This document shows, piece by piece, positions 1 through 64,000 of a stretch of 64,000 nt of DNA (position 1 is its first letter; every line of letters begins with the position of its first letter). The stretch covers positions 5,042,501-5,106,500 of the forward strand of contig NC_008027.1 in NCBI RefSeq assembly GCF_000026105.1, in the 5' to 3' direction. Both the position numbers and the translations under genes were made by a program. Below the pieces are notes generated by a model. The model ran no database searches. It was not told the DNA's origin and was given only the letters and a program-made list of their open reading frames with translations. The stretch comes from Pseudomonas entomophila L48. Its GTDB lineage: Bacteria > Pseudomonadota > Gammaproteobacteria > Pseudomonadales > Pseudomonadaceae.

Positions 1-78
1 CAGGTTGGGTACCAGCAGGGCGATATGGCGCAGGCCGTTGAGGCGACCAGGGCGGACAGGTAGATCGGACATGGTCAT
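1..78 (-). CDS. VOC (glyoxalase-like) family protein, N-terminal fragment
   Basis: Only the first 26 codons lie in the window; the gene runs off the left edge. The ATG at 78 (alternative ATG at 72) gives a peptide ending in GLRHIALLVPNL, which matches the first beta strand of vicinal-oxygen-chelate proteins, where the His is commonly the first metal ligand. Such proteins include glyoxalases, ring-cleaving dioxygenases and fosfomycin-type enzymes, and this fragment cannot separate them. It is divergent from the ABM monooxygenase at 133 and shares a promoter region containing two palindromes. Confidence 0.6.
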   Translation of the reverse strand, partial: MTMSDLPVRPGRLNGLRHIALLVPNL

Positions 79-88
79 GGATCCTTTT

Positions 89-112
89 TTGTATACAATT
101 CGAAAGCGAATT
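89..112. promoter_or_regulatory. Two overlapping palindromes in a divergent promoter
   Basis: TTGTATACAA at 89-98 is a perfect palindrome of the type bound by FadR/VanR-like GntR regulators. It is followed by AATTCG-AAAG-CGAATT at 97-112. They lie between the VOC gene and the ABM monooxygenase and are probably operators for one or both. The regulator is not in the window. Confidence 0.45.
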
Positions 113-132
113 TAAAACAAAAGGAGCCGCCT

Positions 133-438
133 GTGTATAGCCTGTTCATCAAGACCCGCGTCAAGCCCGGTACGGCCGAAGCCTTTCTGAGTGCCATCCA
201 GCTCAATGCCGCCGCCTCGGTGGCCAACGAGCCCGGTTGCCTGGTGTTCGATGTGTCGCAGGATCGCGAGGACCCGGAGGTGATCTACCTGTACGAAATC
301 TACCGCGATGACGCGGCGTATGAGGCGCATACACAAACCGCGCACTTTCGCGACAGCCGCCCGTTGGTGGAGCCGCTGATCATCGAGCAGGTGTGCTTCG
401 AGAGCGAAGTGGTAGCGCGCAATCCCGGTGAGCTGTAG
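133..438 (+). CDS. ABM-domain antibiotic biosynthesis/quinol monooxygenase-like protein
   Basis: A 101-residue protein starting with GTG at 133, supported by AAGGAG at 121-126. It is the size of a single dimeric alpha/beta ABM domain (YgiN/ActVA-Orf6-like). Family signs are the opening strand with a KPG turn (VKPGTAEAF), the central NEPGCLVFDV segment, and YLYEIYRDDAAYEAHTQTAHF, where the E-Y-D-x-A-H pattern and the terminal HF are typical. Such proteins oxidise quinols or aromatic compounds without a cofactor. The neighbour is a divergent VOC protein, which fits a small detoxification or aromatic-turnover unit. The substrate cannot be read from the sequence. Confidence 0.75.
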   Translation: MYSLFIKTRVKPGTAEAFLSAIQLNAAASVANEPGCLVFDVSQDREDPEVIYLYEIYRDDAAYEAHTQTAHFRDSRPLVEPLIIEQVCFESEVVARNPGEL

Positions 439-518
439 GAGCGGCTTCAGCCGCGATGCAGGCAACGTGGTGCCGGGCACCCGCTTTGTGGGTGATCGCG
501 GCTGAAGCCGCTCCTACA
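434..518. repeat. REP palindrome pair
   Basis: Inverted arms TGTAGGAGCGGCTTCAGCCG and its complement enclose about 40 bases. The element begins within the stop codon of the ABM gene and ends just inside the stop end of the SGNH hydrolase gene. It sits between convergent genes, where it can act as a bidirectional terminator. Confidence 0.8.
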
Positions 519-1722
519 GAGGTCGTGCCCAATCAGTGAGCGCCGGTTGCTGCAGCAACCACTGCGCAATAGCTTGGCTGCCTTCGTGGCCAGGATGCAG
601 GTGATCGCCAGAATCGTGGCAAGCCTGCAGACGGTCCGGGTCGTGCGGGTCCCTTAGCAATGCATCCAGGTCCAGCACACCGTCAAACCCGCTGTCCTCG
701 CGCATCCATCGGTTGAGCCGATGACGCAAGAGGTCCTTGCCTGGCTGGTGGAAAGCCTCGAACGGGGTCCCGGCGAAAGCGCCCTTGAACGGGGTCAGCG
801 TCATGCCCAGCACACTGATGCCACGCCCATGGGCGGCCTCGATGAGCGCGGTGTAACCGGCCTTCAACGCTTCCAGCGTGGGTAACGCGCCGCCAGGCTC
901 GATGACCGAGTCGGCCCACCCCAGGTCGTTCAGCCCCACCTGCACGATGACCATGGCCACGCCCGGTTGGCTCAGCACATCCCGCTCGAATCGATTGAGC
1001 ACACTGATACCCAACCGGTCACGCAACAATCGGCCGCCGGATTGCCCGGCATTGATCACGGCGATGCCCTGCGGTGCCAACTGGCAGGCCAATAGGTCGG
1101 CCCAACAGCCATGGCTGTTCTTTGCAAGGCCATGGCCATTGACCAACGAATCGCCGATCACCGCCAGTGTCACGCCCTGCCCCAGCACCTCGACCGCGTT
1201 GACCAGCACCCGCACGTTCAAGGGTTGCGCATCAGGCAACGCTGCCTCATTGCCGGTGCGGTCACTGGGCTCGATGCTGCCGGTCTGGCGGGCGTCCCAG
1301 TGAAAGGTCGTGGGGGTGAAGGCGCTCGGCAAGTAGACAGCCAACTCAAGGTCGGCCAGATCGGGTACCGGCAGCTCCAGCGGGTCGCTGTGCAAGCGTT
1401 CGCCAGCAGCCAAGGTGACACGCTGGCTACCGCCAAAGGTGAGGTCTGCCCAGGCACTGACCTGCCCTTGTTCGCGTAGGGCCACCCGACACAGACCGAG
1501 GGTCAGCGGGGTATCGCCATATTCATTGGAAAACACCAGTCGCAACATCTGCCCGCCTCGGCTGATGCGCAGAGGTTGGCGCACGGTGCACGCACCGGCC
1601 ATCGACGGCAGTTGGGTGGGGAATGGCAGTTCGGCGCCCCAGGCCGGTTGGGCCGGAGCCGTCCAGGTGGAAATCCAGGCGGCGCCCACCGAGGGCGAGA
1701 AATCGGAGGAGGAAACAGACAC
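514..1722 (-). CDS. SGNH/GDSL-family hydrolase
   Basis: A serine esterase/lipase-type hydrolase of about 402 residues. The first half is an uncharacterised beta-rich domain (strands around RQPLRISRGGQMLRLVFSNE). The second half is the SGNH fold: block I is VIGDSLVNGHG with the nucleophilic Ser, then the NAGQSGG oxyanion Gly, then VGLNDLG with the Asn, and finally DHLHPGHEG with the Asp and His. The GTG at 1722 is preferred over the GTG at 1752 because an AAGGGAA Shine-Dalgarno lies seven bases before it. No secretion signal is evident, so it is probably cytoplasmic. It lies downstream of rmlA in the same direction, but a hairpin separates them. Its substrate is unknown; carbohydrate or acyl esters are likely. 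Confidence 0.8.
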   Translation of the reverse strand: MSVSSSDFSPSVGAAWISTWTAPAQPAWGAELPFPTQLPSMAGACTVRQPLRISRGGQMLRLVFSNEYGDTPLTLGLCRVALREQGQVSAWADLTFGGSQRVTLAAGERLHSDPLELPVPDLADLELAVYLPSAFTPTTFHWDARQTGSIEPSDRTGNEAALPDAQPLNVRVLVNAVEVLGQGVTLAVIGDSLVNGHGLAKNSHGCWADLLACQLAPQGIAVINAGQSGGRLLRDRLGISVLNRFERDVLSQPGVAMVIVQVGLNDLGWADSVIEPGGALPTLEALKAGYTALIEAAHGRGISVLGMTLTPFKGAFAGTPFEAFHQPGKDLLRHRLNRWMREDSGFDGVLDLDALLRDPHDPDRLQACHDSGDHLHPGHEGSQAIAQWLLQQPALTDWARPL

Positions 1723-1823
1723 GCGGAAATTCCCTTTCGCAGTAGCTGGCACTCAGGCCAACGGTGGCAGATGCGACCGTCGCCAGAGGCTACTGCAGGC
1801 GCCACTAAAACGCCACCAACCGG

Positions 1824-1858
1824 GCTGCCCACGGGGTTTCTTCAACCCCATGGGCAGC
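1824..1858 (-). terminator. Hairpin downstream of rmlA
   Basis: GCTGCCCACGGGG pairs with CCCCATGGGCAGC around a 9-base loop, immediately downstream of the rmlA stop. The T run on the minus strand (TTTT at 1807-1810) is displaced by about 14 bases, so intrinsic termination may be partial. Confidence 0.55.
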
Positions 1859-1866
1859 GCCGATGA

Positions 1867-2781
1867 TCAGGCGATCAGCGCCTTCACCACGTCATCGTCG
1901 GCGGCTGCCGCGATGGACGCCAGGTACTGGCCATAACTGGTCTTCTTCAGGGCCGAGGCCCGCGCCAGCAACTGCGCCTGGTTGATCCAGCCATTCTGGA
2001 AGGCGATCTCTTCCAGGCAAGCGACTTTCAACCCCTGGCGGTTCTCGATGGCCTGGACGAAGTTGCCGGCTTCGAGCAACGAGTCGTGGGTACCGGTGTC
2101 GAGCCAGGCGAAGCCACGGCCCAGCACGTTGACGTTCAGCGTGCCACGCTCGAGGTAGGCGTTGTTGATGTCGGTGATCTCCAGTTCGCCACGGGCCGAT
2201 GGCTTGACCTGCGCCGCGATGTCGAGCACCTGATTGTCATAGAAGTACAGCCCGGTGACCGCGTAGTTGGACTTGGGCGCCTTGGGTTTCTCCTCGATGC
2301 TGATCGCCTTGCCCTGGGCATCGAACTCCACCACACCGAACGCCTGCGGGTCGGCCACGTAGTAGCCGAACACGGTGGCGCCGCTTTCACGGCTGGCAGC
2401 CTGGCGCAGGGTGTCGCTGAACTGGGTGCCGTAGAAGATGTTGTCCCCCAGCACCAGGCAGACGTTGTCGTCGCCGACGAACTCCTTGCCGATGATGAAC
2501 GCCTGGGCCAGGCCATCCGGGCTTGGCTGCTCGGCGTAGCTGAGCTTGATACCGAACTGGCTGCCGTCACCGAGCATGCGCTGGAAGCCCGGCAGGTCGG
2601 TCGGGGTGGAGATCACCAGGATCTCGCTGATGCCGGCCAGCATCAGTACCGACAGCGGGTAGTAGATCATCGGCTTGTCGTAGATCGGCAAGGATTGCTT
2701 GGACACGCCCAGGGTGATGGGGTGCAGGCGAGTGCCCGAACCGCCGGCCAGCAGGATGCCTTTGTAGGTGGTCTTTTTCAT
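1867..2781 (-). CDS. rmlA: Glucose-1-phosphate thymidylyltransferase RmlA
   Basis: A 304-residue enzyme that makes dTDP-glucose from dTTP and glucose-1-phosphate. The nucleotide-binding signature [14 protein letters not shown] is at the N-terminus, followed by [38 protein letters not shown] and [20 protein letters not shown], all standard for RmlA. The ATG at 2781 is chosen over an in-frame ATG at 2802 because AAGGGAG lies seven bases upstream. It is the last gene of a five-gene leftward operon. No rmlC or rmlD accompanies it, so the local pathway stops at the 4-keto-6-deoxy sugar made by RmlB, and this pair probably serves the adjacent glycosyltransferase. A second housekeeping rmlA elsewhere in the genome is possible. 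Confidence 0.95.
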
Positions 2782-2817
2782 GAAACAGCTCCCTTGAAAC
2801 ATGAATGAGGTGAAGGT

Positions 2818-3882
2818 TCAGGCGGCGTTGCCCAGGCGTTCCAGGCGGTAGGCGCCATTGAGCACGCGCTGCCACCAGCCACGGTTGTCGAGGTACCACT
2901 GCACGGTCTTGCGCAGCCCGGTCTCGAAGGTCTCCTGCGGGGTCCAGCCCAGCTCGTCGGCAATCTTGCTGGCATCGATCGCATAGCGCAGGTCATGCCC
3001 CGGGCGGTCACTGACGAACTCGATCAGGTCGCTGTAGGCCTGGACGCCCTCGGGCTTGTTCGGCTGCAGCTCTTCGAGCAGCGCGCAGATGCCCTGCACC
3101 ACATCCAGGTTGCGGCGCTCGTTGTGGCCGCCGATGTTGTAGGTCTGCCCCACTTCGCCACGGGTCAGCACGGTGTACAGGGCCCGGGCATGGTCCTCGA
3201 CGTGCAGCCAGTCGCGGACCTGCGCGCCGTTGCCATACACCGGCAGCGGCTTGCCGTGCAGGGCGTTGAGTATCACGTGGGGGATCAGCTTCTCGGGGAA
3301 GTGGTGCGGGCCGTAGTTGTTCGAGCAGTTGGTCACCAGCACCGGCAGCCCGTAGGTGCGGCCCCAGGCGCGGACCAGGTGGTCGCTGCCAGCCTTGCTC
3401 GCCGAGTAAGGCGAGCTGGGCGCATAAGGAGTCTGCTCGGTGAAGAAATCGTCGGTGCCTTCCAGGTCGCCGAACACTTCGTCGGTGGAGATGTGATGGA
3501 AGCGGAACGCCGCTCGGGCTTCCGGCGCCAGACCGTTCCAATAGCCACGGGCCACTTCCAGCAGGGTCGCGGTGCCCAGCACGTTGGTGCGGATGAAGGC
3601 GTCCGGGCCCTCGATCGAGCGGTCGACGTGGGATTCGGCCGCCAGGTGCATCACCGCCTGGGGCTGGAACTCGGCGAAGATCCGCTGCAGGTGCGCCTTG
3701 TCGCAGATGTCGGCCTGGTAGAAGCGGTAGCGCTCGGAGTCGGCCACGCTGGCCAGGGACTCGAGGTTGCCAGCATAGGTCAGGACGTCGACGTTGGCGA
3801 CATGGTTATCGGTGTTTTGGATCAGGTGGCGGACCACGGCCGAGCCGATGAAGCCCGCACCGCCAGTAATCAAGATGTTCAC
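2818..3882 (-). CDS. rmlB: dTDP-glucose 4,6-dehydratase RmlB
   Basis: A 354-residue short-chain dehydrogenase-fold enzyme that converts dTDP-glucose to dTDP-4-keto-6-deoxyglucose using bound NAD. The Rossmann motif GGAGFIGS is at the N-terminus. [12 protein letters not shown], the catalytic [11 protein letters not shown] region and the [16 protein letters not shown] segment with the Tyr-x3-Lys pair are all present. The start is a GTG at 3882, chosen because ACAGGAG lies seven bases before it; an upstream in-frame extension would place a charged 22-residue leader before the Rossmann strand. It is followed by rmlA 36 bases later and preceded by the AGE/prenyltransferase-repeat gene. Confidence 0.95.
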
Positions 3883-3926
3883 GCAAGTACTCCTGTAATG
3901 GGTGTGGTGAATCCGTTCACGCTTTT

Positions 3927-6098
3927 TTAGTTGACCAGGGCGACCCAATACTTGCTGAGCGCGCCTTTGAGGATCAGCAACGACTGGATGCAGGTGAAGC
4001 TTTCGTCGGTGGTGGCCGAGGTGGTGTTCAGCGGGCCGAAGCCACCGTCTTTCTTCTGGTGCCGGGCAATCCAGTCCGTCACGCCTTGCTTGTCCCGAGG
4101 CTCGGCATCGAGCAGGTACAGGCCGGCCACCGCCATGTAGCTACCGACCAGGCTGACCGCCTTGCCCGGGCGATACAGGAACGGTCCGTCGGCTTGCTGC
4201 AACCCTTGGAGCCAGGCCACGGTGGCCTTGGCATCCACCAGCTCGCGGTCCAGCGCATGCAACAGCGACAGGGCACGGTAGGTGGAGAAGGTGTCGGGTG
4301 GGTTGCCCGGCCGGTTGCCGAAACCGCCATCGGCATGCCGGCAGGCCAGGATGAAGTCCAGCAGCGCCTGGGGCTGGTTCGCCTGCGCACCCAGCACATG
4401 CAGCGACAGTGCCGCCAGGTTGCTGTGCCAGATGTCCGACTGGTAGCCCGGCACGTTGCCGAAACCGCCATCGGCTTGCTGGCACTGGCGCAGGTAGGCG
4501 ATGCAGGCCTGCTCGTTGCGTGGCGCGCTGCCCAGCAGGCGCAGGGAAATCACCGCGCAGTAGGTGGCGAACACGTCGCTGAGCTGGCCGGGCTGCTCGG
4601 AGAAACCGCCGTCGGGGTTCTGCGAGGCCTGGATGCAGGTCACCAGGCTGGCGCTGTCCTCGATGTCCGCTTTCAACGCATACAGGTCGGAAATCACGTG
4701 CAGCGCGGAGAACACCTGCCAGCAGCGGTCGGCGCGAAAGCCCTGCGGCGCCAGCTCGGCGGTCAGCCCATAGGGCACCGCGAGGGAGGCACGCGACTGG
4801 CTCAGCCAGTCGTAGTAGGCCGGCAGGTTGACGTCCAGGTTTGGCATCTGGCCCAGGTGGGGTTGCTCCAGTGGCCGACGGTTGTCCACCACACGCAGGG
4901 CGCTGCCATCGACCGAGGCCCAGGCTTGCGCCGCCGGCAAGGACGCGGTGTGGGCTGCCAGGGCCTTGAGGCAGGCCAGTTGGCCCTCCAGGCTCTTGAT
5001 GTGCAACGGCAGGTACGACAGGTTGCCGATATGGAACACGCCCAATTGCCGAGGCGGTGCCCAGAACTGGCGAATGAAAGGTACTGTCGGGTCGACCGGG
5101 GTCGACCAGAAGTAGCCTTTGCCCAGGAAGAACCCACCGTGGTGGCTGTCGTGGAAATCCCCCAGCGCCTTGAGCAACTGGTCGCGGCGCTCGGCGGCAT
5201 CATGTGGGCGTGCCAGCGCCAACGCATCGAGCAGCAAGGCCACGTCCAGGCTGGTCTTGATCGGGAACGGCGACTCGTTGCGCTTGAACGAGGTGAGCCA
5301 GTCCGCGCCAACACGCTGGTCGTAGCGCAGGCGATCCCAGAAGCCGCCATAGGTGTTGTCGTGCAGGCGCTCGAAGGTATCCTCGAGCAGCTTGCGTGCC
5401 AGTTGCAGCATCTCCTGGTGGCTGTTGGCCTGTGCCCAGCGGGCCAGGGCCGCCGCGGCGCGCGCCCGGCTGGCGGTGTTGCGCAGGGTACCGGCGCCCA
5501 GGCCATCGAGCTCGGCGCGCACCTCGTCCTCCAGCTTCCAGACGTGCTGCTGCAAGTGGGTCAGCAGTGCCTGGTCACCCTTGCAGGCGCACAGGCTGCA
5601 CAGCAGGTTGACCGCACCGATGTCCAGTTCTATCGGCATGTGCCCATCGATCACCGCACCCCAGTCGCTGCTGAGCACACCCCCGAACAGGCGGTTGTCA
5701 TAGACCTGCTGCAGGCGCTGGCTCAAGCCTGCGGTCACGCTCTTGAGCTGCGCATCGTCACGCCGCAGGCGACGGAACTCGAGCACCGCGCGCAGCGCAT
5801 CGAACTGGCTCGCCAGGGTACGGCAGCGCCCGGAACCGTGCGGGTTCCAAAAGCGGTCGCCCAACTCGGTGAAACCATCCTGGCTGGCATCGTGCAGCGC
5901 CAGCAGGCCAGCCAACGCGAACTCGGCCTGCTCGGCCTCGCCATGGGCAGCGAAGAACAGCGTCGCTGCCACCTGGTCCTCCAGGCGCTTGTCGCTGCTG
6001 ATGCGTACCGCACCAGTCGCGTCGGTGACCGCCAGAAAGCCACCCTCTTCCCTGTCCATCAAGGCTTCGGCCATGAAGGTATATGAGGCGCTGTGCAT
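3927..6098 (-). CDS. Two-part protein: AGE-like barrel plus prenyltransferase-beta/squalene-cyclase-type repeats
   Basis: A 723-residue protein I cannot assign to a known enzyme. Residues 1-400 contain glycine-hinged helical segments (EGGFLAV near 18, FGGVLSSDW near 138, [11 protein letters not shown] near 250, [11 protein letters not shown] near 320), suggestive of an alpha/alpha barrel of the N-acylglucosamine epimerase/YyaL kind. Residues 485-715 hold five repeats of about 45 residues with the QxxDGGFG core, as in Rab geranylgeranyltransferase beta ([17 protein letters not shown] is nearly a textbook repeat). Of the zinc ligands, Asp508 and His558 align, but the Cys two residues after the Asp is Phe510. 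No DXDD cyclase motif is present. It has no signal peptide. The gene sits between a glycosyltransferase and rmlBA, so a role in making or modifying a glycosylated metabolite is inferred. Confidence 0.7.
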
Positions 6099-6134
6099 TG
6101 CCCTCTCCCTGAATAATGCTGTGGATGATGTTGC

Positions 6135-7349
6135 TTATTGCGCCAGGCTGAGAATCCGGCTGGCGGCTCGGTGGGCACCCAGTCCATCGGGCGCGGCGAC
6201 CCGCTGGTGAGCACCGAAATAGGTCGGCGCCGCGGTGTCCTTGTCCAGCTCGGCACCGATCAGCTCGGCGATCCGCCCGGCCTCGCAACCCAGGTAGGTC
6301 GGGAAGCCCAGGCGCCCCAGGCGGTCGAGCGCCTCGGCCTCGTGGTACTCGGACTTCGATGGCAGCACGAACAAGGTCGGAATGTTCAACGCGGCGATTT
6401 CGGTCACGGTGATCCAGCCCGGCGCCGACACCAGCAGGCTGGCTTCGCGCAGCAGGCCCATCCAGTCCGGGTAGTACGGCACGCTGATGACGCCTTCGCG
6501 CGGGGCGATGTCCTGGCGGCCGAGCAGCACCATCTTCAGCTCCGGGCGTTCGGCGCGCAGGCGCTCGAAGGCTTCCAGGTAGCCGTTGAGCAGGTTCTGC
6601 TTGCTCTCGGCGAACATGGTGGTGCCGCTGATGGAGGCGACGACGAACGGCCCGTCGCCCAGGCCCAGGTCGGCGCGCACGGTGGAGGCGTTGGTCTGGG
6701 TGAAATCGCGGATCATCGGCCCGACGAAGTGCGCCTTGCCCGAGTGCAGCGCGCTGGCTACTGGCGTGCCGTTGTCCATTTCCGGGATGTAGGGCTTGTC
6801 GGTCAGCACCAGCTGGCTCTGCTCGATCATCCACGAGAACTGCTTGTGCAAGGCCAGGCGCGCCCGGTTCAGGTCTTCGGCGTTGAGCTCGAAACCACCT
6901 TCGCTCAGGTCCTCGTCGGTCAGCTGGCAAAGGGTGAAGTCATAGCGCTCGGTGACGAACACCAGGGGCGTGCGGCTGAAGATCGCCGCCAGGCAAGCCG
7001 CCATGTTGAAGTCGGAAATCACCACGCGTGGCTTGTGTTCCTCGATGATCGCCAGGTAGGCCAGCATGCGTTCGCTGGACAGGAACGTGTTGGAAATATA
7101 GCCGGCGATATAGCTGCCCCAGTCGAGCTGGCGCGACAGGTTGCTCTTTTTCGAATAGTCCATCAGTTGCCCGGCGACATCGATCACGCCGATGCCCGAG
7201 CCTTCGAACATCGGGGTGAACACGTCCTGCAGCGAGGCCAGGGCCACCTTCAGGTCGATATCGGGGTTGCGATCCTTCAGGGCACGGCCGATCGACAGCA
7301 CGCGCATGTTGTGACCGGAACCGGTGGGTGCGGGGGCGAACAGAATCAT
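6135..7349 (-). CDS. GT1/MurG-like glycosyltransferase
   Basis: A 404-residue GT-B enzyme. The N-terminus (FAPAPTGSGHNMRVLSIGRAL) carries the glycine-rich acceptor-side loop and the GHxxR pattern of MGT/MurG-type transferases. The C-terminal half has VVASISGTTMF, VISVPYYPDWMGLLREASLLVSAPGWITVTEIAALNIPTLFVLP and the donor-binding SEYHEAEAL region. The ATG at 7349 overlaps the acyltransferase stop (ATGA) and has AAGGAGG upstream, so translation is coupled. The likely donor is the dTDP-4-keto-6-deoxyhexose, or a derivative, made by the operon's RmlA and RmlB. The acceptor is unknown. There is no membrane anchor, so it acts in the cytoplasm. Confidence 0.8.
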   Translation of the reverse strand: MILFAPAPTGSGHNMRVLSIGRALKDRNPDIDLKVALASLQDVFTPMFEGSGIGVIDVAGQLMDYSKKSNLSRQLDWGSYIAGYISNTFLSSERMLAYLAIIEEHKPRVVISDFNMAACLAAIFSRTPLVFVTERYDFTLCQLTDEDLSEGGFELNAEDLNRARLALHKQFSWMIEQSQLVLTDKPYIPEMDNGTPVASALHSGKAHFVGPMIRDFTQTNASTVRADLGLGDGPFVVASISGTTMFAESKQNLLNGYLEAFERLRAERPELKMVLLGRQDIAPREGVISVPYYPDWMGLLREASLLVSAPGWITVTEIAALNIPTLFVLPSKSEYHEAEALDRLGRLGFPTYLGCEAGRIAELIGAELDKDTAAPTYFGAHQRVAAPDGLGAHRAASRILSLAQ

Positions 7350-8317
7350 GCGACTTCCTCCTTGAGTTGAATGATGCCTTTGACTACCGAGTGTGCAGGT
7401 ACATCGCGAATGACCACGGCGTAGGGTTCGACCACCACGTCGTCGCCAAGGGAAACAGGGCCGACGATCAATGCGCCGGTACCGATGCGGCAACGCTTGC
7501 CGATACGAATGGGGGCGGCTTTCCAGGGCAGCGAGCGGTAGCCGTGGTCATGGGAGGACGACACCAGGGTGACCTGGTCGTCGAGCTGGCTGTGTTCGCC
7601 GATGGCGACACCACCGGCCCCTTCGATGACCACGCCACGGCCCAGACCGACGTGCTCGCCCAGGGCGATACCGCCTTGCTCGTGCATGCCACCGCGCCGG
7701 GTGCTGCGGCCGATCAGCACGCAGTCCTCACCGATGCGCACCGAGGCGCCGCCGGACAGTTCGGCGTCGATCAGCGCGCTGTCGGCGATATGCCAGGCAC
7801 TGAGCTGCGGGTTCTGCTGGTGCACGAGGTGCAATGCGCAGGAAGCGCGATCGAGGAAAGAAGGCAGGCCTTCGCGCTGGCGCTTGAGGACTTTCTGCAA
7901 GACGGGCGCCGGGTCGGGCCAGCCATCCTCGCTGACCTGGCGACGGGCGATCACCCGTGCCGGGCGGCCGACGACGATGCAGTCCTGCTCGACATCTTCA
8001 GTGACCAGGGCACCTGCGGCCACCACGGCCCCGGCACCGATATGCACACCGGGCAGAAGGGTTGCCCGGGCGCCGATCCAGGCGCCACGGCCAACACGGA
8101 TGGGCTGTTCCTTGTTGCCGCGGGCGATGACGCCGGTGGCCAGCATGCCACGATCGGCGACATCCAGGTGCTCGAGGCTGCACTTGAAACCGATGAAGCA
8201 GCCTTGCCCCAGGGTCACGCCCTGGAGGTGATTGCCGGCACGAACCCAGCTGGCATCACCAATGCGGGTGTCGGACGAAACGCGCGTCCCGACTTCGACA
8301 AGCCATGTTGTCTGCAT
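7346..8317 (-). CDS. Double left-handed beta-helix (hexapeptide) acyltransferase
   Basis: A 323-residue protein with two hexapeptide-repeat helices. The first spans about residues 5-125 (RIGDASWVRAG ... VGRGAWIGARATLLPGVHIGAGAVVAAGALVTEDV, closing with VGRPARVIARR). A helical linker follows, then the second helix spans about 180-318 (VRIGEDCVLIGR ... IAIG/VAIGEH ... IGTGALIVGPVSLGDDVVV). SSSHDHGY in the second half could carry the catalytic His. Most family members have a single helix, so this is a tandem fusion. The start at 8317 has AAGGGA seven bases upstream. It is the first gene of the operon, under the tandem GTAC operators, and probably acetylates the sugar or the aglycone. Confidence 0.78.
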   Translation of the reverse strand: MQTTWLVEVGTRVSSDTRIGDASWVRAGNHLQGVTLGQGCFIGFKCSLEHLDVADRGMLATGVIARGNKEQPIRVGRGAWIGARATLLPGVHIGAGAVVAAGALVTEDVEQDCIVVGRPARVIARRQVSEDGWPDPAPVLQKVLKRQREGLPSFLDRASCALHLVHQQNPQLSAWHIADSALIDAELSGGASVRIGEDCVLIGRSTRRGGMHEQGGIALGEHVGLGRGVVIEGAGGVAIGEHSQLDDQVTLVSSSHDHGYRSLPWKAAPIRIGKRCRIGTGALIVGPVSLGDDVVVEPYAVVIRDVPAHSVVKGIIQLKEEVA

Positions 8318-8484
8318 CACACAATCCCTTGCCTGTTCGGATGCAGCGCGTGGTTTCGCCGTGGCGAAAGTCAGACGTGCATCCCGGTTGCGAATCCTTG
8401 CATGGGGTGTCGCCACTCTGGCGCGACCTGCTGTTCAGGCCTGCCGATTTCGAGGGTTTCAAGCCGCCCTGCGAAGCCAATAAT

Positions 8485-8521
8485 GTACTAGTCAATTAGT
8501 ACTGTTCGCATATCCTAGTAC
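8485..8521 (-). promoter_or_regulatory. Tandem GTAC-N10-GTAC operators upstream of the acyltransferase operon
   Basis: GTAC at 8485 and 8499 form a perfect inverted repeat (GTACTA-GTCAAT-TAGTAC). A second site, GTTC at 8504 and GTAC at 8518, begins exactly 19 bases later. The same two-site layout recurs at 18744-18780. The sites are 168 bases upstream of the operon's first ATG. They are inferred to bind the TetR protein encoded at 8741-9352. Confidence 0.7.
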
Positions 8522-8655
8522 AGACAAAATGCCTAGGCAACACGTTTTCTGTGCTGGTCGTTAGAAAATTTACAGGCAGTCAAGATGCACAAACAGGTTT
8601 CGATTGTGTGAAAACAGGCTGAATTTATCGTGGAATCTGCACATAAATCCACAGG

Positions 8656-8697
8656 CAAGAAAAAACGCACCCGGCCACTCATGTGCCCGGATGCGTT
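8656..8697 (-). terminator. Intrinsic terminator of the tetR gene
   Basis: AACGCACCCGG pairs with CCGGATGCGTT, and on the minus strand the hairpin is followed directly by a TTTTTT run. It lies 44 bases downstream of the tetR stop and isolates that gene from the acyltransferase operon. The rest of 8318-8740 holds the tandem operators and no convincing gene. Confidence 0.85.
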
Positions 8698-8740
8698 GAG
8701 ACAAACACAATGGCTGGCCAAAGGCCAGCAAACGGAGGGG

Positions 8741-9352
8741 TCAGTGCGCGAGAGGATCAGGGACGACGGCGCCCCAATTGCCCATGGCGTGGCCTGCGAC
8801 TTTTTCCAGCGCATCGCGCGGCGAACCATCGCGCGCCACCATGGCCATGCCGCGCTGTACCACGCCGTAGTAGTTGGCCAGGCTCTCGCAGTCGACATGC
8901 TCGCCGATCTCACGGCTGGCCTGCCCAAGGCGCAGGCGGTTTTTCAACATCTCGAAGGGTTTGCAGCGCAGCACCTTGAGCCCGACCCTGAGGTTGGGTA
9001 ACGGGGAATTGAGGTCGGTCTGGGTGACGAAGCAACCGTGGGGGCGGTCTTCTCGGGTGAGGATCCTGGCGGTTGCCAGCAGAACGGCCTGGATCGAGTC
9101 CTGCGCCCGTTCGTACTTGTACAGCTCGCTCCAGATTTCCTCGCCAACCGTGGACCAGTAAAGCTCCAGCGCTTCGAGGAACAGGTCCTCCTTGGAGCCG
9201 AAGGCGGCATAGAGGCTGGGTGACTTGATCTTCATCACCCCCATCAGTTCGCTCAGCGACGTGCCATCGTAGCCCTTGTCCCAGAACAGCAGCATGGCCT
9301 TGACCAGCGCCTCGTGACGATCGAACTCCCGGGGTCTTCCACGACCACTCAT
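8741..9352 (-). CDS. TetR-family transcriptional regulator, probable regulator of the locus
   Basis: A 203-residue one-component regulator. Residues about 5-55 form the TetR DNA-binding domain (GRPREFDRHEALVKAMLLFW, then DKGYDGTSLSELMGVM with the helix-turn-helix, then SLYAAFGSKEDLF). The rest is a helical ligand-binding domain with GCFVTQTD, seen in the AefR/ComR-like branch. The start at 9352 has AGGGAGAAG before it; an ATG at 9388 lacks this. It is divergent from the flavin reductase-ubiC pair, and a GTAC-N10-GTAC palindrome sits between them, the normal arrangement for an autoregulated repressor. The same motif precedes the other operons of the locus. The ligand is unknown; the pathway's product or an intermediate is a reasonable guess. 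Confidence 0.9.
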   Translation of the reverse strand: MSGRGRPREFDRHEALVKAMLLFWDKGYDGTSLSELMGVMKIKSPSLYAAFGSKEDLFLEALELYWSTVGEEIWSELYKYERAQDSIQAVLLATARILTREDRPHGCFVTQTDLNSPLPNLRVGLKVLRCKPFEMLKNRLRLGQASREIGEHVDCESLANYYGVVQRGMAMVARDGSPRDALEKVAGHAMGNWGAVVPDPLAH

Positions 9353-9502
9353 ATCTACTTCTCCCTTCAAACAACGGGTGGATCGCAACCTGGGCAGTCA
9401 CAACCCGGATCCCACTGCGCCCCCAGGCAGCCATGACCTGCAGGCCTTGCGCGACAAGGCTTGCAGCGGCAATACGTGAACGGCGTTACAAAAAGAATTG
9501 TA

Positions 9503-9524
9503 TTGTACTAATACATCCGTACAA
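9503..9524. promoter_or_regulatory. GTAC-N10-GTAC operator in the tetR/flavin reductase divergent promoter
   Basis: TTGTAC (9503-9508) and GTACAA (9519-9524) form a 22-bp palindrome. An overlapping repeat, GTATT-GTACT-AATAC, spans 9500-9514. The site is 151 bases from the tetR start and 135 from the flavin reductase start. The 306-base gap 9353-9658 holds no other recognisable element. Confidence 0.75.
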
Positions 9525-9658
9525 TCGGCGGTGTGCGAATGATATGCGGCCGCCAGCGGGGTACGTCAACCCCGGCTTACAAACAATAAGTCATGGCGTA
9601 CATGCATGATCGCCAAAGCTTTTTCAGCGAAGATCACCCACAAAGGAGCGTTTCAGCA

Positions 9659-10156
9659 ATGGATGTTGCAACTTACAGAAATGCAATGGCCCGGCTCGGC
9701 GGCGCCGTCTCCATCATCAGCACCGATGGCCCCAGCGGTCGCCATGGCTTCACGGCCTCAGCCGTGTGCAGCGTCACCGACACCCCGCCCACCCTGCTGG
9801 TGTGCATGAACAACCAGTCGCGCCAGCGCAGCAGTTTTGAAGAAAATGGGGTGCTCTGTGTGAACGTGCTGCGCGGTGACCACCAGCACCTGTCGGGCAT
9901 CTTCGCCAACAAACACCTGGACATGGAGCAACGTTTTCAGGCAACGCCCTGGTCCACCGGGCACAGCGGCGCGCCGACCATGGACGAGGCGCTGGTCTGC
10001 TTCGACTGCCGGATCAGCGAAATCCACACGGTGGGCAGCCACAGCATCTTCTATTGCCAAGTGCTGAACATCGACAGCGCCCAGCACCCGGAAGGGTTGA
10101 TCTATTTCGACCGTGCCTATCATCGCGTCGCCGCACCCGACCAGTCCGCGGCCTGA
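9659..10156 (+). CDS. Flavin reductase (RutF/HpaC type)
   Basis: About 165 residues, the usual length for the small NAD(P)H:flavin oxidoreductase that feeds reduced FMN or FAD to two-component monooxygenases. Signature segments are YRNAMARLGGAVSIISTDGPSGRHGFTASAVCSVTDTPP (split-barrel flavin-binding core), LCVNVLRGDHQHLSGIF, and a C-terminal IFYCQVLNI-YFDRAYHR region with the conserved Y-x-x-R/H. The ATG at 9659 is chosen over one at 9593 because AAAGGAG is ten bases upstream and family members begin at this point. The chorismate lyase-like gene follows 22 bases later. The natural partner is the group D monooxygenase at 17530-18681, which appears to be under the same operator. Confidence 0.88.
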   Translation: MDVATYRNAMARLGGAVSIISTDGPSGRHGFTASAVCSVTDTPPTLLVCMNNQSRQRSSFEENGVLCVNVLRGDHQHLSGIFANKHLDMEQRFQATPWSTGHSGAPTMDEALVCFDCRISEIHTVGSHSIFYCQVLNIDSAQHPEGLIYFDRAYHRVAAPDQSAA

Positions 10157-10178
10157 AGACTTCCGGAGAACACGCGTC

Positions 10179-10736
10179 ATGGACAATCTCTGGACTTCGC
10201 TGCCACTGCCTGGCCTGAGCGACGATCAACGCCACTGGCTATTTGCTCCAGGCTCGCTGACCTTGCGCCTGAAGGCGCTAGGCCGGTTCAGCCTGGAGGT
10301 GACCCAGCAGCGGATCGATTTCCCCGAACCTGGTGAAGCCCATGCCTTGGGCTGCACCACGGACAGCCCTGCCTGGATCCGTGAAGTGGCCTTGAAAATC
10401 GACGACCAGGTGATGGTCTGCGCCCGCAGCCTGACCCCCATGCGCGAGCGCCGGCCAGCCTGGCCGGAGCTCGCCGGCTACGGCGGCGAGCCGTTGGGCA
10501 GCATGCTGTACAACACACCGGATATTCACCGCGGCGCTTTCGAATGCCAACGCCCGCAGGCCGATGACCCGCTGTCGCGCCTGGCCACGTCACTTGGCCA
10601 GCCAAGCGGCAAGCTGCTGGCCCGCCGTTCGCGCTTCCTGCGCGACGGCCAGCCACTGCTGATCGCCGAATGCTTCGTCGAGGGTTTCTGGGCGTTGCTG
10701 CAGGAGCGGAGCGCGCCGCTGAAACTGGCTATCTGA
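10179..10736 (+). CDS. Chorismate pyruvate-lyase (UbiC-like)
   Basis: 185 residues, close to the UbiC length. Chorismate lyase splits chorismate into 4-hydroxybenzoate and pyruvate. Residues equivalent to the E. coli active site are present: Arg69 in WIREVAL, the PLGSMLY turn (105-111), and Glu164 in LLIAECFVEGFW, with RRSRFLRDGQPL before it as in UbiC. The start at 10179 follows CCGGAGA. It is not beside ubiA, and it shares an operon with a flavin reductase under the TetR-type operator. It is therefore probably a dedicated copy supplying 4-hydroxybenzoate, or a close relative of it, to this locus rather than to ubiquinone synthesis. That separation of roles is inference. Confidence 0.85.
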   Translation: MDNLWTSLPLPGLSDDQRHWLFAPGSLTLRLKALGRFSLEVTQQRIDFPEPGEAHALGCTTDSPAWIREVALKIDDQVMVCARSLTPMRERRPAWPELAGYGGEPLGSMLYNTPDIHRGAFECQRPQADDPLSRLATSLGQPSGKLLARRSRFLRDGQPLLIAECFVEGFWALLQERSAPLKLAI

Positions 10737-10766
10737 GCCAAGGGCGCGCTCGCGGGGGGAGGCGAA

Positions 10767-11126
10767 TCAGCCTTCTTCCAGGCGGGCTTCGTTGTCGCGA
10801 ATGACCTGCGAGGTGTGCGGGTCTTTGTCGACCGCGTCGAGCAGGGAGCTGAGCAAACCTGGGAAGCGGGCTTCCAGGTCATCCCGGCGGATCGACAGCA
10901 AGTTCTCACGACCATAAGGGCGTTGCCAGATCACGCCGCTGTCGCGCAGCACGCGCCAGTGGTGGGTCATGGTCGATTTGGAGGCACCTTTGAGGATGCG
11001 CCCGCAAGGGTGCTCTTCGCCATCGGCGAGGACCTTCAGCACGGTCAGGCGCAACGGATTGCCAAGTGCTGTCAGGACGTTTTCCAGGCGGATCTGCTCG
11101 ATGCTGGGGTGGTTGGCAGTGTACAT
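10767..11126 (-). CDS. ArsR-family winged-helix regulator
   Basis: 119 residues with a single winged helix: LENVLTALGNPLRLTVLKVLADGEEHPCGRIL, then SKSTMTHHWRVLRDSGVIWQRPYGRENLLSIRRDDLEARFPGL. The STMTHHWRVLRDSGVI recognition helix is of the ArsR/SmtB kind. The metal-binding ELCVCDL motif is absent, so it is more likely of the organic-ligand or redox branch than metal-sensing. The start at 11126 has GAGG seven bases before it. It is convergent with the ubiC-like gene. An inverted repeat 206 bases upstream may be its own operator. No adjacent divergent gene reveals its target. Confidence 0.85.
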   Translation of the reverse strand: MYTANHPSIEQIRLENVLTALGNPLRLTVLKVLADGEEHPCGRILKGASKSTMTHHWRVLRDSGVIWQRPYGRENLLSIRRDDLEARFPGLLSSLLDAVDKDPHTSQVIRDNEARLEEG

Positions 11127-11331
11127 GCAATAACCTCAATAGCCTTACAAGGATCACCACGCCCCGGATCGCTTGCGCGGTACCGTCCGTGGTTTCCCCG
11201 TATTGATCAGGCGCGATTCCATGTCGCGCTCCTGGGAAGCCGAGTCCGAACCTGGCAATACCCCGTGGGGACAGCATGTTCCCAACTACCTAGGGCCATC
11301 AGTCGATGGCTGCCTGCCTCTGGAATCACGA

Positions 11332-11351
11332 CTGTTTGTTAGTACGAACAG
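11332..11351. promoter_or_regulatory. Inverted repeat upstream of arsR
   Basis: CTGTT-N10-AACAG lies 206 bases upstream of the ArsR-family gene, close to an AT-rich stretch (TATACACCATTG). It is a candidate operator for that regulator. The remainder of the 640-base gap 11127-11765 holds a REP doublet and no convincing gene. Confidence 0.35.
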
Positions 11352-11525
11352 TGTAGGACTATACACCATTGTTACAACCGTTCGCGAGCCAATCGTGTTG
11401 CATGTGCTACCCGGGTGCATCAAGGTGCAACCCATTTAGCCTTGTAAAACAGGACGTTGTGCATTGCGACGGATTTAGAAAGGGGTGTGTTTCAAGGTGT
11501 AAAGCGCGGGTTTTTCGTTGGAGGA

Positions 11526-11703
11526 GTTGTAGCGCTCTTGAGACCGGGCGCCGCCTGCGCGGCGCATCGCGGATGAATCCGCTCCTACATCGGTTGCAAC
11601 GTGCCGCACCTGCGAGGCCGAATGATCCCGAAGAAAACCTGTAGGAGCGGATTCATCCGCGATGCGCCGCACAGGCGGCGCTCGATCTCGTAGGCGCTGC
11701 AAC
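11526..11703. repeat. Long REP doublet with about 64-base inverted arms
   Basis: An arm starting at 11526 and ending in CCGCTCCTACA pairs with an arm starting TGTAGGAGCGG at 11640 and ending at 11703. About 50 bases separate them. The pairing extends well beyond the usual 25-35-base REP core (GCGCCGCCTG and GTTG-AGCGC are also matched). It lies between opmD and arsR. Confidence 0.75.
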
Positions 11704-11765
11704 TCTCCGGGCGAACACTTGAAAGCCAACGCCAGGTGCAACCCCGGCGCCGGCTGAACCAGCAT

Positions 11766-13205
11766 TCAACGAACAGCGCTTGGCTCGGGCTCGTAGCCGC
11801 CCCCAAGTGCAGTAACCAGGCTCACCGCCGAGTCGATCTGCTTGCTGCTGAGCAACGCCAGGCGCATTTCATCCTCGATCAACTGCTCTTCGATATTCAG
11901 CGAATCGAGGAAATTGTTTTCCCCGACCTCGAACCGTTCGACAGCCAGATCGAAGGACGACTGAGCCGTATCCCGCGCGGTGCGTTGCAGGCCGATCTGC
12001 CGGTTCACCGCCTGCAACTCGGTCACCGACGTCGCCACCTGGTGCAGTGCCGTGTTCAGGGTCGAGTTGTAACCGGCGATCGCCAGGTCCAGGTCGGCGT
12101 TGCTCTGCTTGAGCTCGGAGCGCAAGCGCCCGGCATCGAACAAAGGCAAGGTCACGGTCGGCGCGATGTTCCAGAAACGGCTCACGCTGTCGTTGAAACT
12201 GTCACCGGACATGGCATGGATGCCGCCCGCCGCACGCAGGTTGATGTTGGGGTAGAAGCGCGTCTTCACCGACGCCACGGTCTGAGTCTGCGCCTCGACT
12301 CGCCAACGCGCCGCGACAATGTCGGGGCGACGCCCCAGCAGTTCGGCGGGCAGGTTTTCCGGCAAGGCGGCTTCGTCGCTCCTGAGCGGCTTGGGCCGGG
12401 CTATGTCGTGGGCACCATCGACGCCAGTGCCCAGCAACGCCGAGAGCTGCAGGCGGGCGACCTGCACATCGCTCCTGGCCCCCAGCAAGCTGGCCTCGGC
12501 ACGTGCCACCAGGCCATCGACCCGCTGCAACTGGGACTTGTTGTCCAGGCCGTTGTGGTAGCGATCGCCGGTCAGGCTCTGCAGGTTGCGCAAGCGCTTG
12601 AGGTCGCGCTCGCTGAGGTCGACCACGTCCCAGGCGTAGGTCAGCTGGTTGTAGGCCTTGACCACGTTGGCCGCCAGCAGCAGGCGCGCCGACTGCACCT
12701 CGACCTCCGCCGCCCGCGCCTGGCTGACCGAGGCCTCCCAGGCACTGCGCTTGCCGCCCCACAGGTCGAGGTCGTAGTCGAAGGTCACGCCCAGGCTGCG
12801 CACGGTGACATAGCGGTTGCCCTGCCCCGCGTAATCTTCGCTGCGCGACAGCCGCGAGCGCTTCACGTCGCCGAAGGCGTCCACCTGCGGCGCCCGGTCG
12901 GCGCCGTAGTATTCCTGGTAGGCGTTGGCCTTGTCGGCCCGCGCCCGCACTTCCTGCAACCCTGGGTTGTTCTGCCAGGCTTTGGCCACCAGCCCGTCCA
13001 GCTGGGCGTCGCCGTAGCGCTGCCACCACTGCCCTTGCGGCCAGGGAGCGGCCGGCAAACGGGCGTCGGCCAGGGTAGTCGACGGCGCGCCTTCGGGGGT
13101 GAGCAGGGTTTGACGGTGGTCGATGCCGGCGTGGTTGACGCAACCACTCAGGGCCACCAGGGCCGCCAGCGACAGCGGCCATGCACAACGTGTGAGTTTC
13201 AACAT
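11766..13205 (-). CDS. opmD: RND efflux outer-membrane lipoprotein (OpmD/OprM type)
   Basis: 479 residues of the NodT/OprM factor family: a trimeric outer-membrane channel with a periplasmic alpha-barrel. The N-terminal signal ends in a lipobox, LVALSGC, so Cys22 would be lipidated. Two structural repeats are visible: LDGLVAKAWQNNPGLQEVRARADKANA with DAFGDVKRSR, and LLGRRPDIVAARWRVEAQTQTVASVKTRFYPNINL with PLFDAGRLRSELKQSNADLDLAI. The gene lies four bases after the RND pump gene and completes a three-gene MexHI-OpmD-like system. The closest named counterpart that I recognise is OpmD; the assignment rests on the company of MexI. Confidence 0.85.
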   Translation of the reverse strand: MLKLTRCAWPLSLAALVALSGCVNHAGIDHRQTLLTPEGAPSTTLADARLPAAPWPQGQWWQRYGDAQLDGLVAKAWQNNPGLQEVRARADKANAYQEYYGADRAPQVDAFGDVKRSRLSRSEDYAGQGNRYVTVRSLGVTFDYDLDLWGGKRSAWEASVSQARAAEVEVQSARLLLAANVVKAYNQLTYAWDVVDLSERDLKRLRNLQSLTGDRYHNGLDNKSQLQRVDGLVARAEASLLGARSDVQVARLQLSALLGTGVDGAHDIARPKPLRSDEAALPENLPAELLGRRPDIVAARWRVEAQTQTVASVKTRFYPNINLRAAGGIHAMSGDSFNDSVSRFWNIAPTVTLPLFDAGRLRSELKQSNADLDLAIAGYNSTLNTALHQVATSVTELQAVNRQIGLQRTARDTAQSSFDLAVERFEVGENNFLDSLNIEEQLIEDEMRLALLSSKQIDSAVSLVTALGGGYEPEPSAVR

Positions 13206-13209
13206 GCGA

Positions 13210-16200
13210 TTATCCCCGGGCCGGCGCGTCGATGGCCTGGCCTTCAGTGCTGTCGGCAGGCGTTGCCTTGGGCTGCCTGGCGGTGCTCAGCAGGCTGTAG
13301 ACCGTCGGCAGGATGAACAGGGTGAACAAGGTGCCGATCAGCATCCCGACCACGATCACCAGGCCCAGGCCGAAGCGGCTGTTGGCCCCGGCACCGGTGG
13401 CGAAGATCAGCGGCGCCAGGCCCACGACCATGGCCGCGGTGGTCATCAGGATCGGCCGCAGGCGCACTTCGGCGGCGTGGCGGATCGCCTCCAGCTTGCC
13501 CATGCCGTGGTGCATCTGCAGTTCGTTGGCGAACGCCACCATCAGGATGCCGTGCTTGCTGATCAAGCCAATCAACGTGATCAGGCCGATCTGCGTGTAG
13601 ATGTTCAGCGAGGTGTAGCCCAGCGCCAGCGGCAGCAGTGCCCCGCAGATCGACAGCGGCACGCTGATCAGGATGATGAACGGGTCGATGAAGCTCTCGT
13701 ACTGCACCGCCAGCACCAGGTAGATGATCACCAGGGCGAAGGCGAAGGTCAGCACCAGGGTGTTGCCCTCCTGCACGAACTGGCGGGTATCCGACTGCCA
13801 GTCGTAGGTGTAGCCAGCCGGGAACTGCTTGGCCTGTTCGGTGAGGAAGGCCACGGCGTCGCCCAGGGTCACGCCCGGCAGGGGGATGGCCTGGAAGGTC
13901 GCGGCGTTCTGCTGGTTGAACTGCGGGCGCAGGTTCGGCTCGACCTTGACCTTGATGGTGGCCAGGGTCGACAGCGGCACCAGGTTGCCGTGCTGGTCCT
14001 TGACGTAGTAGCGGTTCAGCGCCTCGGGGGTCAGGCGATCCTGCGGCACGGATTGCGGAATCACGTCGTAGGAGCGGCCGTGGTAGGCGAAGCGGTTGAC
14101 GTACTTCTCACCGATCAGGCTGTTGAGGGTCTTGCCGATGTCGCTCATGCGGATGCCCATGGCGTTGGCCTTGGCCCTGTCGACCTGCACCTCGACCACC
14201 GGGTTGTTGAAGTCCAGGTCACTGTCGACCACGGCGAACAGGCCGCTGCTGCGGGCACTGGCCTTGAGCTTGTCCATCACGTCGAACAGCGATTGGTAGT
14301 CCTGGTCGCTGCGCACCACCATCTGCACCGGCAGACCGCCGGTGGAGCCCGGCAGCGGCGGCATCTGGAAGACGAAGATGCTGGTGCCTTCGATCTGGCT
14401 GACGCGTTGTTGCAGCAACGGCTGGATCTGGTTGGCGCTGCGTTCGCGCTTGTCCCAGTCCACCAGGTTGATGCCGCCGACACTGTTCGACAGACCGTCG
14501 GTGCCGTTGGCCACCCAGTCGCTGTAGCCTTCCGGGAACTCCTTGAACACTTCGTGGAGCTTTTCCGAGAACGCCTCGACGTAGTTGATGTTGGCGTGCT
14601 GCGGGGCCTTGATCGCGGTCAGCAGGATGTTCTGGTCTTCCAGTGGCGCCAGTTCGCTTTGCGCCGACTTGTACAGCACCGGCAGGCTGAAGAAGATCAC
14701 CAGCGCGATGGCCAGGCTGATCCAGCGCTTGGACAAGGACACGCCCAGCAACTTGCCATAGCGCTCGGCCAGCCAGTTGAAGAAGGCCTCGGCCTTGTGC
14801 GCCATGTAGCCTTCGCTCGACTTGGCGTCGAGCAGCCGGGTGCTCATGATCGGCGACAGGGTCAGGGCGACGATGCCGGACACCACCACCGAACCGGCCA
14901 GGGTCAGCGCGAACTCCTTGAACAGGGTACCGGTCAGGCCGCCCATCAGGCCGATCGGCGCGTACACCGCCGCCAGGGTGAAGGTCATCGCCACCACCGG
15001 CCCGGCCACTTCGCGGGCACCCAGCAAGGCGGCTTCGAACGGCGTCTTGCCGTCCTCGATATGGCGGTGGACGTTCTCCACCACGACGATCGCGTCATCC
15101 ACCACCAGGCCGATCGCCAGCACCATCGCCAGCAGCGTCAGCAGGTTCAGGCTGAAGCCGAACATCTGCATCAGCACCGCGGCACCGAGCATCGACAGCG
15201 GGATGGTCACCAGCGGGATCAGCACGGTGCGGAAGGTGCCCAGGCACAGGTAGATCACCAGGACCACGATCACCAGCGCCTCGATCAGGGTGTGGGTCAC
15301 CTCGTCGATGGACGACTGGATGAAGTGCGCCACCTCGAACGGGATCTGCACCTTCACGCCTGGCGGCAGGGTCTTCTCGATTTCCGGGATCAGCGCCTTG
15401 ACCGCATTGACGATGGTCAGCGGGTTGCCGGTGGGCGCGGCGTCGAGGCCGAGGAACATCGCCGGGACCGCGCTCATCGCGCCACTGGTGTCGAACGACG
15501 CGGCGTTGAGCTCGACGGTGCCGACATCACGCACGCGGATGATGTTGCCGTTGTCGTTGCGCAGGACCATGTCCTTGAAGTCTTCGACGCTGGTCAGGTC
15601 GGTGTTGATGCGCAGGTTGCTGACCACGTACAGGCCTTTGACCTGGCCGGGCGCGGCCTGGAAGTTGTTCTCCTTGATCGCGTCGGCCACGTCCTGGCCG
15701 GTGATGCCGTAGCCGGCCAGCAGGTCAGGGTCCAGCCATAGGCGCATGGACATGGTCTGGCCGCCCAGCACGTTGATCTTGGCCACGCCGTCGATGCCCG
15801 AGAACATCGGTTCGACCACCCGCGAGATGTAGTCGGCCACTTCCGGCATCGACAGCTGCTCGCTGGAGAACGCCACGTAGGCGACGCTGGTGAAGCCGCC
15901 GGAGGTGCGCTCGATTACCGGGTCATAGGCTTCGGCAGGCAGCTTGTAGCGGATCTGGTTGACCTTGGCCATCACCTCGGTGAGCGCATTGATCGAGTTG
16001 CTGTTGAGCTGCATGCGCACGGTGACCAGGCTCTTGCCCTGGGTCGAACTGGACGACAGGTAGTCGATGCCCTCGACCGAGGCCACGGCCTGGCTGATCG
16101 GCTGGGTCACGAAACCCTGCATCAGCTCGGAAGAGGCACCCGGGTACTGGGTGGTGATGGTGATGGTCGAGGTTTCCAGCATCGGGTACTGGCGCACCGG

Positions 16201-16296
16201 CAGCTTGGTGAACGCCATGATCCCGAACAGCAGGATCAGCGTGCTGACCACCAGCGCCAGCACGGGCCGGCGCAGGAAAATATCGGTGAAATGCAT
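13210..16296 (-). CDS. mexI: RND multidrug/metabolite efflux pump (MexI-like)
   Basis: 1028 residues, the normal length of an HAE1-type inner-membrane proton-driven exporter. It begins MHFTDIFLRRPVLALVVSTL with the first membrane helix. Two periplasmic porter halves follow in which EGIDYLSSSS, the QYPGASSELM loop and the LPVQMVVRSDQDY and LDFNNPVVEVQVDRAKANA segments resemble P. aeruginosa MexI. Helix 4 has GLVVDDAIVVVENVHRHIE with the proton-relay Asp pair, and the last quarter has IGLITLIGLISKHGILMV. MexI exports phenazine precursors and quorum signals, which fits a pump co-transcribed with a biosynthetic monooxygenase. The MexG (DoxX-like) subunit is missing. Confidence 0.88.
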   Translation of the reverse strand: MHFTDIFLRRPVLALVVSTLILLFGIMAFTKLPVRQYPMLETSTITITTQYPGASSELMQGFVTQPISQAVASVEGIDYLSSSSTQGKSLVTVRMQLNSNSINALTEVMAKVNQIRYKLPAEAYDPVIERTSGGFTSVAYVAFSSEQLSMPEVADYISRVVEPMFSGIDGVAKINVLGGQTMSMRLWLDPDLLAGYGITGQDVADAIKENNFQAAPGQVKGLYVVSNLRINTDLTSVEDFKDMVLRNDNGNIIRVRDVGTVELNAASFDTSGAMSAVPAMFLGLDAAPTGNPLTIVNAVKALIPEIEKTLPPGVKVQIPFEVAHFIQSSIDEVTHTLIEALVIVVLVIYLCLGTFRTVLIPLVTIPLSMLGAAVLMQMFGFSLNLLTLLAMVLAIGLVVDDAIVVVENVHRHIEDGKTPFEAALLGAREVAGPVVAMTFTLAAVYAPIGLMGGLTGTLFKEFALTLAGSVVVSGIVALTLSPIMSTRLLDAKSSEGYMAHKAEAFFNWLAERYGKLLGVSLSKRWISLAIALVIFFSLPVLYKSAQSELAPLEDQNILLTAIKAPQHANINYVEAFSEKLHEVFKEFPEGYSDWVANGTDGLSNSVGGINLVDWDKRERSANQIQPLLQQRVSQIEGTSIFVFQMPPLPGSTGGLPVQMVVRSDQDYQSLFDVMDKLKASARSSGLFAVVDSDLDFNNPVVEVQVDRAKANAMGIRMSDIGKTLNSLIGEKYVNRFAYHGRSYDVIPQSVPQDRLTPEALNRYYVKDQHGNLVPLSTLATIKVKVEPNLRPQFNQQNAATFQAIPLPGVTLGDAVAFLTEQAKQFPAGYTYDWQSDTRQFVQEGNTLVLTFAFALVIIYLVLAVQYESFIDPFIILISVPLSICGALLPLALGYTSLNIYTQIGLITLIGLISKHGILMVAFANELQMHHGMGKLEAIRHAAEVRLRPILMTTAAMVVGLAPLIFATGAGANSRFGLGLVIVVGMLIGTLFTLFILPTVYSLLSTARQPKATPADSTEGQAIDAPARG

Positions 16297-16305
16297 GATC
16301 GTTCC

Positions 16306-17391
16306 TCAGCGCTGGACGTTGAGCCGCACGGTGTCGGCCACAGGCTCGATGGCGACGCCGTCCTGCAGCTTGATCTGCCCGGAGGTCACCACTTCGTCGC
16401 CTGCTTGCAGGCCTTTGGCAACCACCGCCAGGCCATCGCGGCGCTCGCCGATGCTGATGTTCTGCCGGCGGACCTTCTTCAGGCCGTTTTCTTCGTAGGT
16501 GACGAACACACTTTCGCCATAGGCGTTGTAGGTGATCGCGGTTTCCGGCACCACCAGCTCATCCTTGCCCGGCAGCTGTACCTTGACCTTGGCGTACATG
16601 CCCGGGCGCAGCTTGCCCTGGTGCTCCTTGAGCAGCGCCTGGACCTTGATCACGTGGGAGTTGTTCACCTGTGGGTCGATGGCGCTGACCGTGCCTTCGA
16701 ACTTCATGCCGCTCCACGCATCGACAGCCAGCTCGACGGCCTGGCCCTTGACGATGTTGGCGCTGTCGCGCTCGGAGACGGTGAAGTTGACCCGCAGGCC
16801 ATTGAGGTCGGTGAGCGTGGCCAGTGGGCGACCGGCCTGCACGTAGTCTCCCAGGTGAACCTGGCGAATGCCCAGTTCACCGGAGAACGGCGCGCGGATG
16901 GTCTTCTGCGCGATCTGCGCCTGGATGTTCTCGAGGTTGCCCTTGGCCGCGTCGAACTGCGCCCGGGCGCTGTCCAGCGCGCGCTGGCTCTCGGCGCCGT
17001 TGCGCGCCAGGGCCTGCAGGCGCCCGTAGTGGGTCTTGGCGGCTTCGAACTCACCACGCAGGCGAGTCAGCTCGCCTTCTTCCGGCGAGGTGTTGAGCTT
17101 GACCACCACGTTGCCGGCCTTGACCTTGTCGCCCGAGTCGAAGGCCAAGGCCACCACCTGGCCGCTGACTTCGGCCGACAGCAGTACCTGCTGGCGGGCC
17201 TCGATCTGGCCGATGGCAACCTGGTAATAGGTGTACGGCACCTGCTTGACCTTGGCCAGGGCCGCGGGTACCAGAACGGGGGCGGGCGCCGGCTCTTCTC
17301 CATGAGCCACGTAACGCAGTGACAAGCCCCCCAGTACCGCAAGCGTGACCACTGACGCCGTTACTTTCCCTAGATAGTGTTTCGCCCGCAT
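16306..17391 (-). CDS. mexH: RND efflux periplasmic adaptor (MexH-like)
   Basis: A 361-residue membrane fusion protein. An uncleaved or signal-type N-terminal helix (KVTASVVTLAVLGGLSLRYV) is followed by the barrel-sandwich lipoyl halves (VLLSAEVSGQVVALAFDSGDKVKAGNVVVKLN and IRAPFSGELGIRQVHLGDYVQAG). These flank a hairpin of helices (LTRLRGEFEAAKTHYGRLQAL ... ALDSARAQFDAAKGNLENIQAQIAQ), then the beta-barrel and membrane-proximal domains. It would link the RND pump, nine bases downstream, with the outer-membrane channel. About 140 bases separate it from the upstream monooxygenase gene, with no terminator, so read-through from that promoter is likely. Confidence 0.88.
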   Translation of the reverse strand: MRAKHYLGKVTASVVTLAVLGGLSLRYVAHGEEPAPAPVLVPAALAKVKQVPYTYYQVAIGQIEARQQVLLSAEVSGQVVALAFDSGDKVKAGNVVVKLNTSPEEGELTRLRGEFEAAKTHYGRLQALARNGAESQRALDSARAQFDAAKGNLENIQAQIAQKTIRAPFSGELGIRQVHLGDYVQAGRPLATLTDLNGLRVNFTVSERDSANIVKGQAVELAVDAWSGMKFEGTVSAIDPQVNNSHVIKVQALLKEHQGKLRPGMYAKVKVQLPGKDELVVPETAITYNAYGESVFVTYEENGLKKVRRQNISIGERRDGLAVVAKGLQAGDEVVTSGQIKLQDGVAIEPVADTVRLNVQR

Positions 17392-17529
17392 GACTTACCC
17401 CCTGTCGCCTGGATCGGCAACCTTCTGGAAATTCAACATTTAGAAAACTCCAACCTGCACGCTGCTGGCCCGGTCGGGCTGACCGGGGTGGCATCGGCTG
17501 AATGTCGGTGACTGGCGATGAACGCCGGA

Positions 17530-18681
17530 TCAATAGATCTTGCTGGTCTGCGCCTTGCCCAGGTACAGCTTGCCCAGGCCGAACAGGTTCAACGGCGACA
17601 GGACGAAGTGCTTGGAGCCGACATGGATGTCGCGCAGGCTGCGCTCGAGCGCGCAGGTCTTGTAGACCGCCTTGGAGCCGGTCAGCCCATGCAACTGGTT
17701 CACGGCATTGAGCGCATGCTCGTTGAGCAGCGAGCCGGCCAGCCCGACACGTACGTTCATGCCGTCGCCATCGGCCAGTTGCGACTGGGTGATGGCGTCT
17801 TCCAGCAGCAACTGGGCGCTGTGCAGTTGCGCCAGGACGATGCCGGTCTTCTCGCTGGTCAAGGCGGCCACGCCCTCGTCGGCCGGCACGGTGCGCTCGT
17901 CGCGGAAGTACTCCAGCGCGGCCTTGGCCACACCCAGCACGGTGCCCATCGCGGCGATGGTGCCGAAGTCGTAGTAACCCACCTTGTAGGCCAGCGAGGC
18001 GCGTGGCGCCGGGGCCTTCTTCAGCGATTCAGGATCGACGCTGTAGTGCGCCGGCACAAAGACATTGCTGCATTCGAAATGATTGCTGCCGGTACCGCGC
18101 ATGCCCATCACATCCCAGGTCTTGAGGATGCGGCATTCGCTGCGTGGCACGAAGAGCATGCGCACCTGCGGCTGCGAACCGTCGGCGACTTCCTGCTTGA
18201 GGGTGGCCGTGCACACCAACCAGTCGGCATGCGCCGAACCGCTGGCGAAGCCCCACTTGCCGCTGACACGGTAGCCACCTTCGACGGCGATGGCTTCGCC
18301 GCCCGAGTGGATCGCACCGACCACGAAGCCGTTGCACCCGCTGTAGATCTCTTGTGCAGCCTGCTCAGGGAGGTAGTCGGCCAGGCGACCCATGGCGACC
18401 TGCACCATCACCTGCCAGGACACCGAGGCGTCGAGGGCGGCGAGGCGCTGGACGATCTGCGAGATGACCCGCATGTCCAGCTGCTGGCCACCGAAGGCCT
18501 TGCTCACGCACAGACGGGAAAAGCCCAACTTGAACAGCTCGGCCATGACTTCAGGGTGGGTTTCGCCATGCTCTTCGGCGTAGTCGCGGTGCCGCAGGAT
18601 CAGCGGCCGGACCGCCTCGATACGGGCCATCCATTCTTCTGCCTCGGCAGGCAGGTCACGCCACTGCATCAATGTCTTCAT
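17530..18681 (-). CDS. Acyl-CoA-dehydrogenase-fold flavin monooxygenase (group D, two-component oxygenase)
   Basis: 383 residues with the acyl-CoA dehydrogenase fold, but closer in length and motifs to flavin-dependent hydroxylases such as HsaA or the p-hydroxyphenylacetate hydroxylase C2 subunit. Visible segments are EVMAELFKLGFSRLCVSKAFGGQQL, SVSWQVMVQVAMGRLADYLP, a central YRVSGKWGFASGSAHADW flavin/substrate segment, WDVMGMRGTGSNHFECSNVFVP, and a C-terminal ALERSLRDIHVGSKHFVLSP. The catalytic Glu of true dehydrogenases is not evident. The ATG at 18681 has AAGGAG six bases upstream. The reductase at 9659-10156 is the likely source of reduced flavin. It heads the transcript leading into mexH-mexI-opmD and has tandem GTAC operators 63 bases upstream. 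Confidence 0.8.
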   Translation of the reverse strand: MKTLMQWRDLPAEAEEWMARIEAVRPLILRHRDYAEEHGETHPEVMAELFKLGFSRLCVSKAFGGQQLDMRVISQIVQRLAALDASVSWQVMVQVAMGRLADYLPEQAAQEIYSGCNGFVVGAIHSGGEAIAVEGGYRVSGKWGFASGSAHADWLVCTATLKQEVADGSQPQVRMLFVPRSECRILKTWDVMGMRGTGSNHFECSNVFVPAHYSVDPESLKKAPAPRASLAYKVGYYDFGTIAAMGTVLGVAKAALEYFRDERTVPADEGVAALTSEKTGIVLAQLHSAQLLLEDAITQSQLADGDGMNVRVGLAGSLLNEHALNAVNQLHGLTGSKAVYKTCALERSLRDIHVGSKHFVLSPLNLFGLGKLYLGKAQTSKIY

Positions 18682-18743
18682 GTTCAGCTCCTTGCTGTGT
18701 GGGATGAATCCTGGGGTCCGTGTCGACATCGAACGAGGCCAAT

Positions 18744-18780
18744 GTACGCATACAGTCGTACTGTTGCAAGCCCCTCGTAC
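18744..18780 (-). promoter_or_regulatory. Tandem GTAC-N10-GTAC operators upstream of the monooxygenase-efflux operon
   Basis: Site 1 has GTAC at 18744 and 18758; its flanks AAT...TGTT are identical to those of the site at 8485. Site 2 has GTTG at 18763 and GTAC at 18777, again exactly 19 bases further on. The pair lies 63-100 bases upstream of the monooxygenase ATG, where promoter elements should be. Confidence 0.7.
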
Positions 18781-18931
18781 AATCTTTCTGTAAAGCGGGT
18801 TTGGAAACTGAGAAGACGAGTAATCAGCCGTAAGCACCGGCAAACATCAGGCAATGGCAGCGTTCGGCGGGATATCTGTAAGGCACCCGACAGAAAGGCA
18901 CGGCGCCCGGCGCCGTGCCGAGTGGCAGGTT

Positions 18932-19117
18932 TCAGCGTTCGTCGAAGGGGATGCCGCCCTTGGCCTTGTCACCGGGCGGGGCCTCGACGATTTGCACCAC
19001 CACGTGTTCACGGGCGATCTCGAAACTGTTGGCCACCGCCTCGGTCACCGAGCGCAGCAGTTTCTTCTTCTGCAGGTCGGAACGGCCGGCGGTTGCGTAG
19101 ACGATCACTTCTGGCAT
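18932..19117 (-). CDS. 4-oxalocrotonate tautomerase family protein
   Basis: 61 residues, the classic length of a short-chain 4-OT. After removal of Met the N-terminal Pro1 is the catalytic base (MPEVIVYATAGRSDLQKKKLL). The arginine-bearing segments and the EHVVVQIVEAPPGDKAKGG hairpin follow the family pattern. AAGGAG precedes the ATG. Tautomerases of this family interconvert keto and enol forms in aromatic catabolism and in some natural-product pathways. It is divergent from the luciferase-like monooxygenase, and a GTAC-type operator lies between them. The substrate is unknown, but its company suggests a step after ring oxidation. Confidence 0.88.
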   Translation of the reverse strand: MPEVIVYATAGRSDLQKKKLLRSVTEAVANSFEIAREHVVVQIVEAPPGDKAKGGIPFDER

Positions 19118-19208
19118 GTCGCTTCTCCTTAAGCGTGGGAATCCAGCGGGGTCGCCAACAGATTGCCGGCGACAGCACGATCATACGCCGAGGAAAAGGA
19201 GTTGAACA

Positions 19209-19226
19209 GTTCGCGTACATGCGTAC
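19209..19226. promoter_or_regulatory. Variant GTTC-N10-GTAC operator between tautomerase and luciferase-like genes
   Basis: GTTC at 19209 and GTAC at 19223 keep the 14-base half-site spacing. The flanks AACA...AATC match the other sites, and a third GTAC at 19215 overlaps. It lies 35 bases before the luciferase-like monooxygenase ATG and 91 bases before the tautomerase ATG. Confidence 0.6.
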
Positions 19227-19260
19227 AATCGCAACATTCGTCACAATTCAGGAGGCAAGG

Positions 19261-20346
19261 ATGCAATTCGGAATTTACAGCGTCGGCGACGTTACCCGCG
19301 ACCCGACCACAGGCCGTATCCCCAGCGAGGCCGAGCGCCTGTCGGCGATGGTGCGCATCGCCCTCAAGGCCGAGGAGGTCGGCCTGGACGTGTTCGCCAC
19401 CGGCGAGCACCACAACCCACCCTTCGTGACCTCGTCACCCACCACCCTGCTGGCGTTCATCGCCGCGCAGACCTCACGCCTGATCCTCTCCACCTCGACC
19501 ACGCTGATCACCACCAACGACCCGGTGCGCCTGGCCGAGGAGTATGCGGTGCTGCAACACCTGTCGGGCGGGCGCATGGACCTGATGCTCGGGCGCGGCA
19601 ACACCGCGCCGGTCTATCCCTGGTTCGGCAAGGACATCATGCAGGGCCTGCCGCTGGCGCTGGACAACTACGACCTGCTGCACCGCCTGTGGCGCGAGGA
19701 AAACATCGACTGGGAGGGCCGCTTCCGCACCCCGCTGCACCGCTTCACCTCGATCCCGCGGCCACTGGACAACCTGCCGCCGTTCGTCTGGCATGGCTCG
19801 ATCCGCACCCCGGAGATCGCCGAGCAGGCGGCGCGCCATGGCGATGGTTTCTTCGCCAGCCACATTCTCTGGCCCAAGGGGCACTTCCAGCGCATGGTGG
19901 CCTTCTACCGTTCGCGTTTCGCCCACTACGGCCACGGCACCCCGCAACAGGCCATGGTCGGGCTGGGCGGGCACATCTACGTCAACCGTGATTCCCAGGT
20001 CGCCCGCGAGCGCTTCCGCCCGTTCTTCGACAACGCGCCGGTGTATGGCCACGGCCCGTCGCTGGAAGAGTTCATGCGCGAGACGCCGCTGTCGGTCGGC
20101 AGCCCCCAGGAGATCATCGACAAGACCCTGACCTTCCGCGAGCAGTTCGGCGACTACCAGCGCCAGCTGTTCCTGTTCGACCATGCCGGCATTCCCTTGC
20201 CGGAGGTGCTGGACATGCTGGAGCTGTTCGGCAGCGAGATCCTGCCGGTGCTGCGCCGGGAAACCGCCAAGGGGCGCAACCCCGGCGCGGCCGAGCCGCC
20301 GACCCACGCCGGGCGGTTGGCGCAACGTGCCCAGGCCACCGATTGA
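19261..20346 (+). CDS. Luciferase-like (LLM) flavin monooxygenase
   Basis: 361 residues with a bacterial-luciferase TIM barrel that uses FMNH2 supplied by a separate reductase. Seen are LKAEEVGLDVFATGEHHNPPF (the GEHH motif), LAFIAAQTSRLILSTSTTLIT, RLAEEYAVLQHLSGGRMDLMLGRGNTAPVY and FVWHGSIRTPEIAEQAARHGDGFF, as in the CE1758-like branch. The ATG at 19261 follows AGGAGG. The C-terminus (about 25 residues from RRETAKGRNPG on) is low-complexity and variable in this family. It is convergent with hasF and divergent from the tautomerase. It would add a second oxidation to the pathway, or a ring- or side-chain-oxidative step; the substrate is unknown. Confidence 0.85.
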   Translation: MQFGIYSVGDVTRDPTTGRIPSEAERLSAMVRIALKAEEVGLDVFATGEHHNPPFVTSSPTTLLAFIAAQTSRLILSTSTTLITTNDPVRLAEEYAVLQHLSGGRMDLMLGRGNTAPVYPWFGKDIMQGLPLALDNYDLLHRLWREENIDWEGRFRTPLHRFTSIPRPLDNLPPFVWHGSIRTPEIAEQAARHGDGFFASHILWPKGHFQRMVAFYRSRFAHYGHGTPQQAMVGLGGHIYVNRDSQVARERFRPFFDNAPVYGHGPSLEEFMRETPLSVGSPQEIIDKTLTFREQFGDYQRQLFLFDHAGIPLPEVLDMLELFGSEILPVLRRETAKGRNPGAAEPPTHAGRLAQRAQATD

Positions 20347-20362
20347 TCGGCGCTCGCGCACT

Positions 20363-21700
20363 TCAGCCGTGTGCCGCGAAGTAGCGGTTCAGCGCATTCA
20401 GGTCGGTGACATCCAGCACCCCCGCCAGATAACGCAACTGCAGCCAGGCGCGCAGGTACTCATGCCGCGCCTGGGCCAAGTCACGCCGAGCACCGAACAA
20501 CTGCTGCTCGGCGTCCAGCACGTCAAGGTTGACCCGCTCTCCGCCGCGCACGCTCTTGCGCGTGGCCTGCACAAGCGCCGCCGCGGCGTTCACCGCCAGG
20601 CCATAGGCGCGGATCTTCGCCGTGCTGCTGGCACACAGGTTGAACTGCCGGCGCAGCTGGTTGACCGTCTCAAGCAACTGCGCGTCCAGTTCGTGCCCAG
20701 CGGCATCGCGCTGCGCCCGGGCCTGGCGCACCGAGGCCGCGACACCGCCCCCGGCGAACAGCGGCACGCTCACCTGCAAGCCGACCGTGTCGGTGTCATA
20801 GCGCTGGTTATAGCTGCTCTCGGAACTTGAACTGGAAATGCCCTTGCTGACATAGGCACTGAGCGTCGGCAGGTGACCGGCGCGCTGGTGCTCGACGTTC
20901 TGCTCGGCCACCTCCAGCCCATGGCGCTGGCTGGCAAGCTCGGCGTTATGGGCCACGGCCAGGTCGCGCCAGGGCTCGAACCGCGCAGGGGACAACGGCT
21001 GGACACTGAAGTCCGGCAGCATCGGCGCCAGGTCGTCGACGGCCACCGTCTCGCCGATGATCGCCTGCAATGCCCGCAGCGCCGCGTCGAGGTTGTCAGC
21101 GGACTCGATCTCCTGGGCCTGGGCCAGCTCGTAGCGGGCACGGGTTTCCAGGACATCGGTGCGGGTCCCCTCGCCGCCCTTGAGCAGGCGCTCGTTGAGG
21201 CTCAGTTGCTCGGCGTAGGTACGCCGCTGGGCCTGGGCCAGGGCAATCTGCTCCTGGGCGAACAGTGCCTCGCTGTAGGCGCCGAACAGCCGCACCATCA
21301 GCTCCTGGCCACGCCCGCGAAAGCGTTCGTCGGCCAACGCCGCCTGGGCCGCGCCACGGCGGTACTCGCTCCAGGCGGCATAGTCGAACAGCGGCTGCTG
21401 CAAGGTCAGGGTGGAGGTGTAGCTGCGGTAGTCGCGCTGGGTGGTGATATCCCCGAACTGGCTGCGCTGGGTCACCTCGGAGTCGTTGCGCGCACGGTTG
21501 TAGCGGTACGACAGGTTGGGCAGCAGCCCGGCACGGCCAATCGCCAGGTGCTCGAGCCCGGCGGCGTGCTCGGCGACCGCGGCCTTCAGGGTCGGATCGT
21601 TGCGCAGGGCCAGGGCGTAGGCGTCGCCCAGGTCCAGGGCTTGCACGGGCAGGCTCAGGCCGAACAGCAACATCGGCAACAACAGGCGCACGGGCATCAC
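20363..21700 (-). CDS. hasF: Type I secretion outer-membrane protein HasF (TolC family)
   Basis: 445 residues: an outer-membrane channel for haemophore export. A cleavable signal peptide (MMPVRLLLPMLLFGLSLPVQA) is followed by the two TolC repeats. The first starts LDLGDAYALALRNDPTLKAAVAEHAAG and leads to LLPNLSYRYNRAR; the second has TDTVGLQVSVPLFAGGGVAASVRQARAQRDAAGHELD. The ATG overlaps the end of hasE by four bases (ATGA), so the two are translationally coupled. It is the last gene of the has operon and is convergent with the luciferase-like gene 16 bases away. No clear terminator was seen between them. Confidence 0.92.
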   Translation of the reverse strand: MMPVRLLLPMLLFGLSLPVQALDLGDAYALALRNDPTLKAAVAEHAAGLEHLAIGRAGLLPNLSYRYNRARNDSEVTQRSQFGDITTQRDYRSYTSTLTLQQPLFDYAAWSEYRRGAAQAALADERFRGRGQELMVRLFGAYSEALFAQEQIALAQAQRRTYAEQLSLNERLLKGGEGTRTDVLETRARYELAQAQEIESADNLDAALRALQAIIGETVAVDDLAPMLPDFSVQPLSPARFEPWRDLAVAHNAELASQRHGLEVAEQNVEHQRAGHLPTLSAYVSKGISSSSSESSYNQRYDTDTVGLQVSVPLFAGGGVAASVRQARAQRDAAGHELDAQLLETVNQLRRQFNLCASSTAKIRAYGLAVNAAAALVQATRKSVRGGERVNLDVLDAEQQLFGARRDLAQARHEYLRAWLQLRYLAGVLDVTDLNALNRYFAAHG

Positions 21701-23037
21701 TCCTCCGCCAGGGCGACATGCACCCGGTCGGCCAACGGTTTGAACAGGTAGTTGAGCAGCGAGCGTTCGCCGGTGCGCACGAAGGCCTCCACCGGCATGC
21801 CTGGACGGATGTCGAGCCCGGCCAACTGGCGCAGGCCCTCTTCACTGACCTTGATGCGCACCTGGTAATAAGGTTGCTGGGTCTTGTCGTCGAGCAGGCG
21901 GTCGGCCGAGACCAGGGTCACCTCCCCCGCCACCCGTGGCGTGGTGCTCTGGTTGAACGCGACGAACAGCAACTCGACCGGCAAGCCGGGCTTGAGGCGG
22001 TCGACCAGTTCCACCGAAGCCCGCGCATCCACCAGCAGCGGCGCATTGGCGGGCACGATCTCCATCAGCGGCTGGCCGCGGGCGATCACGCCGCCATTGG
22101 TGAAGACACTCAAGCCGACCACGGTGCCGCTGGCCGGTGCGCGCACCTGGGTGTGGGCCAGCTCGAACTCGGCGCCACGCAGGCGGTTGCCCAGGTCTTC
22201 GGCGCTGGCCTGCCGTTCGCTCAGTTGCTGGCGTACATCGTTCTGGAATTCCTGCCGGCGCTGCACGGCGCGCAATTTAAGCTCCTGCACCTGGCGCTGG
22301 GTGCGACCGATCGCCCCCAGGTCCTCGGCAATCGAACCGTTGACCTGGGCCAACAGGCGCTCGCTGTCGAGCAGGCGATTGCGCGGGATGTAACCATCGC
22401 TGGCCAGCTCGCGCAGGCCTTTGAGCTGTTCGTCGAGGGCATCGCGCTGGGCCTGCTTGCTGGCCAGCGTGCCCTGCAAGCCCTGCAACGACGCCTGGGC
22501 GCCCGCGATGCTCTCGCCCAGGCCAGCCAGCTCCGTCTCCAGTGCCTGGCGGCGGCTGCCGAACAATTGCCGCTGGGCCTCCAGGGCTGCAGCCACCCAC
22601 GGTGTGGCCGCTTGCTCGCGCAGCGCCGTGGGAAACTCGATCACCGCGCTGCCGTCGCGCTCAGCCAGCAGGCGCGCCTCGCCTGCGCGGGCATTGACGT
22701 ATTGGACATGCAACGAGCCCTGCTGGGCCTGGGCCTGGGTGGCGTCCAGGCGCAACAGCACCTGCCCGGTCAGCACCTGGTCACCGTCGCGCACCAGCAG
22801 TTGTTCGATCACGCCACCCGTGGGGTGCTGCACCGCCTGGCGGCTGCCAGCCACCACCACGTTACCGCTGACCGGCACGCCCTTGTCCAACGGCGCGAGC
22901 GCGCCCCACAACAGGAAACCACCCAGGCCGACGAGCACCAGCCAGCGCCCTGCGCGGGCCGGCCCACGGGCGTCATCGCGCAGGGGCAGTGGCGCCTGAG
23001 CGGCGGACGGTTGGGAAAACAATGGATGCACGCTCAT
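21697..23037 (-). CDS. hasE: Type I secretion membrane fusion protein HasE (HlyD family)
   Basis: 446 residues. One N-terminal membrane helix (WLVLVGLGGFLLWGALAPLD) anchors it. A lipoyl half-motif follows (SRQAVQHPTGGVIEQLLVRDGDQVLTGQVLLRLD), then long coiled-coil helices, the second lipoyl half (RAPASGTVVGLSVFTNGGVIARGQPLMEIVP), and a C-terminal beta domain with the RTP family signature YYQVRIKVSEEGLRQL ... IRPGMPVEAFVRTGERSLLNYLFKPL. It connects the HasD ABC exporter with the HasF channel. It starts two bases after the hasD stop. Confidence 0.93.
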   Translation of the reverse strand: MSVHPLFSQPSAAQAPLPLRDDARGPARAGRWLVLVGLGGFLLWGALAPLDKGVPVSGNVVVAGSRQAVQHPTGGVIEQLLVRDGDQVLTGQVLLRLDATQAQAQQGSLHVQYVNARAGEARLLAERDGSAVIEFPTALREQAATPWVAAALEAQRQLFGSRRQALETELAGLGESIAGAQASLQGLQGTLASKQAQRDALDEQLKGLRELASDGYIPRNRLLDSERLLAQVNGSIAEDLGAIGRTQRQVQELKLRAVQRRQEFQNDVRQQLSERQASAEDLGNRLRGAEFELAHTQVRAPASGTVVGLSVFTNGGVIARGQPLMEIVPANAPLLVDARASVELVDRLKPGLPVELLFVAFNQSTTPRVAGEVTLVSADRLLDDKTQQPYYQVRIKVSEEGLRQLAGLDIRPGMPVEAFVRTGERSLLNYLFKPLADRVHVALAEE

Positions 23038-23039
23038 GC

Positions 23040-24794
23040 TCAGGATCTCTGGCTGCCTTGGTTGAAGCTGTAGCTGACACTGCTGCGCCCAGCCCCTGGT
23101 GCCGGTGTGGCAGGCCCCCGCGCCGAGCCTTGCAGCACCCGCGCGGTCGGGCCGAAGTTCTGCATCTGCCCGCCCTGCAACACCAGCAGTTTGTCCAGCC
23201 CGACCAACAGGCTGGACTTGTGGCTGATCATCACGACGGTGCGCGCCTGCGCCTTGAGTTCGGCCAGCGCGGCCAGCAAGGCTTTTTCACCCGCCTCGTC
23301 AAGGTTCGCGTTGGGCTCGTCCAGCACCACCAGCGCCGGCAGGCCGTACAGCGCCCGTGCCAGCCCGATGCGCTGGCGCTGCCCGCCGGAGAGGCCGGCG
23401 CCCCCCTCGCCCAGCAGCGTGTCGTAGCCCTGGGGCAACTTGAGGATCAGATCGTGCACGCCGGCCAGTTGCGCCGCCGCCACAACCTGTTCGGCATCCA
23501 CCGGCCCGAGGCGGGCGATGTTGTCGCCGATGCTGCCGGCAAACAGCTGGACATCCTGGGGCAGGTAGCCGATATGCCGGCCCAGCGCTGCCCGTGACCA
23601 CTGGTTCAGGTCGGCGCCATCCAGGCAGACCCGGCCCGCGGCCGGGCGAGCGGCGCCGACCAGCAGGCGGGCCAGGGTGGTCTTGCCGGAGCCGGAGGCA
23701 CCGATCAGGCCCAGCGACTCCCCGGCCGCCAGGTCAAACCCCAGGCCACTCAGGCAAGGGCGCTGGCTGCCCGGCACCAGAGCCGCCAATTGCTCCACTC
23801 TCAACCCACCTCGTGGCGCGGGCAGCGCCATGCCCTCGACCTGGGGCGGGAAGGTCCGCAGCAGCGTGTCCAGACGCTCGTAGGATTGGCGCGCAGCACC
23901 CCACTGGCGCCACACCGCGATCAACTGGTCGATCGGCGCCAGCACCCGGGCCATGAGAATGGAACCGGCGATCATCATGCCGGGGGTGATCAGGTGTTCC
24001 AGCGCCAGCCAGGCACCCAACCCCAGCACCAGGGATTGCAAGGCCAGGCGCACCACCTTGGACACTGCGGTGATCGCCGCAGTGCGTTCGCTGCCCAGGT
24101 TCTGCTGGCCGAGAAAGCCGTGCTGCAACACGCTCCAGCGCTGACGCACACCGTCGAGCATGCCCATGGCGGCGATCGCCTCCGCATTGCGCAGGCTGCC
24201 CGAGGCCTGCTGCACGGCCTGTTGGGACAAACGCCCGGCCTCGGCGAACGGCCCTTGGGTCAGGCGCTCGTTGAGCCAGGCCAGGCCCGCCAACAGCACC
24301 GCGCCGACCAGCGCCAACAGCCCGAGCCACGGGCTGAACAGGAAGATCACCAGCAAGTAGAGCGGAAACCACGGCGCGTCGAAGAAGGCGAACAAGGCCT
24401 GGCCGGTGGCGAACTGGCGCAGCCCGGTCAGGTCGCCCAGGGCCTGTTGCGCGCCGTCCCGATGCCCGGCCAGGCTGGCCTGGCTGGCGGCCTCGAACAC
24501 CCGTGGCGCCAGGCGCAGGTCAAGCCGTGTGCCCAGGCGGATCACCACCTGGCTGCGCAACCACTCCAGCGCGCCCATGAAGGCGAACAGGCCCAGCACC
24601 ATCAGGCTGAGCATCAGCAAGGTCATCTCGTTGCCGGAAGACAGCACCCGGTCGTACACCTGCAGCATGTACAGGGCCGGCGCCAGCATCAGCAGATTGA
24701 TGACGGCGGTGAACAGGGCGACATTGCCCAGCCCGCCACGGCAATCCAGCAGGGCCTGCCACAACTCGCCCGGGGCGTTGCGGGGTGTCTTCAT
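23040..24794 (-). CDS. hasD: Type I secretion ABC transporter HasD
   Basis: 584 residues: the inner-membrane ATP-driven exporter of HasA. The N-terminal half is the membrane domain ([27 protein letters not shown]; further helices through about residue 300). The ATPase half has Walker [20 protein letters not shown], signature [17 protein letters not shown], Walker [12 protein letters not shown] and the switch His in VMISHK. There is no C39 peptidase domain, as expected for an exporter that reads a C-terminal signal. The ATG at 24794 has GAGG before it and is preferred over the ATG at 24854, which falls in the hairpin region. Confidence 0.94.
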
Positions 24795-24866
24795 CGATGA
24801 CCTCGACAAGCGAGGCAGCCACAGGCATTTGACCTGCAGCCGGCCGCCTCGCAAAATTCGGAGGCA

Positions 24867-24948
24867 CCACGGCCTGGGCCCGACAAGACGCGGGCCGTGG
24901 TGCGAGCAATGCGGCCAATGACGGTGCCATCCGTCATTGGCCTTTTTT
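24867..24948. terminator. Two strong hairpins between hasA and hasD
   Basis: Hairpin 1 (24867-24900) pairs CCACGGCC with GGCCGTGG. Hairpin 2 (24913-24942) pairs GGCCAATGACGG with CCGTCATTGGCC. In the hasA transcript hairpin 2 is preceded by AAAAAA and lacks a 3' U run; the U run faces the other strand. They probably protect hasA mRNA ends and reduce read-through into hasDEF, keeping haemophore in excess over its exporter. Confidence 0.65.
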
Positions 24949-24959
24949 CATGCCTGGCT

Positions 24960-25574
24960 TCAGGCGGCCAGGGCCAGGTCCTCAGGCAGTGCCTGCACGC
25001 CCACGGCCTGCGCGGAAGCTGCGCCGGAAGCGCCGCCCAGGGCTGCGGCCACCACGTCGAAGGTGTCGTTGGTCGACACGCCGTAGCTGGCCAGCAGGGT
25101 GTCCAGCACGCCTTCCAGCCCTGCGGTATTGCCCTGCATCAGGCCGTAGATCACGGTCTGCACTTCGTTGCCGGCACGCCCGGCGCCATGGGCGGCGTCC
25201 AGGTCCAGGCCATTGAAGTTCACCACGTAGTTGCCCAGGGTGAAGTCGCTGCCGCTGCCGCCACCCAGGACTTCACCCAGCGAGACGTTGTCCAGCGAAC
25301 CCCACAGGTAGTGGTTGAGGTTGTCGCCCGGCGCCTTGCTCGGGTCGAACACATAGTGCAGGCCGTTGGCGTTGTTGCTGTCGGCGATGAACGCGTAGTC
25401 CGAGCTGTTGCGACCGTGGGTGGCGTACTGGTCGCCATCGTAGGTGCCGTTGCTGAAGCCGCCGGTGTTGCTGTAGCCGTGGCCTGCGGTGACGAAGCCG
25501 GCGCTCCAGAACGCCAGGTAGTCGTCGATGGTCGAGCTGGCGAAGGCGGCGTCATAGTTAACGGAAATAGTCAT
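24960..25574 (-). CDS. hasA: Secreted haemophore HasA
   Basis: 204 residues with no N-terminal signal. HasA is exported by HasDEF through its C-terminus, here ALPEDLALAA, almost identical to the P. aeruginosa HasAp end. Haem-binding candidates are His32 in TAGHGYSN and Tyr74 in GLHYVFDP, matching His32 and Tyr75 of HasAp, with a nearby His88 as a possible partner of the Tyr. HasA takes haem from host haemoproteins and hands it to HasR. The ATG at 25574 (MTISVNYDAAF) has a weak GAGGAA-type site; an upstream ATG at 25595 is unlikely. It lies 81 bases after hasR. Confidence 0.95.
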   Translation of the reverse strand: MTISVNYDAAFASSTIDDYLAFWSAGFVTAGHGYSNTGGFSNGTYDGDQYATHGRNSSDYAFIADSNNANGLHYVFDPSKAPGDNLNHYLWGSLDNVSLGEVLGGGSGSDFTLGNYVVNFNGLDLDAAHGAGRAGNEVQTVIYGLMQGNTAGLEGVLDTLLASYGVSTNDTFDVVAAALGGASGAASAQAVGVQALPEDLALAA

Positions 25575-25655
25575 AACGGTTCCTCGTTCTTGCACAGTGA
25601 AGGCGAAGGCGTGTTCCGTGCCTTCGCGTCGCCCGGAATGGGCAAACCCGGTGGA

Positions 25656-28412
25656 TCAGAAGCGGTACTCGAACATCCCGCTCAAGGTGCGGCCACGGGC
25701 CAGCGACAGGTTGTTGCCGTCGCCCATGGCCACGAAATAGGCCTCGTCGGTGGCGTTCTCCAGCGACAATGAGAGGTTGACGCTCGGGGTCATCCAGTAG
25801 CTGGCGTAGAGGTCGTAGACCTGGTACTTGGGCCACTGGGCCTGGTCGATCTTGTTGTAGGTGTGGCTCTTGAGGTTCTCGCCATTGCCCTCGCTGTAGC
25901 GCAGGCGCATGCCCACATCCAGACTGCGGTCGAGCAGGCGCATGCCCAGTGTCAGCGCGCCACGGTCGGCCGGCATGTAGGAGGCGTTGCCCATGATGTC
26001 ACCGCAGCTGACGACTGCATTGGTGTCGGCGGCGGACTCGGCCCGCGACACACGGACCGGGAGCATGATGACGCGGTTGCCCACCCGTACCGGGCGCATG
26101 ATGGTGCCGGCACTGACCAGACGCTGGGCGCCGCCCATGTAGAACTGGTTCGAGCAGAAGTCATTGCTGCCGATCATGTGGGTGTAGCTGAGCTGGCCGT
26201 AGTAGTCGCCGGCGTCATAGTCCAGGCTGTACTCCACGCCACGAAAGCGGGTGGTCTCCAGGTTGTTCTGGTACGCCGAGCGCCCCAGGGCGATGCCAGC
26301 CACGCTGCTGCCGGGCAGCGAGACGTTGGTGTCGAGGAACGAGAAGTTGTCGATACGCGTGTCGAAGTAGGCGACCTTGGCGCCGAAGCGGTCGCCGTCG
26401 CGCAGCAGCGATTCCTTGAAGATGTTCACGCCCAGCTCCCAGTTGTGCGACTCCTCGGCCTTGAGGAACGGGTTGGGGTAGACCATCTCGGCGCTGCCAC
26501 CAGCATGCGGGCGGCCGCTCATGAACACTTCGGTGACTGCCGGCGGGCGCCAGCCACGGCCCCAGCGGGTGTACACCTGCAGCCATTCCGGCCCCGGTTT
26601 CACGGCAATGCCGAAGGTCGGCGAAAAACGCCCTTCCTCAGTGTCCTCGTCGAAGATCATGTGGGTCTGCCGACGGCTCAGCCCGACATCGGTGACCCCT
26701 TCGGGGTACATCCAGGTGGTGACGCCGGTCTTGCCGGTCAGGCGGTAGCGGTCATAACGCAGCCCGGCGTCCAGGGTCAGCCAGTCGTCGTGCTCGTAGG
26801 TGAGGTTGCCGAACAGGCTGGCCATCACCCGCTTGCCCTTGGGGTTGGCGCCCTGCACATAGGGCAGCGACTCCACCTCGTTGGCGGCGGCGACACGCTC
26901 GGTGCTGGGGCGGAAGCTGTCCTGGAACAACTCGGTGCCATAGTTGAAGCTCAGGGTGTCGGCTTGCCCCAGGTGCCAGCGCGAGGTGTTCTGCAACTGC
27001 AGGCCCCAGGTGTCGGTCTGGAAGCGGTCGCTGTAGGCCTCGACACGGTTGCCGGTGCTGGCGCTGGCCATGTTGTCGGCGTTCCAGCGGTCCTGACGGG
27101 TGGTCACGTAGTACAGCTTGGCCTTGAAATCGACCAGGTCGTTGTCGGGGCTGTAGCTGTAGTCGAGAGCAGCGTTCTTCGCGTTGATGTCGTTGCTGCC
27201 GGTGACCTGGTAGTAGTAGCGATTGCGCGTACTGTCGTTGTAGGTCCAGGCGTCCTTGCTGTCGGTGTCGGTCTCGAAGTAGCTCAATTGCACGCGCTGG
27301 TCGTCAGTCAGGTTCAGGCCGAGCTTGAACAATTGCGAGCGGGTCACGCTGTCCATCGCCCCGACTTCACCGTCGAGCCAGCTTTTCCAGGCTTCGCGGT
27401 TCTCCAGCTTGCCGCGGATCTGCGTGCCCAGGTTATCGGCGTTCTGCGTGCCGCTGCGATAGTTGCCAAAGTGCCGCTCGCTGTGGCCGAGCAGGATGTC
27501 GCCCCGCTCGTTGCCAATGGCGAACAGCGCGCTGCCATTGAAGTAGGTGCCGTTGCCCAGCTCACCGATACCGTGGCCGGCGCGCAGGCGGCCGCCGATG
27601 TCCTTGCCGGGGGCGAGCAGGTCGCTGGCCTGGACGGTATTGAAGCTGGCGATGCCGCCGATGACCCCGGCGCCGCCCATGCCGGCGGAAGTGCCCTTGT
27701 CGATCTCGACGCCCTGGATGAACTCCGGGTCGATGAACATCACACCGTTGCGCTGCTGGTGGCCGTTGACGTTGAAGTTCTGGCGCATGCCGTCGATGTT
27801 CATGTTGACCCGGCCGTAGTCCTGCACGCCGCGGATGTTCACCGACAACCCCGGGTCGCGCTGGTTGACCGCGGTATATACGCCGGCAGTCTGTTCCAGC
27901 AGGTCGGCGGCATGGCGTGGCGCACGCTGCTCGATCTGCTCGCGGGTGATCACGCTGACCGAGCGCGGCGCCTGGTACACCCAGTCGCCGTCACGGTTCG
28001 ACTCGACATGGGTGGCCCCCAGTTCCAGTGCTTCGTCTGCCTGGGGAATTCGCTCCAGGCCGACCTGCCCGACAGCACTGAAGTGGTAGCGCACCGGGTT
28101 GCCACGCAACAGTTGGCGCAAGCCTTCCTCGGCCTCGTGGCTGCCCTGCAGCCCATCACTGCGCAGGCCGGCCAGCTTGCGGCTGTCGAAGAACACCTGC
28201 ACGCCTGACTGCTCGGCGTAGGCGAGTACCGCGCTGTCGAGCGCCTGGGCCGGAATGTCGAACTGGATCAGGTTGCGCTTGGCGGTGCTCTGCTGGGGCG
28301 CGGCCTGCGCCATGCCGATCCCCATCGGCAAGGTGCAGCTTGCGAATGCCAGGCTACCGGCCAGGGCGAGGCGACCCAAAGGGCGCAGAGGTTGTTGTCG
28401 TGGCGTGCTCAC
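25656..28412 (-). CDS. hasR: TonB-dependent haemophore/haem receptor HasR
   Basis: 918 residues. After a signal peptide ending near AQAAPQ comes an N-terminal STN signalling domain (NLIQFDIPAQALDSAVLAYAEQSGVQVFFDSRKLAGL, about residues 46-125) that would contact the anti-sigma factor HasS. The plug follows (SVSVITREQIEQRAPRHAADLLEQTAGV, then GVQDYGRVNMNIDGMRQN), then the 22-strand barrel with the WRPPAVTEVFMSGRPHAGG loop, YPNPFLKAEESHNWELG (NPNL-like), and a terminal Phe (SGMFEYRF). The start is GTG with a poor ribosome site. A Fur-like box lies 32 bases upstream, so it has its own iron-controlled promoter besides that of hasI. Confidence 0.94.
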   Translation of the reverse strand: MSTPRQQPLRPLGRLALAGSLAFASCTLPMGIGMAQAAPQQSTAKRNLIQFDIPAQALDSAVLAYAEQSGVQVFFDSRKLAGLRSDGLQGSHEAEEGLRQLLRGNPVRYHFSAVGQVGLERIPQADEALELGATHVESNRDGDWVYQAPRSVSVITREQIEQRAPRHAADLLEQTAGVYTAVNQRDPGLSVNIRGVQDYGRVNMNIDGMRQNFNVNGHQQRNGVMFIDPEFIQGVEIDKGTSAGMGGAGVIGGIASFNTVQASDLLAPGKDIGGRLRAGHGIGELGNGTYFNGSALFAIGNERGDILLGHSERHFGNYRSGTQNADNLGTQIRGKLENREAWKSWLDGEVGAMDSVTRSQLFKLGLNLTDDQRVQLSYFETDTDSKDAWTYNDSTRNRYYYQVTGSNDINAKNAALDYSYSPDNDLVDFKAKLYYVTTRQDRWNADNMASASTGNRVEAYSDRFQTDTWGLQLQNTSRWHLGQADTLSFNYGTELFQDSFRPSTERVAAANEVESLPYVQGANPKGKRVMASLFGNLTYEHDDWLTLDAGLRYDRYRLTGKTGVTTWMYPEGVTDVGLSRRQTHMIFDEDTEEGRFSPTFGIAVKPGPEWLQVYTRWGRGWRPPAVTEVFMSGRPHAGGSAEMVYPNPFLKAEESHNWELGVNIFKESLLRDGDRFGAKVAYFDTRIDNFSFLDTNVSLPGSSVAGIALGRSAYQNNLETTRFRGVEYSLDYDAGDYYGQLSYTHMIGSNDFCSNQFYMGGAQRLVSAGTIMRPVRVGNRVIMLPVRVSRAESAADTNAVVSCGDIMGNASYMPADRGALTLGMRLLDRSLDVGMRLRYSEGNGENLKSHTYNKIDQAQWPKYQVYDLYASYWMTPSVNLSLSLENATDEAYFVAMGDGNNLSLARGRTLSGMFEYRF

Positions 28413-28443
28413 TGCAATTGCTCGTCCGTTGTTGGCGTTTTCT

Positions 28444-28462
28444 AGTAATGAAAATCAATCTC
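28444..28462 (-). promoter_or_regulatory. Fur box upstream of hasR
   Basis: AGTAATGAAAATCAATCTC agrees with the 19-bp Fur consensus GATAATGATAATCATTATC at 14 of 19 positions. It lies in the 118-base hasS-hasR gap, 32 bases before the hasR GTG. Confidence 0.7.
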
Positions 28463-28530
28463 AACAATCAGACGAGCAACACAGGAAAAGTCAGTAACGG
28501 AAAATGAAATTAATTGTTCGCCGCGCCGTT

Positions 28531-29592
28531 TCAGTAGATCACGGTCACGCCAGGCAGCTCGAAACGTCTGGCCTTGAGCTCGTCGGCCAGGACATTGGCC
28601 GCCGCGCCAAGGTTGTCGAGGCGGAATACACCGCTGACCTCGCGGCGTGCCAACGCTTCGTTCATCACCATCAGCCGCCCATCACGGTAGTGATTGAGCC
28701 GTGCCACCACTTCGGCCAACGGCTGGCGTTCGAACACCAGCACCCCGCGCTGCCAATCGGTGGCCCGGCGCAGGTCATGCCGTGGCCAGGGCCGCACGCC
28801 GGCCTGCTGGTCGTAGCGCAGGCTGTCGCCCTGCTCCAGCACCTGGCGGGCCTTGCCCTGCGTGGGCGGTGCCAGCAACTCCACGGCGACGCTGTGTTCG
28901 AGCATGCCGACCCAGCCGCCCTCGCCCGCCGCGCCGACCACGAAGCGGGTGCCCAGGGCGCGGCTGGTGGCGCCCGCGTACTCGACCACGAATGGCCGTT
29001 GCTCGGCGGCGCTGACGGGGGCGGCGGTGAAGATCGCTTCGCCCGTCAGCAAACGGATGCGCCGCTCCCGTTCGTCGAAGGCGACCTGAATGGCACTGCG
29101 GCTGTCCAGGTCGACCTGGCTGCCATCGGGCAGGGTCACCTGACGCACCTCGCCGGTGCCGGTGAGATAGTCGGCACGCCAGCCCAGCCAGGCCTGCGGC
29201 CCTTGCTGCACGGCCAGCACCGCCAGCAGCACCGTTGCCACGCAGGCAACCAGCCTGCGCAAGCGCGGGCGGTGCCGACGGGGCACCCTGGCGGGGCGTA
29301 TTGCGCCTCGGTGGGCCTGGCCAGTGGCCGGAAGGCTCGCCAGTTGGCCCAGGTCGGCCCAGGTAGCCTGGGCCAACGCATAAGCTTGGGCGTGACGCGA
29401 GTCACTGCCGCACCACCGCTCGAGCGCCTGCTGCTGCGCGGTGCTCAGGGGGCCGGCGCCCTGCAGCACCACCCACTCGGCGGCCTGCTCGCGGATGGCT
29501 TGCTCGTTCTGGCTGCTCACACGGTTCTCTCGCGATCTGGTTATGTCTGGGCTGACGTCTGAGGCGGGGTTTGTCAGTAAACCGTTGGTCAT
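28531..29592 (-). CDS. hasS: FecR-family anti-sigma factor HasS
   Basis: About 353 residues. The cytoplasmic N-terminal part has the FecR signature EQAAEWVVLQGAGPLSTAQQQALERWCGSD. A single membrane helix (LRRLVACVATVLLAVLAVQQG) follows, then the periplasmic FecR domain (TGTGEVRQVTLPDGSQVDLDSRSAIQVAFDERERRIRLLTGEAIF) that meets the STN domain of HasR. The ATG at 29592 overlaps the hasI stop by four bases and has AGGAAA upstream; a GTG at 29520 with a GAGAGA site is an alternative. In Serratia and P. aeruginosa this protein holds the sigma factor inactive until HasA-haem binds HasR. Confidence 0.9.
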   Translation of the reverse strand: MTNGLLTNPASDVSPDITRSRENRVSSQNEQAIREQAAEWVVLQGAGPLSTAQQQALERWCGSDSRHAQAYALAQATWADLGQLASLPATGQAHRGAIRPARVPRRHRPRLRRLVACVATVLLAVLAVQQGPQAWLGWRADYLTGTGEVRQVTLPDGSQVDLDSRSAIQVAFDERERRIRLLTGEAIFTAAPVSAAEQRPFVVEYAGATSRALGTRFVVGAAGEGGWVGMLEHSVAVELLAPPTQGKARQVLEQGDSLRYDQQAGVRPWPRHDLRRATDWQRGVLVFERQPLAEVVARLNHYRDGRLMVMNEALARREVSGVFRLDNLGAAANVLADELKARRFELPGVTVIY

Positions 29593-30098
29593 TCGGTTTC
29601 CTGCAGGCACTGCATCACATAGGCCAGGGCCTTGGCCAAGTGCTTCTGCACGGAACTGTCGGAAATCCCCAGGTGGCGGGCGACCTCCGCGTGGGTCATG
29701 CCTTCCAGGCGGTTGAGACGAAACACCTGTTGGGTGCGCTCGGGCAGTTCACCGAGTATCGCCTGCAAACGACGCAGGTGCTGCTCCCGGGCCGCCTGTT
29801 CGTCGAGCGCCGGGCGCTCCTCGACAATGCTTTCAAGCGCTTCATGGGGAACCAGGTCGGTCTTGCGCCGCTGCTGCTGGCGCACATGGTCAACCATCAG
29901 GTTGTGCGCGGTGCGGTACAGGTAGGCCTGGGCGTTGTCGATCTGCTCATGACGCTGCTGCTCGGCCAGGCGCAGGAAGCTGTCCTGCACCAGGTCGGCC
30001 GCCAGCTGCGGGTCGCGCACCTTGCGCGTGAGCAGGCCCTGAAGGTTTTTCGCGTGCTTGAGGAAAAGCCGCTTGAGATCGAACTCCGCCACACGCAC
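29589..30098 (-). CDS. hasI: ECF sigma factor HasI (FecI type)
   Basis: Up to 169 residues. Sigma region 2 is LLTRKVRDPQLAADLVQDSFLRLAEQ with AYLYRTAHNLMVDHVRQQQRR. Region 4 is LPERTQQVFRLNRLEGMTHAEVARHLGISDSSVQKHLAKAL, a clear FecI-like pair. The first possible start is GTG at 30098, but a GTG two codons later (30092) has GGAG five bases upstream and is a good alternative. It directs RNA polymerase to the has promoters when released by HasS. A Fur-like box lies 36 bases upstream, overlapping the end of the neighbouring gene. Confidence 0.92.
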   Translation of the reverse strand: MRVAEFDLKRLFLKHAKNLQGLLTRKVRDPQLAADLVQDSFLRLAEQQRHEQIDNAQAYLYRTAHNLMVDHVRQQQRRKTDLVPHEALESIVEERPALDEQAAREQHLRRLQAILGELPERTQQVFRLNRLEGMTHAEVARHLGISDSSVQKHLAKALAYVMQCLQETE

Positions 30099-30133
30099 TC
30101 CATGGGTGGTCGCAAGGTGGCGGCATGCTACTA

Positions 30134-30152
30134 GCTATTGAGAATCACTTGC
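30134..30152 (-). promoter_or_regulatory. Fur box upstream of hasI
   Basis: GCTATTGAGAATCACTTGC matches the 19-bp Fur consensus at 13 of 19 positions. It lies 36 bases before hasI and overlaps the last codons of the preceding secreted-protein gene, so iron control would start the has regulon here. Confidence 0.65.
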
Positions 30153-31644
30153 AAGAAGGCATTACAGAGGGTACTACCTGGTCGCAAACCTTATAGGTAA
30201 AGACTTCTGGCGCCGACAGAGCCACCTGCACCACCGGCACGAATCGACCGGTCGACTTGTAGAAGTCCTTCTGGATGCTCCTGGCGGGCTCGCGACCGGC
30301 AGTGCTGGTGTAGAAGAACGCCTCCACCGGCAGGTTGTGCACGTTCTGCGCCCAGGTCTTGATCACCACTTCGTTCTGGCGCCAGCGCACGTGTTCCTGA
30401 TCGGGGTTTTCCCGCGCCTGCAGGCTCAAATCAAAGCCCGCCTTGTCCGGATCGAAACTGCACTGATGATCGTAACGCGCCTCACCCGTTGGATACTGCG
30501 TGAAGCGGCGGCGCCATTGTGTCACGGTGTTGATTTTCCCTAGCGCACAACGATCACTGTCTGCATAGCCCTTGTTCTTCCCACAACCGCTGCCATCCCG
30601 CGTCGCAGTACCGCCATCATAGGGATAGGCGCACAGCACTTTGAGCGGGAGCAAAGGCGCCACCCAACGGTTGCCTTCGGTAAGAATCAGGCCGTGGGTG
30701 CGGTTTTCCTGCAGCTTGAGGGTCTTCAGGTCGCGACGGATGTAGCTGAACGAAACACCACCGAGCTTCTGTGCGCCAGGGCTCGGGTTCCAGGCACGAA
30801 ATGCCGGCGAGTAGTCGACCACGCGGATGAACACGCCATTGCATTGGTAGTCCGCCTGGTCGCCCGGGCAAGGCCCGGTCTCCTGAAAGCGGGCGTTCAA
30901 GCCCTGTACCACCTGCGCCCCCGACACCGCGACGCGGGCCAGCGCTGAAGTCACCGTCACGCTCAGCGGCCTGGAAACGACCAGAGCACCGGCACCAGCG
31001 ATCTTGTAGCTGTAGGTGAGCGTGATCGAACGCCCGATATTCTCCTGCAGCCAGGCACGCGGAATACTGAACGTCAACGGCCCATCGTCAACCACCTTTT
31101 CTATCTTGGTGTCACGCGTGACTGAACCAACCAGGCGCACGCCAACCGTGTCACCCGGCGCCATGGCGCCGAAGAGCACCGTCACCTTGGCGTCATCGCC
31201 AAGGGAATCGAACTCCAGCTGGCCATCGACCGTCCCCGCGACGCCGAACTGTTCGGGCCGAGTGCTGACGATACTGACCGGTAGCGCGGCAGAGGTGAAC
31301 AACTTGCCGGTACCCTTGGCCTTGTAGCTGTAGGTCAACGTGACCGTACGCCCCAGGTTTTCGCGCAACCATGACCGGGGCAGATTGAAGCTCAACACGC
31401 CCGGCGCGGTCACGGTCTGGATCACCGTATCGCGGGTGAGAACACCGGCCAGCCTGGCCCCGACCGTGTCGCCCTTGCCCATGCCGGTGTAGAACACCTT
31501 CAGGGTGGCGTCACCTGTCAACGGGTCGAGGTCCAGTTCGCTGCCAACGGCCTGTTGCAGGGCAAACACCGGCTGCTCAGGCAAGGGCTCGGCGACCGCG
31601 ACAATCGACAGCAGCATCAGCACGAAAACCGGGAACGAGCGCAT
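30145..31644 (-). CDS. Secreted protein with tandem Ig-like repeats and a Cys-containing C-terminal domain
   Basis: 499 residues from the ATG at 31644 (alternative 31698), beginning with a signal peptide MRSFPVFVLMLLSIVAVAEP. Two repeats of about 98 residues follow: the first around LDPLTGDATLKVFYTGMGKGDTVGARL ... NLGRTVTLTYSYKAKG, the second around DSLGDDAKVTVLFGAMAPGDTVGVRLVG ... NIGRSITLTYSYKIAG. They are plainly a duplication and look like bacterial Ig-like beta domains. The C-terminal half, from about residue 245, contains several Cys (GPCPGDQADYQCNG, CAYPYDG, GSGCGKNKG, DRCALG, HQCSFD, VCDQV, PSCK) that could form disulfides. I do not recognise the C-terminal domain. It is upstream of hasI on the same strand, but nothing shows a role in haem uptake. 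Confidence 0.8.
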   Translation of the reverse strand: MRSFPVFVLMLLSIVAVAEPLPEQPVFALQQAVGSELDLDPLTGDATLKVFYTGMGKGDTVGARLAGVLTRDTVIQTVTAPGVLSFNLPRSWLRENLGRTVTLTYSYKAKGTGKLFTSAALPVSIVSTRPEQFGVAGTVDGQLEFDSLGDDAKVTVLFGAMAPGDTVGVRLVGSVTRDTKIEKVVDDGPLTFSIPRAWLQENIGRSITLTYSYKIAGAGALVVSRPLSVTVTSALARVAVSGAQVVQGLNARFQETGPCPGDQADYQCNGVFIRVVDYSPAFRAWNPSPGAQKLGGVSFSYIRRDLKTLKLQENRTHGLILTEGNRWVAPLLPLKVLCAYPYDGGTATRDGSGCGKNKGYADSDRCALGKINTVTQWRRRFTQYPTGEARYDHQCSFDPDKAGFDLSLQARENPDQEHVRWRQNEVVIKTWAQNVHNLPVEAFFYTSTAGREPARSIQKDFYKSTGRFVPVVQVALSAPEVFTYKVCDQVVPSVMPSCK

Positions 31645-31751
31645 GCATGCATCCTCGTGGACGTGAGCGAAGGGGCTCAGCGTCGCAGAGGATTTCAAAA
31701 CGCAAAACTGGCAAAAATGCCAGGTATGGCACCTGGCAGTGGTGCTTGTCG

Positions 31752-33119
31752 TTACTCGAACAGCGCGTCCAGCGCCTGCTCAAGGCGGGTCACCGCGATC
31801 ACCTGCAGGCCCGCCGGTGCTTCCTTCGGCGCATTGCCCTTGGGCACGATGGCGCGCTTGAAACCATGCTTGGCCGCTTCCTTCAGGCGCTCCTGGCCAC
31901 TGGGGACCGGACGCACCTCGCCCGACAGGCCGATCTCGCCGAACACCAGCAGGCCGTGGGCCAACGGGCGATTGCGCAGGCTCGACATCACCGCCGCCAG
32001 CAGCGCCAGGTCGGATGCAGTCTCGAGCACCTTGACCCCGCCCACCACGTTGAGGAACACGTCCTGGTCGTGGGTGGGGATGCCGCCGTGCCGGTGCAGC
32101 ACCGCCAGCAGCATGGCCAGGCGGTTCTGGTCCAGGCCCAGGGTCACCCGGCGGGGGTTGGCCAGGTGGCTGTCGTCGACCAATGCCTGCACCTCCACCA
32201 GCATCGGCCGGGTCCCCTCCCAGGTGGCCATGACCACGCTGCCGGGCACTTCTTCCTGGGTGCGGTTGAGGAAGATCGCCGACGGGTTGGAGACCTCTTT
32301 CAGGCCGCGGTCGGTCATGCCGAACACGCCCAGTTCGTTGACCGCGCCGAAGCGGTTCTTCACCGCCCGCAGCAGGCGCAGGCGGCCATCGGACTCACCT
32401 TCGAAATACAGCACGGTATCGACCATGTGTTCCAGTACCCGTGGGCCGGCCAGCGAGCCCTCCTTGGTGACATGGCCTACCAGGAAGATCGCCGTGCCGC
32501 TCTGCTTGGCGTAGCGCACCAGCAGCGCCGTGCTCTCGCGCACCTGGGCCACGCCGCCGGGGGCCGACTGCAACTGCTCGGTGAAGATGGTCTGGATCGA
32601 GTCGATCACCATCACCCGCGGCTTCTCCACGCGGGCGGTGGCGATGATGGTTTCGATGCAGGTTTCGGTCATCACCTTGAGCTGGTCCTGGGGCAGGCCC
32701 AGGCGCCGCGAGCGCATGGCCACCTGCTGCTGCGACTCCTCGCCGGTGACGTACAGCGCAGGCATCTGCACGGCGATGTTGCACAAGGTCTGCAGGAGGA
32801 TGGTCGACTTGCCGATGCCGGGGTCGCCACCAATCAGCACCACGGAGCCATCCACCAGCCCGCCCCCCAGCACCCGGTCAAGCTCGGTGCTGCTGGTGGT
32901 GAAGCGCGGGATCTCCTCGACGCTCACCTCGGCCAGGGTCTTGATCTGCGCCTGCTGCCCGGTCCAGCCGGCACGCCCGCTGGGGGCCGCGGCGCCGCCG
33001 CTCTCGATCATGGTTTCAACCAGGGTGTTCCAGGCGCCGCAATCGCCGCACTGCCCGGCCCATTTGGGGAAGGTCGCGCCGCACTCGGTGCAGCCATACA
33101 AGCGCTTGGCCTTGGCCAT
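31752..33119 (-). CDS. radA: DNA repair protein RadA
   Basis: 455 residues, the standard length. An N-terminal four-Cys zinc finger (Cys10, Cys13, Cys24, Cys27) is followed by the RecA-like ATPase with Walker A GDPGIGKST and ALYVTGEESQQQ. The RadA-specific KNRFG motif (VKNRFGAVNELGVFGM) and a Lon-like C-terminal domain (GLLVFGEIGLSGEVRPV) complete the family pattern. RadA drives branch migration during recombination. The ATG at 33119 is set by the zinc-finger start; an upstream in-frame ATG would add 33 unrelated residues. Confidence 0.97.
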   Translation of the reverse strand: MAKAKRLYGCTECGATFPKWAGQCGDCGAWNTLVETMIESGGAAAPSGRAGWTGQQAQIKTLAEVSVEEIPRFTTSSTELDRVLGGGLVDGSVVLIGGDPGIGKSTILLQTLCNIAVQMPALYVTGEESQQQVAMRSRRLGLPQDQLKVMTETCIETIIATARVEKPRVMVIDSIQTIFTEQLQSAPGGVAQVRESTALLVRYAKQSGTAIFLVGHVTKEGSLAGPRVLEHMVDTVLYFEGESDGRLRLLRAVKNRFGAVNELGVFGMTDRGLKEVSNPSAIFLNRTQEEVPGSVVMATWEGTRPMLVEVQALVDDSHLANPRRVTLGLDQNRLAMLLAVLHRHGGIPTHDQDVFLNVVGGVKVLETASDLALLAAVMSSLRNRPLAHGLLVFGEIGLSGEVRPVPSGQERLKEAAKHGFKRAIVPKGNAPKEAPAGLQVIAVTRLEQALDALFE

Positions 33120-33297
33120 GGGCGGGGTCTCCTGGAAAAAACCGCCATGATAGCCGAACACGGACGTGTCTCGGGGGCCTCGAGGGGCGACAAAACTATT
33201 CGCGCTAAGCGCAGTCATTAGCTGCGAACGTCACGCATGAAGCGTTTTAGTGGCTTACACTGCGTTTACCTCTCCATTCGTAACAAAGGAATACAGC

Positions 33298-33711
33298 ATG
33301 GGCATGCTCAGTGAATTCAAGGCCTTCGCGGTCAAGGGAAATGTCGTCGACATGGCGGTGGGTATCATCATCGGCGCGGCCTTCGGCAAGATCGTGTCGT
33401 CCTTCGTCGGTGACGTGATCATGCCCCCCATCGGCCTGCTGATCGGCGGCGTGGACTTCAGCGACCTGGCCATCACGCTCAAGGCCGCCGAAGGCGATGT
33501 GCCGGCCGTGGTGCTGGCTTATGGCAAATTCATCCAGACCATCCTTGACTTCATCATCGTCGCCTTCGCCATCTTCATGGGCGTGAAGGTAATCAACCGC
33601 CTCAAGCGCGAAGAAGCCGTGGCCCCGACCGCACCGCCAGTGCCCAGCGCCGAAGAGACCCTGCTGACCGAGATTCGCGACCTGCTCAAGGCGCAGAACC
33701 GCCAGCCCTGA
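33298..33711 (+). CDS. mscL: Large-conductance mechanosensitive channel MscL
   Basis: 137 residues. TM1 is [31 protein letters not shown]2 is [23 protein letters not shown], and the C-terminal bundle follows ([12 protein letters not shown]). The ATG at 33298 has AAAGGA ten bases upstream. The channel opens under hypo-osmotic membrane tension to release solutes. It is divergent from radA, with 178 bases between them. Confidence 0.97.
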
Positions 33712-33735
33712 CCGAAGCCGGCGCCTATGACGCGC

Positions 33736-33826
33736 CCTGTAGGGGCCAGCCTTGCTGGCGAACGAGCGCGCCACGGTTTCAACAACGAGCCCTGGCCGGT
33801 TCGCCAGCAAGGCTGGCTCCTACAGG
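33736..33826. repeat. REP palindrome pair between mscL and fpr
   Basis: TGTAGGGGCCAGCCTTGCTGG and its near-perfect complement enclose about 40 bases between two convergent genes. Confidence 0.8.
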
Positions 33827-33839
33827 GGGATACCGCGCA

Positions 33840-34616
33840 TTACCAGTAGTTTTCTACCGCCACCTGGCCGGGGCGCTTGCTCAGGCTCAGTTGCAGATCG
33901 CGGGCCTTCAGCACCTTGCGTGTCTCGTCGATCATCTCCGGGTTGCCGCAGAGCATGATCCGCGAGTGCTCCGGTGACAGCGCCAGCCCCGCCGCCTTCT
34001 CCAGTTCGCCATTCTCGATCAGCGTGGTGATGCGCGCGTTCAGCGCGCCCGGATGCTGCTCACGGGTCACCACCGGGATGAACTGCAGCTTGCCCGCGAA
34101 CTCGGCCAGATAGTCGCGTTGTTCCAAGCCGGCAATCTCCTCCAGGTAGGCCAGTTCCTTCGCCTCGCGCACCGAGTACACCAGCTTGATGTTGTCGAAA
34201 CGCTCCCAGGCCTCGAAGTCCTGAAGAATCGACATGAAGGGCGCAATACCGGTGCCAGTGGCCAACAGCCACAGGTCACGACCACCCACGAACCGGTCCA
34301 AGGTCAGGTAGCCGAATGCCTGGCGATCGATCAGCAAGGTGTCGCCCTCACCCAGCCGGCTGAGCTCACTGGTGAACTCGCCACCGGGCACCACGATGGA
34401 GAAGAAATCAAGGAACTCGTCGTGAGGTGCGCTGACCATGGAATACGCGCGCCAGACCACGCTGCCATCGGCCTTGGTCACCCCCAGGCGAGCGAACTGC
34501 CCGGCACGGAAGCGAAACCCGGCGTCGCGGCCGACCCGCAGGCTGAACAGGTTGGGGGTCAGGGGCTGGACGTCGAGCAGGGTCTGGCGGGTGAACTTGT
34601 CGGCACTGGCGGTCAT
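33840..34616 (-). CDS. fpr: Ferredoxin/flavodoxin-NADP+ reductase
   Basis: 258 residues, the usual length of the bacterial class. FAD-binding features are RFRAGQFARLGV and RAYSMVSAPHDEFLDFFSIVV. The NADP side has LWLLATGTGIAPFMSILQDFE, VYSVREAKELAY and RIMLCGNPEMID. The C-terminal residues VAVENYW stack on the flavin. The ATG at 34616 has GGAG seven bases before it; an ATG four codons upstream lacks this. It supplies electrons from NADPH to ferredoxin or flavodoxin and helps in oxidative stress. P. putida strains have two such genes; which one this is follows only from its place beside ppoR. Confidence 0.92.
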   Translation of the reverse strand: MTASADKFTRQTLLDVQPLTPNLFSLRVGRDAGFRFRAGQFARLGVTKADGSVVWRAYSMVSAPHDEFLDFFSIVVPGGEFTSELSRLGEGDTLLIDRQAFGYLTLDRFVGGRDLWLLATGTGIAPFMSILQDFEAWERFDNIKLVYSVREAKELAYLEEIAGLEQRDYLAEFAGKLQFIPVVTREQHPGALNARITTLIENGELEKAAGLALSPEHSRIMLCGNPEMIDETRKVLKARDLQLSLSKRPGQVAVENYW

Positions 34617-34829
34617 GACGGGCTCCATCTACAGGTGCGCCTAGTGTCGCGCAATGCGGACAGGATAAACACCGTCGGTTTGTAGGGCATCGTCAACGGA
34701 CTACAGCAAACTGCTTAGAAAGCGGCACAGCTATAGCAAAAAAACCGAGCACAGGACGAGGACATTTCCTACACTTCGTCCCGTGCGGCGTAGTTATTGG
34801 ATCCATGGCGAAACAATGGAGCTTCACCG

Positions 34830-35534
34830 ATGCCTTACTGGAAGAGCGAAGATATTCAGCAGCTGCTGGAAGAGCGCAATCCTCAGCGAATGTTCGAAAT
34901 TGCCGTGACGATGTCCCAGGCACTGGGGATGGAATACCTCGGCCTAAGCCTGCACCTGCACATCGCCGCCCAAAATCCGCAGGTGATTCTCTACAACAAT
35001 TATCCGCGCGAATGGAACGAACACTATCGACAGGGAAACTTCCTCACGATAGATCCGATAGTGTCAATGTGCCATAAAACGCTCAAACCGCAAATCTGGA
35101 GCGACGAACTGTACTGCGAGGTTCCACATTTTCGCGAATCGGCCATGCGATTCGGAATCACCCATGGCTGGACCCAGTCAGTCTTCGATCAACGGCACAA
35201 TGAAAGTCAACTTAGCGTGTGCCGGGGCAAGCGCCCAATCAAGGTGAAAGAAGTCTATGACAAAGCTTCCCAGGTGATGTGGCTGTGCAACACATTGCAC
35301 GCGGCGCTCAGTGAGCACCACCTGGAAAAACTCAGCCCGACACCCAATCTGAGCGAGCGTGAGCTGGAAGTGCTCAAATGGTCCGCAGGCGGCAAGACCG
35401 CCGCGGATGTGGCAACCATTCTGTCGCTGTCCACCAGCACGGTGAATTTCCATATTCGTAGTGTGATCAACAAGACCAACGCCGCGAACAAGGCTGGCGC
35501 CATCGCCGTCGCCTTCCTGCGCGGCCTGCTCTGA
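34830..35534 (+). CDS. ppoR: LuxR-type solo quorum-sensing receptor PpoR
   Basis: 234 residues. The autoinducer domain (about 20-165) keeps the conserved acyl-homoserine-lactone contacts: Trp and Tyr in PREWNEHY, Asp-Pro in TIDPIV, Trp in PQIWSDE, and the Gly in FGITHGWT. The C-terminal helix-turn-helix is LSERELEVLKWSAGGKTAADVATILSLSTSTVNFHIRSVINK. The ATG at 34830 follows GGAG; the earlier in-frame GTG-type start is unlikely. No luxI synthase gene is near, so it is a LuxR solo. Its position between fpr and rlmG is that of PpoR in P. putida, which responds to 3-oxo-hexanoyl-homoserine lactone. Confidence 0.9.
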   Translation: MPYWKSEDIQQLLEERNPQRMFEIAVTMSQALGMEYLGLSLHLHIAAQNPQVILYNNYPREWNEHYRQGNFLTIDPIVSMCHKTLKPQIWSDELYCEVPHFRESAMRFGITHGWTQSVFDQRHNESQLSVCRGKRPIKVKEVYDKASQVMWLCNTLHAALSEHHLEKLSPTPNLSERELEVLKWSAGGKTAADVATILSLSTSTVNFHIRSVINKTNAANKAGAIAVAFLRGLL

Positions 35535-35630
35535 CAGCCCGTCCCCCGTCGACGGGCAAAGCCCTGTAGAATCGCCCACCGCAAGCCTGCCGCACAGCGC
35601 GCCAGGCAGATTCGCAGCTGAGCCCATGTC

Positions 35631-36755
35631 ATGCCCCTGTTCAACAGCCCCTTCGCCGACCTCGACCTGATCCGCCAGCCGGAGCAGGCCAACGACCCGC
35701 TGCTGGCCTTCGACGCCGCCGACCAGTATCTGCTGGAGCACCTGGCCGCCCAGGCCCCGGCAGCGAACTGCAAAGTACTGGTGCTCAATGACAGTTTCGG
35801 TGCCCTGGCGGCCAGCCTGGCTGGACGGCTGGAGGTGATCAGCAGCGGCGACTCGCACCTGGCGCGCATGGCGCTGGAGAAGAACCTGGCACGTAACGGC
35901 AAAGGCTTTGACAGCGTGCCGTTCATGCCTGCCAACGAAACCTGGCAAGGTCCGTTCGACCGGGTGCTGGTGCGTGTGCCCAAGACCCTGGCGCTGCTCG
36001 AGGAGCAACTGATCCGCCTGCAAGGCCAGCTTGCCCCGGGTGCCCAGGTGATCGCCGGCGCCATGATCAAGCACCTGCCACGCGCCGCGGGCGACCTGAT
36101 GGAAAAGTACATCGGCCCGGTCCAGGCTTCGCTGGCGCAGAAAAAGGCCCGTCTGCTCACTGCCACCGTCGCCGAGCGCCCATTGGCGAGCTCTCCCTAC
36201 CCTAGCCGCTACCGCCTGGACAGCCCTGCGCTGGAGCTGGTCAACCATGCCAACGTGTTCTGCCGCGAAGGGCTGGACATCGGCACCCGGGCCTTCCTGC
36301 CCCACCTGCCGCGCAACCTGGGCCAGGCGCGGGTCGCGGACCTGGGCTGCGGCAACGGCGTGCTGGCCATCGCCAGCGCCCTGGCCAACCCCGATGCCCA
36401 CTACACGCTGGTGGACGAGTCGTACATGGCGGTGCAATCGGCCCGTGACAACTGGCAGGCGGCGCTGGGTGAACGCGCAGTCGAGATTCACGCAGCCGAC
36501 GGCTTGGCCGGGCAAGAAAAGCAATCGTTGGAGGTGGTGCTGTGCAACCCGCCGTTCCACCAGCAACAGGTGGTCGGCGACTTCCTCGCCTGGCGGATGT
36601 TCCAGCAGGCGCGTGAGGCGCTGGTGGTGGGAGGTGCGCTGTACATCGTCGGCAACCGGCACCTGGGCTATCACAGCAAATTGGCGCGGTTGTTCCGGGG
36701 GGTCGAGCAGGTGGCGGCGACGCCGAAGTTCGTGGTGTTGAAAGCCCGGAAATGA
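35631..36755 (+). CDS. rlmG: 23S rRNA (guanine-1835-N2) methyltransferase RlmG
   Basis: 374 residues, typical of RlmG. The opening FADLDLIRQPEQANDPLLAFDAADQYLLEHL resembles E. coli RlmG rather than RsmC. The N-terminal half is a degenerate methyltransferase fold. The catalytic half has motif I RVADLGCGNGVLAIASALANP, EIHAADGLAG, and motif IV LCNPPFHQQQ, the NPPF signature of base-amino methyltransferases. It uses S-adenosylmethionine on naked 23S rRNA. It lies downstream of ppoR on the same strand with a 96-base gap and ends in REP elements. Confidence 0.92.
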   Translation: MPLFNSPFADLDLIRQPEQANDPLLAFDAADQYLLEHLAAQAPAANCKVLVLNDSFGALAASLAGRLEVISSGDSHLARMALEKNLARNGKGFDSVPFMPANETWQGPFDRVLVRVPKTLALLEEQLIRLQGQLAPGAQVIAGAMIKHLPRAAGDLMEKYIGPVQASLAQKKARLLTATVAERPLASSPYPSRYRLDSPALELVNHANVFCREGLDIGTRAFLPHLPRNLGQARVADLGCGNGVLAIASALANPDAHYTLVDESYMAVQSARDNWQAALGERAVEIHAADGLAGQEKQSLEVVLCNPPFHQQQVVGDFLAWRMFQQAREALVVGGALYIVGNRHLGYHSKLARLFRGVEQVAATPKFVVLKARK

Positions 36756-36758
36756 AGA

Positions 36759-36860
36759 GGGCCGCTGCGCGGCCCATCGCGGGTAAACCCGCTCCTACAG
36801 GTACCGCGCCAGACCTGTAGGAGCCAGCCTTGCTGGCGAACACCGGCAAGGCCGGTGCCA
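36759..36860. repeat. Compound REP elements between rlmG and cioC
   Basis: A GGGCCGCTGCGCGGCCC hairpin is followed by CGGGTAAACCCGCTCCTACA and then by TGTAGGAGCCAGCCTTGCTGG. Two REP subtypes thus lie back to back between convergent genes, followed by a GCCGGTG/CACCGGC stem. Confidence 0.7.
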
Positions 36861-36885
36861 AACACTGCCGTGTCTGCTTCGCAGG

Positions 36886-37026
36886 TCAGTGGGTACTCAA
36901 CCCCGCCGCGCTCATGAACATGCGCATGCCATAAGCCACCACCCCCAGCGCCGCGACGCTCAGCGCCCAGATCAGCACCAGCCAGCCCAGGCGTTGCCAC
37001 AACGGTTTTTTCTCTTCGACACTCAT
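36886..37026 (-). CDS. Small membrane subunit of the cyanide-insensitive oxidase (DUF2474/CydX-like)
   Basis: A 46-residue ORF. It reads MSVEEKKPLWQRLGWLVLIW, then a hydrophobic stretch ALSVAALGVVAYGMRMFM, then a short tail ending in STH. One membrane helix preceded by a Lys/Trp-rich cytoplasmic start is the pattern of the small third subunits of bd-type oxidases. The ATG at 37026 begins 12 bases after the cioB stop, so it is the last gene of the cioA-cioB operon. In other bacteria the equivalent peptide stabilises the haem site. It should be annotated with the oxidase. Confidence 0.85.
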   Translation of the reverse strand: MSVEEKKPLWQRLGWLVLIWALSVAALGVVAYGMRMFMSAAGLSTH

Positions 37027-37038
37027 CACCACGCGCTC

Positions 37039-38046
37039 CTAGTGATAGCCATCTTCATGGGTCACCTTGCCGCGGAACACGTAGTAGCTCCAGTAGGTGT
37101 AACCCAGAATGAACGGCAGGATGAACAGCGTGCCCACCAGCATGAAGCCCTGGCTCTGCGGCGGCGCCGCGGCATCCCAGATGCTGATCGACGGCGGGAT
37201 GATGTTCGGCCACAGGCTGATGCCCAGCCCGCTGTAGCCCAGGAAGATCAGCACCAGCGTCAACAGGAACGGCGTGTAGTGCGCGTTACGCGCCACCGCC
37301 CGCAGCAAGCCGTAGAAGGTCACCAGCACCAGGATCGGCACCGGCATGAACCAGACCAGGTTGGGCATGCTGAACCAGCGCTCGGCGATTTGCGGGTAGG
37401 CGATTGGCGTCCACAGGCTGACGATGCCGATCACCGCCAGCAGCACCAGCGCCAGGGGCCGGGCCATGTCATGCATTTTCTGCTGCAGTGGCCCTTCGGT
37501 CTTCATGATCAGCCAGGTGCAACCCAGCAAGGTGTAGGCCACGATCAGGCCCAGGCCGCAGAACAGCGTGAACGGGGTCAGCCAGTCCAGGGTGCCGCCG
37601 GCGAACTTGCGGTCGACCACCTTGAAGCCTTCGATGAAGGCCCCCAGGGCCACGCCCTGGAAGAAGGTCGCCACCAGCGAACCCCAGATGAACGCCTTGT
37701 CCCAGATATGCCGCTTGTTGGCCCTGGCCTTGAAGCGGAACTCGAAGGCCACGCCGCGGAAGATCAGCCCCACCAGCATCAGGATCAACGGCAGGTACAG
37801 CGCCTCGAGCACCACCGAGTAGGCCAGCGGGAAGGCACCGAACAATGCCGCGCCCCCCAGCACCAGCCAGGTTTCGTTGCCGTCCCATACCGGGGCGACG
37901 GTGTTCATCATCACATCACGGTCACGCTCGTCCTGGACGAAGGGGAAGAGCATGCCAATCCCCAGGTCGAAACCATCCATCACCACGTACATCATGACGC
38001 CGAAGATGATGATCACGGCCCAGATCAGCGGAAGATCGATACCCAT
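37039..38046 (-). CDS. cioB: Cyanide-insensitive terminal oxidase subunit II (CioB/CydB)
   Basis: 335 residues with about eight membrane helices. It opens with LPLIWAVIIIFGVMMYVVMDGFDLGIGMLFPF, where the DGFDLG motif marks the CydB family. NTVAPVWDGNETWLVLGGAALFGAFPLAY follows, and the C-terminus has PFILGYTYWSYYVFRGKV. It pairs with CioA to form a quinol oxidase that is resistant to cyanide. Its ATG is one base after the cioA stop, so translation is coupled. Confidence 0.95.
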   Translation of the reverse strand: MGIDLPLIWAVIIIFGVMMYVVMDGFDLGIGMLFPFVQDERDRDVMMNTVAPVWDGNETWLVLGGAALFGAFPLAYSVVLEALYLPLILMLVGLIFRGVAFEFRFKARANKRHIWDKAFIWGSLVATFFQGVALGAFIEGFKVVDRKFAGGTLDWLTPFTLFCGLGLIVAYTLLGCTWLIMKTEGPLQQKMHDMARPLALVLLAVIGIVSLWTPIAYPQIAERWFSMPNLVWFMPVPILVLVTFYGLLRAVARNAHYTPFLLTLVLIFLGYSGLGISLWPNIIPPSISIWDAAAPPQSQGFMLVGTLFILPFILGYTYWSYYVFRGKVTHEDGYH

Positions 38047-38047
38047 C

Positions 38048-39484
38048 TCAGTTCCCCTTGCTCAGGCTGGTGGAGTCGGCCTCGTGGCCTTCATCGGCGG
38101 CGGACAGCGGCCGCGCCGGCGTGCGTTGCTGGCCAGGGCCACCCGGCGTGTGCTCCTCGCCTTCGCCGGTCTTCGGCCCTTTGCGCACCAGGCGCATCAT
38201 GTAGCCGATGCCGGTGCCGAACAGGGCGAAGTAGACCACCACGAACATCACCAGGGTGAAGCCCAGCTGCGCGTAGCTATGGTTGGACACCCCATCGGCG
38301 GTGCGCATCAGCCCATAGACCACCCACGGCTGGCGGCCAACCTCGGTGGTGAACCAGCCGGCGAGGATGGCGATCAGCCCCGACGGGCCCATCCACAAGG
38401 TCAGGTAGAGGAACGGGCGCGAGCTGTACAGGGTGCCGCGCTTGCGCAGCCACAGGCTCCACAGGCCGACGACAATCATCAGCATGCCCAGCCCGACCAT
38501 GATCCGGAACGACCAGAACACGATGGTGGAGTTGGGCCGATCCTCAGGTGGAAATTCCTTCATCGCCGGCACTTGCTTGTCCAGGCTGTGGGTGAGGATC
38601 AGGCTGCCCAGTGCCGGGATCTCGATCTTGAAGCGCGTGGTCTCGGCTTTCATATCGGGAATGCCGAACAGGATCAGCGGGGTTGGCTCACCGGGCTTGT
38701 TTTCCCAGTGCCCCTCGATGGCGGCGATCTTCACCGGCTGGTGCTTGAGGGTATTGAGCCCATGGAAGTCACCGATCACCGCCTGCACCGGCGCGACGAT
38801 CAGCGCCATCCACATGGCCATCGACAGCATCTTGCGCACCGCCGGGTTGTCACGCCCGCGCAGCAGGTGCCAGGCCGCAGACGATCCGACGAAGAACGCG
38901 GTGGCGACGAAGGCCGCGGTGGCCATGTGCATCAGGCGATAGGGGAACGACGGGTTGAAGATCACGGCGAACCAGTCCACCGGGATCACCTGGCCATTGA
39001 CGATCTCGTAGCCCTGGGGGGTCTGCATCCAGCTGTTGGAGGCAAGGATCCAGAACGTCGACACCAGCGTGCCGAGCGCCACCATGCAGGTGGCGAAGAA
39101 GTGCAGGCCACGGCCGACACGGTTCCAGCCGAACAGCATGACACCGAGGAAGCCGGCCTCCAGGAAGAAGGCGGTCAGCACCTCGTAGGTGAGCAGGGGG
39201 CCGGTGATGGAACCGGCGAAATCGGAGAACTGGCTCCAGTTGGTACCGAACTGATAGGCCATGACCAAACCGGAGACCACGCCCATGCCGAAGTTGACGG
39301 CGAAGATCTTCGACCAGAAGTGGTAGAGGTCACGGTAGGTGTTGTCGCCGGTCTTCAGCCAAAGACCTTCGAGGACGGCCAGGTAGCTCGCCAGGCCAAT
39401 GGTGATGGCTGGGAACAGGATGTGAAAGGACACGGTAAAGGCAAACTGGATTCGGGCGAGCTCTAGGGCTTCTAATCCGAACAT
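38048..39484 (-). CDS. cioA: Cyanide-insensitive terminal oxidase subunit I (CioA/CydA)
   Basis: 478 residues. The haem-binding subunit opens LELARIQFAFTVSFHILFPAITIG, with the haem b595 His. GKIFAVNFGMGVVSGLVMAYQFGTNW carries the conserved Glu/Gly region. A periplasmic Q-loop around residues 240-320 is short, as in CIO-type oxidases rather than true cytochrome bd. GWFTTEVGRQPWVVYGLMRT is the late CydA signature. The enzyme oxidises ubiquinol and reduces oxygen at low affinity, insensitive to cyanide. A perfect ANR box lies 146 bases upstream. Confidence 0.95.
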   Translation of the reverse strand: MFGLEALELARIQFAFTVSFHILFPAITIGLASYLAVLEGLWLKTGDNTYRDLYHFWSKIFAVNFGMGVVSGLVMAYQFGTNWSQFSDFAGSITGPLLTYEVLTAFFLEAGFLGVMLFGWNRVGRGLHFFATCMVALGTLVSTFWILASNSWMQTPQGYEIVNGQVIPVDWFAVIFNPSFPYRLMHMATAAFVATAFFVGSSAAWHLLRGRDNPAVRKMLSMAMWMALIVAPVQAVIGDFHGLNTLKHQPVKIAAIEGHWENKPGEPTPLILFGIPDMKAETTRFKIEIPALGSLILTHSLDKQVPAMKEFPPEDRPNSTIVFWSFRIMVGLGMLMIVVGLWSLWLRKRGTLYSSRPFLYLTLWMGPSGLIAILAGWFTTEVGRQPWVVYGLMRTADGVSNHSYAQLGFTLVMFVVVYFALFGTGIGYMMRLVRKGPKTGEGEEHTPGGPGQQRTPARPLSAADEGHEADSTSLSKGN

Positions 39485-39630
39485 GGTGCTTCCTCTTCAG
39501 ATAATCCGGCGGCCGGGCCCATGGCCCCGTCGCCCACTGCCCCCACGGGTGTCGAGTGTGGCCTGTTCTTCTTGTTGTGTTCGATCGCAGGGATTCCGGC
39601 CCGAAGGCCAAATCGTTGCTTTTGGAACGA

Positions 39631-39644
39631 TTGATCCAGATCAA
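39631..39644. promoter_or_regulatory. Perfect ANR/FNR box upstream of cioA
   Basis: TTGATCCAGATCAA matches the TTGAT-N4-ATCAA consensus exactly. It sits in the 343-base gap between cioA and the divergent MFS gene. In pseudomonads ANR represses cioAB under low oxygen, which fits this site. Nothing else is evident in the gap. Confidence 0.85.
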
Positions 39645-39827
39645 CGACTGTTTGGAAGCATAGTCCTGAATGACCTATCCGGATGTGTGGTTGATTGCCG
39701 CGTGACCCGTTGCCTCACCCTCTTTTGCGCAGGTCGACAAGTTGATCCACGCGTCTTTCAGCAACCATTTGTTACAAACAGATGTTACGCTTCAGCCCCC
39801 TCTAGCACCGAGGTCGCAGGCTCGCCG

Positions 39828-41054
39828 ATGTCCGATTCCACCCCGCAATTGCTGCGCCATCACCGCCCCTTCATCGCCTTCTGGCTGGCCCGGGTGTTCA
39901 CCGCCAGTGGCTTCCAGATGCTCACCGTGGCCATCGGCTGGCACCTCTACCAACTGACCGGCAATGTGCTCGACCTGGGCCTGGTCGGCCTGGTCGAGTT
40001 CGCACCCCGCGTGCTGTTCATGCTGCACACCGGCCACGTCGCCGACCGCTATGACCGGCGCAAGGTCGCCGCCCTGTGCCAGACCCTGCAGGCGCTGATC
40101 GCCCTGGCGCTGGCCCTGGGCAGTTTTACCGACAACGTCAGCCGCGAGCTGATCTTCGTACTGGCCTTCCTGTTGGGGGCCGCCCGTTCGTTCGAGATGC
40201 CGGCGACCCAGGCCCTGTTGCCCAACGTGGTGCCACCCGGGCTGTTCCCCCGTGCGGTGGCGGCCTCGGCTTCGGCTTCGCAGGCGGCGACCATCGTCGC
40301 CCCGGCAGTGGGCGGCCTGCTCTATGCCTTCGGCAGTACCTGGGTGTATGGCCCGACGGTGGCCCTGTATGTCATCGCCTGCCTCCTCACCCTCAACCTG
40401 GACGCCCGCCAGCAGCTGCCACAACGCGGCCGCGCCAGCCTCGACTCGCTGCTGGCCGGGATCCGCTTCATCCGCAGCCGCCCGGACATCCTCGGCGCCA
40501 TCTCGCTTGACCTGTTCGCCGTGCTGCTGGGCGGTGCCACCGCGCTGTTGCCGGTGTTCGCCAAGGACATCCTGCTCACCGGCGCCTGGGGCCTGGGCCT
40601 GTTGCGTTCGGCGCCCGCCGTCGGAGCTCTGCTGATGTCGCTTTGGCTGGCGCGCTTCCCGGTGGAGCGCAAGGTGGGGCTGACCATGTTCACCGCGGTG
40701 GGTGTATTCGGCGTGGCGACCATCGCCTTCGGCCTCTCGACCTCCTTCTGGTTCTCCCTGGTGGTGCTGGTGGTGCTGGGCGCGGCGGACATGATCAGCA
40801 TGGTCATCCGCAGCGCCTTCGTGCAGTTGGAGACGCCGGACGAGATGCGTGGCCGGGTGAGCGCGGTGAATGGCTTGTTCATCGGTGCCTCGAATCAGCT
40901 CGGCGAGTTCGAATCGGGCGTTACCGCGCACTGGTTTGGCACAGTGCCGGCAGTGGTGCTCGGTGGCGTGGGCACACTGGTGGTGACCGGGGTGTGGATG
41001 AAGCTGTTCCCGACCCTGACCCACCGCGACCGTATGCATGAAGGCCACCCGTAG
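39828..41054 (+). CDS. MFS transporter (EntS-like exporter)
   Basis: 408 residues with 12 predicted membrane helices. The N-terminal RHHRPFIAFWLARVFTASGFQMLTVAIGWHLYQLTGN, then HTGHVADRYDRRKVAALCQTLQAL (the inter-helix 2-3 motif A variant) and ARSFEMPATQALLPNVVP are typical of the enterobactin-exporter/MFS_3 group. The start at 39828 is set by similarity of the N-terminus; its ribosome site is weak and earlier in-frame starts exist. The substrate is unknown. It ends in a REP pair and is followed by the purine permease. Confidence 0.85.
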   Translation: MSDSTPQLLRHHRPFIAFWLARVFTASGFQMLTVAIGWHLYQLTGNVLDLGLVGLVEFAPRVLFMLHTGHVADRYDRRKVAALCQTLQALIALALALGSFTDNVSRELIFVLAFLLGAARSFEMPATQALLPNVVPPGLFPRAVAASASASQAATIVAPAVGGLLYAFGSTWVYGPTVALYVIACLLTLNLDARQQLPQRGRASLDSLLAGIRFIRSRPDILGAISLDLFAVLLGGATALLPVFAKDILLTGAWGLGLLRSAPAVGALLMSLWLARFPVERKVGLTMFTAVGVFGVATIAFGLSTSFWFSLVVLVVLGAADMISMVIRSAFVQLETPDEMRGRVSAVNGLFIGASNQLGEFESGVTAHWFGTVPAVVLGGVGTLVVTGVWMKLFPTLTHRDRMHEGHP

Positions 41055-41128
41055 GAGCCAGCCTTGCTGGCGAAGCTTTTTCCCGCCGGCGCGTGCAATG
41101 CCCTTCGCCAGCAAGGCTGGCTCCTACA
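41051..41128. repeat. REP palindrome pair after the MFS gene
   Basis: GTAGGAGCCAGCCTTGCTGG and its perfect complement enclose about 35 bases between the MFS gene and the purine permease. It overlaps the MFS stop codon. Confidence 0.8.
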
Positions 41129-41296
41129 GATCATGTGCGAACCCCACCTCCCGAATGGCCATAGGCCCCCGCCATCCATGCTGGTATGATGCGCGGCTTT
41201 TTTCCGCCCCACACAAAACCACGGCATCCGGTACGGTCTGTGCTTTGCTGTTGGGGTCGATACATTCACGGCGCGAGGGCGCCCTGGGGAGCAGGC

Positions 41297-42592
41297 ATGC
41301 TGGAAAGGCTGTTTCAACTAAGAGCACACAACACCAACGTGCGCACCGAGATTCTCGCGGGCGTCACCACCTTCCTGGCCATGGCCTACATCCTGTTCGT
41401 CAACCCGAGCATCCTCGGCGAGACCGGCATGGACAAGGGCGCGATCTTCGTCGCCACGTGCCTTGCCGCGGCCATCGGCTCGGTGACCATGGGCATCATC
41501 GCCAACTACCCGATCGCCCTGGCGCCGGGCATGGGCCTGAACGCCTTCTTCACCTACACCGTGGTCCTGCACATGGGCCACACCTGGCAGGTGGCATTGG
41601 GCGCGGTGTTCCTCTCCGCAGTGCTGTTCTTCCTGCTGTCGATCTTCCGCATCCGCGAGTGGATCGTGAACAGCATCCCGCTGCCGCTGCGCTCGGCCAT
41701 TGCCGCCGGCATCGGCCTGTTCCTGGCGCTGATCGCCCTGCATAACGCCGGCATCGTCGTCGATAACCCGGCAACCCTGGTGGGCCTGGGCGACCTCAGC
41801 AAGCCGGCGCCGATCCTCGCCATCCTGGGCTTCTTCCTGATTGTCGCCCTTGAGTCGCTGAAGGTCCGTGGTGCGGTGCTGATCGGCATCCTGGCAGTGA
41901 CCGTGGCCTCGATCGCGATGGGCGTCACTCCGTTCAATGGCGTGGTCTCGATGCCGCCTTCGCTGGCCCCGACCTTCCTGCAACTGGACATCGCCGGCGC
42001 CCTCGACGTGGGCCTGATCAGCGTGATCTTCGCCTTCCTGTTCGTCGACCTGTTCGACAACTCCGGCACCCTGATCGGCGTGGCCAAGCGCGCCGGCCTG
42101 ATGGGCAAGGACGGCCACATGCCGAAAATGGGCCGCGCCCTGATCGCCGACAGCACCGCCGCCATGGCAGGCTCCCTGCTGGGCACCTCGACCACTACCA
42201 GCTACATCGAATCGGCCGCTGGCGTGAGCGCCGGGGGCCGCACCGGCCTGACCGCCATCGTGGTCGCGATCCTGTTCTTGCTGGCGCTGTTCTTCGCCCC
42301 GCTGGCCGGCAGCGTGCCGGCCTTCGCCACCGCCCCGGCGCTGCTGTTCGTCGCCGTGCTGATGGCCTCGGGCCTGGCCGAGATCAACTGGGACGACGTC
42401 ACCGAAGCCGCGCCGGTGGTGGTGACCGCCCTGGCCATGCCGCTGACCTACTCGATCGCCAACGGCATCGCCTTCGGTTTCATCGCCTGGACCGCCATCA
42501 AACTGATCTCCGGTCGTCACCGCGACCTGAACCCGGCGCTGGTGATCCTGTCCATCCTGTTCGTCATCAAGCTGGGCTGGTTCAACGCATGA
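41297..42592 (+). CDS. NCS2-family purine permease
   Basis: 431 residues. [27 protein letters not shown] is the opening of the AzgA-like (adenine/guanine/hypoxanthine) branch. [44 protein letters not shown] and [29 protein letters not shown] follow, the last being the family's substrate loop. The ATG at 41297 has GGGGAG upstream. It imports purine bases with protons. Its stop overlaps the trmA start, so the two genes form an operon. Confidence 0.93.
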
Positions 42593-43674
42593 GTGCTGTC
42601 TTCGACCCCTCGCAATACGACGCGCAGCTGGCGGCCAAGGCCGCCCGCCTGCGCGAGCTGCTGGCACCGTTCGGCGCGCCGGAGCCGTCGGTGTTCGACT
42701 CGCCGCGCGAGCACTACCGCCTGCGCGCGGAGTTTCGCCTGTGGCGCGAGGGTGGCCAGCGCCACTACGCGATGTTCGCCCCGGGCGAGAAGCACAAGGC
42801 GATCCTGATCGACGACTTCCCCATTGCCAGCCAGCGCATCAACGAGCTGATGCCACGCCTGAAAGCCGCCTGGCAGGGCAACGAGGACTTGAACAACCGC
42901 CTGTTCCAGGTCGAGTTCCTCACCACCCTGGCCGGTGATGCGATGGTCACCCTGTGCTACCACCGTCCGCTGGACGAGGCCTGGGAAGCGGCCGCGCAGC
43001 AACTGGCCAGCGAGCTGAACGTCAGCGTGATCGGCCGCTCCAAGGGCAAGCGCGTGGTGATCGGCCGTGACTACGCGGTAGAGAACCTCGACATCGCCGG
43101 CCGCACCTTCAGCTACCGCCAGCCCGAAGGCGCGTTCACCCAGCCCAACGGCGCGGTGAACCAGAAGATGCTCGGCTGGGCCTTCGAGGCCATGGGCGAG
43201 CGTGACGACGACCTGCTCGAACTGTACTGCGGCAATGGCAACTTCACCCTGCCGCTGGCCACCCGCGCGCGCCAGGTGCTGGCCACCGAGATCAGCAAGA
43301 CCTCGGTCAACGCCGCCCTGCACAACCTCGACGAGAACGGCGTCGACAACGTGCGCCTGGTGCGCCTGTCGGCCGAAGAGCTGACCCAGGCACTGAACGA
43401 GGTCCGCCCGTTCCGCCGCCTGGAAGGCATCGACCTGAAAAGCTACGACTTCGGCACCGTGTTCGTCGACCCGCCGCGCGCCGGCATGGACCCGGACACC
43501 TGCGAGCTGACCCGCCGCTTCGAGCGCATCCTGTACATTTCCTGCAACCCGGAGACCCTGGCGCAGAACATCGCCCAGCTGCAGGATACCCACCGTATCG
43601 AACGCTGCGCCCTGTTCGACCAGTTCCCCTACACCCACCACATGGAAAGCGGGGTGCTGCTGGTTCGGCGCTGA
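42589..43674 (+). CDS. trmA: tRNA (uracil-5-)-methyltransferase TrmA
   Basis: 361 residues, standard TrmA size without a TRAM domain or iron-sulfur cluster. It makes ribothymidine at position 54 of tRNA. Visible are [28 protein letters not shown], motif [27 protein letters not shown], and [15 protein letters not shown] with the catalytic nucleophilic Cys. The final [12 protein letters not shown] carries the catalytic Glu. The ATG overlaps the permease stop (ATGA). Confidence 0.96.
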
Positions 43675-43684
43675 CCCGCGATCG

Positions 43685-43707
43685 GGCGGGGCCGCAACGG
43701 CCCCGCC
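43685..43707 (+). terminator. GC-rich hairpin after trmA
   Basis: GGCGGGGCCG pairs perfectly with CGGCCCCGCC around a three-base loop, 10 bases after the trmA stop. There is no U run, so it may be a weak terminator or a stabilising stem. Confidence 0.5.
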
Positions 43708-43732
43708 GCTCGCTGCAAGGAGTGATGTGCCG

Positions 43733-44638
43733 ATGGACCAGTTGAGCGCCATGCAGACCTTCCGCCGGGTCGTCGACCTCGGCAGTTTCAGCGCCGCCGC
43801 CACGCAGGCGGGGCTGTCCCATACCGTGCTGTCGCGCCAGGTGAAGAACCTCGAACGTGAGCTCGGCACACAACTGCTCAACCGCACCACCCGCCGCCTG
43901 CAACTGACCGAAGCCGGCGCGCTGTTCTATCGCCACTGCGTGCAGATCCTCGAGCAGATGCAGGCGATGACCCTGGAGCTTTCCGAACACCAGCAACAGC
44001 CTACCGGCACCCTGCGCCTGGGTGTAGCCACCGCGTTTGGTGAACTGGAGTTGGGCCGCTGGTTGCCGGACTTCGTCGAACGCCACGAGCGCCTGCAGAT
44101 CGAGCTCAACTGCAGCGATCGTTTCGTCGACCTGCTGGAAGAGGACATCGATGTCTGCCTGCGCGTGACCGACCACCTGCCCGACTCCAGCCTGGTGGCA
44201 CGCAAGCTCGCCACCAGTGAGGTACTGCTGGTGGCCGCGCCCGCCTATCTTGAACGCCACGGCTGTCCCAGCACACCCGACGCGCTCGCGGCGCATCCAT
44301 TGCTTGGCTACAGCCAACTGCTGCATCCGCAGCGCCTGCAACTTCACGGGCCAGCTGGGGAAACGACTGATGTGGTCATGCCCCGGCGTCTGAGCGCCAA
44401 CTCGCCGATGGCCCTGCGCGCAGCCGCCATCGGTGGCCTGGGGATCGCCAGCTTCGACCGTTTCATCGTGCACGACGCCCTGCTCGACGGGCGCCTGACA
44501 CCGGTACTTGAAGGGTGGTCACTCCCCTCGCGCGCGCTGTATGCCATCTATCCGCAAAGCCGCTACCTGGCGCCGAAGGTGCGCGCCCTGCTCGACTTTG
44601 TGCAGGCTTACTACGACACACCACGCTGGCAAACCTGA
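43733..44638 (+). CDS. LysR-family transcriptional regulator
   Basis: 301 residues. The winged helix-turn-helix at the N-terminus (MQTFRRVVDLGSFSAAATQAGLSHTVLSRQVKNLERELGTQLLNRTTRRLQLTEAG) is followed by a substrate-binding domain from about residue 90. It is of the DSF/CrgA-like type often found beside target genes. AAGGAG is ten bases before the ATG at 43733; a GTG at 43727 is also possible. The cupin gene follows 103 bases downstream on the same strand. Its co-inducer is unknown. Confidence 0.9.
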   Translation: MDQLSAMQTFRRVVDLGSFSAAATQAGLSHTVLSRQVKNLERELGTQLLNRTTRRLQLTEAGALFYRHCVQILEQMQAMTLELSEHQQQPTGTLRLGVATAFGELELGRWLPDFVERHERLQIELNCSDRFVDLLEEDIDVCLRVTDHLPDSSLVARKLATSEVLLVAAPAYLERHGCPSTPDALAAHPLLGYSQLLHPQRLQLHGPAGETTDVVMPRRLSANSPMALRAAAIGGLGIASFDRFIVHDALLDGRLTPVLEGWSLPSRALYAIYPQSRYLAPKVRALLDFVQAYYDTPRWQT

Positions 44639-44741
44639 TATGTGCCTTTATTGCACAAGTCATGGCATTCGATTGGCGTATTTGTGCTCTCAATGATTGA
44701 TTAACCTTCGCTCCACCTTTTATCTGGCGAAGGAGCCCCCC

Positions 44742-45179
44742 ATGAAAGCACTGAAACTGATGATCGCTGGCCTGACCCTGGCTGGCCTTGCCGGCACCGC
44801 TATCGCGGCAGGCGAACATCGCGTCTCGGTACCCGACAGCGCCACCCTCCAATGGCAGGAAGTCTCGGGCACGCAAGGCGCGGTGCGCTATGCCAATGTC
44901 GAAGGTGACCTGTTCGGCAAGGGCCCGTACTCGGCCTATGTACTGTTCCGCAAAGGCACCGACAATGGCCTGCATACCCACAGCCAGACATTGCCGACCG
45001 TGGTGTTGAGCGGCACGTTCTATGCCGTGATCGATGGCAAGCGCATCGAGTACCCGGCCGGTGCCTACTACAAGTTGCCAGCGAACCTGGTGCATGAAAG
45101 TGGCTGCACGGCGGCGGCCGACTGCCTGTTGTTCCAGTACCAGGCCGATGCCTTCGACCTGAATGCAGTCAAAGGCTGA
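44742..45179 (+). CDS. Periplasmic single-domain cupin protein
   Basis: 145 residues. A signal peptide (MKALKLMIAGLTLAGLAGTAIA, cleaved near AGEH) is followed by one cupin barrel. Motif 1, GLHTHSQTLPTVVLSGTFYAV, retains two His but departs from the usual GX5HXH spacing. Motif 2 is EYPAGAYYKLPANLVHES, and two later Cys (GCTAAADCLL) could form a disulfide. It looks like the ChrR-like/DUF4437 group. AAGGAG precedes the ATG. It lies downstream of the LysR gene. Its function is not known. Confidence 0.8.
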   Translation: MKALKLMIAGLTLAGLAGTAIAAGEHRVSVPDSATLQWQEVSGTQGAVRYANVEGDLFGKGPYSAYVLFRKGTDNGLHTHSQTLPTVVLSGTFYAVIDGKRIEYPAGAYYKLPANLVHESGCTAAADCLLFQYQADAFDLNAVKG

Positions 45180-45187
45180 GTGATCCC

Positions 45188-45258
45188 GTAGGAGCCGGCT
45201 TGCCGGCGAACCATGGCCCCACCCGGCGAAGGTTCGCCAGCAAGCTGGCTCCTACAGG
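45188..45258. repeat. REP palindrome pair between the cupin gene and pcaG
   Basis: GTAGGAGCCGGCTTGCCGGCGAACC faces GGTTCGCCAGCAAGCTGGCTCCTAC between convergent genes. Confidence 0.8.
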
Positions 45259-45271
45259 GATTGGGGCAACA

Positions 45272-45877
45272 TCAGAAATCGAAGAACACCGTCTCCCCTT
45301 CCCCTTGAATACGGATATCGAAGCGATACGCCGTCTTCCCCTCCACTTCGCAACGCCGGGCAATCAAGGTCTCCCGCCGCTGCGGCTGCTCGATCAGGTT
45401 GAGCACCGGGCACCGGGCGTTCGCCTCTCCCTCGTCATCGAAGTACAGCCGCGTGTGCAGGTGGATGTTGATCCCCCGGGCGAACAGGCTGAGGTTGATA
45501 TGCGGCGCCATTGGCACCCCCGCGGCATTGTTCACCACACCTGGCTTGACAGTGTGCAGGGTCCACTCCCCGGCATCAAAGGTGGTGGCGGTGCGGCCGA
45601 AGCTGTTGAATACATGCTCATGGTTGTACGCGTCCTGGTAGAGGCCATTGGCGTCGGCCTGCCACACCTCCAGGAACGAGTCACGCACCAGGTGGCCGTT
45701 ACCGTCGTACACCTGGCCGATCAGCAGGATGTGCTCACCCGGCGCGTCGGCCTTGGCCAGGCGGTTCCAGATTTCCTGGTCGCGGGTCGGGTTGCCGGCC
45801 GCCTCCAGGGCAAGGCCGATGTGCACGTAGGGGCCGGCGGTCTGCGAGGGGGTTTCCGGCAGCAGTTCGATAGGCAT
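45272..45877 (-). CDS. pcaG: Protocatechuate 3,4-dioxygenase alpha subunit PcaG
   Basis: 201 residues. MPIELLPETPSQTAGPYVHIGLALEAAGN is the usual PcaG start. It shares the intradiol dioxygenase beta fold (GQVYDGNGHLVRDSFLEVWQADANGLYQD, INLSLFARGINIHLHTRLYFDDE), but the iron ligands belong to PcaH. PcaGH cleaves protocatechuate to 3-carboxy-cis,cis-muconate in the beta-ketoadipate pathway. It begins 11 bases after the pcaH stop. Confidence 0.97.
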   Translation of the reverse strand: MPIELLPETPSQTAGPYVHIGLALEAAGNPTRDQEIWNRLAKADAPGEHILLIGQVYDGNGHLVRDSFLEVWQADANGLYQDAYNHEHVFNSFGRTATTFDAGEWTLHTVKPGVVNNAAGVPMAPHINLSLFARGINIHLHTRLYFDDEGEANARCPVLNLIEQPQRRETLIARRCEVEGKTAYRFDIRIQGEGETVFFDF

Positions 45878-45888
45878 GGCGGAACTCC

Positions 45889-46608
45889 TCAGCGGTTTTC
45901 GAAGTGGGTCTGGCGCTGGCCGCGCAGGACGATGTCGAAGCGGTAGGCCAGGCAATCCATCGGGTTGGCGTTGCTCATGTCGAGCTTGGCGATCAGCCGC
46001 TCGACCGCGTCGGGGTTGGCGATCGACTTGACGATCGGGCACAGCGGGATCAACGGATCACCCTCGAAGTACAGCTGGGTGATCAGCTTGGTGGCGATCG
46101 ACGGCCCGCTGATGGAGAAGTGGATATGCGCCGGGCGCCAGTCGTTGGGGCCATTGCGCCATGGGTAGGGGCCGGGCTTGATGGTGCGGAAGCTGTAGTA
46201 GCCGTCGCGATCCGTCAGGCAACGGCCAACACCACCGAAGTTCGGGTCCAGCGGGGCCAGGTAGCGGTCGTTCTTGTGCCGATAGCGGCCACCGGCGTTG
46301 GCCTGCCACATTTCCACCAAGGTATGCGGGACCGGCTTGCCGTACTGGTCGACCACCCGCCCGGCCACGATGATGCGCTCACCCACCGGCAGGCCGCCGT
46401 GGTTGAAGTTCAGCAGCAAGTCGTGGTCATGCTCGCCGAAGCGCAGGTGGGAAAAGTCCGGGCCGGTGGTTTCACTGATCGACTGCGGGATGCTGACCAG
46501 CGCCTGGCGCGGGGAGCGCGCCACCGAGGTCTTGTAGTCGGGGGTGAAGGCCTTGGGGTGCCAGTTGCGATCACGGATCACGAAGCGGCTGGTGTCCTGG
46601 GCGGGCAT
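45889..46608 (-). CDS. pcaH: Protocatechuate 3,4-dioxygenase beta subunit PcaH
   Basis: 239 residues. The Fe(III) ligands Tyr109, Tyr148, His161 and His163 are present ([22 protein letters not shown]; numbering includes Met1). [23 protein letters not shown] is the intradiol signature. With PcaG it cleaves protocatechuate, the product of 4-hydroxybenzoate 3-hydroxylation. Neither pobA nor pcaR is in the window. The upstream gap to ypfJ carries a palindrome. Confidence 0.97.
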
Positions 46609-46711
46609 GCCGATGTCCTCTCTTGGAATTGTCGAACGCCTGGGCGTGGTAGGCGGACTTGCAGTTTCCGATAGGCCCTTGGTGATGAATATTGATTTTC
46701 AGGGTCACATA

Positions 46712-46729
46712 CATAACCATTTGGTTATG
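46712..46729. promoter_or_regulatory. Palindrome in the pcaH/ypfJ divergent promoter region
   Basis: CATAACC-ATTT-GGTTATG is a perfect inverted repeat, 103 bases upstream of pcaH and 79 upstream of ypfJ. It is a candidate operator for an aromatic-pathway regulator. Confidence 0.5.
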
Positions 46730-46807
46730 CATGATCATGCAAGGCACCCGCCTGTGCGGCGCTGGGCTAATCTTTGACTTCATGTTTCACAAACCGGAGA
46801 GCAGTAC

Positions 46808-47695
46808 ATGGAATGGCGAAAAGGTCGACGCAGCGACAACGTGGTCGATGCCCGCGGCGAAGGGGGTGGCGGCGGCGGGATGCGCTTCGGGGGCGGCAAG
46901 GGCCTGGGGCTGGGCGCCATCCTGCTGATCGTCGGTATCGGCTGGCTGACCGGGCAGGACCCGCTGCAGATCCTGGGCCAACTGGCCGGGCAAATGGACC
47001 AGCAGCAGACCGCGCCCGCCAGCGTAGGCAGCAAGGCGCCGCCGGCCAACGACGAGCAGGCCGAGTTCGTCGCCTCGATCCTCGGCGACACCGAAGACAC
47101 CTGGAAAGCCCTGTTCGCCCAAGCCGGCAAGCAATACCGCGACCCGAAGCTGGTGCTGTTCAGCGGCCAGGTCAACTCCGCTTGCGGTTTTGCCTCTTCA
47201 GCGGTGGGGCCGTTCTACTGCCCGGGTGACCAGCGCGTGTACCTGGACATGACCTTCTTCCGCGAAATGGAAACCCGCTTCCGCGCCGCCGGCGACTTCG
47301 CCCAGGCCTATGTGATCGCCCATGAGATCGGCCACCACGTGCAGACGTTGCTCGGGGTTTCGGCCAAGGTCGACGCGGCCCGACGCAACGGCCAACGCAT
47401 GGAGGGCGACAATGGCTTGCTGGTGCGCCAGGAACTGCAGGCCGACTGCCTGGCTGGCGTTTGGGCCTACCAGGCGCAGAAGCGCTTGAACTGGCTTGAG
47501 CCCGGCGATGTGGAAGAAGCGCTCAATGCCGCCAACGCTATCGGTGACGACCGCCTGCAACAGCAGGGGCAAGGCCGCGTGGTACCGGATTCATTCACCC
47601 ATGGCACCTCGCAACAGCGGGTGCGCTGGTTCAAGGCTGGGTTCTCCAGTGGCGACCTGAACCAGTGCGACACCTTCAGTGCGCGTAGCCTTTAA
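46808..47695 (+). CDS. ypfJ: Neutral zinc metallopeptidase (YpfJ family)
   Basis: 295 residues. The N-terminus is rich in Arg and Gly, then a single membrane helix (GLGLGAILLIVGIGWLTGQ) anchors the rest in the periplasm. The catalytic zinc motif HEIGHH is at residues 171-176 (AYVIAHEIGHHVQTLLG), with ELQADCLAGVWAY carrying the third ligand region. SACGFASSAVGPFYCPGDQRVYLD is family-specific. GGAG precedes the ATG. Its substrates are unknown in Pseudomonas. Confidence 0.92.
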   Translation: MEWRKGRRSDNVVDARGEGGGGGGMRFGGGKGLGLGAILLIVGIGWLTGQDPLQILGQLAGQMDQQQTAPASVGSKAPPANDEQAEFVASILGDTEDTWKALFAQAGKQYRDPKLVLFSGQVNSACGFASSAVGPFYCPGDQRVYLDMTFFREMETRFRAAGDFAQAYVIAHEIGHHVQTLLGVSAKVDAARRNGQRMEGDNGLLVRQELQADCLAGVWAYQAQKRLNWLEPGDVEEALNAANAIGDDRLQQQGQGRVVPDSFTHGTSQQRVRWFKAGFSSGDLNQCDTFSARSL

Positions 47696-47698
47696 GCT

Positions 47699-47744
47699 CC
47701 GGGGCCGCTTCGCGGCCCATTCGCGGATGAATCCGCTCCTACAG
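47699..47744. repeat. Single REP element
   Basis: GGGGCCGCTTCGCGGCCC hairpin followed by TCGCGGATGAATCCGCTCCTACAGG between the convergent ypfJ and DMT transporter genes. Confidence 0.7.
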
Positions 47745-47767
47745 GCGTTGTGTTGGGGGAATGGGGG

Positions 47768-48688
47768 CTACTTGCACATTTCTTCCTTCAACCCCGCTGG
47801 CTGCTCCGGTGCCTTGCGCCACTGCGGCAACCCGATGAGCACCACCGCGCCGATGATCACCGCCATTGCCACGCACTCCTCGGCGCCAATCTGCTCACCC
47901 GCGAAGACAATCCCCAGCAGCACCGCCACGGCCGGGTTGACGTAGGCATAGCTGGTGGCCGCCGCTGGGCGCACGTGCTTGAGCAGGTACATGTAGGCGC
48001 TGAACGCCAGGATCGAACCGAAGAACACCAGGTAGGCCAACGCGCCCCAACCGGCCGCGGTGGGCATCTGCGTCATGCGCTCACCGCTCAGGGCGCTGGC
48101 GATCAGCAGCACGACACCCCCTACCAGCATCTCGGCGGCACTGGCCATGGCGCCTTGGGGCAGGGGCAGGTTCTTGCTCCACACCGAGCCAAACGCCCAG
48201 GCCGCCGCCGCGAACAGGATCAACGCCGCCCCCATGGGGCTGGCCTGCAGGTTCGACCCCATGTTGAGCATGCCGATACCCACCAGCCCGAGGGCGATTC
48301 CCGCCCATTCCAGCCGCGAGTTGCGGTGGCCGAACATCAACCCGAACACCAGGGTGAACAACGGCACGGTCGCCACCGCCAGCGCTGCCACGCCCGAGGC
48401 CACGCCCGCGTGCTCGGCCAGGGTCACGCCACCGTTGCCACAACTGAGCAGCAAGAAGCCGATCGCCCCCGCCGCTCGCCATTGCGGCCAAGTCGGCGCG
48501 GGTACGCCACGCCAGCGCAGGAAGCCATACAGCAGGCAACCCGCGATGACAAAGCGCACGCCCGCCATCAGCATCGGCGGCCACGACGCCACACCAATGC
48601 GGATGACCAGGTAGGTCGAACCCCAGACCAGGTACAGGGCAAGGAAGGCACCGACAAGCAACAGTGGGAAGCGACGGGAAGCAGGCAT
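47768..48688 (-). CDS. DMT-family (EamA) metabolite exporter, YedA-like
   Basis: 306 residues with ten predicted helices in two EamA halves. FLALYLVWGSTYLVIRIGVASWPPMLMAGVRFVIAG is the typical first half and VFFGSILAFSAYMYLLKHVRPAAATSYAYVNPAVAVLLG the second. It is probably an amino acid or metabolite exporter. It is divergent from an Lrp/AsnC regulator whose start is 155 bases away, which is a common regulator/exporter pairing. Confidence 0.88.
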   Translation of the reverse strand: MPASRRFPLLLVGAFLALYLVWGSTYLVIRIGVASWPPMLMAGVRFVIAGCLLYGFLRWRGVPAPTWPQWRAAGAIGFLLLSCGNGGVTLAEHAGVASGVAALAVATVPLFTLVFGLMFGHRNSRLEWAGIALGLVGIGMLNMGSNLQASPMGAALILFAAAAWAFGSVWSKNLPLPQGAMASAAEMLVGGVVLLIASALSGERMTQMPTAAGWGALAYLVFFGSILAFSAYMYLLKHVRPAAATSYAYVNPAVAVLLGIVFAGEQIGAEECVAMAVIIGAVVLIGLPQWRKAPEQPAGLKEEMCK

Positions 48689-48842
48689 GGTGTTGGGCTC
48701 GAAATCCGTTTACAGGTGGCCTAGTTTAGAAAGGGCACCGGCCAAACATAAGTTACAAAACACGTTTAAATCACCCGAACACTTTGCTATGAACGGTAAT
48801 TTTCAACCCTCACCGTTGATTGCAAAGCCACCAGGAAACGTC

Positions 48843-49301
48843 ATGGACAAGTACGACCGCATGCTGCTCGCCGCCCTGCTGGAAAATGGTCGCGCCACCT
48901 ACGCCCAGCTGGCGCGCCAGGTGAATCTCTCAGCCCCCGCGGTGGCTGAGCGAGTGGCCAAGCTCGAAGCCAGCGGGGTGATCAGTGGTTACACGGCCAA
49001 GGTCGACCTGGAGAAAATCGGCCTGCCGATCCAGTGCGTGATCGAGTTGCGCCTGGCCAGCCATGGCAACCAGCAGGCCTACGACGCCCTGACCCGCATC
49101 CCCGAGCTGATCGAATGCCACCGGGTCACCGGCGACCCCTGCGTGATCATGCAGGCGGCGGTGGCGTCGATGGGGGAGTTGGAGGCGTTGATCAACCGGG
49201 TGTCGCAGTTGGGCTTCAGCAAGACCTCGATCGTGCTATCCAGTGCAGTGGAGCGCCGGGTGCCGCTGGCACACCTGGAAGCCACCCCCAAAAAAACCTG
49301 A
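48843..49301 (+). CDS. Lrp/AsnC-family regulator
   Basis: 152 residues. The helix-turn-helix is YDRMLLAALLENGRATYAQLARQVNLSAPAVAERVAKLEASGVISGYTAKVDL. The ligand-binding RAM domain follows (CVIELRLASHGNQQAYDALTRIPELIECHRVTGDPCVIMQAAV). The ATG at 48843 starts at the family N-terminus. It is divergent from the DMT exporter, probably its target. An amino acid is the likely effector. Confidence 0.9.
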   Translation: MDKYDRMLLAALLENGRATYAQLARQVNLSAPAVAERVAKLEASGVISGYTAKVDLEKIGLPIQCVIELRLASHGNQQAYDALTRIPELIECHRVTGDPCVIMQAAVASMGELEALINRVSQLGFSKTSIVLSSAVERRVPLAHLEATPKKT

Positions 49302-49313
49302 CCCCCCGCCCCC

Positions 49314-49392
49314 CTGTAGGAGCCAGCTTGCTGGCGAACCACTGCCAGCGCATGGCCATGTACCTTGGTTCGCCAGCAAGCTGGCTCCTACA
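49314..49392. repeat. REP palindrome pair
   Basis: TGTAGGAGCCAGCTTGCTGGCG and its complement, between the convergent Lrp-type and NYN-domain genes. Confidence 0.8.
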
Positions 49393-49399
49393 AAGCGCA

Positions 49400-49879
49400 T
49401 CAGTGGCGCAGGAGCAGCTTGCCCTCGATCGGCACGTAGCGACTGGCCGAACGGATCAGCGACAACGCCGTGAGCCCGGGCACCCCATACACCACGGTCT
49501 CGACCCCATGACGCTTTGCCGCCCGCTCCAGCAACAGGTCGAAATCGCCGTCCCCCGAGGCCAGCACTACCTGGTCGACCCGCTCCGCCGCTTCGATCAC
49601 ATCGAGGGTGATACCCACATCCCAGTCGCCCTTGGCCGAGCCATCGGCACGCTGGATGTAGGGTTTGAGGCGCACCTCGAAACCGAGGTTGCGCAGGATC
49701 TGCTGGAACTGTTGCTGCTTGCTGTCGCCGCGGTCGATTGCATAAGCAACCGCTTCGACGATCTGGCCTTCGCGGCTGACTTCAGCCCACAGCGTGGTGT
49801 AGTTGAAGTGGCAACCGTGGACCTGGCGCACGGTGTAGTAGAGGTTCTGCACATCGGCGAACAGCGCGATCTTCTTCAA
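49400..49879 (-). CDS. NYN-domain (LabA/DUF88-like) predicted nuclease
   Basis: 159 residues. The PIN-like NYN fold shows the acidic residues of the metal site: KKIALFADVQNLYY (Asp), SKQQQFQQILRNLGF, KGDWDVGITLDVIE (Asp pair) and VVLASGDGDFDLLLERAAKRHG (SGDGDF motif). The likely start is TTG at 49879, with GAGGTG seven bases before it; ATG choices at 49903 and 49927 would add residues encoded partly by REP sequence. Related proteins act in RNA processing. The gene is single and sits between REP elements. Confidence 0.82.
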   Translation of the reverse strand: MKKIALFADVQNLYYTVRQVHGCHFNYTTLWAEVSREGQIVEAVAYAIDRGDSKQQQFQQILRNLGFEVRLKPYIQRADGSAKGDWDVGITLDVIEAAERVDQVVLASGDGDFDLLLERAAKRHGVETVVYGVPGLTALSLIRSASRYVPIEGKLLLRH

Positions 49880-49907
49880 GCCAGGGCACCTCGTTGAATA
49901 CATGAGA

Positions 49908-49990
49908 GGGGCTGCTGCGCAGCCCATCGCGGCACAAGGCCGCTCCTACAGGGACGGTGTGATGCCTGCAGGAGCGGCCTTGCGCCGCGA
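49908..49990. repeat. REP palindrome pair
   Basis: A GGGCTGCTGCGCAGCCC hairpin is followed by inverted arms TCGCGGCACAAGGCCGCTCCTACAG (49927-49951) and TGCAGGAGCGGCCTTGCGCCGCGA (49967-49990). Confidence 0.75.
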
Positions 49991-50036
49991 ACAGGGCGCA
50001 ACGCGCCCCCGGATGCCAACGAGTATGCCAGACCCT

Positions 50037-50765
50037 TCAGACGAAGGTGTCGTCGTCCGAGAAGAAGCCGCCATCGTCGCTGCCGTAGTCGGTGTCGGCA
50101 TATCCACCCTGGTCGTTGCCCCAACCGCTGTTGTCGGCCACCTGGCGCTGGCTGTCATGGTCGCTGGCCGGGGCCGGCTCCTCCTTGATCACCTCGACGA
50201 TCTGCTCAGGCTGCGCGTTGTGATTGAACAGGCTGCTGATGCCCTGGGCCAGCAGCACGCCCCCGGCAACGCCAGCAGCGGTCTGCATCGCGCCACCCAG
50301 GAAGCTGCTCGCTCCGCTGCGAGCGGGCGCGGGCACCGCGCCGAAACCGGGTTGCGCCTGGGGCTGGGCATAGGCCTGTGGCGCCGGTTCGCGCCAGCCA
50401 CCGCCGGAGGATGGCGGTGGCGCGACCGAACGTTGAGGCTCCGGTGCCGGGTTACGCGCACCGGCGCCAAAGATGCTGGAAAGGAAACCGCCACCGCCGT
50501 TGTTGCTGCTCGATCGGGTCGCCTCAAGCTGCGCGCGGGCCTGCTTGAGGTCGGCCTCCAACTGCTTGTTCTGCTCGTCCAGGCGCTTGATCGCCGCCTC
50601 CTGCACCAGGATCGCCTGGGCCATGTAGTAGGGCGCCGCCGGTTGCTGGCGCAGGCGTTCCTCGATATGCGCCTGGGCCTGGGCATCACGCGGCTGGGCG
50701 GGATCCTCGGCTTGCTTGAGACGGCTGAACAGGCCGTCGATCAGGGTTTGTTCTTCAGTGTTCAT
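50037..50765 (-). CDS. DUF2076 family protein
   Basis: 242 residues. The N-terminal MNTEEQTLIDGLFSRLKQAE and the QPAAPYYMAQAILVQEAAIKRLDEQNKQLE coiled coil are typical of DUF2076. A Pro/Gln/Gly-rich middle, a hydrophobic SFLGGAMQTAAGVAGGVLLAQGISSLF and an acidic Asp/Gly-rich tail follow. It is probably periplasmic or membrane-associated. The ATG at 50765 follows GAGG. It has no established function. Confidence 0.85.
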   Translation of the reverse strand: MNTEEQTLIDGLFSRLKQAEDPAQPRDAQAQAHIEERLRQQPAAPYYMAQAILVQEAAIKRLDEQNKQLEADLKQARAQLEATRSSSNNGGGGFLSSIFGAGARNPAPEPQRSVAPPPSSGGGWREPAPQAYAQPQAQPGFGAVPAPARSGASSFLGGAMQTAAGVAGGVLLAQGISSLFNHNAQPEQIVEVIKEEPAPASDHDSQRQVADNSGWGNDQGGYADTDYGSDDGGFFSDDDTFV

Positions 50766-50922
50766 CAGGGCAACCTCGTGCGCGGAACAGGACATCGGAC
50801 AGCGTCAAAGATGGGGGGCCGGGCGCTGCGATTCAATTAACGGGGCCATGAAACTTTTTTCAGCAAGCAGGCGGTCTGGGCTAAAGTGATGCCCTGCTTT
50901 TTCTGCCATGCGATGTTGACCG

Positions 50923-51579
50923 ATGAATCCGCTGAGCGTTCTGCGCGACTCCCTGTACTTCTTCCGCCGTCACCTGACGAGCATTCTTCAGCTGTGCCTG
51001 CCGTTGGTGGTGCTCGAAGCCCTGGGCACCCAGCTGCTCTACAGCCAACTGGGCGAACAGGCCTCGCCTGCCTACGGCATGCTGGTCAGCCTGCTGTTCT
51101 ACCCGCTGTACAGCGCCGCGCTGATCCTCTACCTCGACACCCGCAGCAACGGCCAGCCGATTGCCAAGCGCGACCTGTTCGCCCGCGCCGTGCAACTGTG
51201 GCCGGCTTTGGCCCTGTTGATCCTGATCAGCTCGCTGCTGATCATGGCGGGCCTGGCACTGTTCATCTTCCCAGGCGTGTGGATCATGGTGAACCTGGTG
51301 TTCGCCGAATACCTGCTGGTGCTGCGCGGCCTGCCGGTGATCGAGTCGATGCGCACCAGCGCGCGCATGACCACCGGGCACTTCCTGCGCATCATGGTCT
51401 GCATGCTCTCGGTGCTGGCCCCGCTGTGGCTGATCGACGGCCTGCTGCTGACCGCCTTCCCCGATCCGCAGCCGGGCGTGCAGTTGCTGCTCGACAGCCT
51501 GAGCGGATTCCTCCAGCTGTTCAGTACCGTGGTGCTGTACCGCCTGTTCATGTTGCTCGAAGGCGAAGCCAGCGCCTGA
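50923..51579 (+). CDS. YciC-like integral membrane protein
   Basis: 218 residues with about five membrane helices (LTSILQLCLPLVVLEALG, MLVSLLFYPLYSAALILYL, WPALALLILISSLLIMAGLALFIF, FLRIMVCMLSVLAPLWLIDGLLL and LLDSLSGFLQLFSTVVLYRLF). PGVWIMVNLVFAEYLLVLRGLPVIESMRTSARM is the YciC/UPF0259 signature. It ends seven bases before the convergent hrpB stop, so the two transcripts probably overlap. Function unknown. Confidence 0.8.
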   Translation: MNPLSVLRDSLYFFRRHLTSILQLCLPLVVLEALGTQLLYSQLGEQASPAYGMLVSLLFYPLYSAALILYLDTRSNGQPIAKRDLFARAVQLWPALALLILISSLLIMAGLALFIFPGVWIMVNLVFAEYLLVLRGLPVIESMRTSARMTTGHFLRIMVCMLSVLAPLWLIDGLLLTAFPDPQPGVQLLLDSLSGFLQLFSTVVLYRLFMLLEGEASA

Positions 51580-51585
51580 CCGGGG

Positions 51586-54114
51586 TCAGGTACCCCTCGG
51601 CTTGGCCCGCGCCGTGGCCTCGGCCACCAACGGGTCGTCCGGCCAGTAGTGCTTGGGGTAGCGTCCCTTCAAGTCCTTCTTCACTTCGGCATACGTCGTG
51701 CGCCAGAAGTTGGCCAGGTCCTGGGTAACCTGCACGGGCTGGCGCGCCGGCGACAACAAGTGCAGCTTGACCTGCTGCCTGCCATTGGCGATGCGCGGCG
51801 TATCGGCCAGACCGAACAGTTCCTGCAGGCGCACGGCGAGGATCGGCGGCTGCTCGCTGTAGTCCAGACGGATGCTCGAGCCTGACGGAACCGCCAGGTG
51901 CGAGGGCGCGAGCTCCTCCAGGCGCTGGGGCAACGGCCACGGCAGCAGGTTGCGCAGCAGCGACGGCAGGTCCAGGGCGGCGAAATGGCTCAGCCGCGAG
52001 ACCTTGCCCAGGTAGGGCTGCAGCCAGTCTTCCAGGCTGGCCAACAACGCTTCGTCGCCCAGGTCCGGCCATTCGCTCGCGCCCTGCTGTTGCAGGTCGA
52101 GCTGGCGCAACAGGGCGACACGGGCCTGCCACTGGCGCAGCTCGGGCGTCCAGGTCAGCAGGTTCAGGCCCTTGCGCCGCACCAGGCCCAACAGCGCCTT
52201 CGCGCGGGTATCGTCGTCCAGGCCAGTCAGGGGTTCGCGGCTGAGCACCAGCTCGCCAACCTTGCGCTGGCGTTCGGCACGCAGTACCTGTTCGCGTTCG
52301 TCCCAATCGAGCAGGTCTAGGCATTCGACCTGCTCGGCCAGCACGTCCTCGAACAGCAGCGGATCGAAGTCGGCGGCGAGGTAGATACGCTCCTCGCGCT
52401 GGCCCTGACGGCTGCCCAGGTCGGCGATCACCAGCCACGGGCATTTCATCAACGCATCGACTTCGCTGAACATCGCCGCGCGGCCGTTGGCCAGGCGGTA
52501 TTCGGCACCACCTTCGCGGCGCTGCTGTGCCACGCGGTCCGGATAAGCCAAAGCCAGCAGCGCGCCAAGCCAGCGTGGGTGGTCAGGATCGGCCACCGCC
52601 GCACGCGGTTTGCCGCGCAGTTGCCCGCGATACTGGCGTGCCAGCTGGCGGGCGCGCTGCACACCACCCTGGCCACTGCGGCCAGTGCGGGTTTCGCCAC
52701 TGAGCAAGGCAAGGCGAGTGTGCAGGTCGGCACCGCCGCCACGCAGGATATCGCGCTCGCCAAGCAAGGCGGCCACGTCGCAGGCCATGTCGGCCAACCC
52801 CAGATCCTGGCCGCGCAGCAGCAGGTGGGCGATGCGCGGGTGCGCGGGCAAACCGGCCATGGCCTGGCCATGTTCGTTCAGGTTGTCGCGGCTGCCGGGC
52901 TTGAAGGCGCCGAGCCGCGCCAACAAGTCCTGGGCCTGGGCGTAGGCGGCAGCCGGTGGCTGGTCGAGCCAGCTCAACTGCTCCGGCGGCACGCCCCAGC
53001 GCGCCAGCTGCAAGGCCAGCCCGGCCAGGTCGGCCTGGAGGATCTCGGCGCTGCCATGCGCGGCCAACTGATCGTGTTGCGCCTCGGACCACAGGCGATA
53101 GCACACGCCCGGTTCCAGTCGCCCCGCCCGGCCGGCACGCTGGGTGGCGCTGGCGCGGGAGATACGCTGGGTGTCCAGGCGGGTCATGCCGCTACCCGGG
53201 TCGAAGCGCGGCACCCGCGCAAGACCGGCATCGATCACCACGCGCACACCGTCAATGGTCAGGCTGGTCTCGGCGATATTGGTGGCCAGCACAACCTTGC
53301 GCTGGCCCTTGGGCGCCGGCTCGATGGCGGCGCGCTGGGCATTCAGGTCGAGCTCGCCGTGCAACGGGCAGAGCAGGATGCCCGGGCAATCGCCCAAGGC
53401 TTCCTGCAAGGACTGATGAACACGGCGTATCTCGGCCTGGCCGGGGAGGAACACCAGCAGGCTGCCGCTTTCATCCGCCAGCGCTTGCAGCACGCAATCG
53501 ACCACCCGCGGCTCGATGAATTCGCCAGGCTGGAACGGCCGGCTCCAGCGGATATCCACCGGGTACATGCGGCCCTGGCTGCTGACCACCGGGGCTTCGT
53601 CGAGCAGCCGTGACAGACGCTCGCCTTCCAGTGTCGCCGACATCAGCAGGATCTTCAGCGGCGGCTCATCGCGCAGCAGTGCGCGGCCATTGAGGCTCAG
53701 GGCCAGGGCCAGGTCGGCGTCGAGGCTGCGCTCGTGGAACTCGTCGAAGATCAGCAGCCCGACACCCTCCAGTGCGGGGTCGGCCTGCAAGCGGCGGGTG
53801 AGAATACCCTCGGTCACCACCTCGATGCGGGTGTTCGGCCCAACCTTGCTGTCCAGGCGAATGCGGTAACCGACCGTGCCGCCCACCTGCTCCCCCCGCT
53901 CGCTCGCCAGCCGTTCGGCCGCGGCGCGCGCGGCCAGGCGGCGCGGTTCGAGCATGAGGATGGTCTGGCCGGCGAGCCACGGCTCGTCCAGCAGGGCCAG
54001 GGGTACGCGGGTGGTCTTGCCGGCGCCGGGCGGCGCCTCGAGCACCGCCTCGTCGCGCAGGCGCAGGGCCTGGCGCAGTTCGGGCAGTACTGCATCGATC
54101 GGTAATGAATTCAT
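51586..54114 (-). CDS. hrpB: ATP-dependent helicase HrpB
   Basis: 842 residues, the full length of HrpB. Walker A is APPGAGKTT (near residue 30), the DEFH box is at 124-127 (LIFDEFHERS), SATLEG is motif III, and ATNIAETSLTIDGVRVVIDAGLAR with QRAGRAGRLEPG forms motifs V and VI. The C-terminal HrpB-specific domain ends in WPDDPLVAEATARAKPRG. It belongs to the DEAH RNA-helicase-like family; its cellular role in Pseudomonas is not well defined. Confidence 0.95.
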   Translation of the reverse strand: MNSLPIDAVLPELRQALRLRDEAVLEAPPGAGKTTRVPLALLDEPWLAGQTILMLEPRRLAARAAAERLASERGEQVGGTVGYRIRLDSKVGPNTRIEVVTEGILTRRLQADPALEGVGLLIFDEFHERSLDADLALALSLNGRALLRDEPPLKILLMSATLEGERLSRLLDEAPVVSSQGRMYPVDIRWSRPFQPGEFIEPRVVDCVLQALADESGSLLVFLPGQAEIRRVHQSLQEALGDCPGILLCPLHGELDLNAQRAAIEPAPKGQRKVVLATNIAETSLTIDGVRVVIDAGLARVPRFDPGSGMTRLDTQRISRASATQRAGRAGRLEPGVCYRLWSEAQHDQLAAHGSAEILQADLAGLALQLARWGVPPEQLSWLDQPPAAAYAQAQDLLARLGAFKPGSRDNLNEHGQAMAGLPAHPRIAHLLLRGQDLGLADMACDVAALLGERDILRGGGADLHTRLALLSGETRTGRSGQGGVQRARQLARQYRGQLRGKPRAAVADPDHPRWLGALLALAYPDRVAQQRREGGAEYRLANGRAAMFSEVDALMKCPWLVIADLGSRQGQREERIYLAADFDPLLFEDVLAEQVECLDLLDWDEREQVLRAERQRKVGELVLSREPLTGLDDDTRAKALLGLVRRKGLNLLTWTPELRQWQARVALLRQLDLQQQGASEWPDLGDEALLASLEDWLQPYLGKVSRLSHFAALDLPSLLRNLLPWPLPQRLEELAPSHLAVPSGSSIRLDYSEQPPILAVRLQELFGLADTPRIANGRQQVKLHLLSPARQPVQVTQDLANFWRTTYAEVKKDLKGRYPKHYWPDDPLVAEATARAKPRGT

Positions 54115-54235
54115 GGTGGTCCTCGAACAATCGTCCGAGTATAACGGCGAACCGAGCCTGCCCTATCATGGTCTTAGCTTCAGGCGTTGGCGCGTGCCTT
54201 CGCCCCTTGTAGCGCCTACTTTTCCGGAGATTCAC

Positions 54236-54655
54236 ATGCGCATCCCTTCCCGCGTCATTGGTGGCGTGCTCATCGCCACGCTGCTGACCCAGCTGACGGC
54301 CTGCGGCACCCTGTTCTACCCCGACCGCCGCGGCCAGATCGAAGGCAAGATCGACCCAGTGGTCGCGGCGCTGGACGCCATCGGCATTCTCTTCTATGTC
54401 ATCCCCGGCCTGATTGCCTTCGGTATCGATTTCGCCACCGGTGCCATCTACTACCCCGGCGGCCAGACCGCGCATATCGACCCGGCCAAGCTCAAGCCCG
54501 CCATCAACGCCGACGGCCAGGTCGACAAGGTCAAGCTGCAGGCCATACTCGAGAGCGAGCTGGGTCAACGCCTGCCGCTGAACGACCCACGCCTGATCCA
54601 GCACCGTGGCAGTGTCGAACAACTGGCCGCCTATGGCCTGGTTCCGGCAGCCTGA
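54236..54655 (+). CDS. Small predicted lipoprotein
   Basis: 139 residues. The signal MRIPSRVIGGVLIATLLTQL leads to lipobox LTAC with Cys23. A hydrophobic stretch (ALDAIGILFYVIPGLIAFGIDFATGAIYYP) follows, characteristic of a family found throughout Pseudomonas. The C-terminus resembles a short soluble domain (DGQVDKVKLQAILESELGQRLPLND). The ATG at 54236 follows CCGGAGA. It is 25 bases upstream of the cation transporter and probably in the same operon. Confidence 0.78.
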   Translation: MRIPSRVIGGVLIATLLTQLTACGTLFYPDRRGQIEGKIDPVVAALDAIGILFYVIPGLIAFGIDFATGAIYYPGGQTAHIDPAKLKPAINADGQVDKVKLQAILESELGQRLPLNDPRLIQHRGSVEQLAAYGLVPAA

Positions 54656-54680
54656 TTTCTTCAAGGACGCAATCACGCGC

Positions 54681-55550
54681 ATGACCGCGACCGCCGAACA
54701 CAAGCGCCTGCTGCGCCTGGCCACCCGCGCTTCGCTGACGGTGGCCAGCCTGCTGGTACTGGCCAAGGCCGTGGCCTGGTGGCTTAGCGGCTCGGTGAGC
54801 CTGCTGGCCGGGCTGACCGACTCGGCGCTGGATGCCGTGGCCTCGTTCCTCAACCTGCTCGCCGTGCATTACGCGTTGCGCCCGGCCGACGACGACCACC
54901 GCTTCGGCCACGGCAAGGCCGAAGCCCTGGCCGGCATGGCCCAGGCACTGTTCATCGCGGTCAGCGCGGTGTTGATCGGGGTGCAGGCCGTGGAACGGTT
55001 GCAAGCGCCACAGCCGCTGGGCGACACCGCCGCCGGCATCGTGGTCATGCTGCTGTCACTGGTACTGACCCTGGCGCTGCTGGCCTTCCAGCGCAAGGTC
55101 ATCCGCCTCACCGGCTCCACGGCGGTGCGCGCCGACTCCCTGCACTACCGCTCCGACCTGCTGCTCAACGGCAGCATCCTCCTGGCGCTGTTGCTGGCGC
55201 GCTTCGGCTGGCCGCAGCTGGATGCGCTGTTCGGCCTGGGCATTGCCCTGTACATCCTGTGGAGCGCGATCCAGATCGCCCGCGAAAGCACAGCGATCCT
55301 GATGGACCAGGAGCTGCCGGCCGACATCGGCGAACGCATGCTCGAAGTAGTGCTGGCGATTCCCGGGGTGAAGGGCGTGCACGACCTGCGTACGCGGGTG
55401 TCGGGGAGCCACTGGTTCGTGCAGTTGCACCTTGAACTGCCCGGGGAGCTGCCACTGCATCAGGCCCACGAACTGTGCGTGCAGGCTTCGCAGGCCATTC
55501 GCGAGCGTTACCCGCGGGCGGATGTGATGGTGCATGCCGACCCAGTCTGA
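54681..55550 (+). CDS. Cation diffusion facilitator (FieF/CDF family)
   Basis: 289 residues. Six membrane helices carry the metal site: TDSALDAVASF (Asp in TM2) and HYRSDLLLNGSI (His/Asp in TM5). DDDHRFGHGKAEALAGM is the cytoplasmic CDF signature. The C-terminal domain (ERMLEVVLAIPGVKGVHDLRTRVSGSHWFVQLHLELPG) is the usual ferredoxin-like metal sensor. It exports Fe(II), Zn(II) or Mn(II) by proton exchange; which metal cannot be read. Confidence 0.9.
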   Translation: MTATAEHKRLLRLATRASLTVASLLVLAKAVAWWLSGSVSLLAGLTDSALDAVASFLNLLAVHYALRPADDDHRFGHGKAEALAGMAQALFIAVSAVLIGVQAVERLQAPQPLGDTAAGIVVMLLSLVLTLALLAFQRKVIRLTGSTAVRADSLHYRSDLLLNGSILLALLLARFGWPQLDALFGLGIALYILWSAIQIARESTAILMDQELPADIGERMLEVVLAIPGVKGVHDLRTRVSGSHWFVQLHLELPGELPLHQAHELCVQASQAIRERYPRADVMVHADPV

Positions 55551-55570
55551 GCAGAGCCTCACCACAACCC

Positions 55571-55656
55571 CGTAGGAGCCAGCCTTGCTGGCGAACACCG
55601 GCAAGGCCGGTGCCCGGCACTGCAGTGCCTGCATAGCGGCTAAAGCCGCTCCTACA
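55571..55656. repeat. REP elements between cation transporter and DUF6515 genes
   Basis: GTAGGAGCCAGCCTTGCTGG, an internal ACCGGCAAGGCCGGT hairpin, and the distal arm TAGCGGCTAAAGCCGCTCCTACA lie between convergent genes. The two arms are different REP subtypes. Confidence 0.7.
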
Positions 55657-55660
55657 GGAA

Positions 55661-56452
55661 TCAGTTGATGCTATAGCCTCGTCCACTCAGGCAGGCGCCC
55701 AGCGATCGCCGGTAGTTGTCGGCCACATTGGCCGGTGGCGCGTAGGTCGCAGTGGCAGGGTCGAAGCCTGTCTGGCTGACCGCCCAGCGATGGCACTGAT
55801 AACGGTCCTGCTCCTGCTGCTCCGGTCCCTGCCCATAGGCCGGGTAGGCGATCACGTCATAACCGTTGTACGGCTGCTGGACAGGCGCTGGCGCCGGCAC
55901 GGTGGTGGGCGGATTGACCACCACATACTCTCGACTGTCGGCCTGGTACTGGTAGTAGGTGTCAGCCACCAGGAAGAACAACGCGCCCCCCAGCCACACT
56001 TCACGGGCATAGGGCGGCAGGTAGCCGACCCTCACGCCGTAGGGCGGCCTGACCACTACATAGCCGCCGCCATGCGGGCGATACCAATAGCCACCGGAAT
56101 AGAAGTAATCCTGCCCACGATAAGGCACTTTCCAGTAACGGTCCGGGAAACGGTCGACACTATGGCCGGGGTGATACTGCGGCCCCGGGCCCCAACCGTT
56201 GCCATGGCCATCCGGGCGGCCGGCCCAGTCACCGCCCGGCCGCTGCCCGTAGTAACGGTCGTCGCCATGGCGACGCGGGATGTCCTGGTAATAACCCTGG
56301 CGCGGCGGCTGGGTCTGGCGCACTTCGTCACGGGAATTGAGCGGCGAACCGCGCCCGCCATTGGGGTCCTCCGGCCCTTGGGCCAAAGCGCCCAGGCTCA
56401 CACCCATGCCCAGCAAACCAACACCTGCCAACTGCCAGATGCGCGACCTCAT
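55661..56452 (-). CDS. Secreted Tyr/Gly-rich protein, DUF6515 family
   Basis: 263 residues with a signal peptide (IWQLAGVGLLGMGVSLGALAQ). A Gly/Arg/Tyr-rich low-complexity region (about 30-110) precedes a compact domain with GQDYFYSGGYWYRPHGGGYVVVRPPYGVRVGYLPPYAREVW, seen in DUF6515. The C-terminal RYQCHRWAVSQTGFDPATATYA ... LGACLSGRGYS has two Cys and is glycine-zipper-like in flavour. It is probably an envelope protein; function unknown. Confidence 0.82.
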   Translation of the reverse strand: MRSRIWQLAGVGLLGMGVSLGALAQGPEDPNGGRGSPLNSRDEVRQTQPPRQGYYQDIPRRHGDDRYYGQRPGGDWAGRPDGHGNGWGPGPQYHPGHSVDRFPDRYWKVPYRGQDYFYSGGYWYRPHGGGYVVVRPPYGVRVGYLPPYAREVWLGGALFFLVADTYYQYQADSREYVVVNPPTTVPAPAPVQQPYNGYDVIAYPAYGQGPEQQEQDRYQCHRWAVSQTGFDPATATYAPPANVADNYRRSLGACLSGRGYSIN

Positions 56453-56530
56453 GTTGTTCCTCTCGTTTGGGAAAACTGCATGGTGCCCAGTTTACCGTGG
56501 CACCTGGCCAGAGAGATGAAATCGCAGGTA

Positions 56531-56557
56531 TAAAAAAGGGAGGCCTTGCGGCCTCCC
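56531..56557 (-). terminator. Orphan intrinsic terminator (minus strand)
   Basis: GGGAGGCC-TTGC-GGCCTCCC (56538-56557) on the minus strand is followed by TTTTTTA. It lies upstream, not downstream, of the DUF6515 gene, so it would end a transcript starting between it and the Lrp-type gene. That space (56558-56845) has no convincing ORF and may encode a small RNA. Confidence 0.75.
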
Positions 56558-56845
56558 TTCGGGAATTGTCGTCCGTGCTCGGCGCTTGTGACACCGGCTC
56601 ACCTCGCGCCGTCTTCTGGACAGTGCGTAGCCCGGGGGCCTGGCGGATCCTGTTGGATGGCCGGCCGCGACCGCCCGTCTGGGGCGCGTCGCCGTGGACT
56701 GATGTCCGGGCAGTGATTCTGGTGATAAAGATAGGTCGAATGGTGCGGCAGGGGATTGCGAAGATTGCTCTGATAAATAGCACTTGCGCAATTTTTAACC
56801 CTGGATTGATAATTCGCCGCAATCTGATCAGAAAAGGCCTTTTCC

Positions 56846-57322
56846 ATGAGCAAGCTCGACCGCTACGACCTGAGCATCCTCGCCGAATTGCAGCGTGACG
56901 CGCGCATCTCCAACCAGGAGCTGGCCGAGCGCATCGGCCTGTCCCCCTCCCCTTGCTCGCGTCGGGTCAAGCAACTCGAGGACGACGGCTACATCTCGCG
57001 CCAGGTGGCGCTGCTGGACCGCAAGAAGCTTGGGTTGAGCCTGACCGCCTATGTGCTGATCGGCATGGACCGCCACACCCCCGAGCGCTTCGAGACCTTC
57101 GAGGCGGCAATCCGCAGCCTGCCCCAGGTGCTCGAATGCAGCCTGGTCACCGGGATGGACGCCGACTACCAGCTCAAGGTGGTGGTGCCGGACATGGACC
57201 ACTACCAGAAACTGCTGCTCGGCAGCCTGACTCGCATCGAAGGCGTGACCAGCGTGCGCTCGAGCTTCGTGCTCAACCAGGTGCTGGCCAGCACCGAGCT
57301 GCCCTTGACCCATCTGCGTTGA
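56846..57322 (+). CDS. Lrp/AsnC-family regulator
   Basis: 158 residues. The helix-turn-helix is LDRYDLSILAELQRDARISNQELAERIGLSPSPCSRRVKQLEDDGYIS. The RAM domain is YVLIGMDRHTPERFETFEAAIRSLPQVLECSLVTGMDADYQLKVVVPDMDHY. It is closer to global or transport-linked Lrp paralogues than to the one at 48843. The upstream gap holds an orphan terminator pointing away from it. DUF2788 follows 53 bases later. Confidence 0.9.
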   Translation: MSKLDRYDLSILAELQRDARISNQELAERIGLSPSPCSRRVKQLEDDGYISRQVALLDRKKLGLSLTAYVLIGMDRHTPERFETFEAAIRSLPQVLECSLVTGMDADYQLKVVVPDMDHYQKLLLGSLTRIEGVTSVRSSFVLNQVLASTELPLTHLR

Positions 57323-57375
57323 ATCCCTCGGCGCAGGGCGTATGATCGGGTGCTCAGCCTGCCTGGAGTGAACTG

Positions 57376-57579
57376 ATGGATCCCGCCGTATTCGAAGAGT
57401 GGATGATGATTGTCCTGGTCACCGTGCTGATCGCTTTCATGGGCTTCATCGTCTGGGACCTGGCGAAGAAATCCAAGGCGGGGCGCTTCGGCACCCTGAT
57501 CCTATTCTTCGTCCTTGGCCTGGGGGTGCTGGCGTTCATCATCAAGAGCGTGGTGGTGGGGTTCCTCGAAGGCGTCTAG
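57376..57579 (+). CDS. Small membrane protein, DUF2788
   Basis: 67 residues. MDPAVFEEWMMIVLVTVLIAF begins the first helix; WDLAKKSKAGRFGTLILFFVLGLGVLAFIIKSVV holds the second. Two membrane helices with a positive loop are the DUF2788 pattern, common in Pseudomonas. The start follows CTGGAG, seven bases away. Function unknown. Confidence 0.85.
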   Translation: MDPAVFEEWMMIVLVTVLIAFMGFIVWDLAKKSKAGRFGTLILFFVLGLGVLAFIIKSVVVGFLEGV

Positions 57580-57583
57580 AGCG

Positions 57584-57653
57584 GGTTCGCCGGCAAGCCG
57601 GCTCCTACGGAGATTTGCACAGCACCTGTAGGAGCCGGCTTGCCGGCGAACCG
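57584..57653. repeat. REP palindrome pair
   Basis: GGGTTCGCCGGCAAGCCGGC... and ...GCCGGCTTGCCGGCGAACC around a short spacer, between the convergent DUF2788 and rluE genes. Confidence 0.8.
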
Positions 57654-57660
57654 CGCACGA

Positions 57661-58290
57661 TCACAACTTCGCCACCACTTCCCGCCAGCAACCCTGCTCC
57701 AGCCCCTCGATCGTCCAATCACCGATACGTACCCGCACCAGGCGCAAGGTTGGCAACCCCACCGCCGCCGTCATCCGCCGCACCTGGCGGTTTCGCCCCT
57801 CACGGATCACCAGCTCCAGCCAGGCTGTCGGCACGCTCTTGCGAAAGCGTACCGGCGGATTACGCGGCCAAAGCTCGGGCTCCTCGAGCAAGCGTGCCTC
57901 GGCTGGCAGCGTTGGCCCGTCATTGAGCTCGACCCCCTCACGCAGGCGCTTGAGTTGCTCTTCGCTCGGCTCACCCTCGACCTGCACCCAGTAGGTCTTG
58001 GCCAGCTTGTGCTTGGGGTCGGCGATACGCGCCTGCAAGCGGCCGTCATTGGTCAGCAACAACAGCCCCTCGCTGTCGCGATCCAACCGCCCGGCCGGAT
58101 AGATGCCAGGGATGTCGATGAAGTCCTTGAGCGTGGCACGCCCCTCGCCGTCGCTGAACTGCGTCAGCACGTCGAACGGTTTGTTGAACAGGATCAGGCG
58201 AGGCTCGGCCGGCGGCGCCTTGGGCTGGCGACGCGGGCCGGAAGGCCGCGCCGTCGGACGGCGCGGTGTGTTGCGGGGTGGCAGGGACAT
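57661..58290 (-). CDS. rluE: 23S rRNA pseudouridine-2457 synthase RluE
   Basis: 209 residues. A basic leader (about 30 residues) precedes [40 protein letters not shown] with the catalytic Asp, [54 protein letters not shown], all matching E. coli RluE closely. It converts one uridine of 23S rRNA to pseudouridine. It begins six bases before the amn stop region and is transcribed in the same direction as amn. Confidence 0.93.
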
Positions 58291-58296
58291 GGATCC

Positions 58297-59760
58297 TCAG
58301 CGGAACGGCGGCTCATCGAAGCTGCGCAGTTTACGCGAGTGCAGCGAGTTGAGCTCGGTGCGCAGCAGGTCGAGGGCGGCGATACCGATCTTCAGGTGCT
58401 GGCTGACCGCGCGGTTGTAGAACGCGTTGGCCGAACCCGGCAGCTTGATCTCGCTGTGCAGCGGCTTGTCGGACACGCACAGCAAAGTGCCGTACGGCAC
58501 GCGCAGGCGGTAGCCCTGGGCGGCGATGGTGCCGCTCTCCATGTCCACGGCCACAGCGCGGGACAGGTTTATCAACGGCCGCTCCTGGGCCCAGCGCAGC
58601 TCCCAGTTGCGGTCGTCGTAGGTGAGCACGGTGCCGGTGCGCAGGCGCTTCTTCAACTGGTCGCCGCGCTCGCCGGTGACCTGCGCCGCCGCTTCCTGCA
58701 GGGCCAACTGCACTTCGGCGAGGGCCGGGATCGGGATATTGGGTGGTACCACGCGGTCGAGGATACCGTCACGGCGCATGTAGGCGTGGGCCAATACGTA
58801 GTCGCCGATGGTCTGCGACTGGCGCAGGCCGCCGCAGTGGCCGATCATCAGCCAGCAGTGCGGGCGCAGGACAGCCAGGTGATCGGTGATGTTCTTGGCG
58901 TTGGACGGCCCGACACCGATGTTGACCAGGGTGATGCCGTCGCCATCGGCGGCGATCAGGTGGTAGGCCGGCATCTGGTAGCGGTGCCAGACCACGCTGG
59001 CGACCAGCGCCTGGGCCTCGCCGTGGTCCATGCCTTTCTCGATGATCACGTTGCCCGGCAACACCATGCGCACGAAGCGCGGGTCCTCGCGCAGTTGCTC
59101 CAGGCCGTGGCCGATGAACTGGTCGACATAACGGTGGTAGTTGGTGAGCAGGATCCATGGCTGCATGTGCCGCCAGTCGCTGCCGGTGTAGTGCACCAGG
59201 CGGCGCAGGGAGAAGTCCACGCGGGCGGCGTCGAACAGTGCCAGCGGCAGCGTGTCGGCGCTTTCCCAGTCGTACAGGCCGTCGGCGATGTTGTCGGTGG
59301 CCGCCGACAGGTCGGTGCTGGGGAACACCCGCGCCAGCTGCGCCGCGGTGATGCCGCTGCCGGCCAGTTCATCGCCCTGGTCGACCACGTAGGGGTACGG
59401 GATGTTCTGTTCACTGACACCCACTTCCACGCTCACGGTGTAGTCGTGCATCAACGGGCGCAGTTGCTCCAGCAGGTAGCTGCGAAAGGCCGCAGGCTGG
59501 GTGACGGTGACGCTGTAGGTGCCGGCCACCTGGACCTTGGCGTAGGCGCGGGTGGTGGCGGCGACTTCACCCAGGCTGTGGTAGGTGAGGCGCAGGGCCG
59601 GGTAGCGGAACAGTGCGCGCTCGGCCTCGGTCGGTTCGGTGCGGTCCTTGAGGTAGCGCTTGAGGGCCTGGCTCAAGGCCCCGGTGGCCTGTTCATGCAA
59701 GGCCGCCAGACGGTCGACGGCCTGTTCGGGGGTAGCAACGACTGCAAACGCTTGGCTCAC
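58297..59760 (-). CDS. amn: AMP nucleosidase
   Basis: 487 residues, the normal Amn length. It hydrolyses AMP to adenine and ribose-5-phosphate. Conserved pieces include LPLALFDAARVDFSLRRLVHYTGSDWRHMQPWILLTNYHRYVDQF, VLPGNVIIEKGMDHGEAQALV, HLIAADGDGITLVNIGVGPSNAKNITDHLAVLRPHCWLMIGHCGGLRQSQ and AVDMESGTIAAQGYRLRVPYGTLLCVSDKPLH, with the nucleoside-phosphorylase catalytic acid in the VDMES segment. It lies upstream of rluE. Confidence 0.95.
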   Translation of the reverse strand: MSQAFAVVATPEQAVDRLAALHEQATGALSQALKRYLKDRTEPTEAERALFRYPALRLTYHSLGEVAATTRAYAKVQVAGTYSVTVTQPAAFRSYLLEQLRPLMHDYTVSVEVGVSEQNIPYPYVVDQGDELAGSGITAAQLARVFPSTDLSAATDNIADGLYDWESADTLPLALFDAARVDFSLRRLVHYTGSDWRHMQPWILLTNYHRYVDQFIGHGLEQLREDPRFVRMVLPGNVIIEKGMDHGEAQALVASVVWHRYQMPAYHLIAADGDGITLVNIGVGPSNAKNITDHLAVLRPHCWLMIGHCGGLRQSQTIGDYVLAHAYMRRDGILDRVVPPNIPIPALAEVQLALQEAAAQVTGERGDQLKKRLRTGTVLTYDDRNWELRWAQERPLINLSRAVAVDMESGTIAAQGYRLRVPYGTLLCVSDKPLHSEIKLPGSANAFYNRAVSQHLKIGIAALDLLRTELNSLHSRKLRSFDEPPFR

Positions 59761-59888
59761 GCTGGGCTTCCTGTCTTAGGGACATGCATGCCAACCATCT
59801 TGCCTGCGTTCACGGGTAAATACACCCCCGGATATCGGCCACCCGGTCCCCGTGGAAGCCTCTGTGCGGTGTCGGCCTCACTGGCCTC

Positions 59889-59916
59889 TTCGCCGGCAAA
59901 GCCGGCTCCTACAGGA
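59889..59916. repeat. Single REP element
   Basis: TTCGCCGGCAAAGCCGGCTCCTACAGG between amn and aidB. Confidence 0.65.
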
Positions 59917-59919
59917 GAT

Positions 59920-61575
59920 CTATGCACCGTTCCACACCGGAGTCGCACGCGCCACCAGTGCCGCTGCGTCCACGCCTCGCGGCAACGCGCCATACACCCG
60001 GCCGCTGCCGCTCAACCGGCTACCGATGAACGCATCGCTGACTGTTGCATTGCCTGCCTCGAGCAAAAGCTTGGCCTGCAGCGCCAGTGCAATGTCCTCG
60101 GTCAGCTGGCGTGCGCGGTACTGGATATCGCCAGTGTCGGCGAAGGCGCCTTTGAGGTTGCCGATGAACGCAGCCAGCCGCGCGTCGCCATGGCCATCCC
60201 CCAGTTCGCTGAACAGCGCGTCGAGCACGCCTGGTTCCTTGGACAAGGCTCGCAACACGTCCAGGCACTGCACGTTGCCCGACCCCTCCCAGGTGGAGTT
60301 GACCGGCGCCTCGCGGTACAGCCGTGGCAGGATGCTGTCCTCGACATAACCGGCGCCCCCCAGGCACTCGGCGGCTTCGTTGATCATTCCCGGCGCCCGC
60401 TTGCAGATCCAGTACTTGCCCACCGCCGTCACCAGCCGCGAGAAGTGTGCCTGCTGCGGATCGTCCAGCTGGTCAAGCGCCTGGCACATACGCAGGCTCA
60501 GGGCCAGCGCGGCCTCGCTCTCCAGCGCCAGGTCGGCCAGCACGTTCTGCATCAACGGTTGCTCGTTGAGCACACGGCCACCGACCTTGCGGTGCGCACA
60601 GTGATGCGCCGCCTGGGTCAGGGCCTGGCGCATCAGCGCGCTGGAGCCGACCATGCAGTCGAAGCGGGTCATGGCCACCATCTCGATAATGGTCGGTACG
60701 CCCCGGCCCTCTTCGCCCACCATCCACGCCAAGGCGCCACGGAACTCCACTTCACTGGAGGCGTTGGAGCAGTTGCCGAGCTTGTTCTTCAGGCGTTGGA
60801 TATAGAACTGGTTGCGCTGGTCGTCCGGGCGGTGGCGCGGCAGCAGGAAGCAGCTCAAACCCTTGTCGGTCTGGGCCAGGGTGAGGAAGGCGTCGCACAT
60901 GGGCGCCGAGCAGAACCACTTGTGCCCCACCAGCTCGTAAGGCTGGCCCGGGCCCGGCGCGCCCACCGGGTAGGCGCGTGTGGTGTTGGCGCGCACATCG
61001 GTGCCGCCCTGTTTCTCGGTCATGGCCATGCCGAGGGTGACCCCGGCCTTGTGCCGGTCGCCAATGTTGCGGGGGTCGTACTCTCGAGCAAGGATCTTCG
61101 GCAACCAGTAGCCCGCCAGCGCCGGCTGCAACCGCAGCGCCGGCACGGCGGCGAAGGTCATGGTCAGCGGGCAGCCGGTGCCGGCCTCGGCCTGGCTGTG
61201 CAGGTAGGTCATCGAGGCACGCGCCACGTGGGCACCTGCGCGCGGCTCGGCCCAGGGTAGTGACGGCAGGCCGTGCTCGACAGCGGTGCGCATCAGTTCG
61301 TGGTAGGCGGGGTGGAACTCAACCAGGTCGATGCGATGGCCATAGCGGTCGTGGCTGCTGAACTCGGGCTTGTGGGCATTGGCGAGAAACCCCGCAGTCA
61401 TCAACGGGCCGCCGGCCAGGGCGCCGTAGGCGTCGATACGCGACTCGGCCCAGCCGGCACCGAAACGCCGCGACCACTCCTGGAGCGGCAGGTCGAGGCG
61501 GTAGAGATTGGCGCCGTCCAGCGAAGGTGGCTGGTTGGTGACTTCGTGGGTTTCAGCGAACTGGTGCAGGTTCAT
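59920..61575 (-). CDS. aidB: AidB-like acyl-CoA dehydrogenase
   Basis: 551 residues, like E. coli AidB (541), with strong similarity throughout: NQPPSLDGANLYRLDLPLQEW, HPAYHELMRTAVEHGLPSLPW, CPLTMTFAAVPAL, AMTEKQGGTDVRANTTRA, GHKWFCSAPMCDAFLTLAQ, NSTWEGSGNVQCLDVLRAL. AidB binds DNA and FAD and is induced by alkylating agents. The C-terminal positive extension that binds DNA in E. coli is present but shorter. It starts at 61575 with a GAGG-type site. Confidence 0.93.
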   Translation of the reverse strand: MNLHQFAETHEVTNQPPSLDGANLYRLDLPLQEWSRRFGAGWAESRIDAYGALAGGPLMTAGFLANAHKPEFSSHDRYGHRIDLVEFHPAYHELMRTAVEHGLPSLPWAEPRAGAHVARASMTYLHSQAEAGTGCPLTMTFAAVPALRLQPALAGYWLPKILAREYDPRNIGDRHKAGVTLGMAMTEKQGGTDVRANTTRAYPVGAPGPGQPYELVGHKWFCSAPMCDAFLTLAQTDKGLSCFLLPRHRPDDQRNQFYIQRLKNKLGNCSNASSEVEFRGALAWMVGEEGRGVPTIIEMVAMTRFDCMVGSSALMRQALTQAAHHCAHRKVGGRVLNEQPLMQNVLADLALESEAALALSLRMCQALDQLDDPQQAHFSRLVTAVGKYWICKRAPGMINEAAECLGGAGYVEDSILPRLYREAPVNSTWEGSGNVQCLDVLRALSKEPGVLDALFSELGDGHGDARLAAFIGNLKGAFADTGDIQYRARQLTEDIALALQAKLLLEAGNATVSDAFIGSRLSGSGRVYGALPRGVDAAALVARATPVWNGA

Positions 61576-61697
61576 CGGGGCCTCCTGGTTCCGGTCGTGC
61601 CTGAAAGCCCCAGTGAAGCACCGCTGCCCGGTGAGTCAAAGTGACAAAACGGACTACATGGGGGGCACTTCGCCGGCGTGCCGGCGAACGGTTGCCC

Positions 61698-63689
61698 TCA
61701 GAAGCGGCTCAAGCCAGAGGCCGCTCGGGTTGGCGGCAGTTGCACCTGCGCCACGGCCAGTGTCAGGCTCAATTCGAAACGACTACCCAGCCCCGGTGTG
61801 GACTCATGGGACAACTTGGCATCGATCAGCTCGCCCAACTGCCGGCAGATCGAAAGGCCCACCCCCAACCCGCCGTAGCGCCGGGTCATCGACCCATCCA
61901 CCTGAGCGAACCGCTGGTACAGCACCGCCTGGTCCAGGTCATCGAAACCGATGCCGCTGTCGCTGATGGTAATGCTCAAAGCCAGGCTGTCCGGCCCGAC
62001 ACGACGGCCTCGCACCTGCACGGTAACGCCCCCCTGATGGGTGAATTTCAGGCCGTTGTCCACCAGACAGGCCACGCAGCGAGCAAGCTTCTGCGCATCG
62101 CCCACCAGGCTGTCGGGCAGATCGGCAGGCACATCAAGGCTCAGGTAAAGGCCTTTGGCCAGGGCCTGGCTGGCGTAACCCGCGCGCAGCTCCTGCATCA
62201 GCCGCCGCAGGCTGAACGGCCCATGCTGGTTGCGCAGGTGGCCGGCCTGCAGCTCGGTGAGGATGAGAATGTCGTCGACCATCGCCATCATGTCCTGGGC
62301 GGAGCCGGTGGCGGTGCGATGGTACTGGGCCTGCTCTGCACTCATGGGCAGGGTGTGCAGCAGCTCAAGCGAGCCAATCACACCGTTCATCGGCGTGCGC
62401 AATTCATGGGTCACGGTGGCCAGGAACTCATCCTTGAGCCGGTTGCTGCGGGCCAGTTGCAGGTTCATCTGTTCCAGCGTACGGCCGGTCTCGCGCAGGG
62501 TCTGGGCCTGCTGCTCGCGCAGGCTGTTGATGCGGTCGGCCAAGGCCAGCGACAGCAGCGCCACCTCCAGCGCCGAACCCAACTGGCTGGCGTACATGGT
62601 GATGAACAGGTTCGGCAGGTAGCCCAGCACCATCAGGGTGTTGACCAGCCCGCCGAGCAGGAAGGCGGTCCAGGCGATGATGAACCAGCGCGCCACCCGC
62701 AGCCCGCGCCACCCGGCATACAGCCCGGCGCTGAAGATGCTCACGGTGAACAGCAGCGCCAACAGCGTGGCCATGCGCAGCGCCACGCCGTAGCGCAGGG
62801 TCAGCGCCAGGACCATGACCAGGCCACCGCCAGCCATCAGCACCATCAGCAGGCGATCGAAACCTCGGCTCAAGCGCCCCAGTTGCAGGAAATGACGGGC
62901 GAACTGGCAACCGAACAAACCGGCGGCGCCAATGAAGAACGGCGTCGCGGCATTGGCCCACCATGGGCTGTCCGGCCAGAAATAGGCGATGCCGGCACCA
63001 TTGACCGATACCTGGTAGAAACCGAACGAGGCGATGTACAGGATGTAGTAGAGGTAACTGACATCACGCACGCTGAGGTAGATGAACAGGTTGTACACCA
63101 GCATCACCAGCAACACGCCGTAGATCATCCCCAGCACGTACAGGCGGGTGGGCTGGTCCTCGAGATAGGTTTCGGCCGACCACAGGGTCAGTGGCGCCTG
63201 GATCGAACCCTGGCTGTGCAAGCGCAGGTAGGCGGTGGTCGACTGGCCAGGACGCATGGGCAGTTCGAACAGGTAGTTGTTCTGGCGGATCTGCCGGCTG
63301 GCGTAAGGCAGTGCGTCACCGGTGCGCTGGGCCAGGCGGTAGGTTCCCTGCTCATCCGGCAGGTAGAGCTCCAGGTGGTCCAGGGGCGGATAGGCCAGTT
63401 CCAGCAGCCATTGGCGCGGCGCGGCAGAAGGAGGGGCGGCGTAGTCGAGGTCGATGCGCAGCCAGAACACCGAGGTCGAATAACCGGCGTTCAACACCTC
63501 GTCCTGGTGCTGCACGAAGTGGCTGGCAAAGGAGGGGGCGCTGACCTGGGTGATCGTGGCGTTGCCATCGTGGTCCTCGTAGACCAGCATGGAACGGCCC
63601 AGCGGCAGACGGCCGGTGCTGTCATTGAATTCGACCGCTCCGGCGAGCAAGGGCAAGCAGCCCAGAAGCACAATCAGCAAATAGCGCAT
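61698..63689 (-). CDS. 7TMR-DISM sensor histidine kinase
   Basis: 663 residues. A signal peptide is followed by a periplasmic 7TMR-DISMED2 carbohydrate-like sensor (about 20-175), seven membrane helices (about 180-390), a dimerisation helix with the phosphorylated His in ATVTHELRTPMNGVIGSLELL, and an HATPase domain with NGLKFTH (N box), ISDSGIGFDDLD (G1) and GGLGVGLSICRQL (G2). There is no receiver domain, unlike RetS or LadS hybrids. Its partner regulator is not in the window. Confidence 0.9.
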   Translation of the reverse strand: MRYLLIVLLGCLPLLAGAVEFNDSTGRLPLGRSMLVYEDHDGNATITQVSAPSFASHFVQHQDEVLNAGYSTSVFWLRIDLDYAAPPSAAPRQWLLELAYPPLDHLELYLPDEQGTYRLAQRTGDALPYASRQIRQNNYLFELPMRPGQSTTAYLRLHSQGSIQAPLTLWSAETYLEDQPTRLYVLGMIYGVLLVMLVYNLFIYLSVRDVSYLYYILYIASFGFYQVSVNGAGIAYFWPDSPWWANAATPFFIGAAGLFGCQFARHFLQLGRLSRGFDRLLMVLMAGGGLVMVLALTLRYGVALRMATLLALLFTVSIFSAGLYAGWRGLRVARWFIIAWTAFLLGGLVNTLMVLGYLPNLFITMYASQLGSALEVALLSLALADRINSLREQQAQTLRETGRTLEQMNLQLARSNRLKDEFLATVTHELRTPMNGVIGSLELLHTLPMSAEQAQYHRTATGSAQDMMAMVDDILILTELQAGHLRNQHGPFSLRRLMQELRAGYASQALAKGLYLSLDVPADLPDSLVGDAQKLARCVACLVDNGLKFTHQGGVTVQVRGRRVGPDSLALSITISDSGIGFDDLDQAVLYQRFAQVDGSMTRRYGGLGVGLSICRQLGELIDAKLSHESTPGLGSRFELSLTLAVAQVQLPPTRAASGLSRF

Positions 63690-63954
63690 ACAGCCCCAGC
63701 ATGGCCTGTCCAGTCGCGTCGCGGTTGCCTCCTTTCCCTTTGAGACGACGTGATCCGGCAGAGCCCGTTTATCGAGTTATCCGAGCACTCTAGCATAGCT
63801 TTTCGGCATGGCCAGAGGCCACTGCGAATTTGCCTTCAGAAGCTCTAGAATGCAGCTTTCAGAGATTCACACAATTACATCTTGACCACTTGATCAGCAA
63901 ATCTTGCGCAGCGACCGATCCGCGCAAAAAGGTTTGGTGATAAGCTCGCCGACC

Positions 63955-64000
63955 ATGAATACCTACAGCTCCCGCCCCGTTGTCCTCTGTCTGTCCGGCC
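63955..64000 (+). CDS. thiD: Hydroxymethylpyrimidine/phosphomethylpyrimidine kinase ThiD, N-terminal fragment
   Basis: The ATG at 63955 gives MNTYSSRPVVLCLSG before the window ends. This matches the start of Pseudomonas ThiD, where VLCLSGHDPSGGAG is the nucleotide-binding beginning. Only 15 codons are visible. The gap 63690-63954 to the divergent sensor kinase holds no further feature. Confidence 0.7.
   Translation, partial: MNTYSSRPVVLCLSG

Follow-up and report, generated by a model that had tools for sequence, protein, structure and literature searches.

Probable operators of an ArsR-family repressor at the promoters of a rare Pseudomonas biosynthetic gene cluster

We analysed a stretch of 64,000 nt from Pseudomonas entomophila L48 (NC_008027.1, positions 5,042,501-5,106,500 of the forward strand), which is called the window here. 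In this window, inverted repeats with an 18-bp core, GTAC-N10-GTAC, precede four transcription units of a biosynthetic gene cluster. As judged from sequence comparisons, these repeats are probably the operators of the ArsR-family repressor encoded within the cluster (10767..11126, - strand). The best reading is that this ArsR, which has one invariant cysteine, controls 12-16 genes. The preliminary description had named the adjacent TetR-family protein as the probable binder; we correct this obvious guess to ArsR. A testable regulator, operator and regulon are now proposed for a rare, uncharacterised Pseudomonas cluster.

Six half-site pairs, with half-site starts 14 bases apart, are present in four intergenic regions. 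The predicted operator S1a (8485..8502, GTACTAGTCAATTAGTAC; GTAC at 8485 and 8499) is upstream of the hexapeptide-transferase unit, and an operator-like second copy, S1b (8504..8521, GTTC-N10-GTAC), starts 19 bases past the S1a start. S2 (9505..9522; GTAC at 9505 and 9519) is predicted between tetR and the flavin reductase gene. Upstream of the hydroxylase-RND pump unit is S3a (18744..18761; GTAC at 18744 and 18758), and the operator-like S3b (18763..18780, GTTG-N10-GTAC) follows 19 bases after it. S4 (19209..19226; GTTC at 19209, GTAC at 19223) is the predicted operator between the tautomerase and luciferase-like monooxygenase genes. The coordinates and the 14-base spacing given in the preliminary description were exact at every position, the second copies at 8504 (GTTC) and 18763 (GTTG) were confirmed, and the common flanks AATGTAC...GTACTGTT and GTACAATC are present as it claimed. 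Its statement that the motif lies upstream of every unit holds for four transcription units; the pump genes follow the hydroxylase gene, and arsR is preceded by a weak variant only. This weak candidate (11342..11359, GTCC-N10-GTAC on the - strand) scores next-highest among the independent matrix matches of the window (12.6 vs 10.8 for the one after it). It is conserved among the compared genomes, and reads GTTC-N10-GTAC in UBA4617 and RIT-PI-S.

The first gene of the left unit encodes a hexapeptide acyltransferase (7346..8317, - strand; Hexapep). Also on the - strand are genes for a putative glycosyltransferase (6135..7358; no Pfam family, a weak MJ1255-type match of 29 bits) and a protein of 723 aa whose C-terminal side carries a prenyltransferase-type toroid domain (3927..6098; Prenyltrans, and prenyltransferase beta subunits in the PDB), together with two open reading frames named by eye, an rmlB-like (2818..3948, dTDP-glucose dehydratase-like) and an rmlA-like one (1867..2802, glucose-1-phosphate thymidylyltransferase-like). 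The + strand encodes a flavin reductase (9659..10156; Flavin_Reduct, RutF/HpaC-like below cut-off, and the protein of locus L083), whose start was chosen from the ribosome-binding site and the L083 homologue, and a UbiC-like chorismate lyase (10179..10736; Chor_lyase). On the - strand follow the RND pump genes, namely the outer-membrane factor (11766..13205; named by eye from its open reading frame and gene order), the transporter (13210..16296) and the membrane fusion protein (16306..17391), the latter two being open reading frames named by eye. Domain and family matches identify an HsaA-like, acyl-CoA-dehydrogenase-like flavin hydroxylase (17530..18681, - strand) and a 4-oxalocrotonate tautomerase-like protein (18935..19120, - strand). 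The CE1758-family luciferase-like monooxygenase (19261..20346, + strand) matches TIGR04036 with 669.7 bits (cut-off 479.1). Because a chorismate lyase and a two-component flavin hydroxylase are encoded, the gene content suggests a hydroxybenzoate-derived, possibly glycosylated product.

The predicted sites overlap likely -10 boxes, in which the gene-proximal GTAC gives the TAC of TACAAT or TACATT; because of this overlap, the repeats look like operators. S4 covers TTGAAC-N16-TACAAT, and it was the one promoter-like site found by a promoter scan of 18600-19350. The scan of 8300-9700 found nothing. The -35 and -10 boxes other than those of S4 were assigned by hand, several of the -35 boxes being poor (2-3 of 6 positions matching), and no good promoter was seen at the site for the tautomerase gene. 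Across six compared genomes, 96 of the 108 site positions are invariant vs 414 of the 951 other intergenic positions. S1b is conserved in all six, and S3b has constant ends and a variable centre.

The exact GTAC-N10-GTAC occurs three times in the window, where 0.15 occurrences are expected, and none of 100 shuffles contained three or more. In the 5.89-Mb genome the bare motif was found at 32 places, 29 of them outside the locus (reversed-pattern control, 90), and all five of the outside sites inspected lie within open reading frames. Therefore, the bare motif was rejected as a genome-wide marker. We then scanned the genome with extended forms, as the preliminary description had proposed. TGTACKNRTACATNCGTACAATC with up to three mismatches gave two matches, both at the locus (control, 0), and AATGTAC-N10-GTACTGTT with up to two mismatches gave three, all at the locus (control, 0). 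With up to one mismatch, TGTWC-N10-GTACARTC gave seven rows, five at the locus and two elsewhere (control, 2 + 3). The bare form is not specific; the extended forms are almost restricted to the locus. Of 298 genomes of the genus, three have exact AATGTAC-N10-GTACTGTT, in two copies each, and these are the three in which the locus occurs together with this TetR. A one-mismatch match is present in 13 further genomes.

Seven other Pseudomonas genomes possess a diverged, rearranged cluster without this TetR, and 27 exact sites are located before the same units. An exact site is found upstream of the flavin reductase, hydroxylase and luciferase-like genes in all seven (counterparts of S2, S3a and S4, respectively) and upstream of the hexapeptide gene in six (counterpart of S1a); the seventh stretch ends before that point. 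No S1b-type copy at the 19-base spacing was found in these clusters within one mismatch. Their arsR is placed after the pump genes and has no site of its own. An eighth genome, G237, has a reduced module consisting of the luciferase-like gene, the pump, ArsR and a 37-residue hydroxylase match; it keeps one exact site, and its pump-arsR unit has none within one mismatch. The best TetR-like proteins in these eight genomes are 23-36% identical and are encoded elsewhere in the genome. ArsR is the regulator common to all clusters: it is 72-76% identical in the TetR-less ones, and the recognition helix SKSTMTHHWRV is identical in the ArsRs of the Pseudomonas clusters. At E <= 1e-50, ArsR was detected in 11 of the 298 genomes, namely the three with TetR, the seven without it and G237.

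The assignment of the proposed binder is based on this co-inheritance with the motif and on Pfam HTH_20 (34.3 bits, cut-off 27); the score for NCBIfam HTH_metalloreg is 38.2, under the cut-off of 55. The protein thus has an ArsR-family HTH domain and, by sequence, an inverted-repeat operator of the kind expected for ArsR/SmtB regulators at its target promoters. Metal sites of ArsR/SmtB proteins are formed either by a CxC motif of the third helix or by the pattern DxHx10HxxE of the last one. No metal site was recognised in the sequence of this ArsR, which has a single cysteine (EHPCG) and no such C-terminal pattern. The cysteine, Cys40, is invariant in all 31 aligned homologues. The nearest solved relative is RexT, an ArsR-SmtB repressor from Nostoc sp. 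PCC 7120 (PDB 7txm, E 1.7e-19), which is a sensor of H2O2 that works through a vicinal disulphide and regulates a thioredoxin gene (PMC8960804). Like RexT, the ArsR has a cysteine at the Cys41 position and an arginine matching Arg61. In contrast, RexT residues Cys40, Thr68 and Asn77 are replaced in the ArsR by Pro, Gln and Leu in the alignment, in which the numbering offset was deduced from the Cys-Cys pair, and the ArsR has one cysteine and a biosynthetic regulon. Two of the five peroxide-sensor residues named in that paper (Cys40-Cys41, Arg61, Thr68, Asn77) are therefore kept, and RexT-type peroxide sensing by ArsR is unsupported by the residues.

A sample of loci was inspected from the 849 ArsR homologues listed. 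Outside Pseudomonas, the site often lies between arsR and unrelated divergent genes, which encode an EF-G paralogue, an MFS pump or an acyl-CoA-dehydrogenase-like enzyme. Among 22 loci outside the genus, five have an exact site (0.17 expected) and 13 have one within one mismatch (2.5 expected); in one of the 13, L147, the site falls inside the upstream gene. L126 and L127 carry the exact site before arsR, and L129-L132 have GTAC-N10-GAAC at that place. The other nine of the 22 have no site within one mismatch; among them are the three actinobacterial loci and L148, in which the divergent gene is of the MFS type. No site was found for a truncated close relative, L104 (67% identity over 61 residues). 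In all 16 of the remoter ArsR paralogues that were aligned (L104 and L118 were left unaligned), arsR is preceded by GTTC-N10-GAAC, and the same holds for a paralogue in the window's own genome. The Pseudomonas paralogue group, which may be PyeR-like, is 40-48% identical to the window's ArsR, and one member is beside an old-yellow-enzyme gene in the same genome. The HTH aligns, the cysteine is conserved, and an inverted repeat with 14-base half-site spacing precedes the gene itself. The half-sites differ (GTTC...GAAC vs GTAC...GTAC), as does the recognition helix (PKSSMSHHFRV), and the setting is local, with two genes, whereas the window's ArsR belongs to a multi-unit cluster.

From the motif, its conservation, its co-inheritance with ArsR and its promoter overlap, we infer how binding, repression, signal and release may proceed. 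A winged-helix dimer of ArsR would bind GTAC-N10-GTAC, tolerating GTTC or GTTG in one half, and would sit on the promoters of the four units. Because the gene-proximal GTAC forms part of the -10 box, bound ArsR would shut out RNA polymerase. A signal would take ArsR off the DNA and release the hexapeptide-transferase, glycosyltransferase, toroid and sugar genes; its departure would also free flavin reductase and chorismate lyase, the hydroxylase and RND pump, and the luciferase-like monooxygenase. tetR would probably be among the released genes, and arsR may be as well. Most likely, ArsR would respond to the cluster's metabolite or to a reactive (quinone-like) intermediate, detected close to the one invariant cysteine.

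The TetR-family regulator (8741..9352, - strand; TetR_N; ATG at 9352 by our own reading) is probably not the binder, because the TetR-less clusters keep the sites. If TetR were the regulator, as the preliminary description proposed, the motif would be expected to follow it in evolution; instead, the motif is retained in seven of seven clusters without this TetR. Its idea of a local regulon survives in part: one conserved operator type is present on likely promoters and 12-16 genes are counted, and it is TetR as the binder that is unsupported. We consider it unlikely that TetR binds the sites, alone or with ArsR, at least in P. entomophila-type clusters, having been recruited to pre-existing sites. 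S2 does lie between tetR and flavin reductase, all six compared genomes carry both TetR and the motif, the exact extended motif is limited to genomes with this TetR, and the best TetR paralogue in the genome reaches no better than E 6.7e-4. Because both regulators are always present in the TetR-containing genomes, a role of TetR there keeps this small probability. However, the tetR-flavin reductase spacer is 306 bp, so this is not a close divergent pair; in work on Streptomyces (PMC3511530), four TetR-type regulators were separated from the divergent neighbour by more than 200 bp, and three of them had no effect on it. None of 31 remoter TetR relatives has the site (up to one mismatch, 320 bp upstream), a weak result because only 0.94 is expected by chance. 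If TetR were the binder, its nearest solved relative, CifR of P. aeruginosa (TetR family; PDB 6nsn, E 1.1e-31), would become relevant: CifR is the repressor of a divergently transcribed operon, and epoxides bring about its release (PMC8244358). The accessible parts of that paper and of PMC9736018 (PA3973 motif) contain no matching motif.

It is very unlikely that the sites are bound by another regulator, whose gene lies outside the cluster, with ArsR merely travelling along. Co-presence of ArsR with the sites is in itself a correlation, and a LysR (19107-19994) adjoins flavin reductase in L083. However, sites are found at arsR in other families too, beside quite different genes, and in the ArsR paralogues the half-site is changed to match at unchanged spacing. 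The LysR of L083 was rejected as a common factor because the window's cluster has TetR in that place. Least probable of all, and hardly credible, is that the sites resemble each other by chance, or because promoters have -10 boxes (TACAAT/TACATT) in common, and are no operators. The many genomic copies of the bare motif and the overlap with -10-like boxes would fit this; the excess in the window, the near restriction of the extended motif to the locus, and the retention of both half-sites at fixed spacing across diverged clusters argue against it.

Returning to ArsR as the repressor, we raise a speculation that we regard as rather doubtful, namely that it represents an undescribed, widespread sensor subfamily whose single invariant cysteine serves to sense reactive, antibiotic-like metabolites of one class. 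In Pseudomonas it would time production and export; in enterobacteria the same operator would govern an EF-G paralogue or MFS pump as inducible protection. If so, EF-G would be the indicated target of the cluster product. No description of the cluster or of the ArsR/EF-G pairing was found in listings of the literature searched, which covered only a minority of subscription journals. The operator may serve as a tag in looking for other regulons under ArsRs of this subfamily. What these regulons contain (EF-G paralogue, MFS and RND pumps, flavin hydroxylase) gives a hint of the metabolite's action.

The half-site coordinates of the preliminary description were re-read in the window and each one was exact. 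These GTAC-N10-GTAC-type pairs lie in four intergenic regions (S1a at 8485, S1b at 8504, S2 at 9505, S3a at 18744, S3b at 18763 and S4 at 19209). The exact motif occurs three times in the window versus 0.15 expected. Because the bare motif is found at 32 places genome-wide, it is weak evidence alone; five of the 29 places outside the locus were inspected, and all five are within ORFs. The genome scan for extended forms, which had been suggested earlier, showed these to be nearly confined to the locus (2/2, 3/3 and 5/7 rows). A position matrix made from the six sites gave all six the top ranks in the window, and with leave-one-out matrices the omitted sites took ranks of 6 to 9 when every position of the window was scored on either strand. 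Judged from these sequence comparisons, the operator is real.

The P. entomophila-type locus is rare: TetR was found at 98% in only 2 other genomes among 298 genus genomes, and at 90-91% in three more genomes of a named collection (UBA4617, P. defluvii WCHP16 and Pseudomonas sp. RIT-PI-S). In these counts, P. entomophila COR5 (L012) and G127 were taken as one genome. Gene order is unchanged across the TetR-containing genomes. In a comparison of six genomes, 96/108 site positions were invariant versus 414/951 other intergenic positions (Fisher 7e-21, the columns not being independent). In S3b the centre is variable and the ends are kept, the pattern expected if half-sites are recognised. A second conserved block (TGCCTAGGCA ... 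ACGTTTTCTGTGC, 8529-8567) is located just upstream of S1 relative to the hexapeptide gene and is a possible site for another factor. Also kept in the six genomes is an imperfect dyad, ACTGTTTGTTAGTACGAACAGT (11331-11352), which overlaps a weak candidate site upstream of arsR. The arsR-pump spacer contains an insert-like stretch with inverted similarity and REP-like GGATTCATCCGC (11460-11700); it is present in the three P. entomophila-type genomes and absent in UBA4617, P. defluvii and RIT-PI-S.

The preliminary description named TetR (8741-9352, minus strand) as the binder of these sites. We propose the ArsR-family regulator (10767-11126, minus strand). The hydroxylase was found at 57-59% in seven more genus genomes, all of which possess a rearranged, diverged cluster. 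In the four clusters first read, the hexapeptide gene is kept at 55-57%, the glycosyltransferase at 70-71%, the 723-aa toroid protein at 54%, RND at 82-83%, the chorismate lyase at 41-44% and the flavin reductase at 54-55%. ArsR is present in all seven at 72-76%, and no TetR match was found in their 20-kb stretches (0/7). In L083, L086 and their flanks, TetR matches had E values of only 3.9 and 7.3; in L083 a LysR gene adjoins the flavin reductase. In the eight TetR-less genomes, including G237 with a reduced cluster, the closest TetR-like proteins share 23-36% identity and are encoded elsewhere. The exact site is nevertheless kept upstream of the luciferase-like, hydroxylase and flavin-reductase genes in 7/7 TetR-less clusters and upstream of the hexapeptide gene in 6/7 (L086 stops short of that place), 27 exact sites in total. 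Because the sites are kept in TetR-less clusters and ArsR is the regulator common to all, TetR is probably the wrong regulator. The idea of a regulon holds.

At E <= 1e-50, ArsR was found in 11/298 genus genomes, namely three with TetR, the seven TetR-less ones and G237. The recognition helix SKSTMTHHWRV is identical in both cluster types. In G237 (L120), the luciferase-like gene, the pump, ArsR and a 37-residue hydroxylase match are left, and the sugar, lyase and TetR genes are absent from the stretch; the luciferase-like gene has the one exact site, and the pump-arsR unit has none within one mismatch. In G071 (ArsR 57%), a DsbA-like and an esterase gene near arsR flank an exact site, and arsR itself has a site with one mismatch. 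ArsR paralogues of 40-48% possess GTTC-N10-GAAC just upstream of the start in 16/16 aligned cases (L102-L119, omitting truncated L104 and L118 at a contig end), and the paralogue in the same P. entomophila genome has it at L122:6199. L104, a close relative, has no site. In the paralogues the half-site thus changes along with the recognition helix, and the 14-base spacing is constant.

Outside Pseudomonas, 398 phylum genomes yielded 7 ArsR orthologues of 63-78%. In several Gammaproteobacteria (L133, L134, L136, L138 and, at 4991-7644, L140), an EF-G paralogue is divergent from arsR, and an operator of this type separates the two genes: the exact site in L133 and L134, where the paralogue has 699-700 residues, and GTAC-N10-GAAC in L136 and L138. 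L137 and L139 have GTAC-N10-GAAC and, at the corresponding position, an ORF of EF-G size; in L135 the neighbour is an MFS gene and the site is absent. An annotated arsR-EF-G pair with GTAC-N10-GAAC is present in the E. coli record LZYWN_4, the top match of the search and the sole one covering >12% of the query. On Pantoea plasmids, the gene divergent from arsR encodes either an MFS protein (L141, L143 and L153), an exact site then being followed 25 bases on by a one-mismatch copy, or an acyl-CoA-dehydrogenase-like protein (L142 and L154), the site then being GTTC-N10-GTAC; in L142 a flavin reductase is next. Among 22 outside loci (7 genomes, 14 of 33 plasmid records and the E. coli record), 460 bp contained the exact site in 5 versus 0.17 in shuffles, and a site within one mismatch in 13 versus 2.5; in one of the 13, L147, it is inside the upstream gene. 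The nine without such a site (L128, L144-L146 and L148-L152) include three actinobacterial loci and L148, in which an MFS gene is divergent from arsR. ArsR and hydroxylase homologues in Burkholderia ubonensis and Streptomyces capparidis are on longest contigs of identical size, which suggests, but does not prove, that they travel together.

On the gene strand, the near GTAC runs into TACAAT at the flavin reductase, tetR and the luciferase-like gene, and into TACATT at the hydroxylase and the hexapeptide gene. On the window's plus strand, 3 of the 156 GTACs match a -10 box at 5 of 6 positions, and these must be the copies that read GTACAAT (9519, 18777 and 19223). S3a and S4 have fair -35 boxes (4 of 6), S2 and S1 poor ones (2-3 of 6). 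By the near-GTAC rule the tautomerase has no -10 box, and only S4 passed a stricter promoter scan. ArsR is proposed to repress by promoter occlusion.

The protein has an ArsR-type HTH, and no metal motif was recognised on reading its sequence. The nearest solved relative is RexT, of whose sensing residues only 2/5 are kept here. One cysteine is invariant in 31/31 aligned homologues (849 were found), and therefore thiol or electrophile sensing is plausible. Repression is proposed to be lifted by the cluster product or a reactive intermediate. A phenolic product would fit the chorismate lyase, two-component flavin hydroxylase, luciferase-like monooxygenase and RND pump.

Twelve genes directly follow the four operator regions in putative operons: the hexapeptide transferase, glycosyltransferase, toroid, rmlB-like and rmlA-like genes of the left unit; the flavin reductase and chorismate lyase; the hydroxylase and three pump genes; and the luciferase-like gene. 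Up to four more (arsR, tetR, the tautomerase and the esterase at 514-1752) may belong to the regulon. The 723-aa protein (3927-6098) has a prenyltransferase/squalene-cyclase-type toroid toward its C-terminal side, and its N-terminal side has no family match. Directly after the luciferase-like gene, a has-type haem-acquisition locus (20363-28412) was identified by eye, with type I exporter genes, a HasA-like protein and a TonB receptor.
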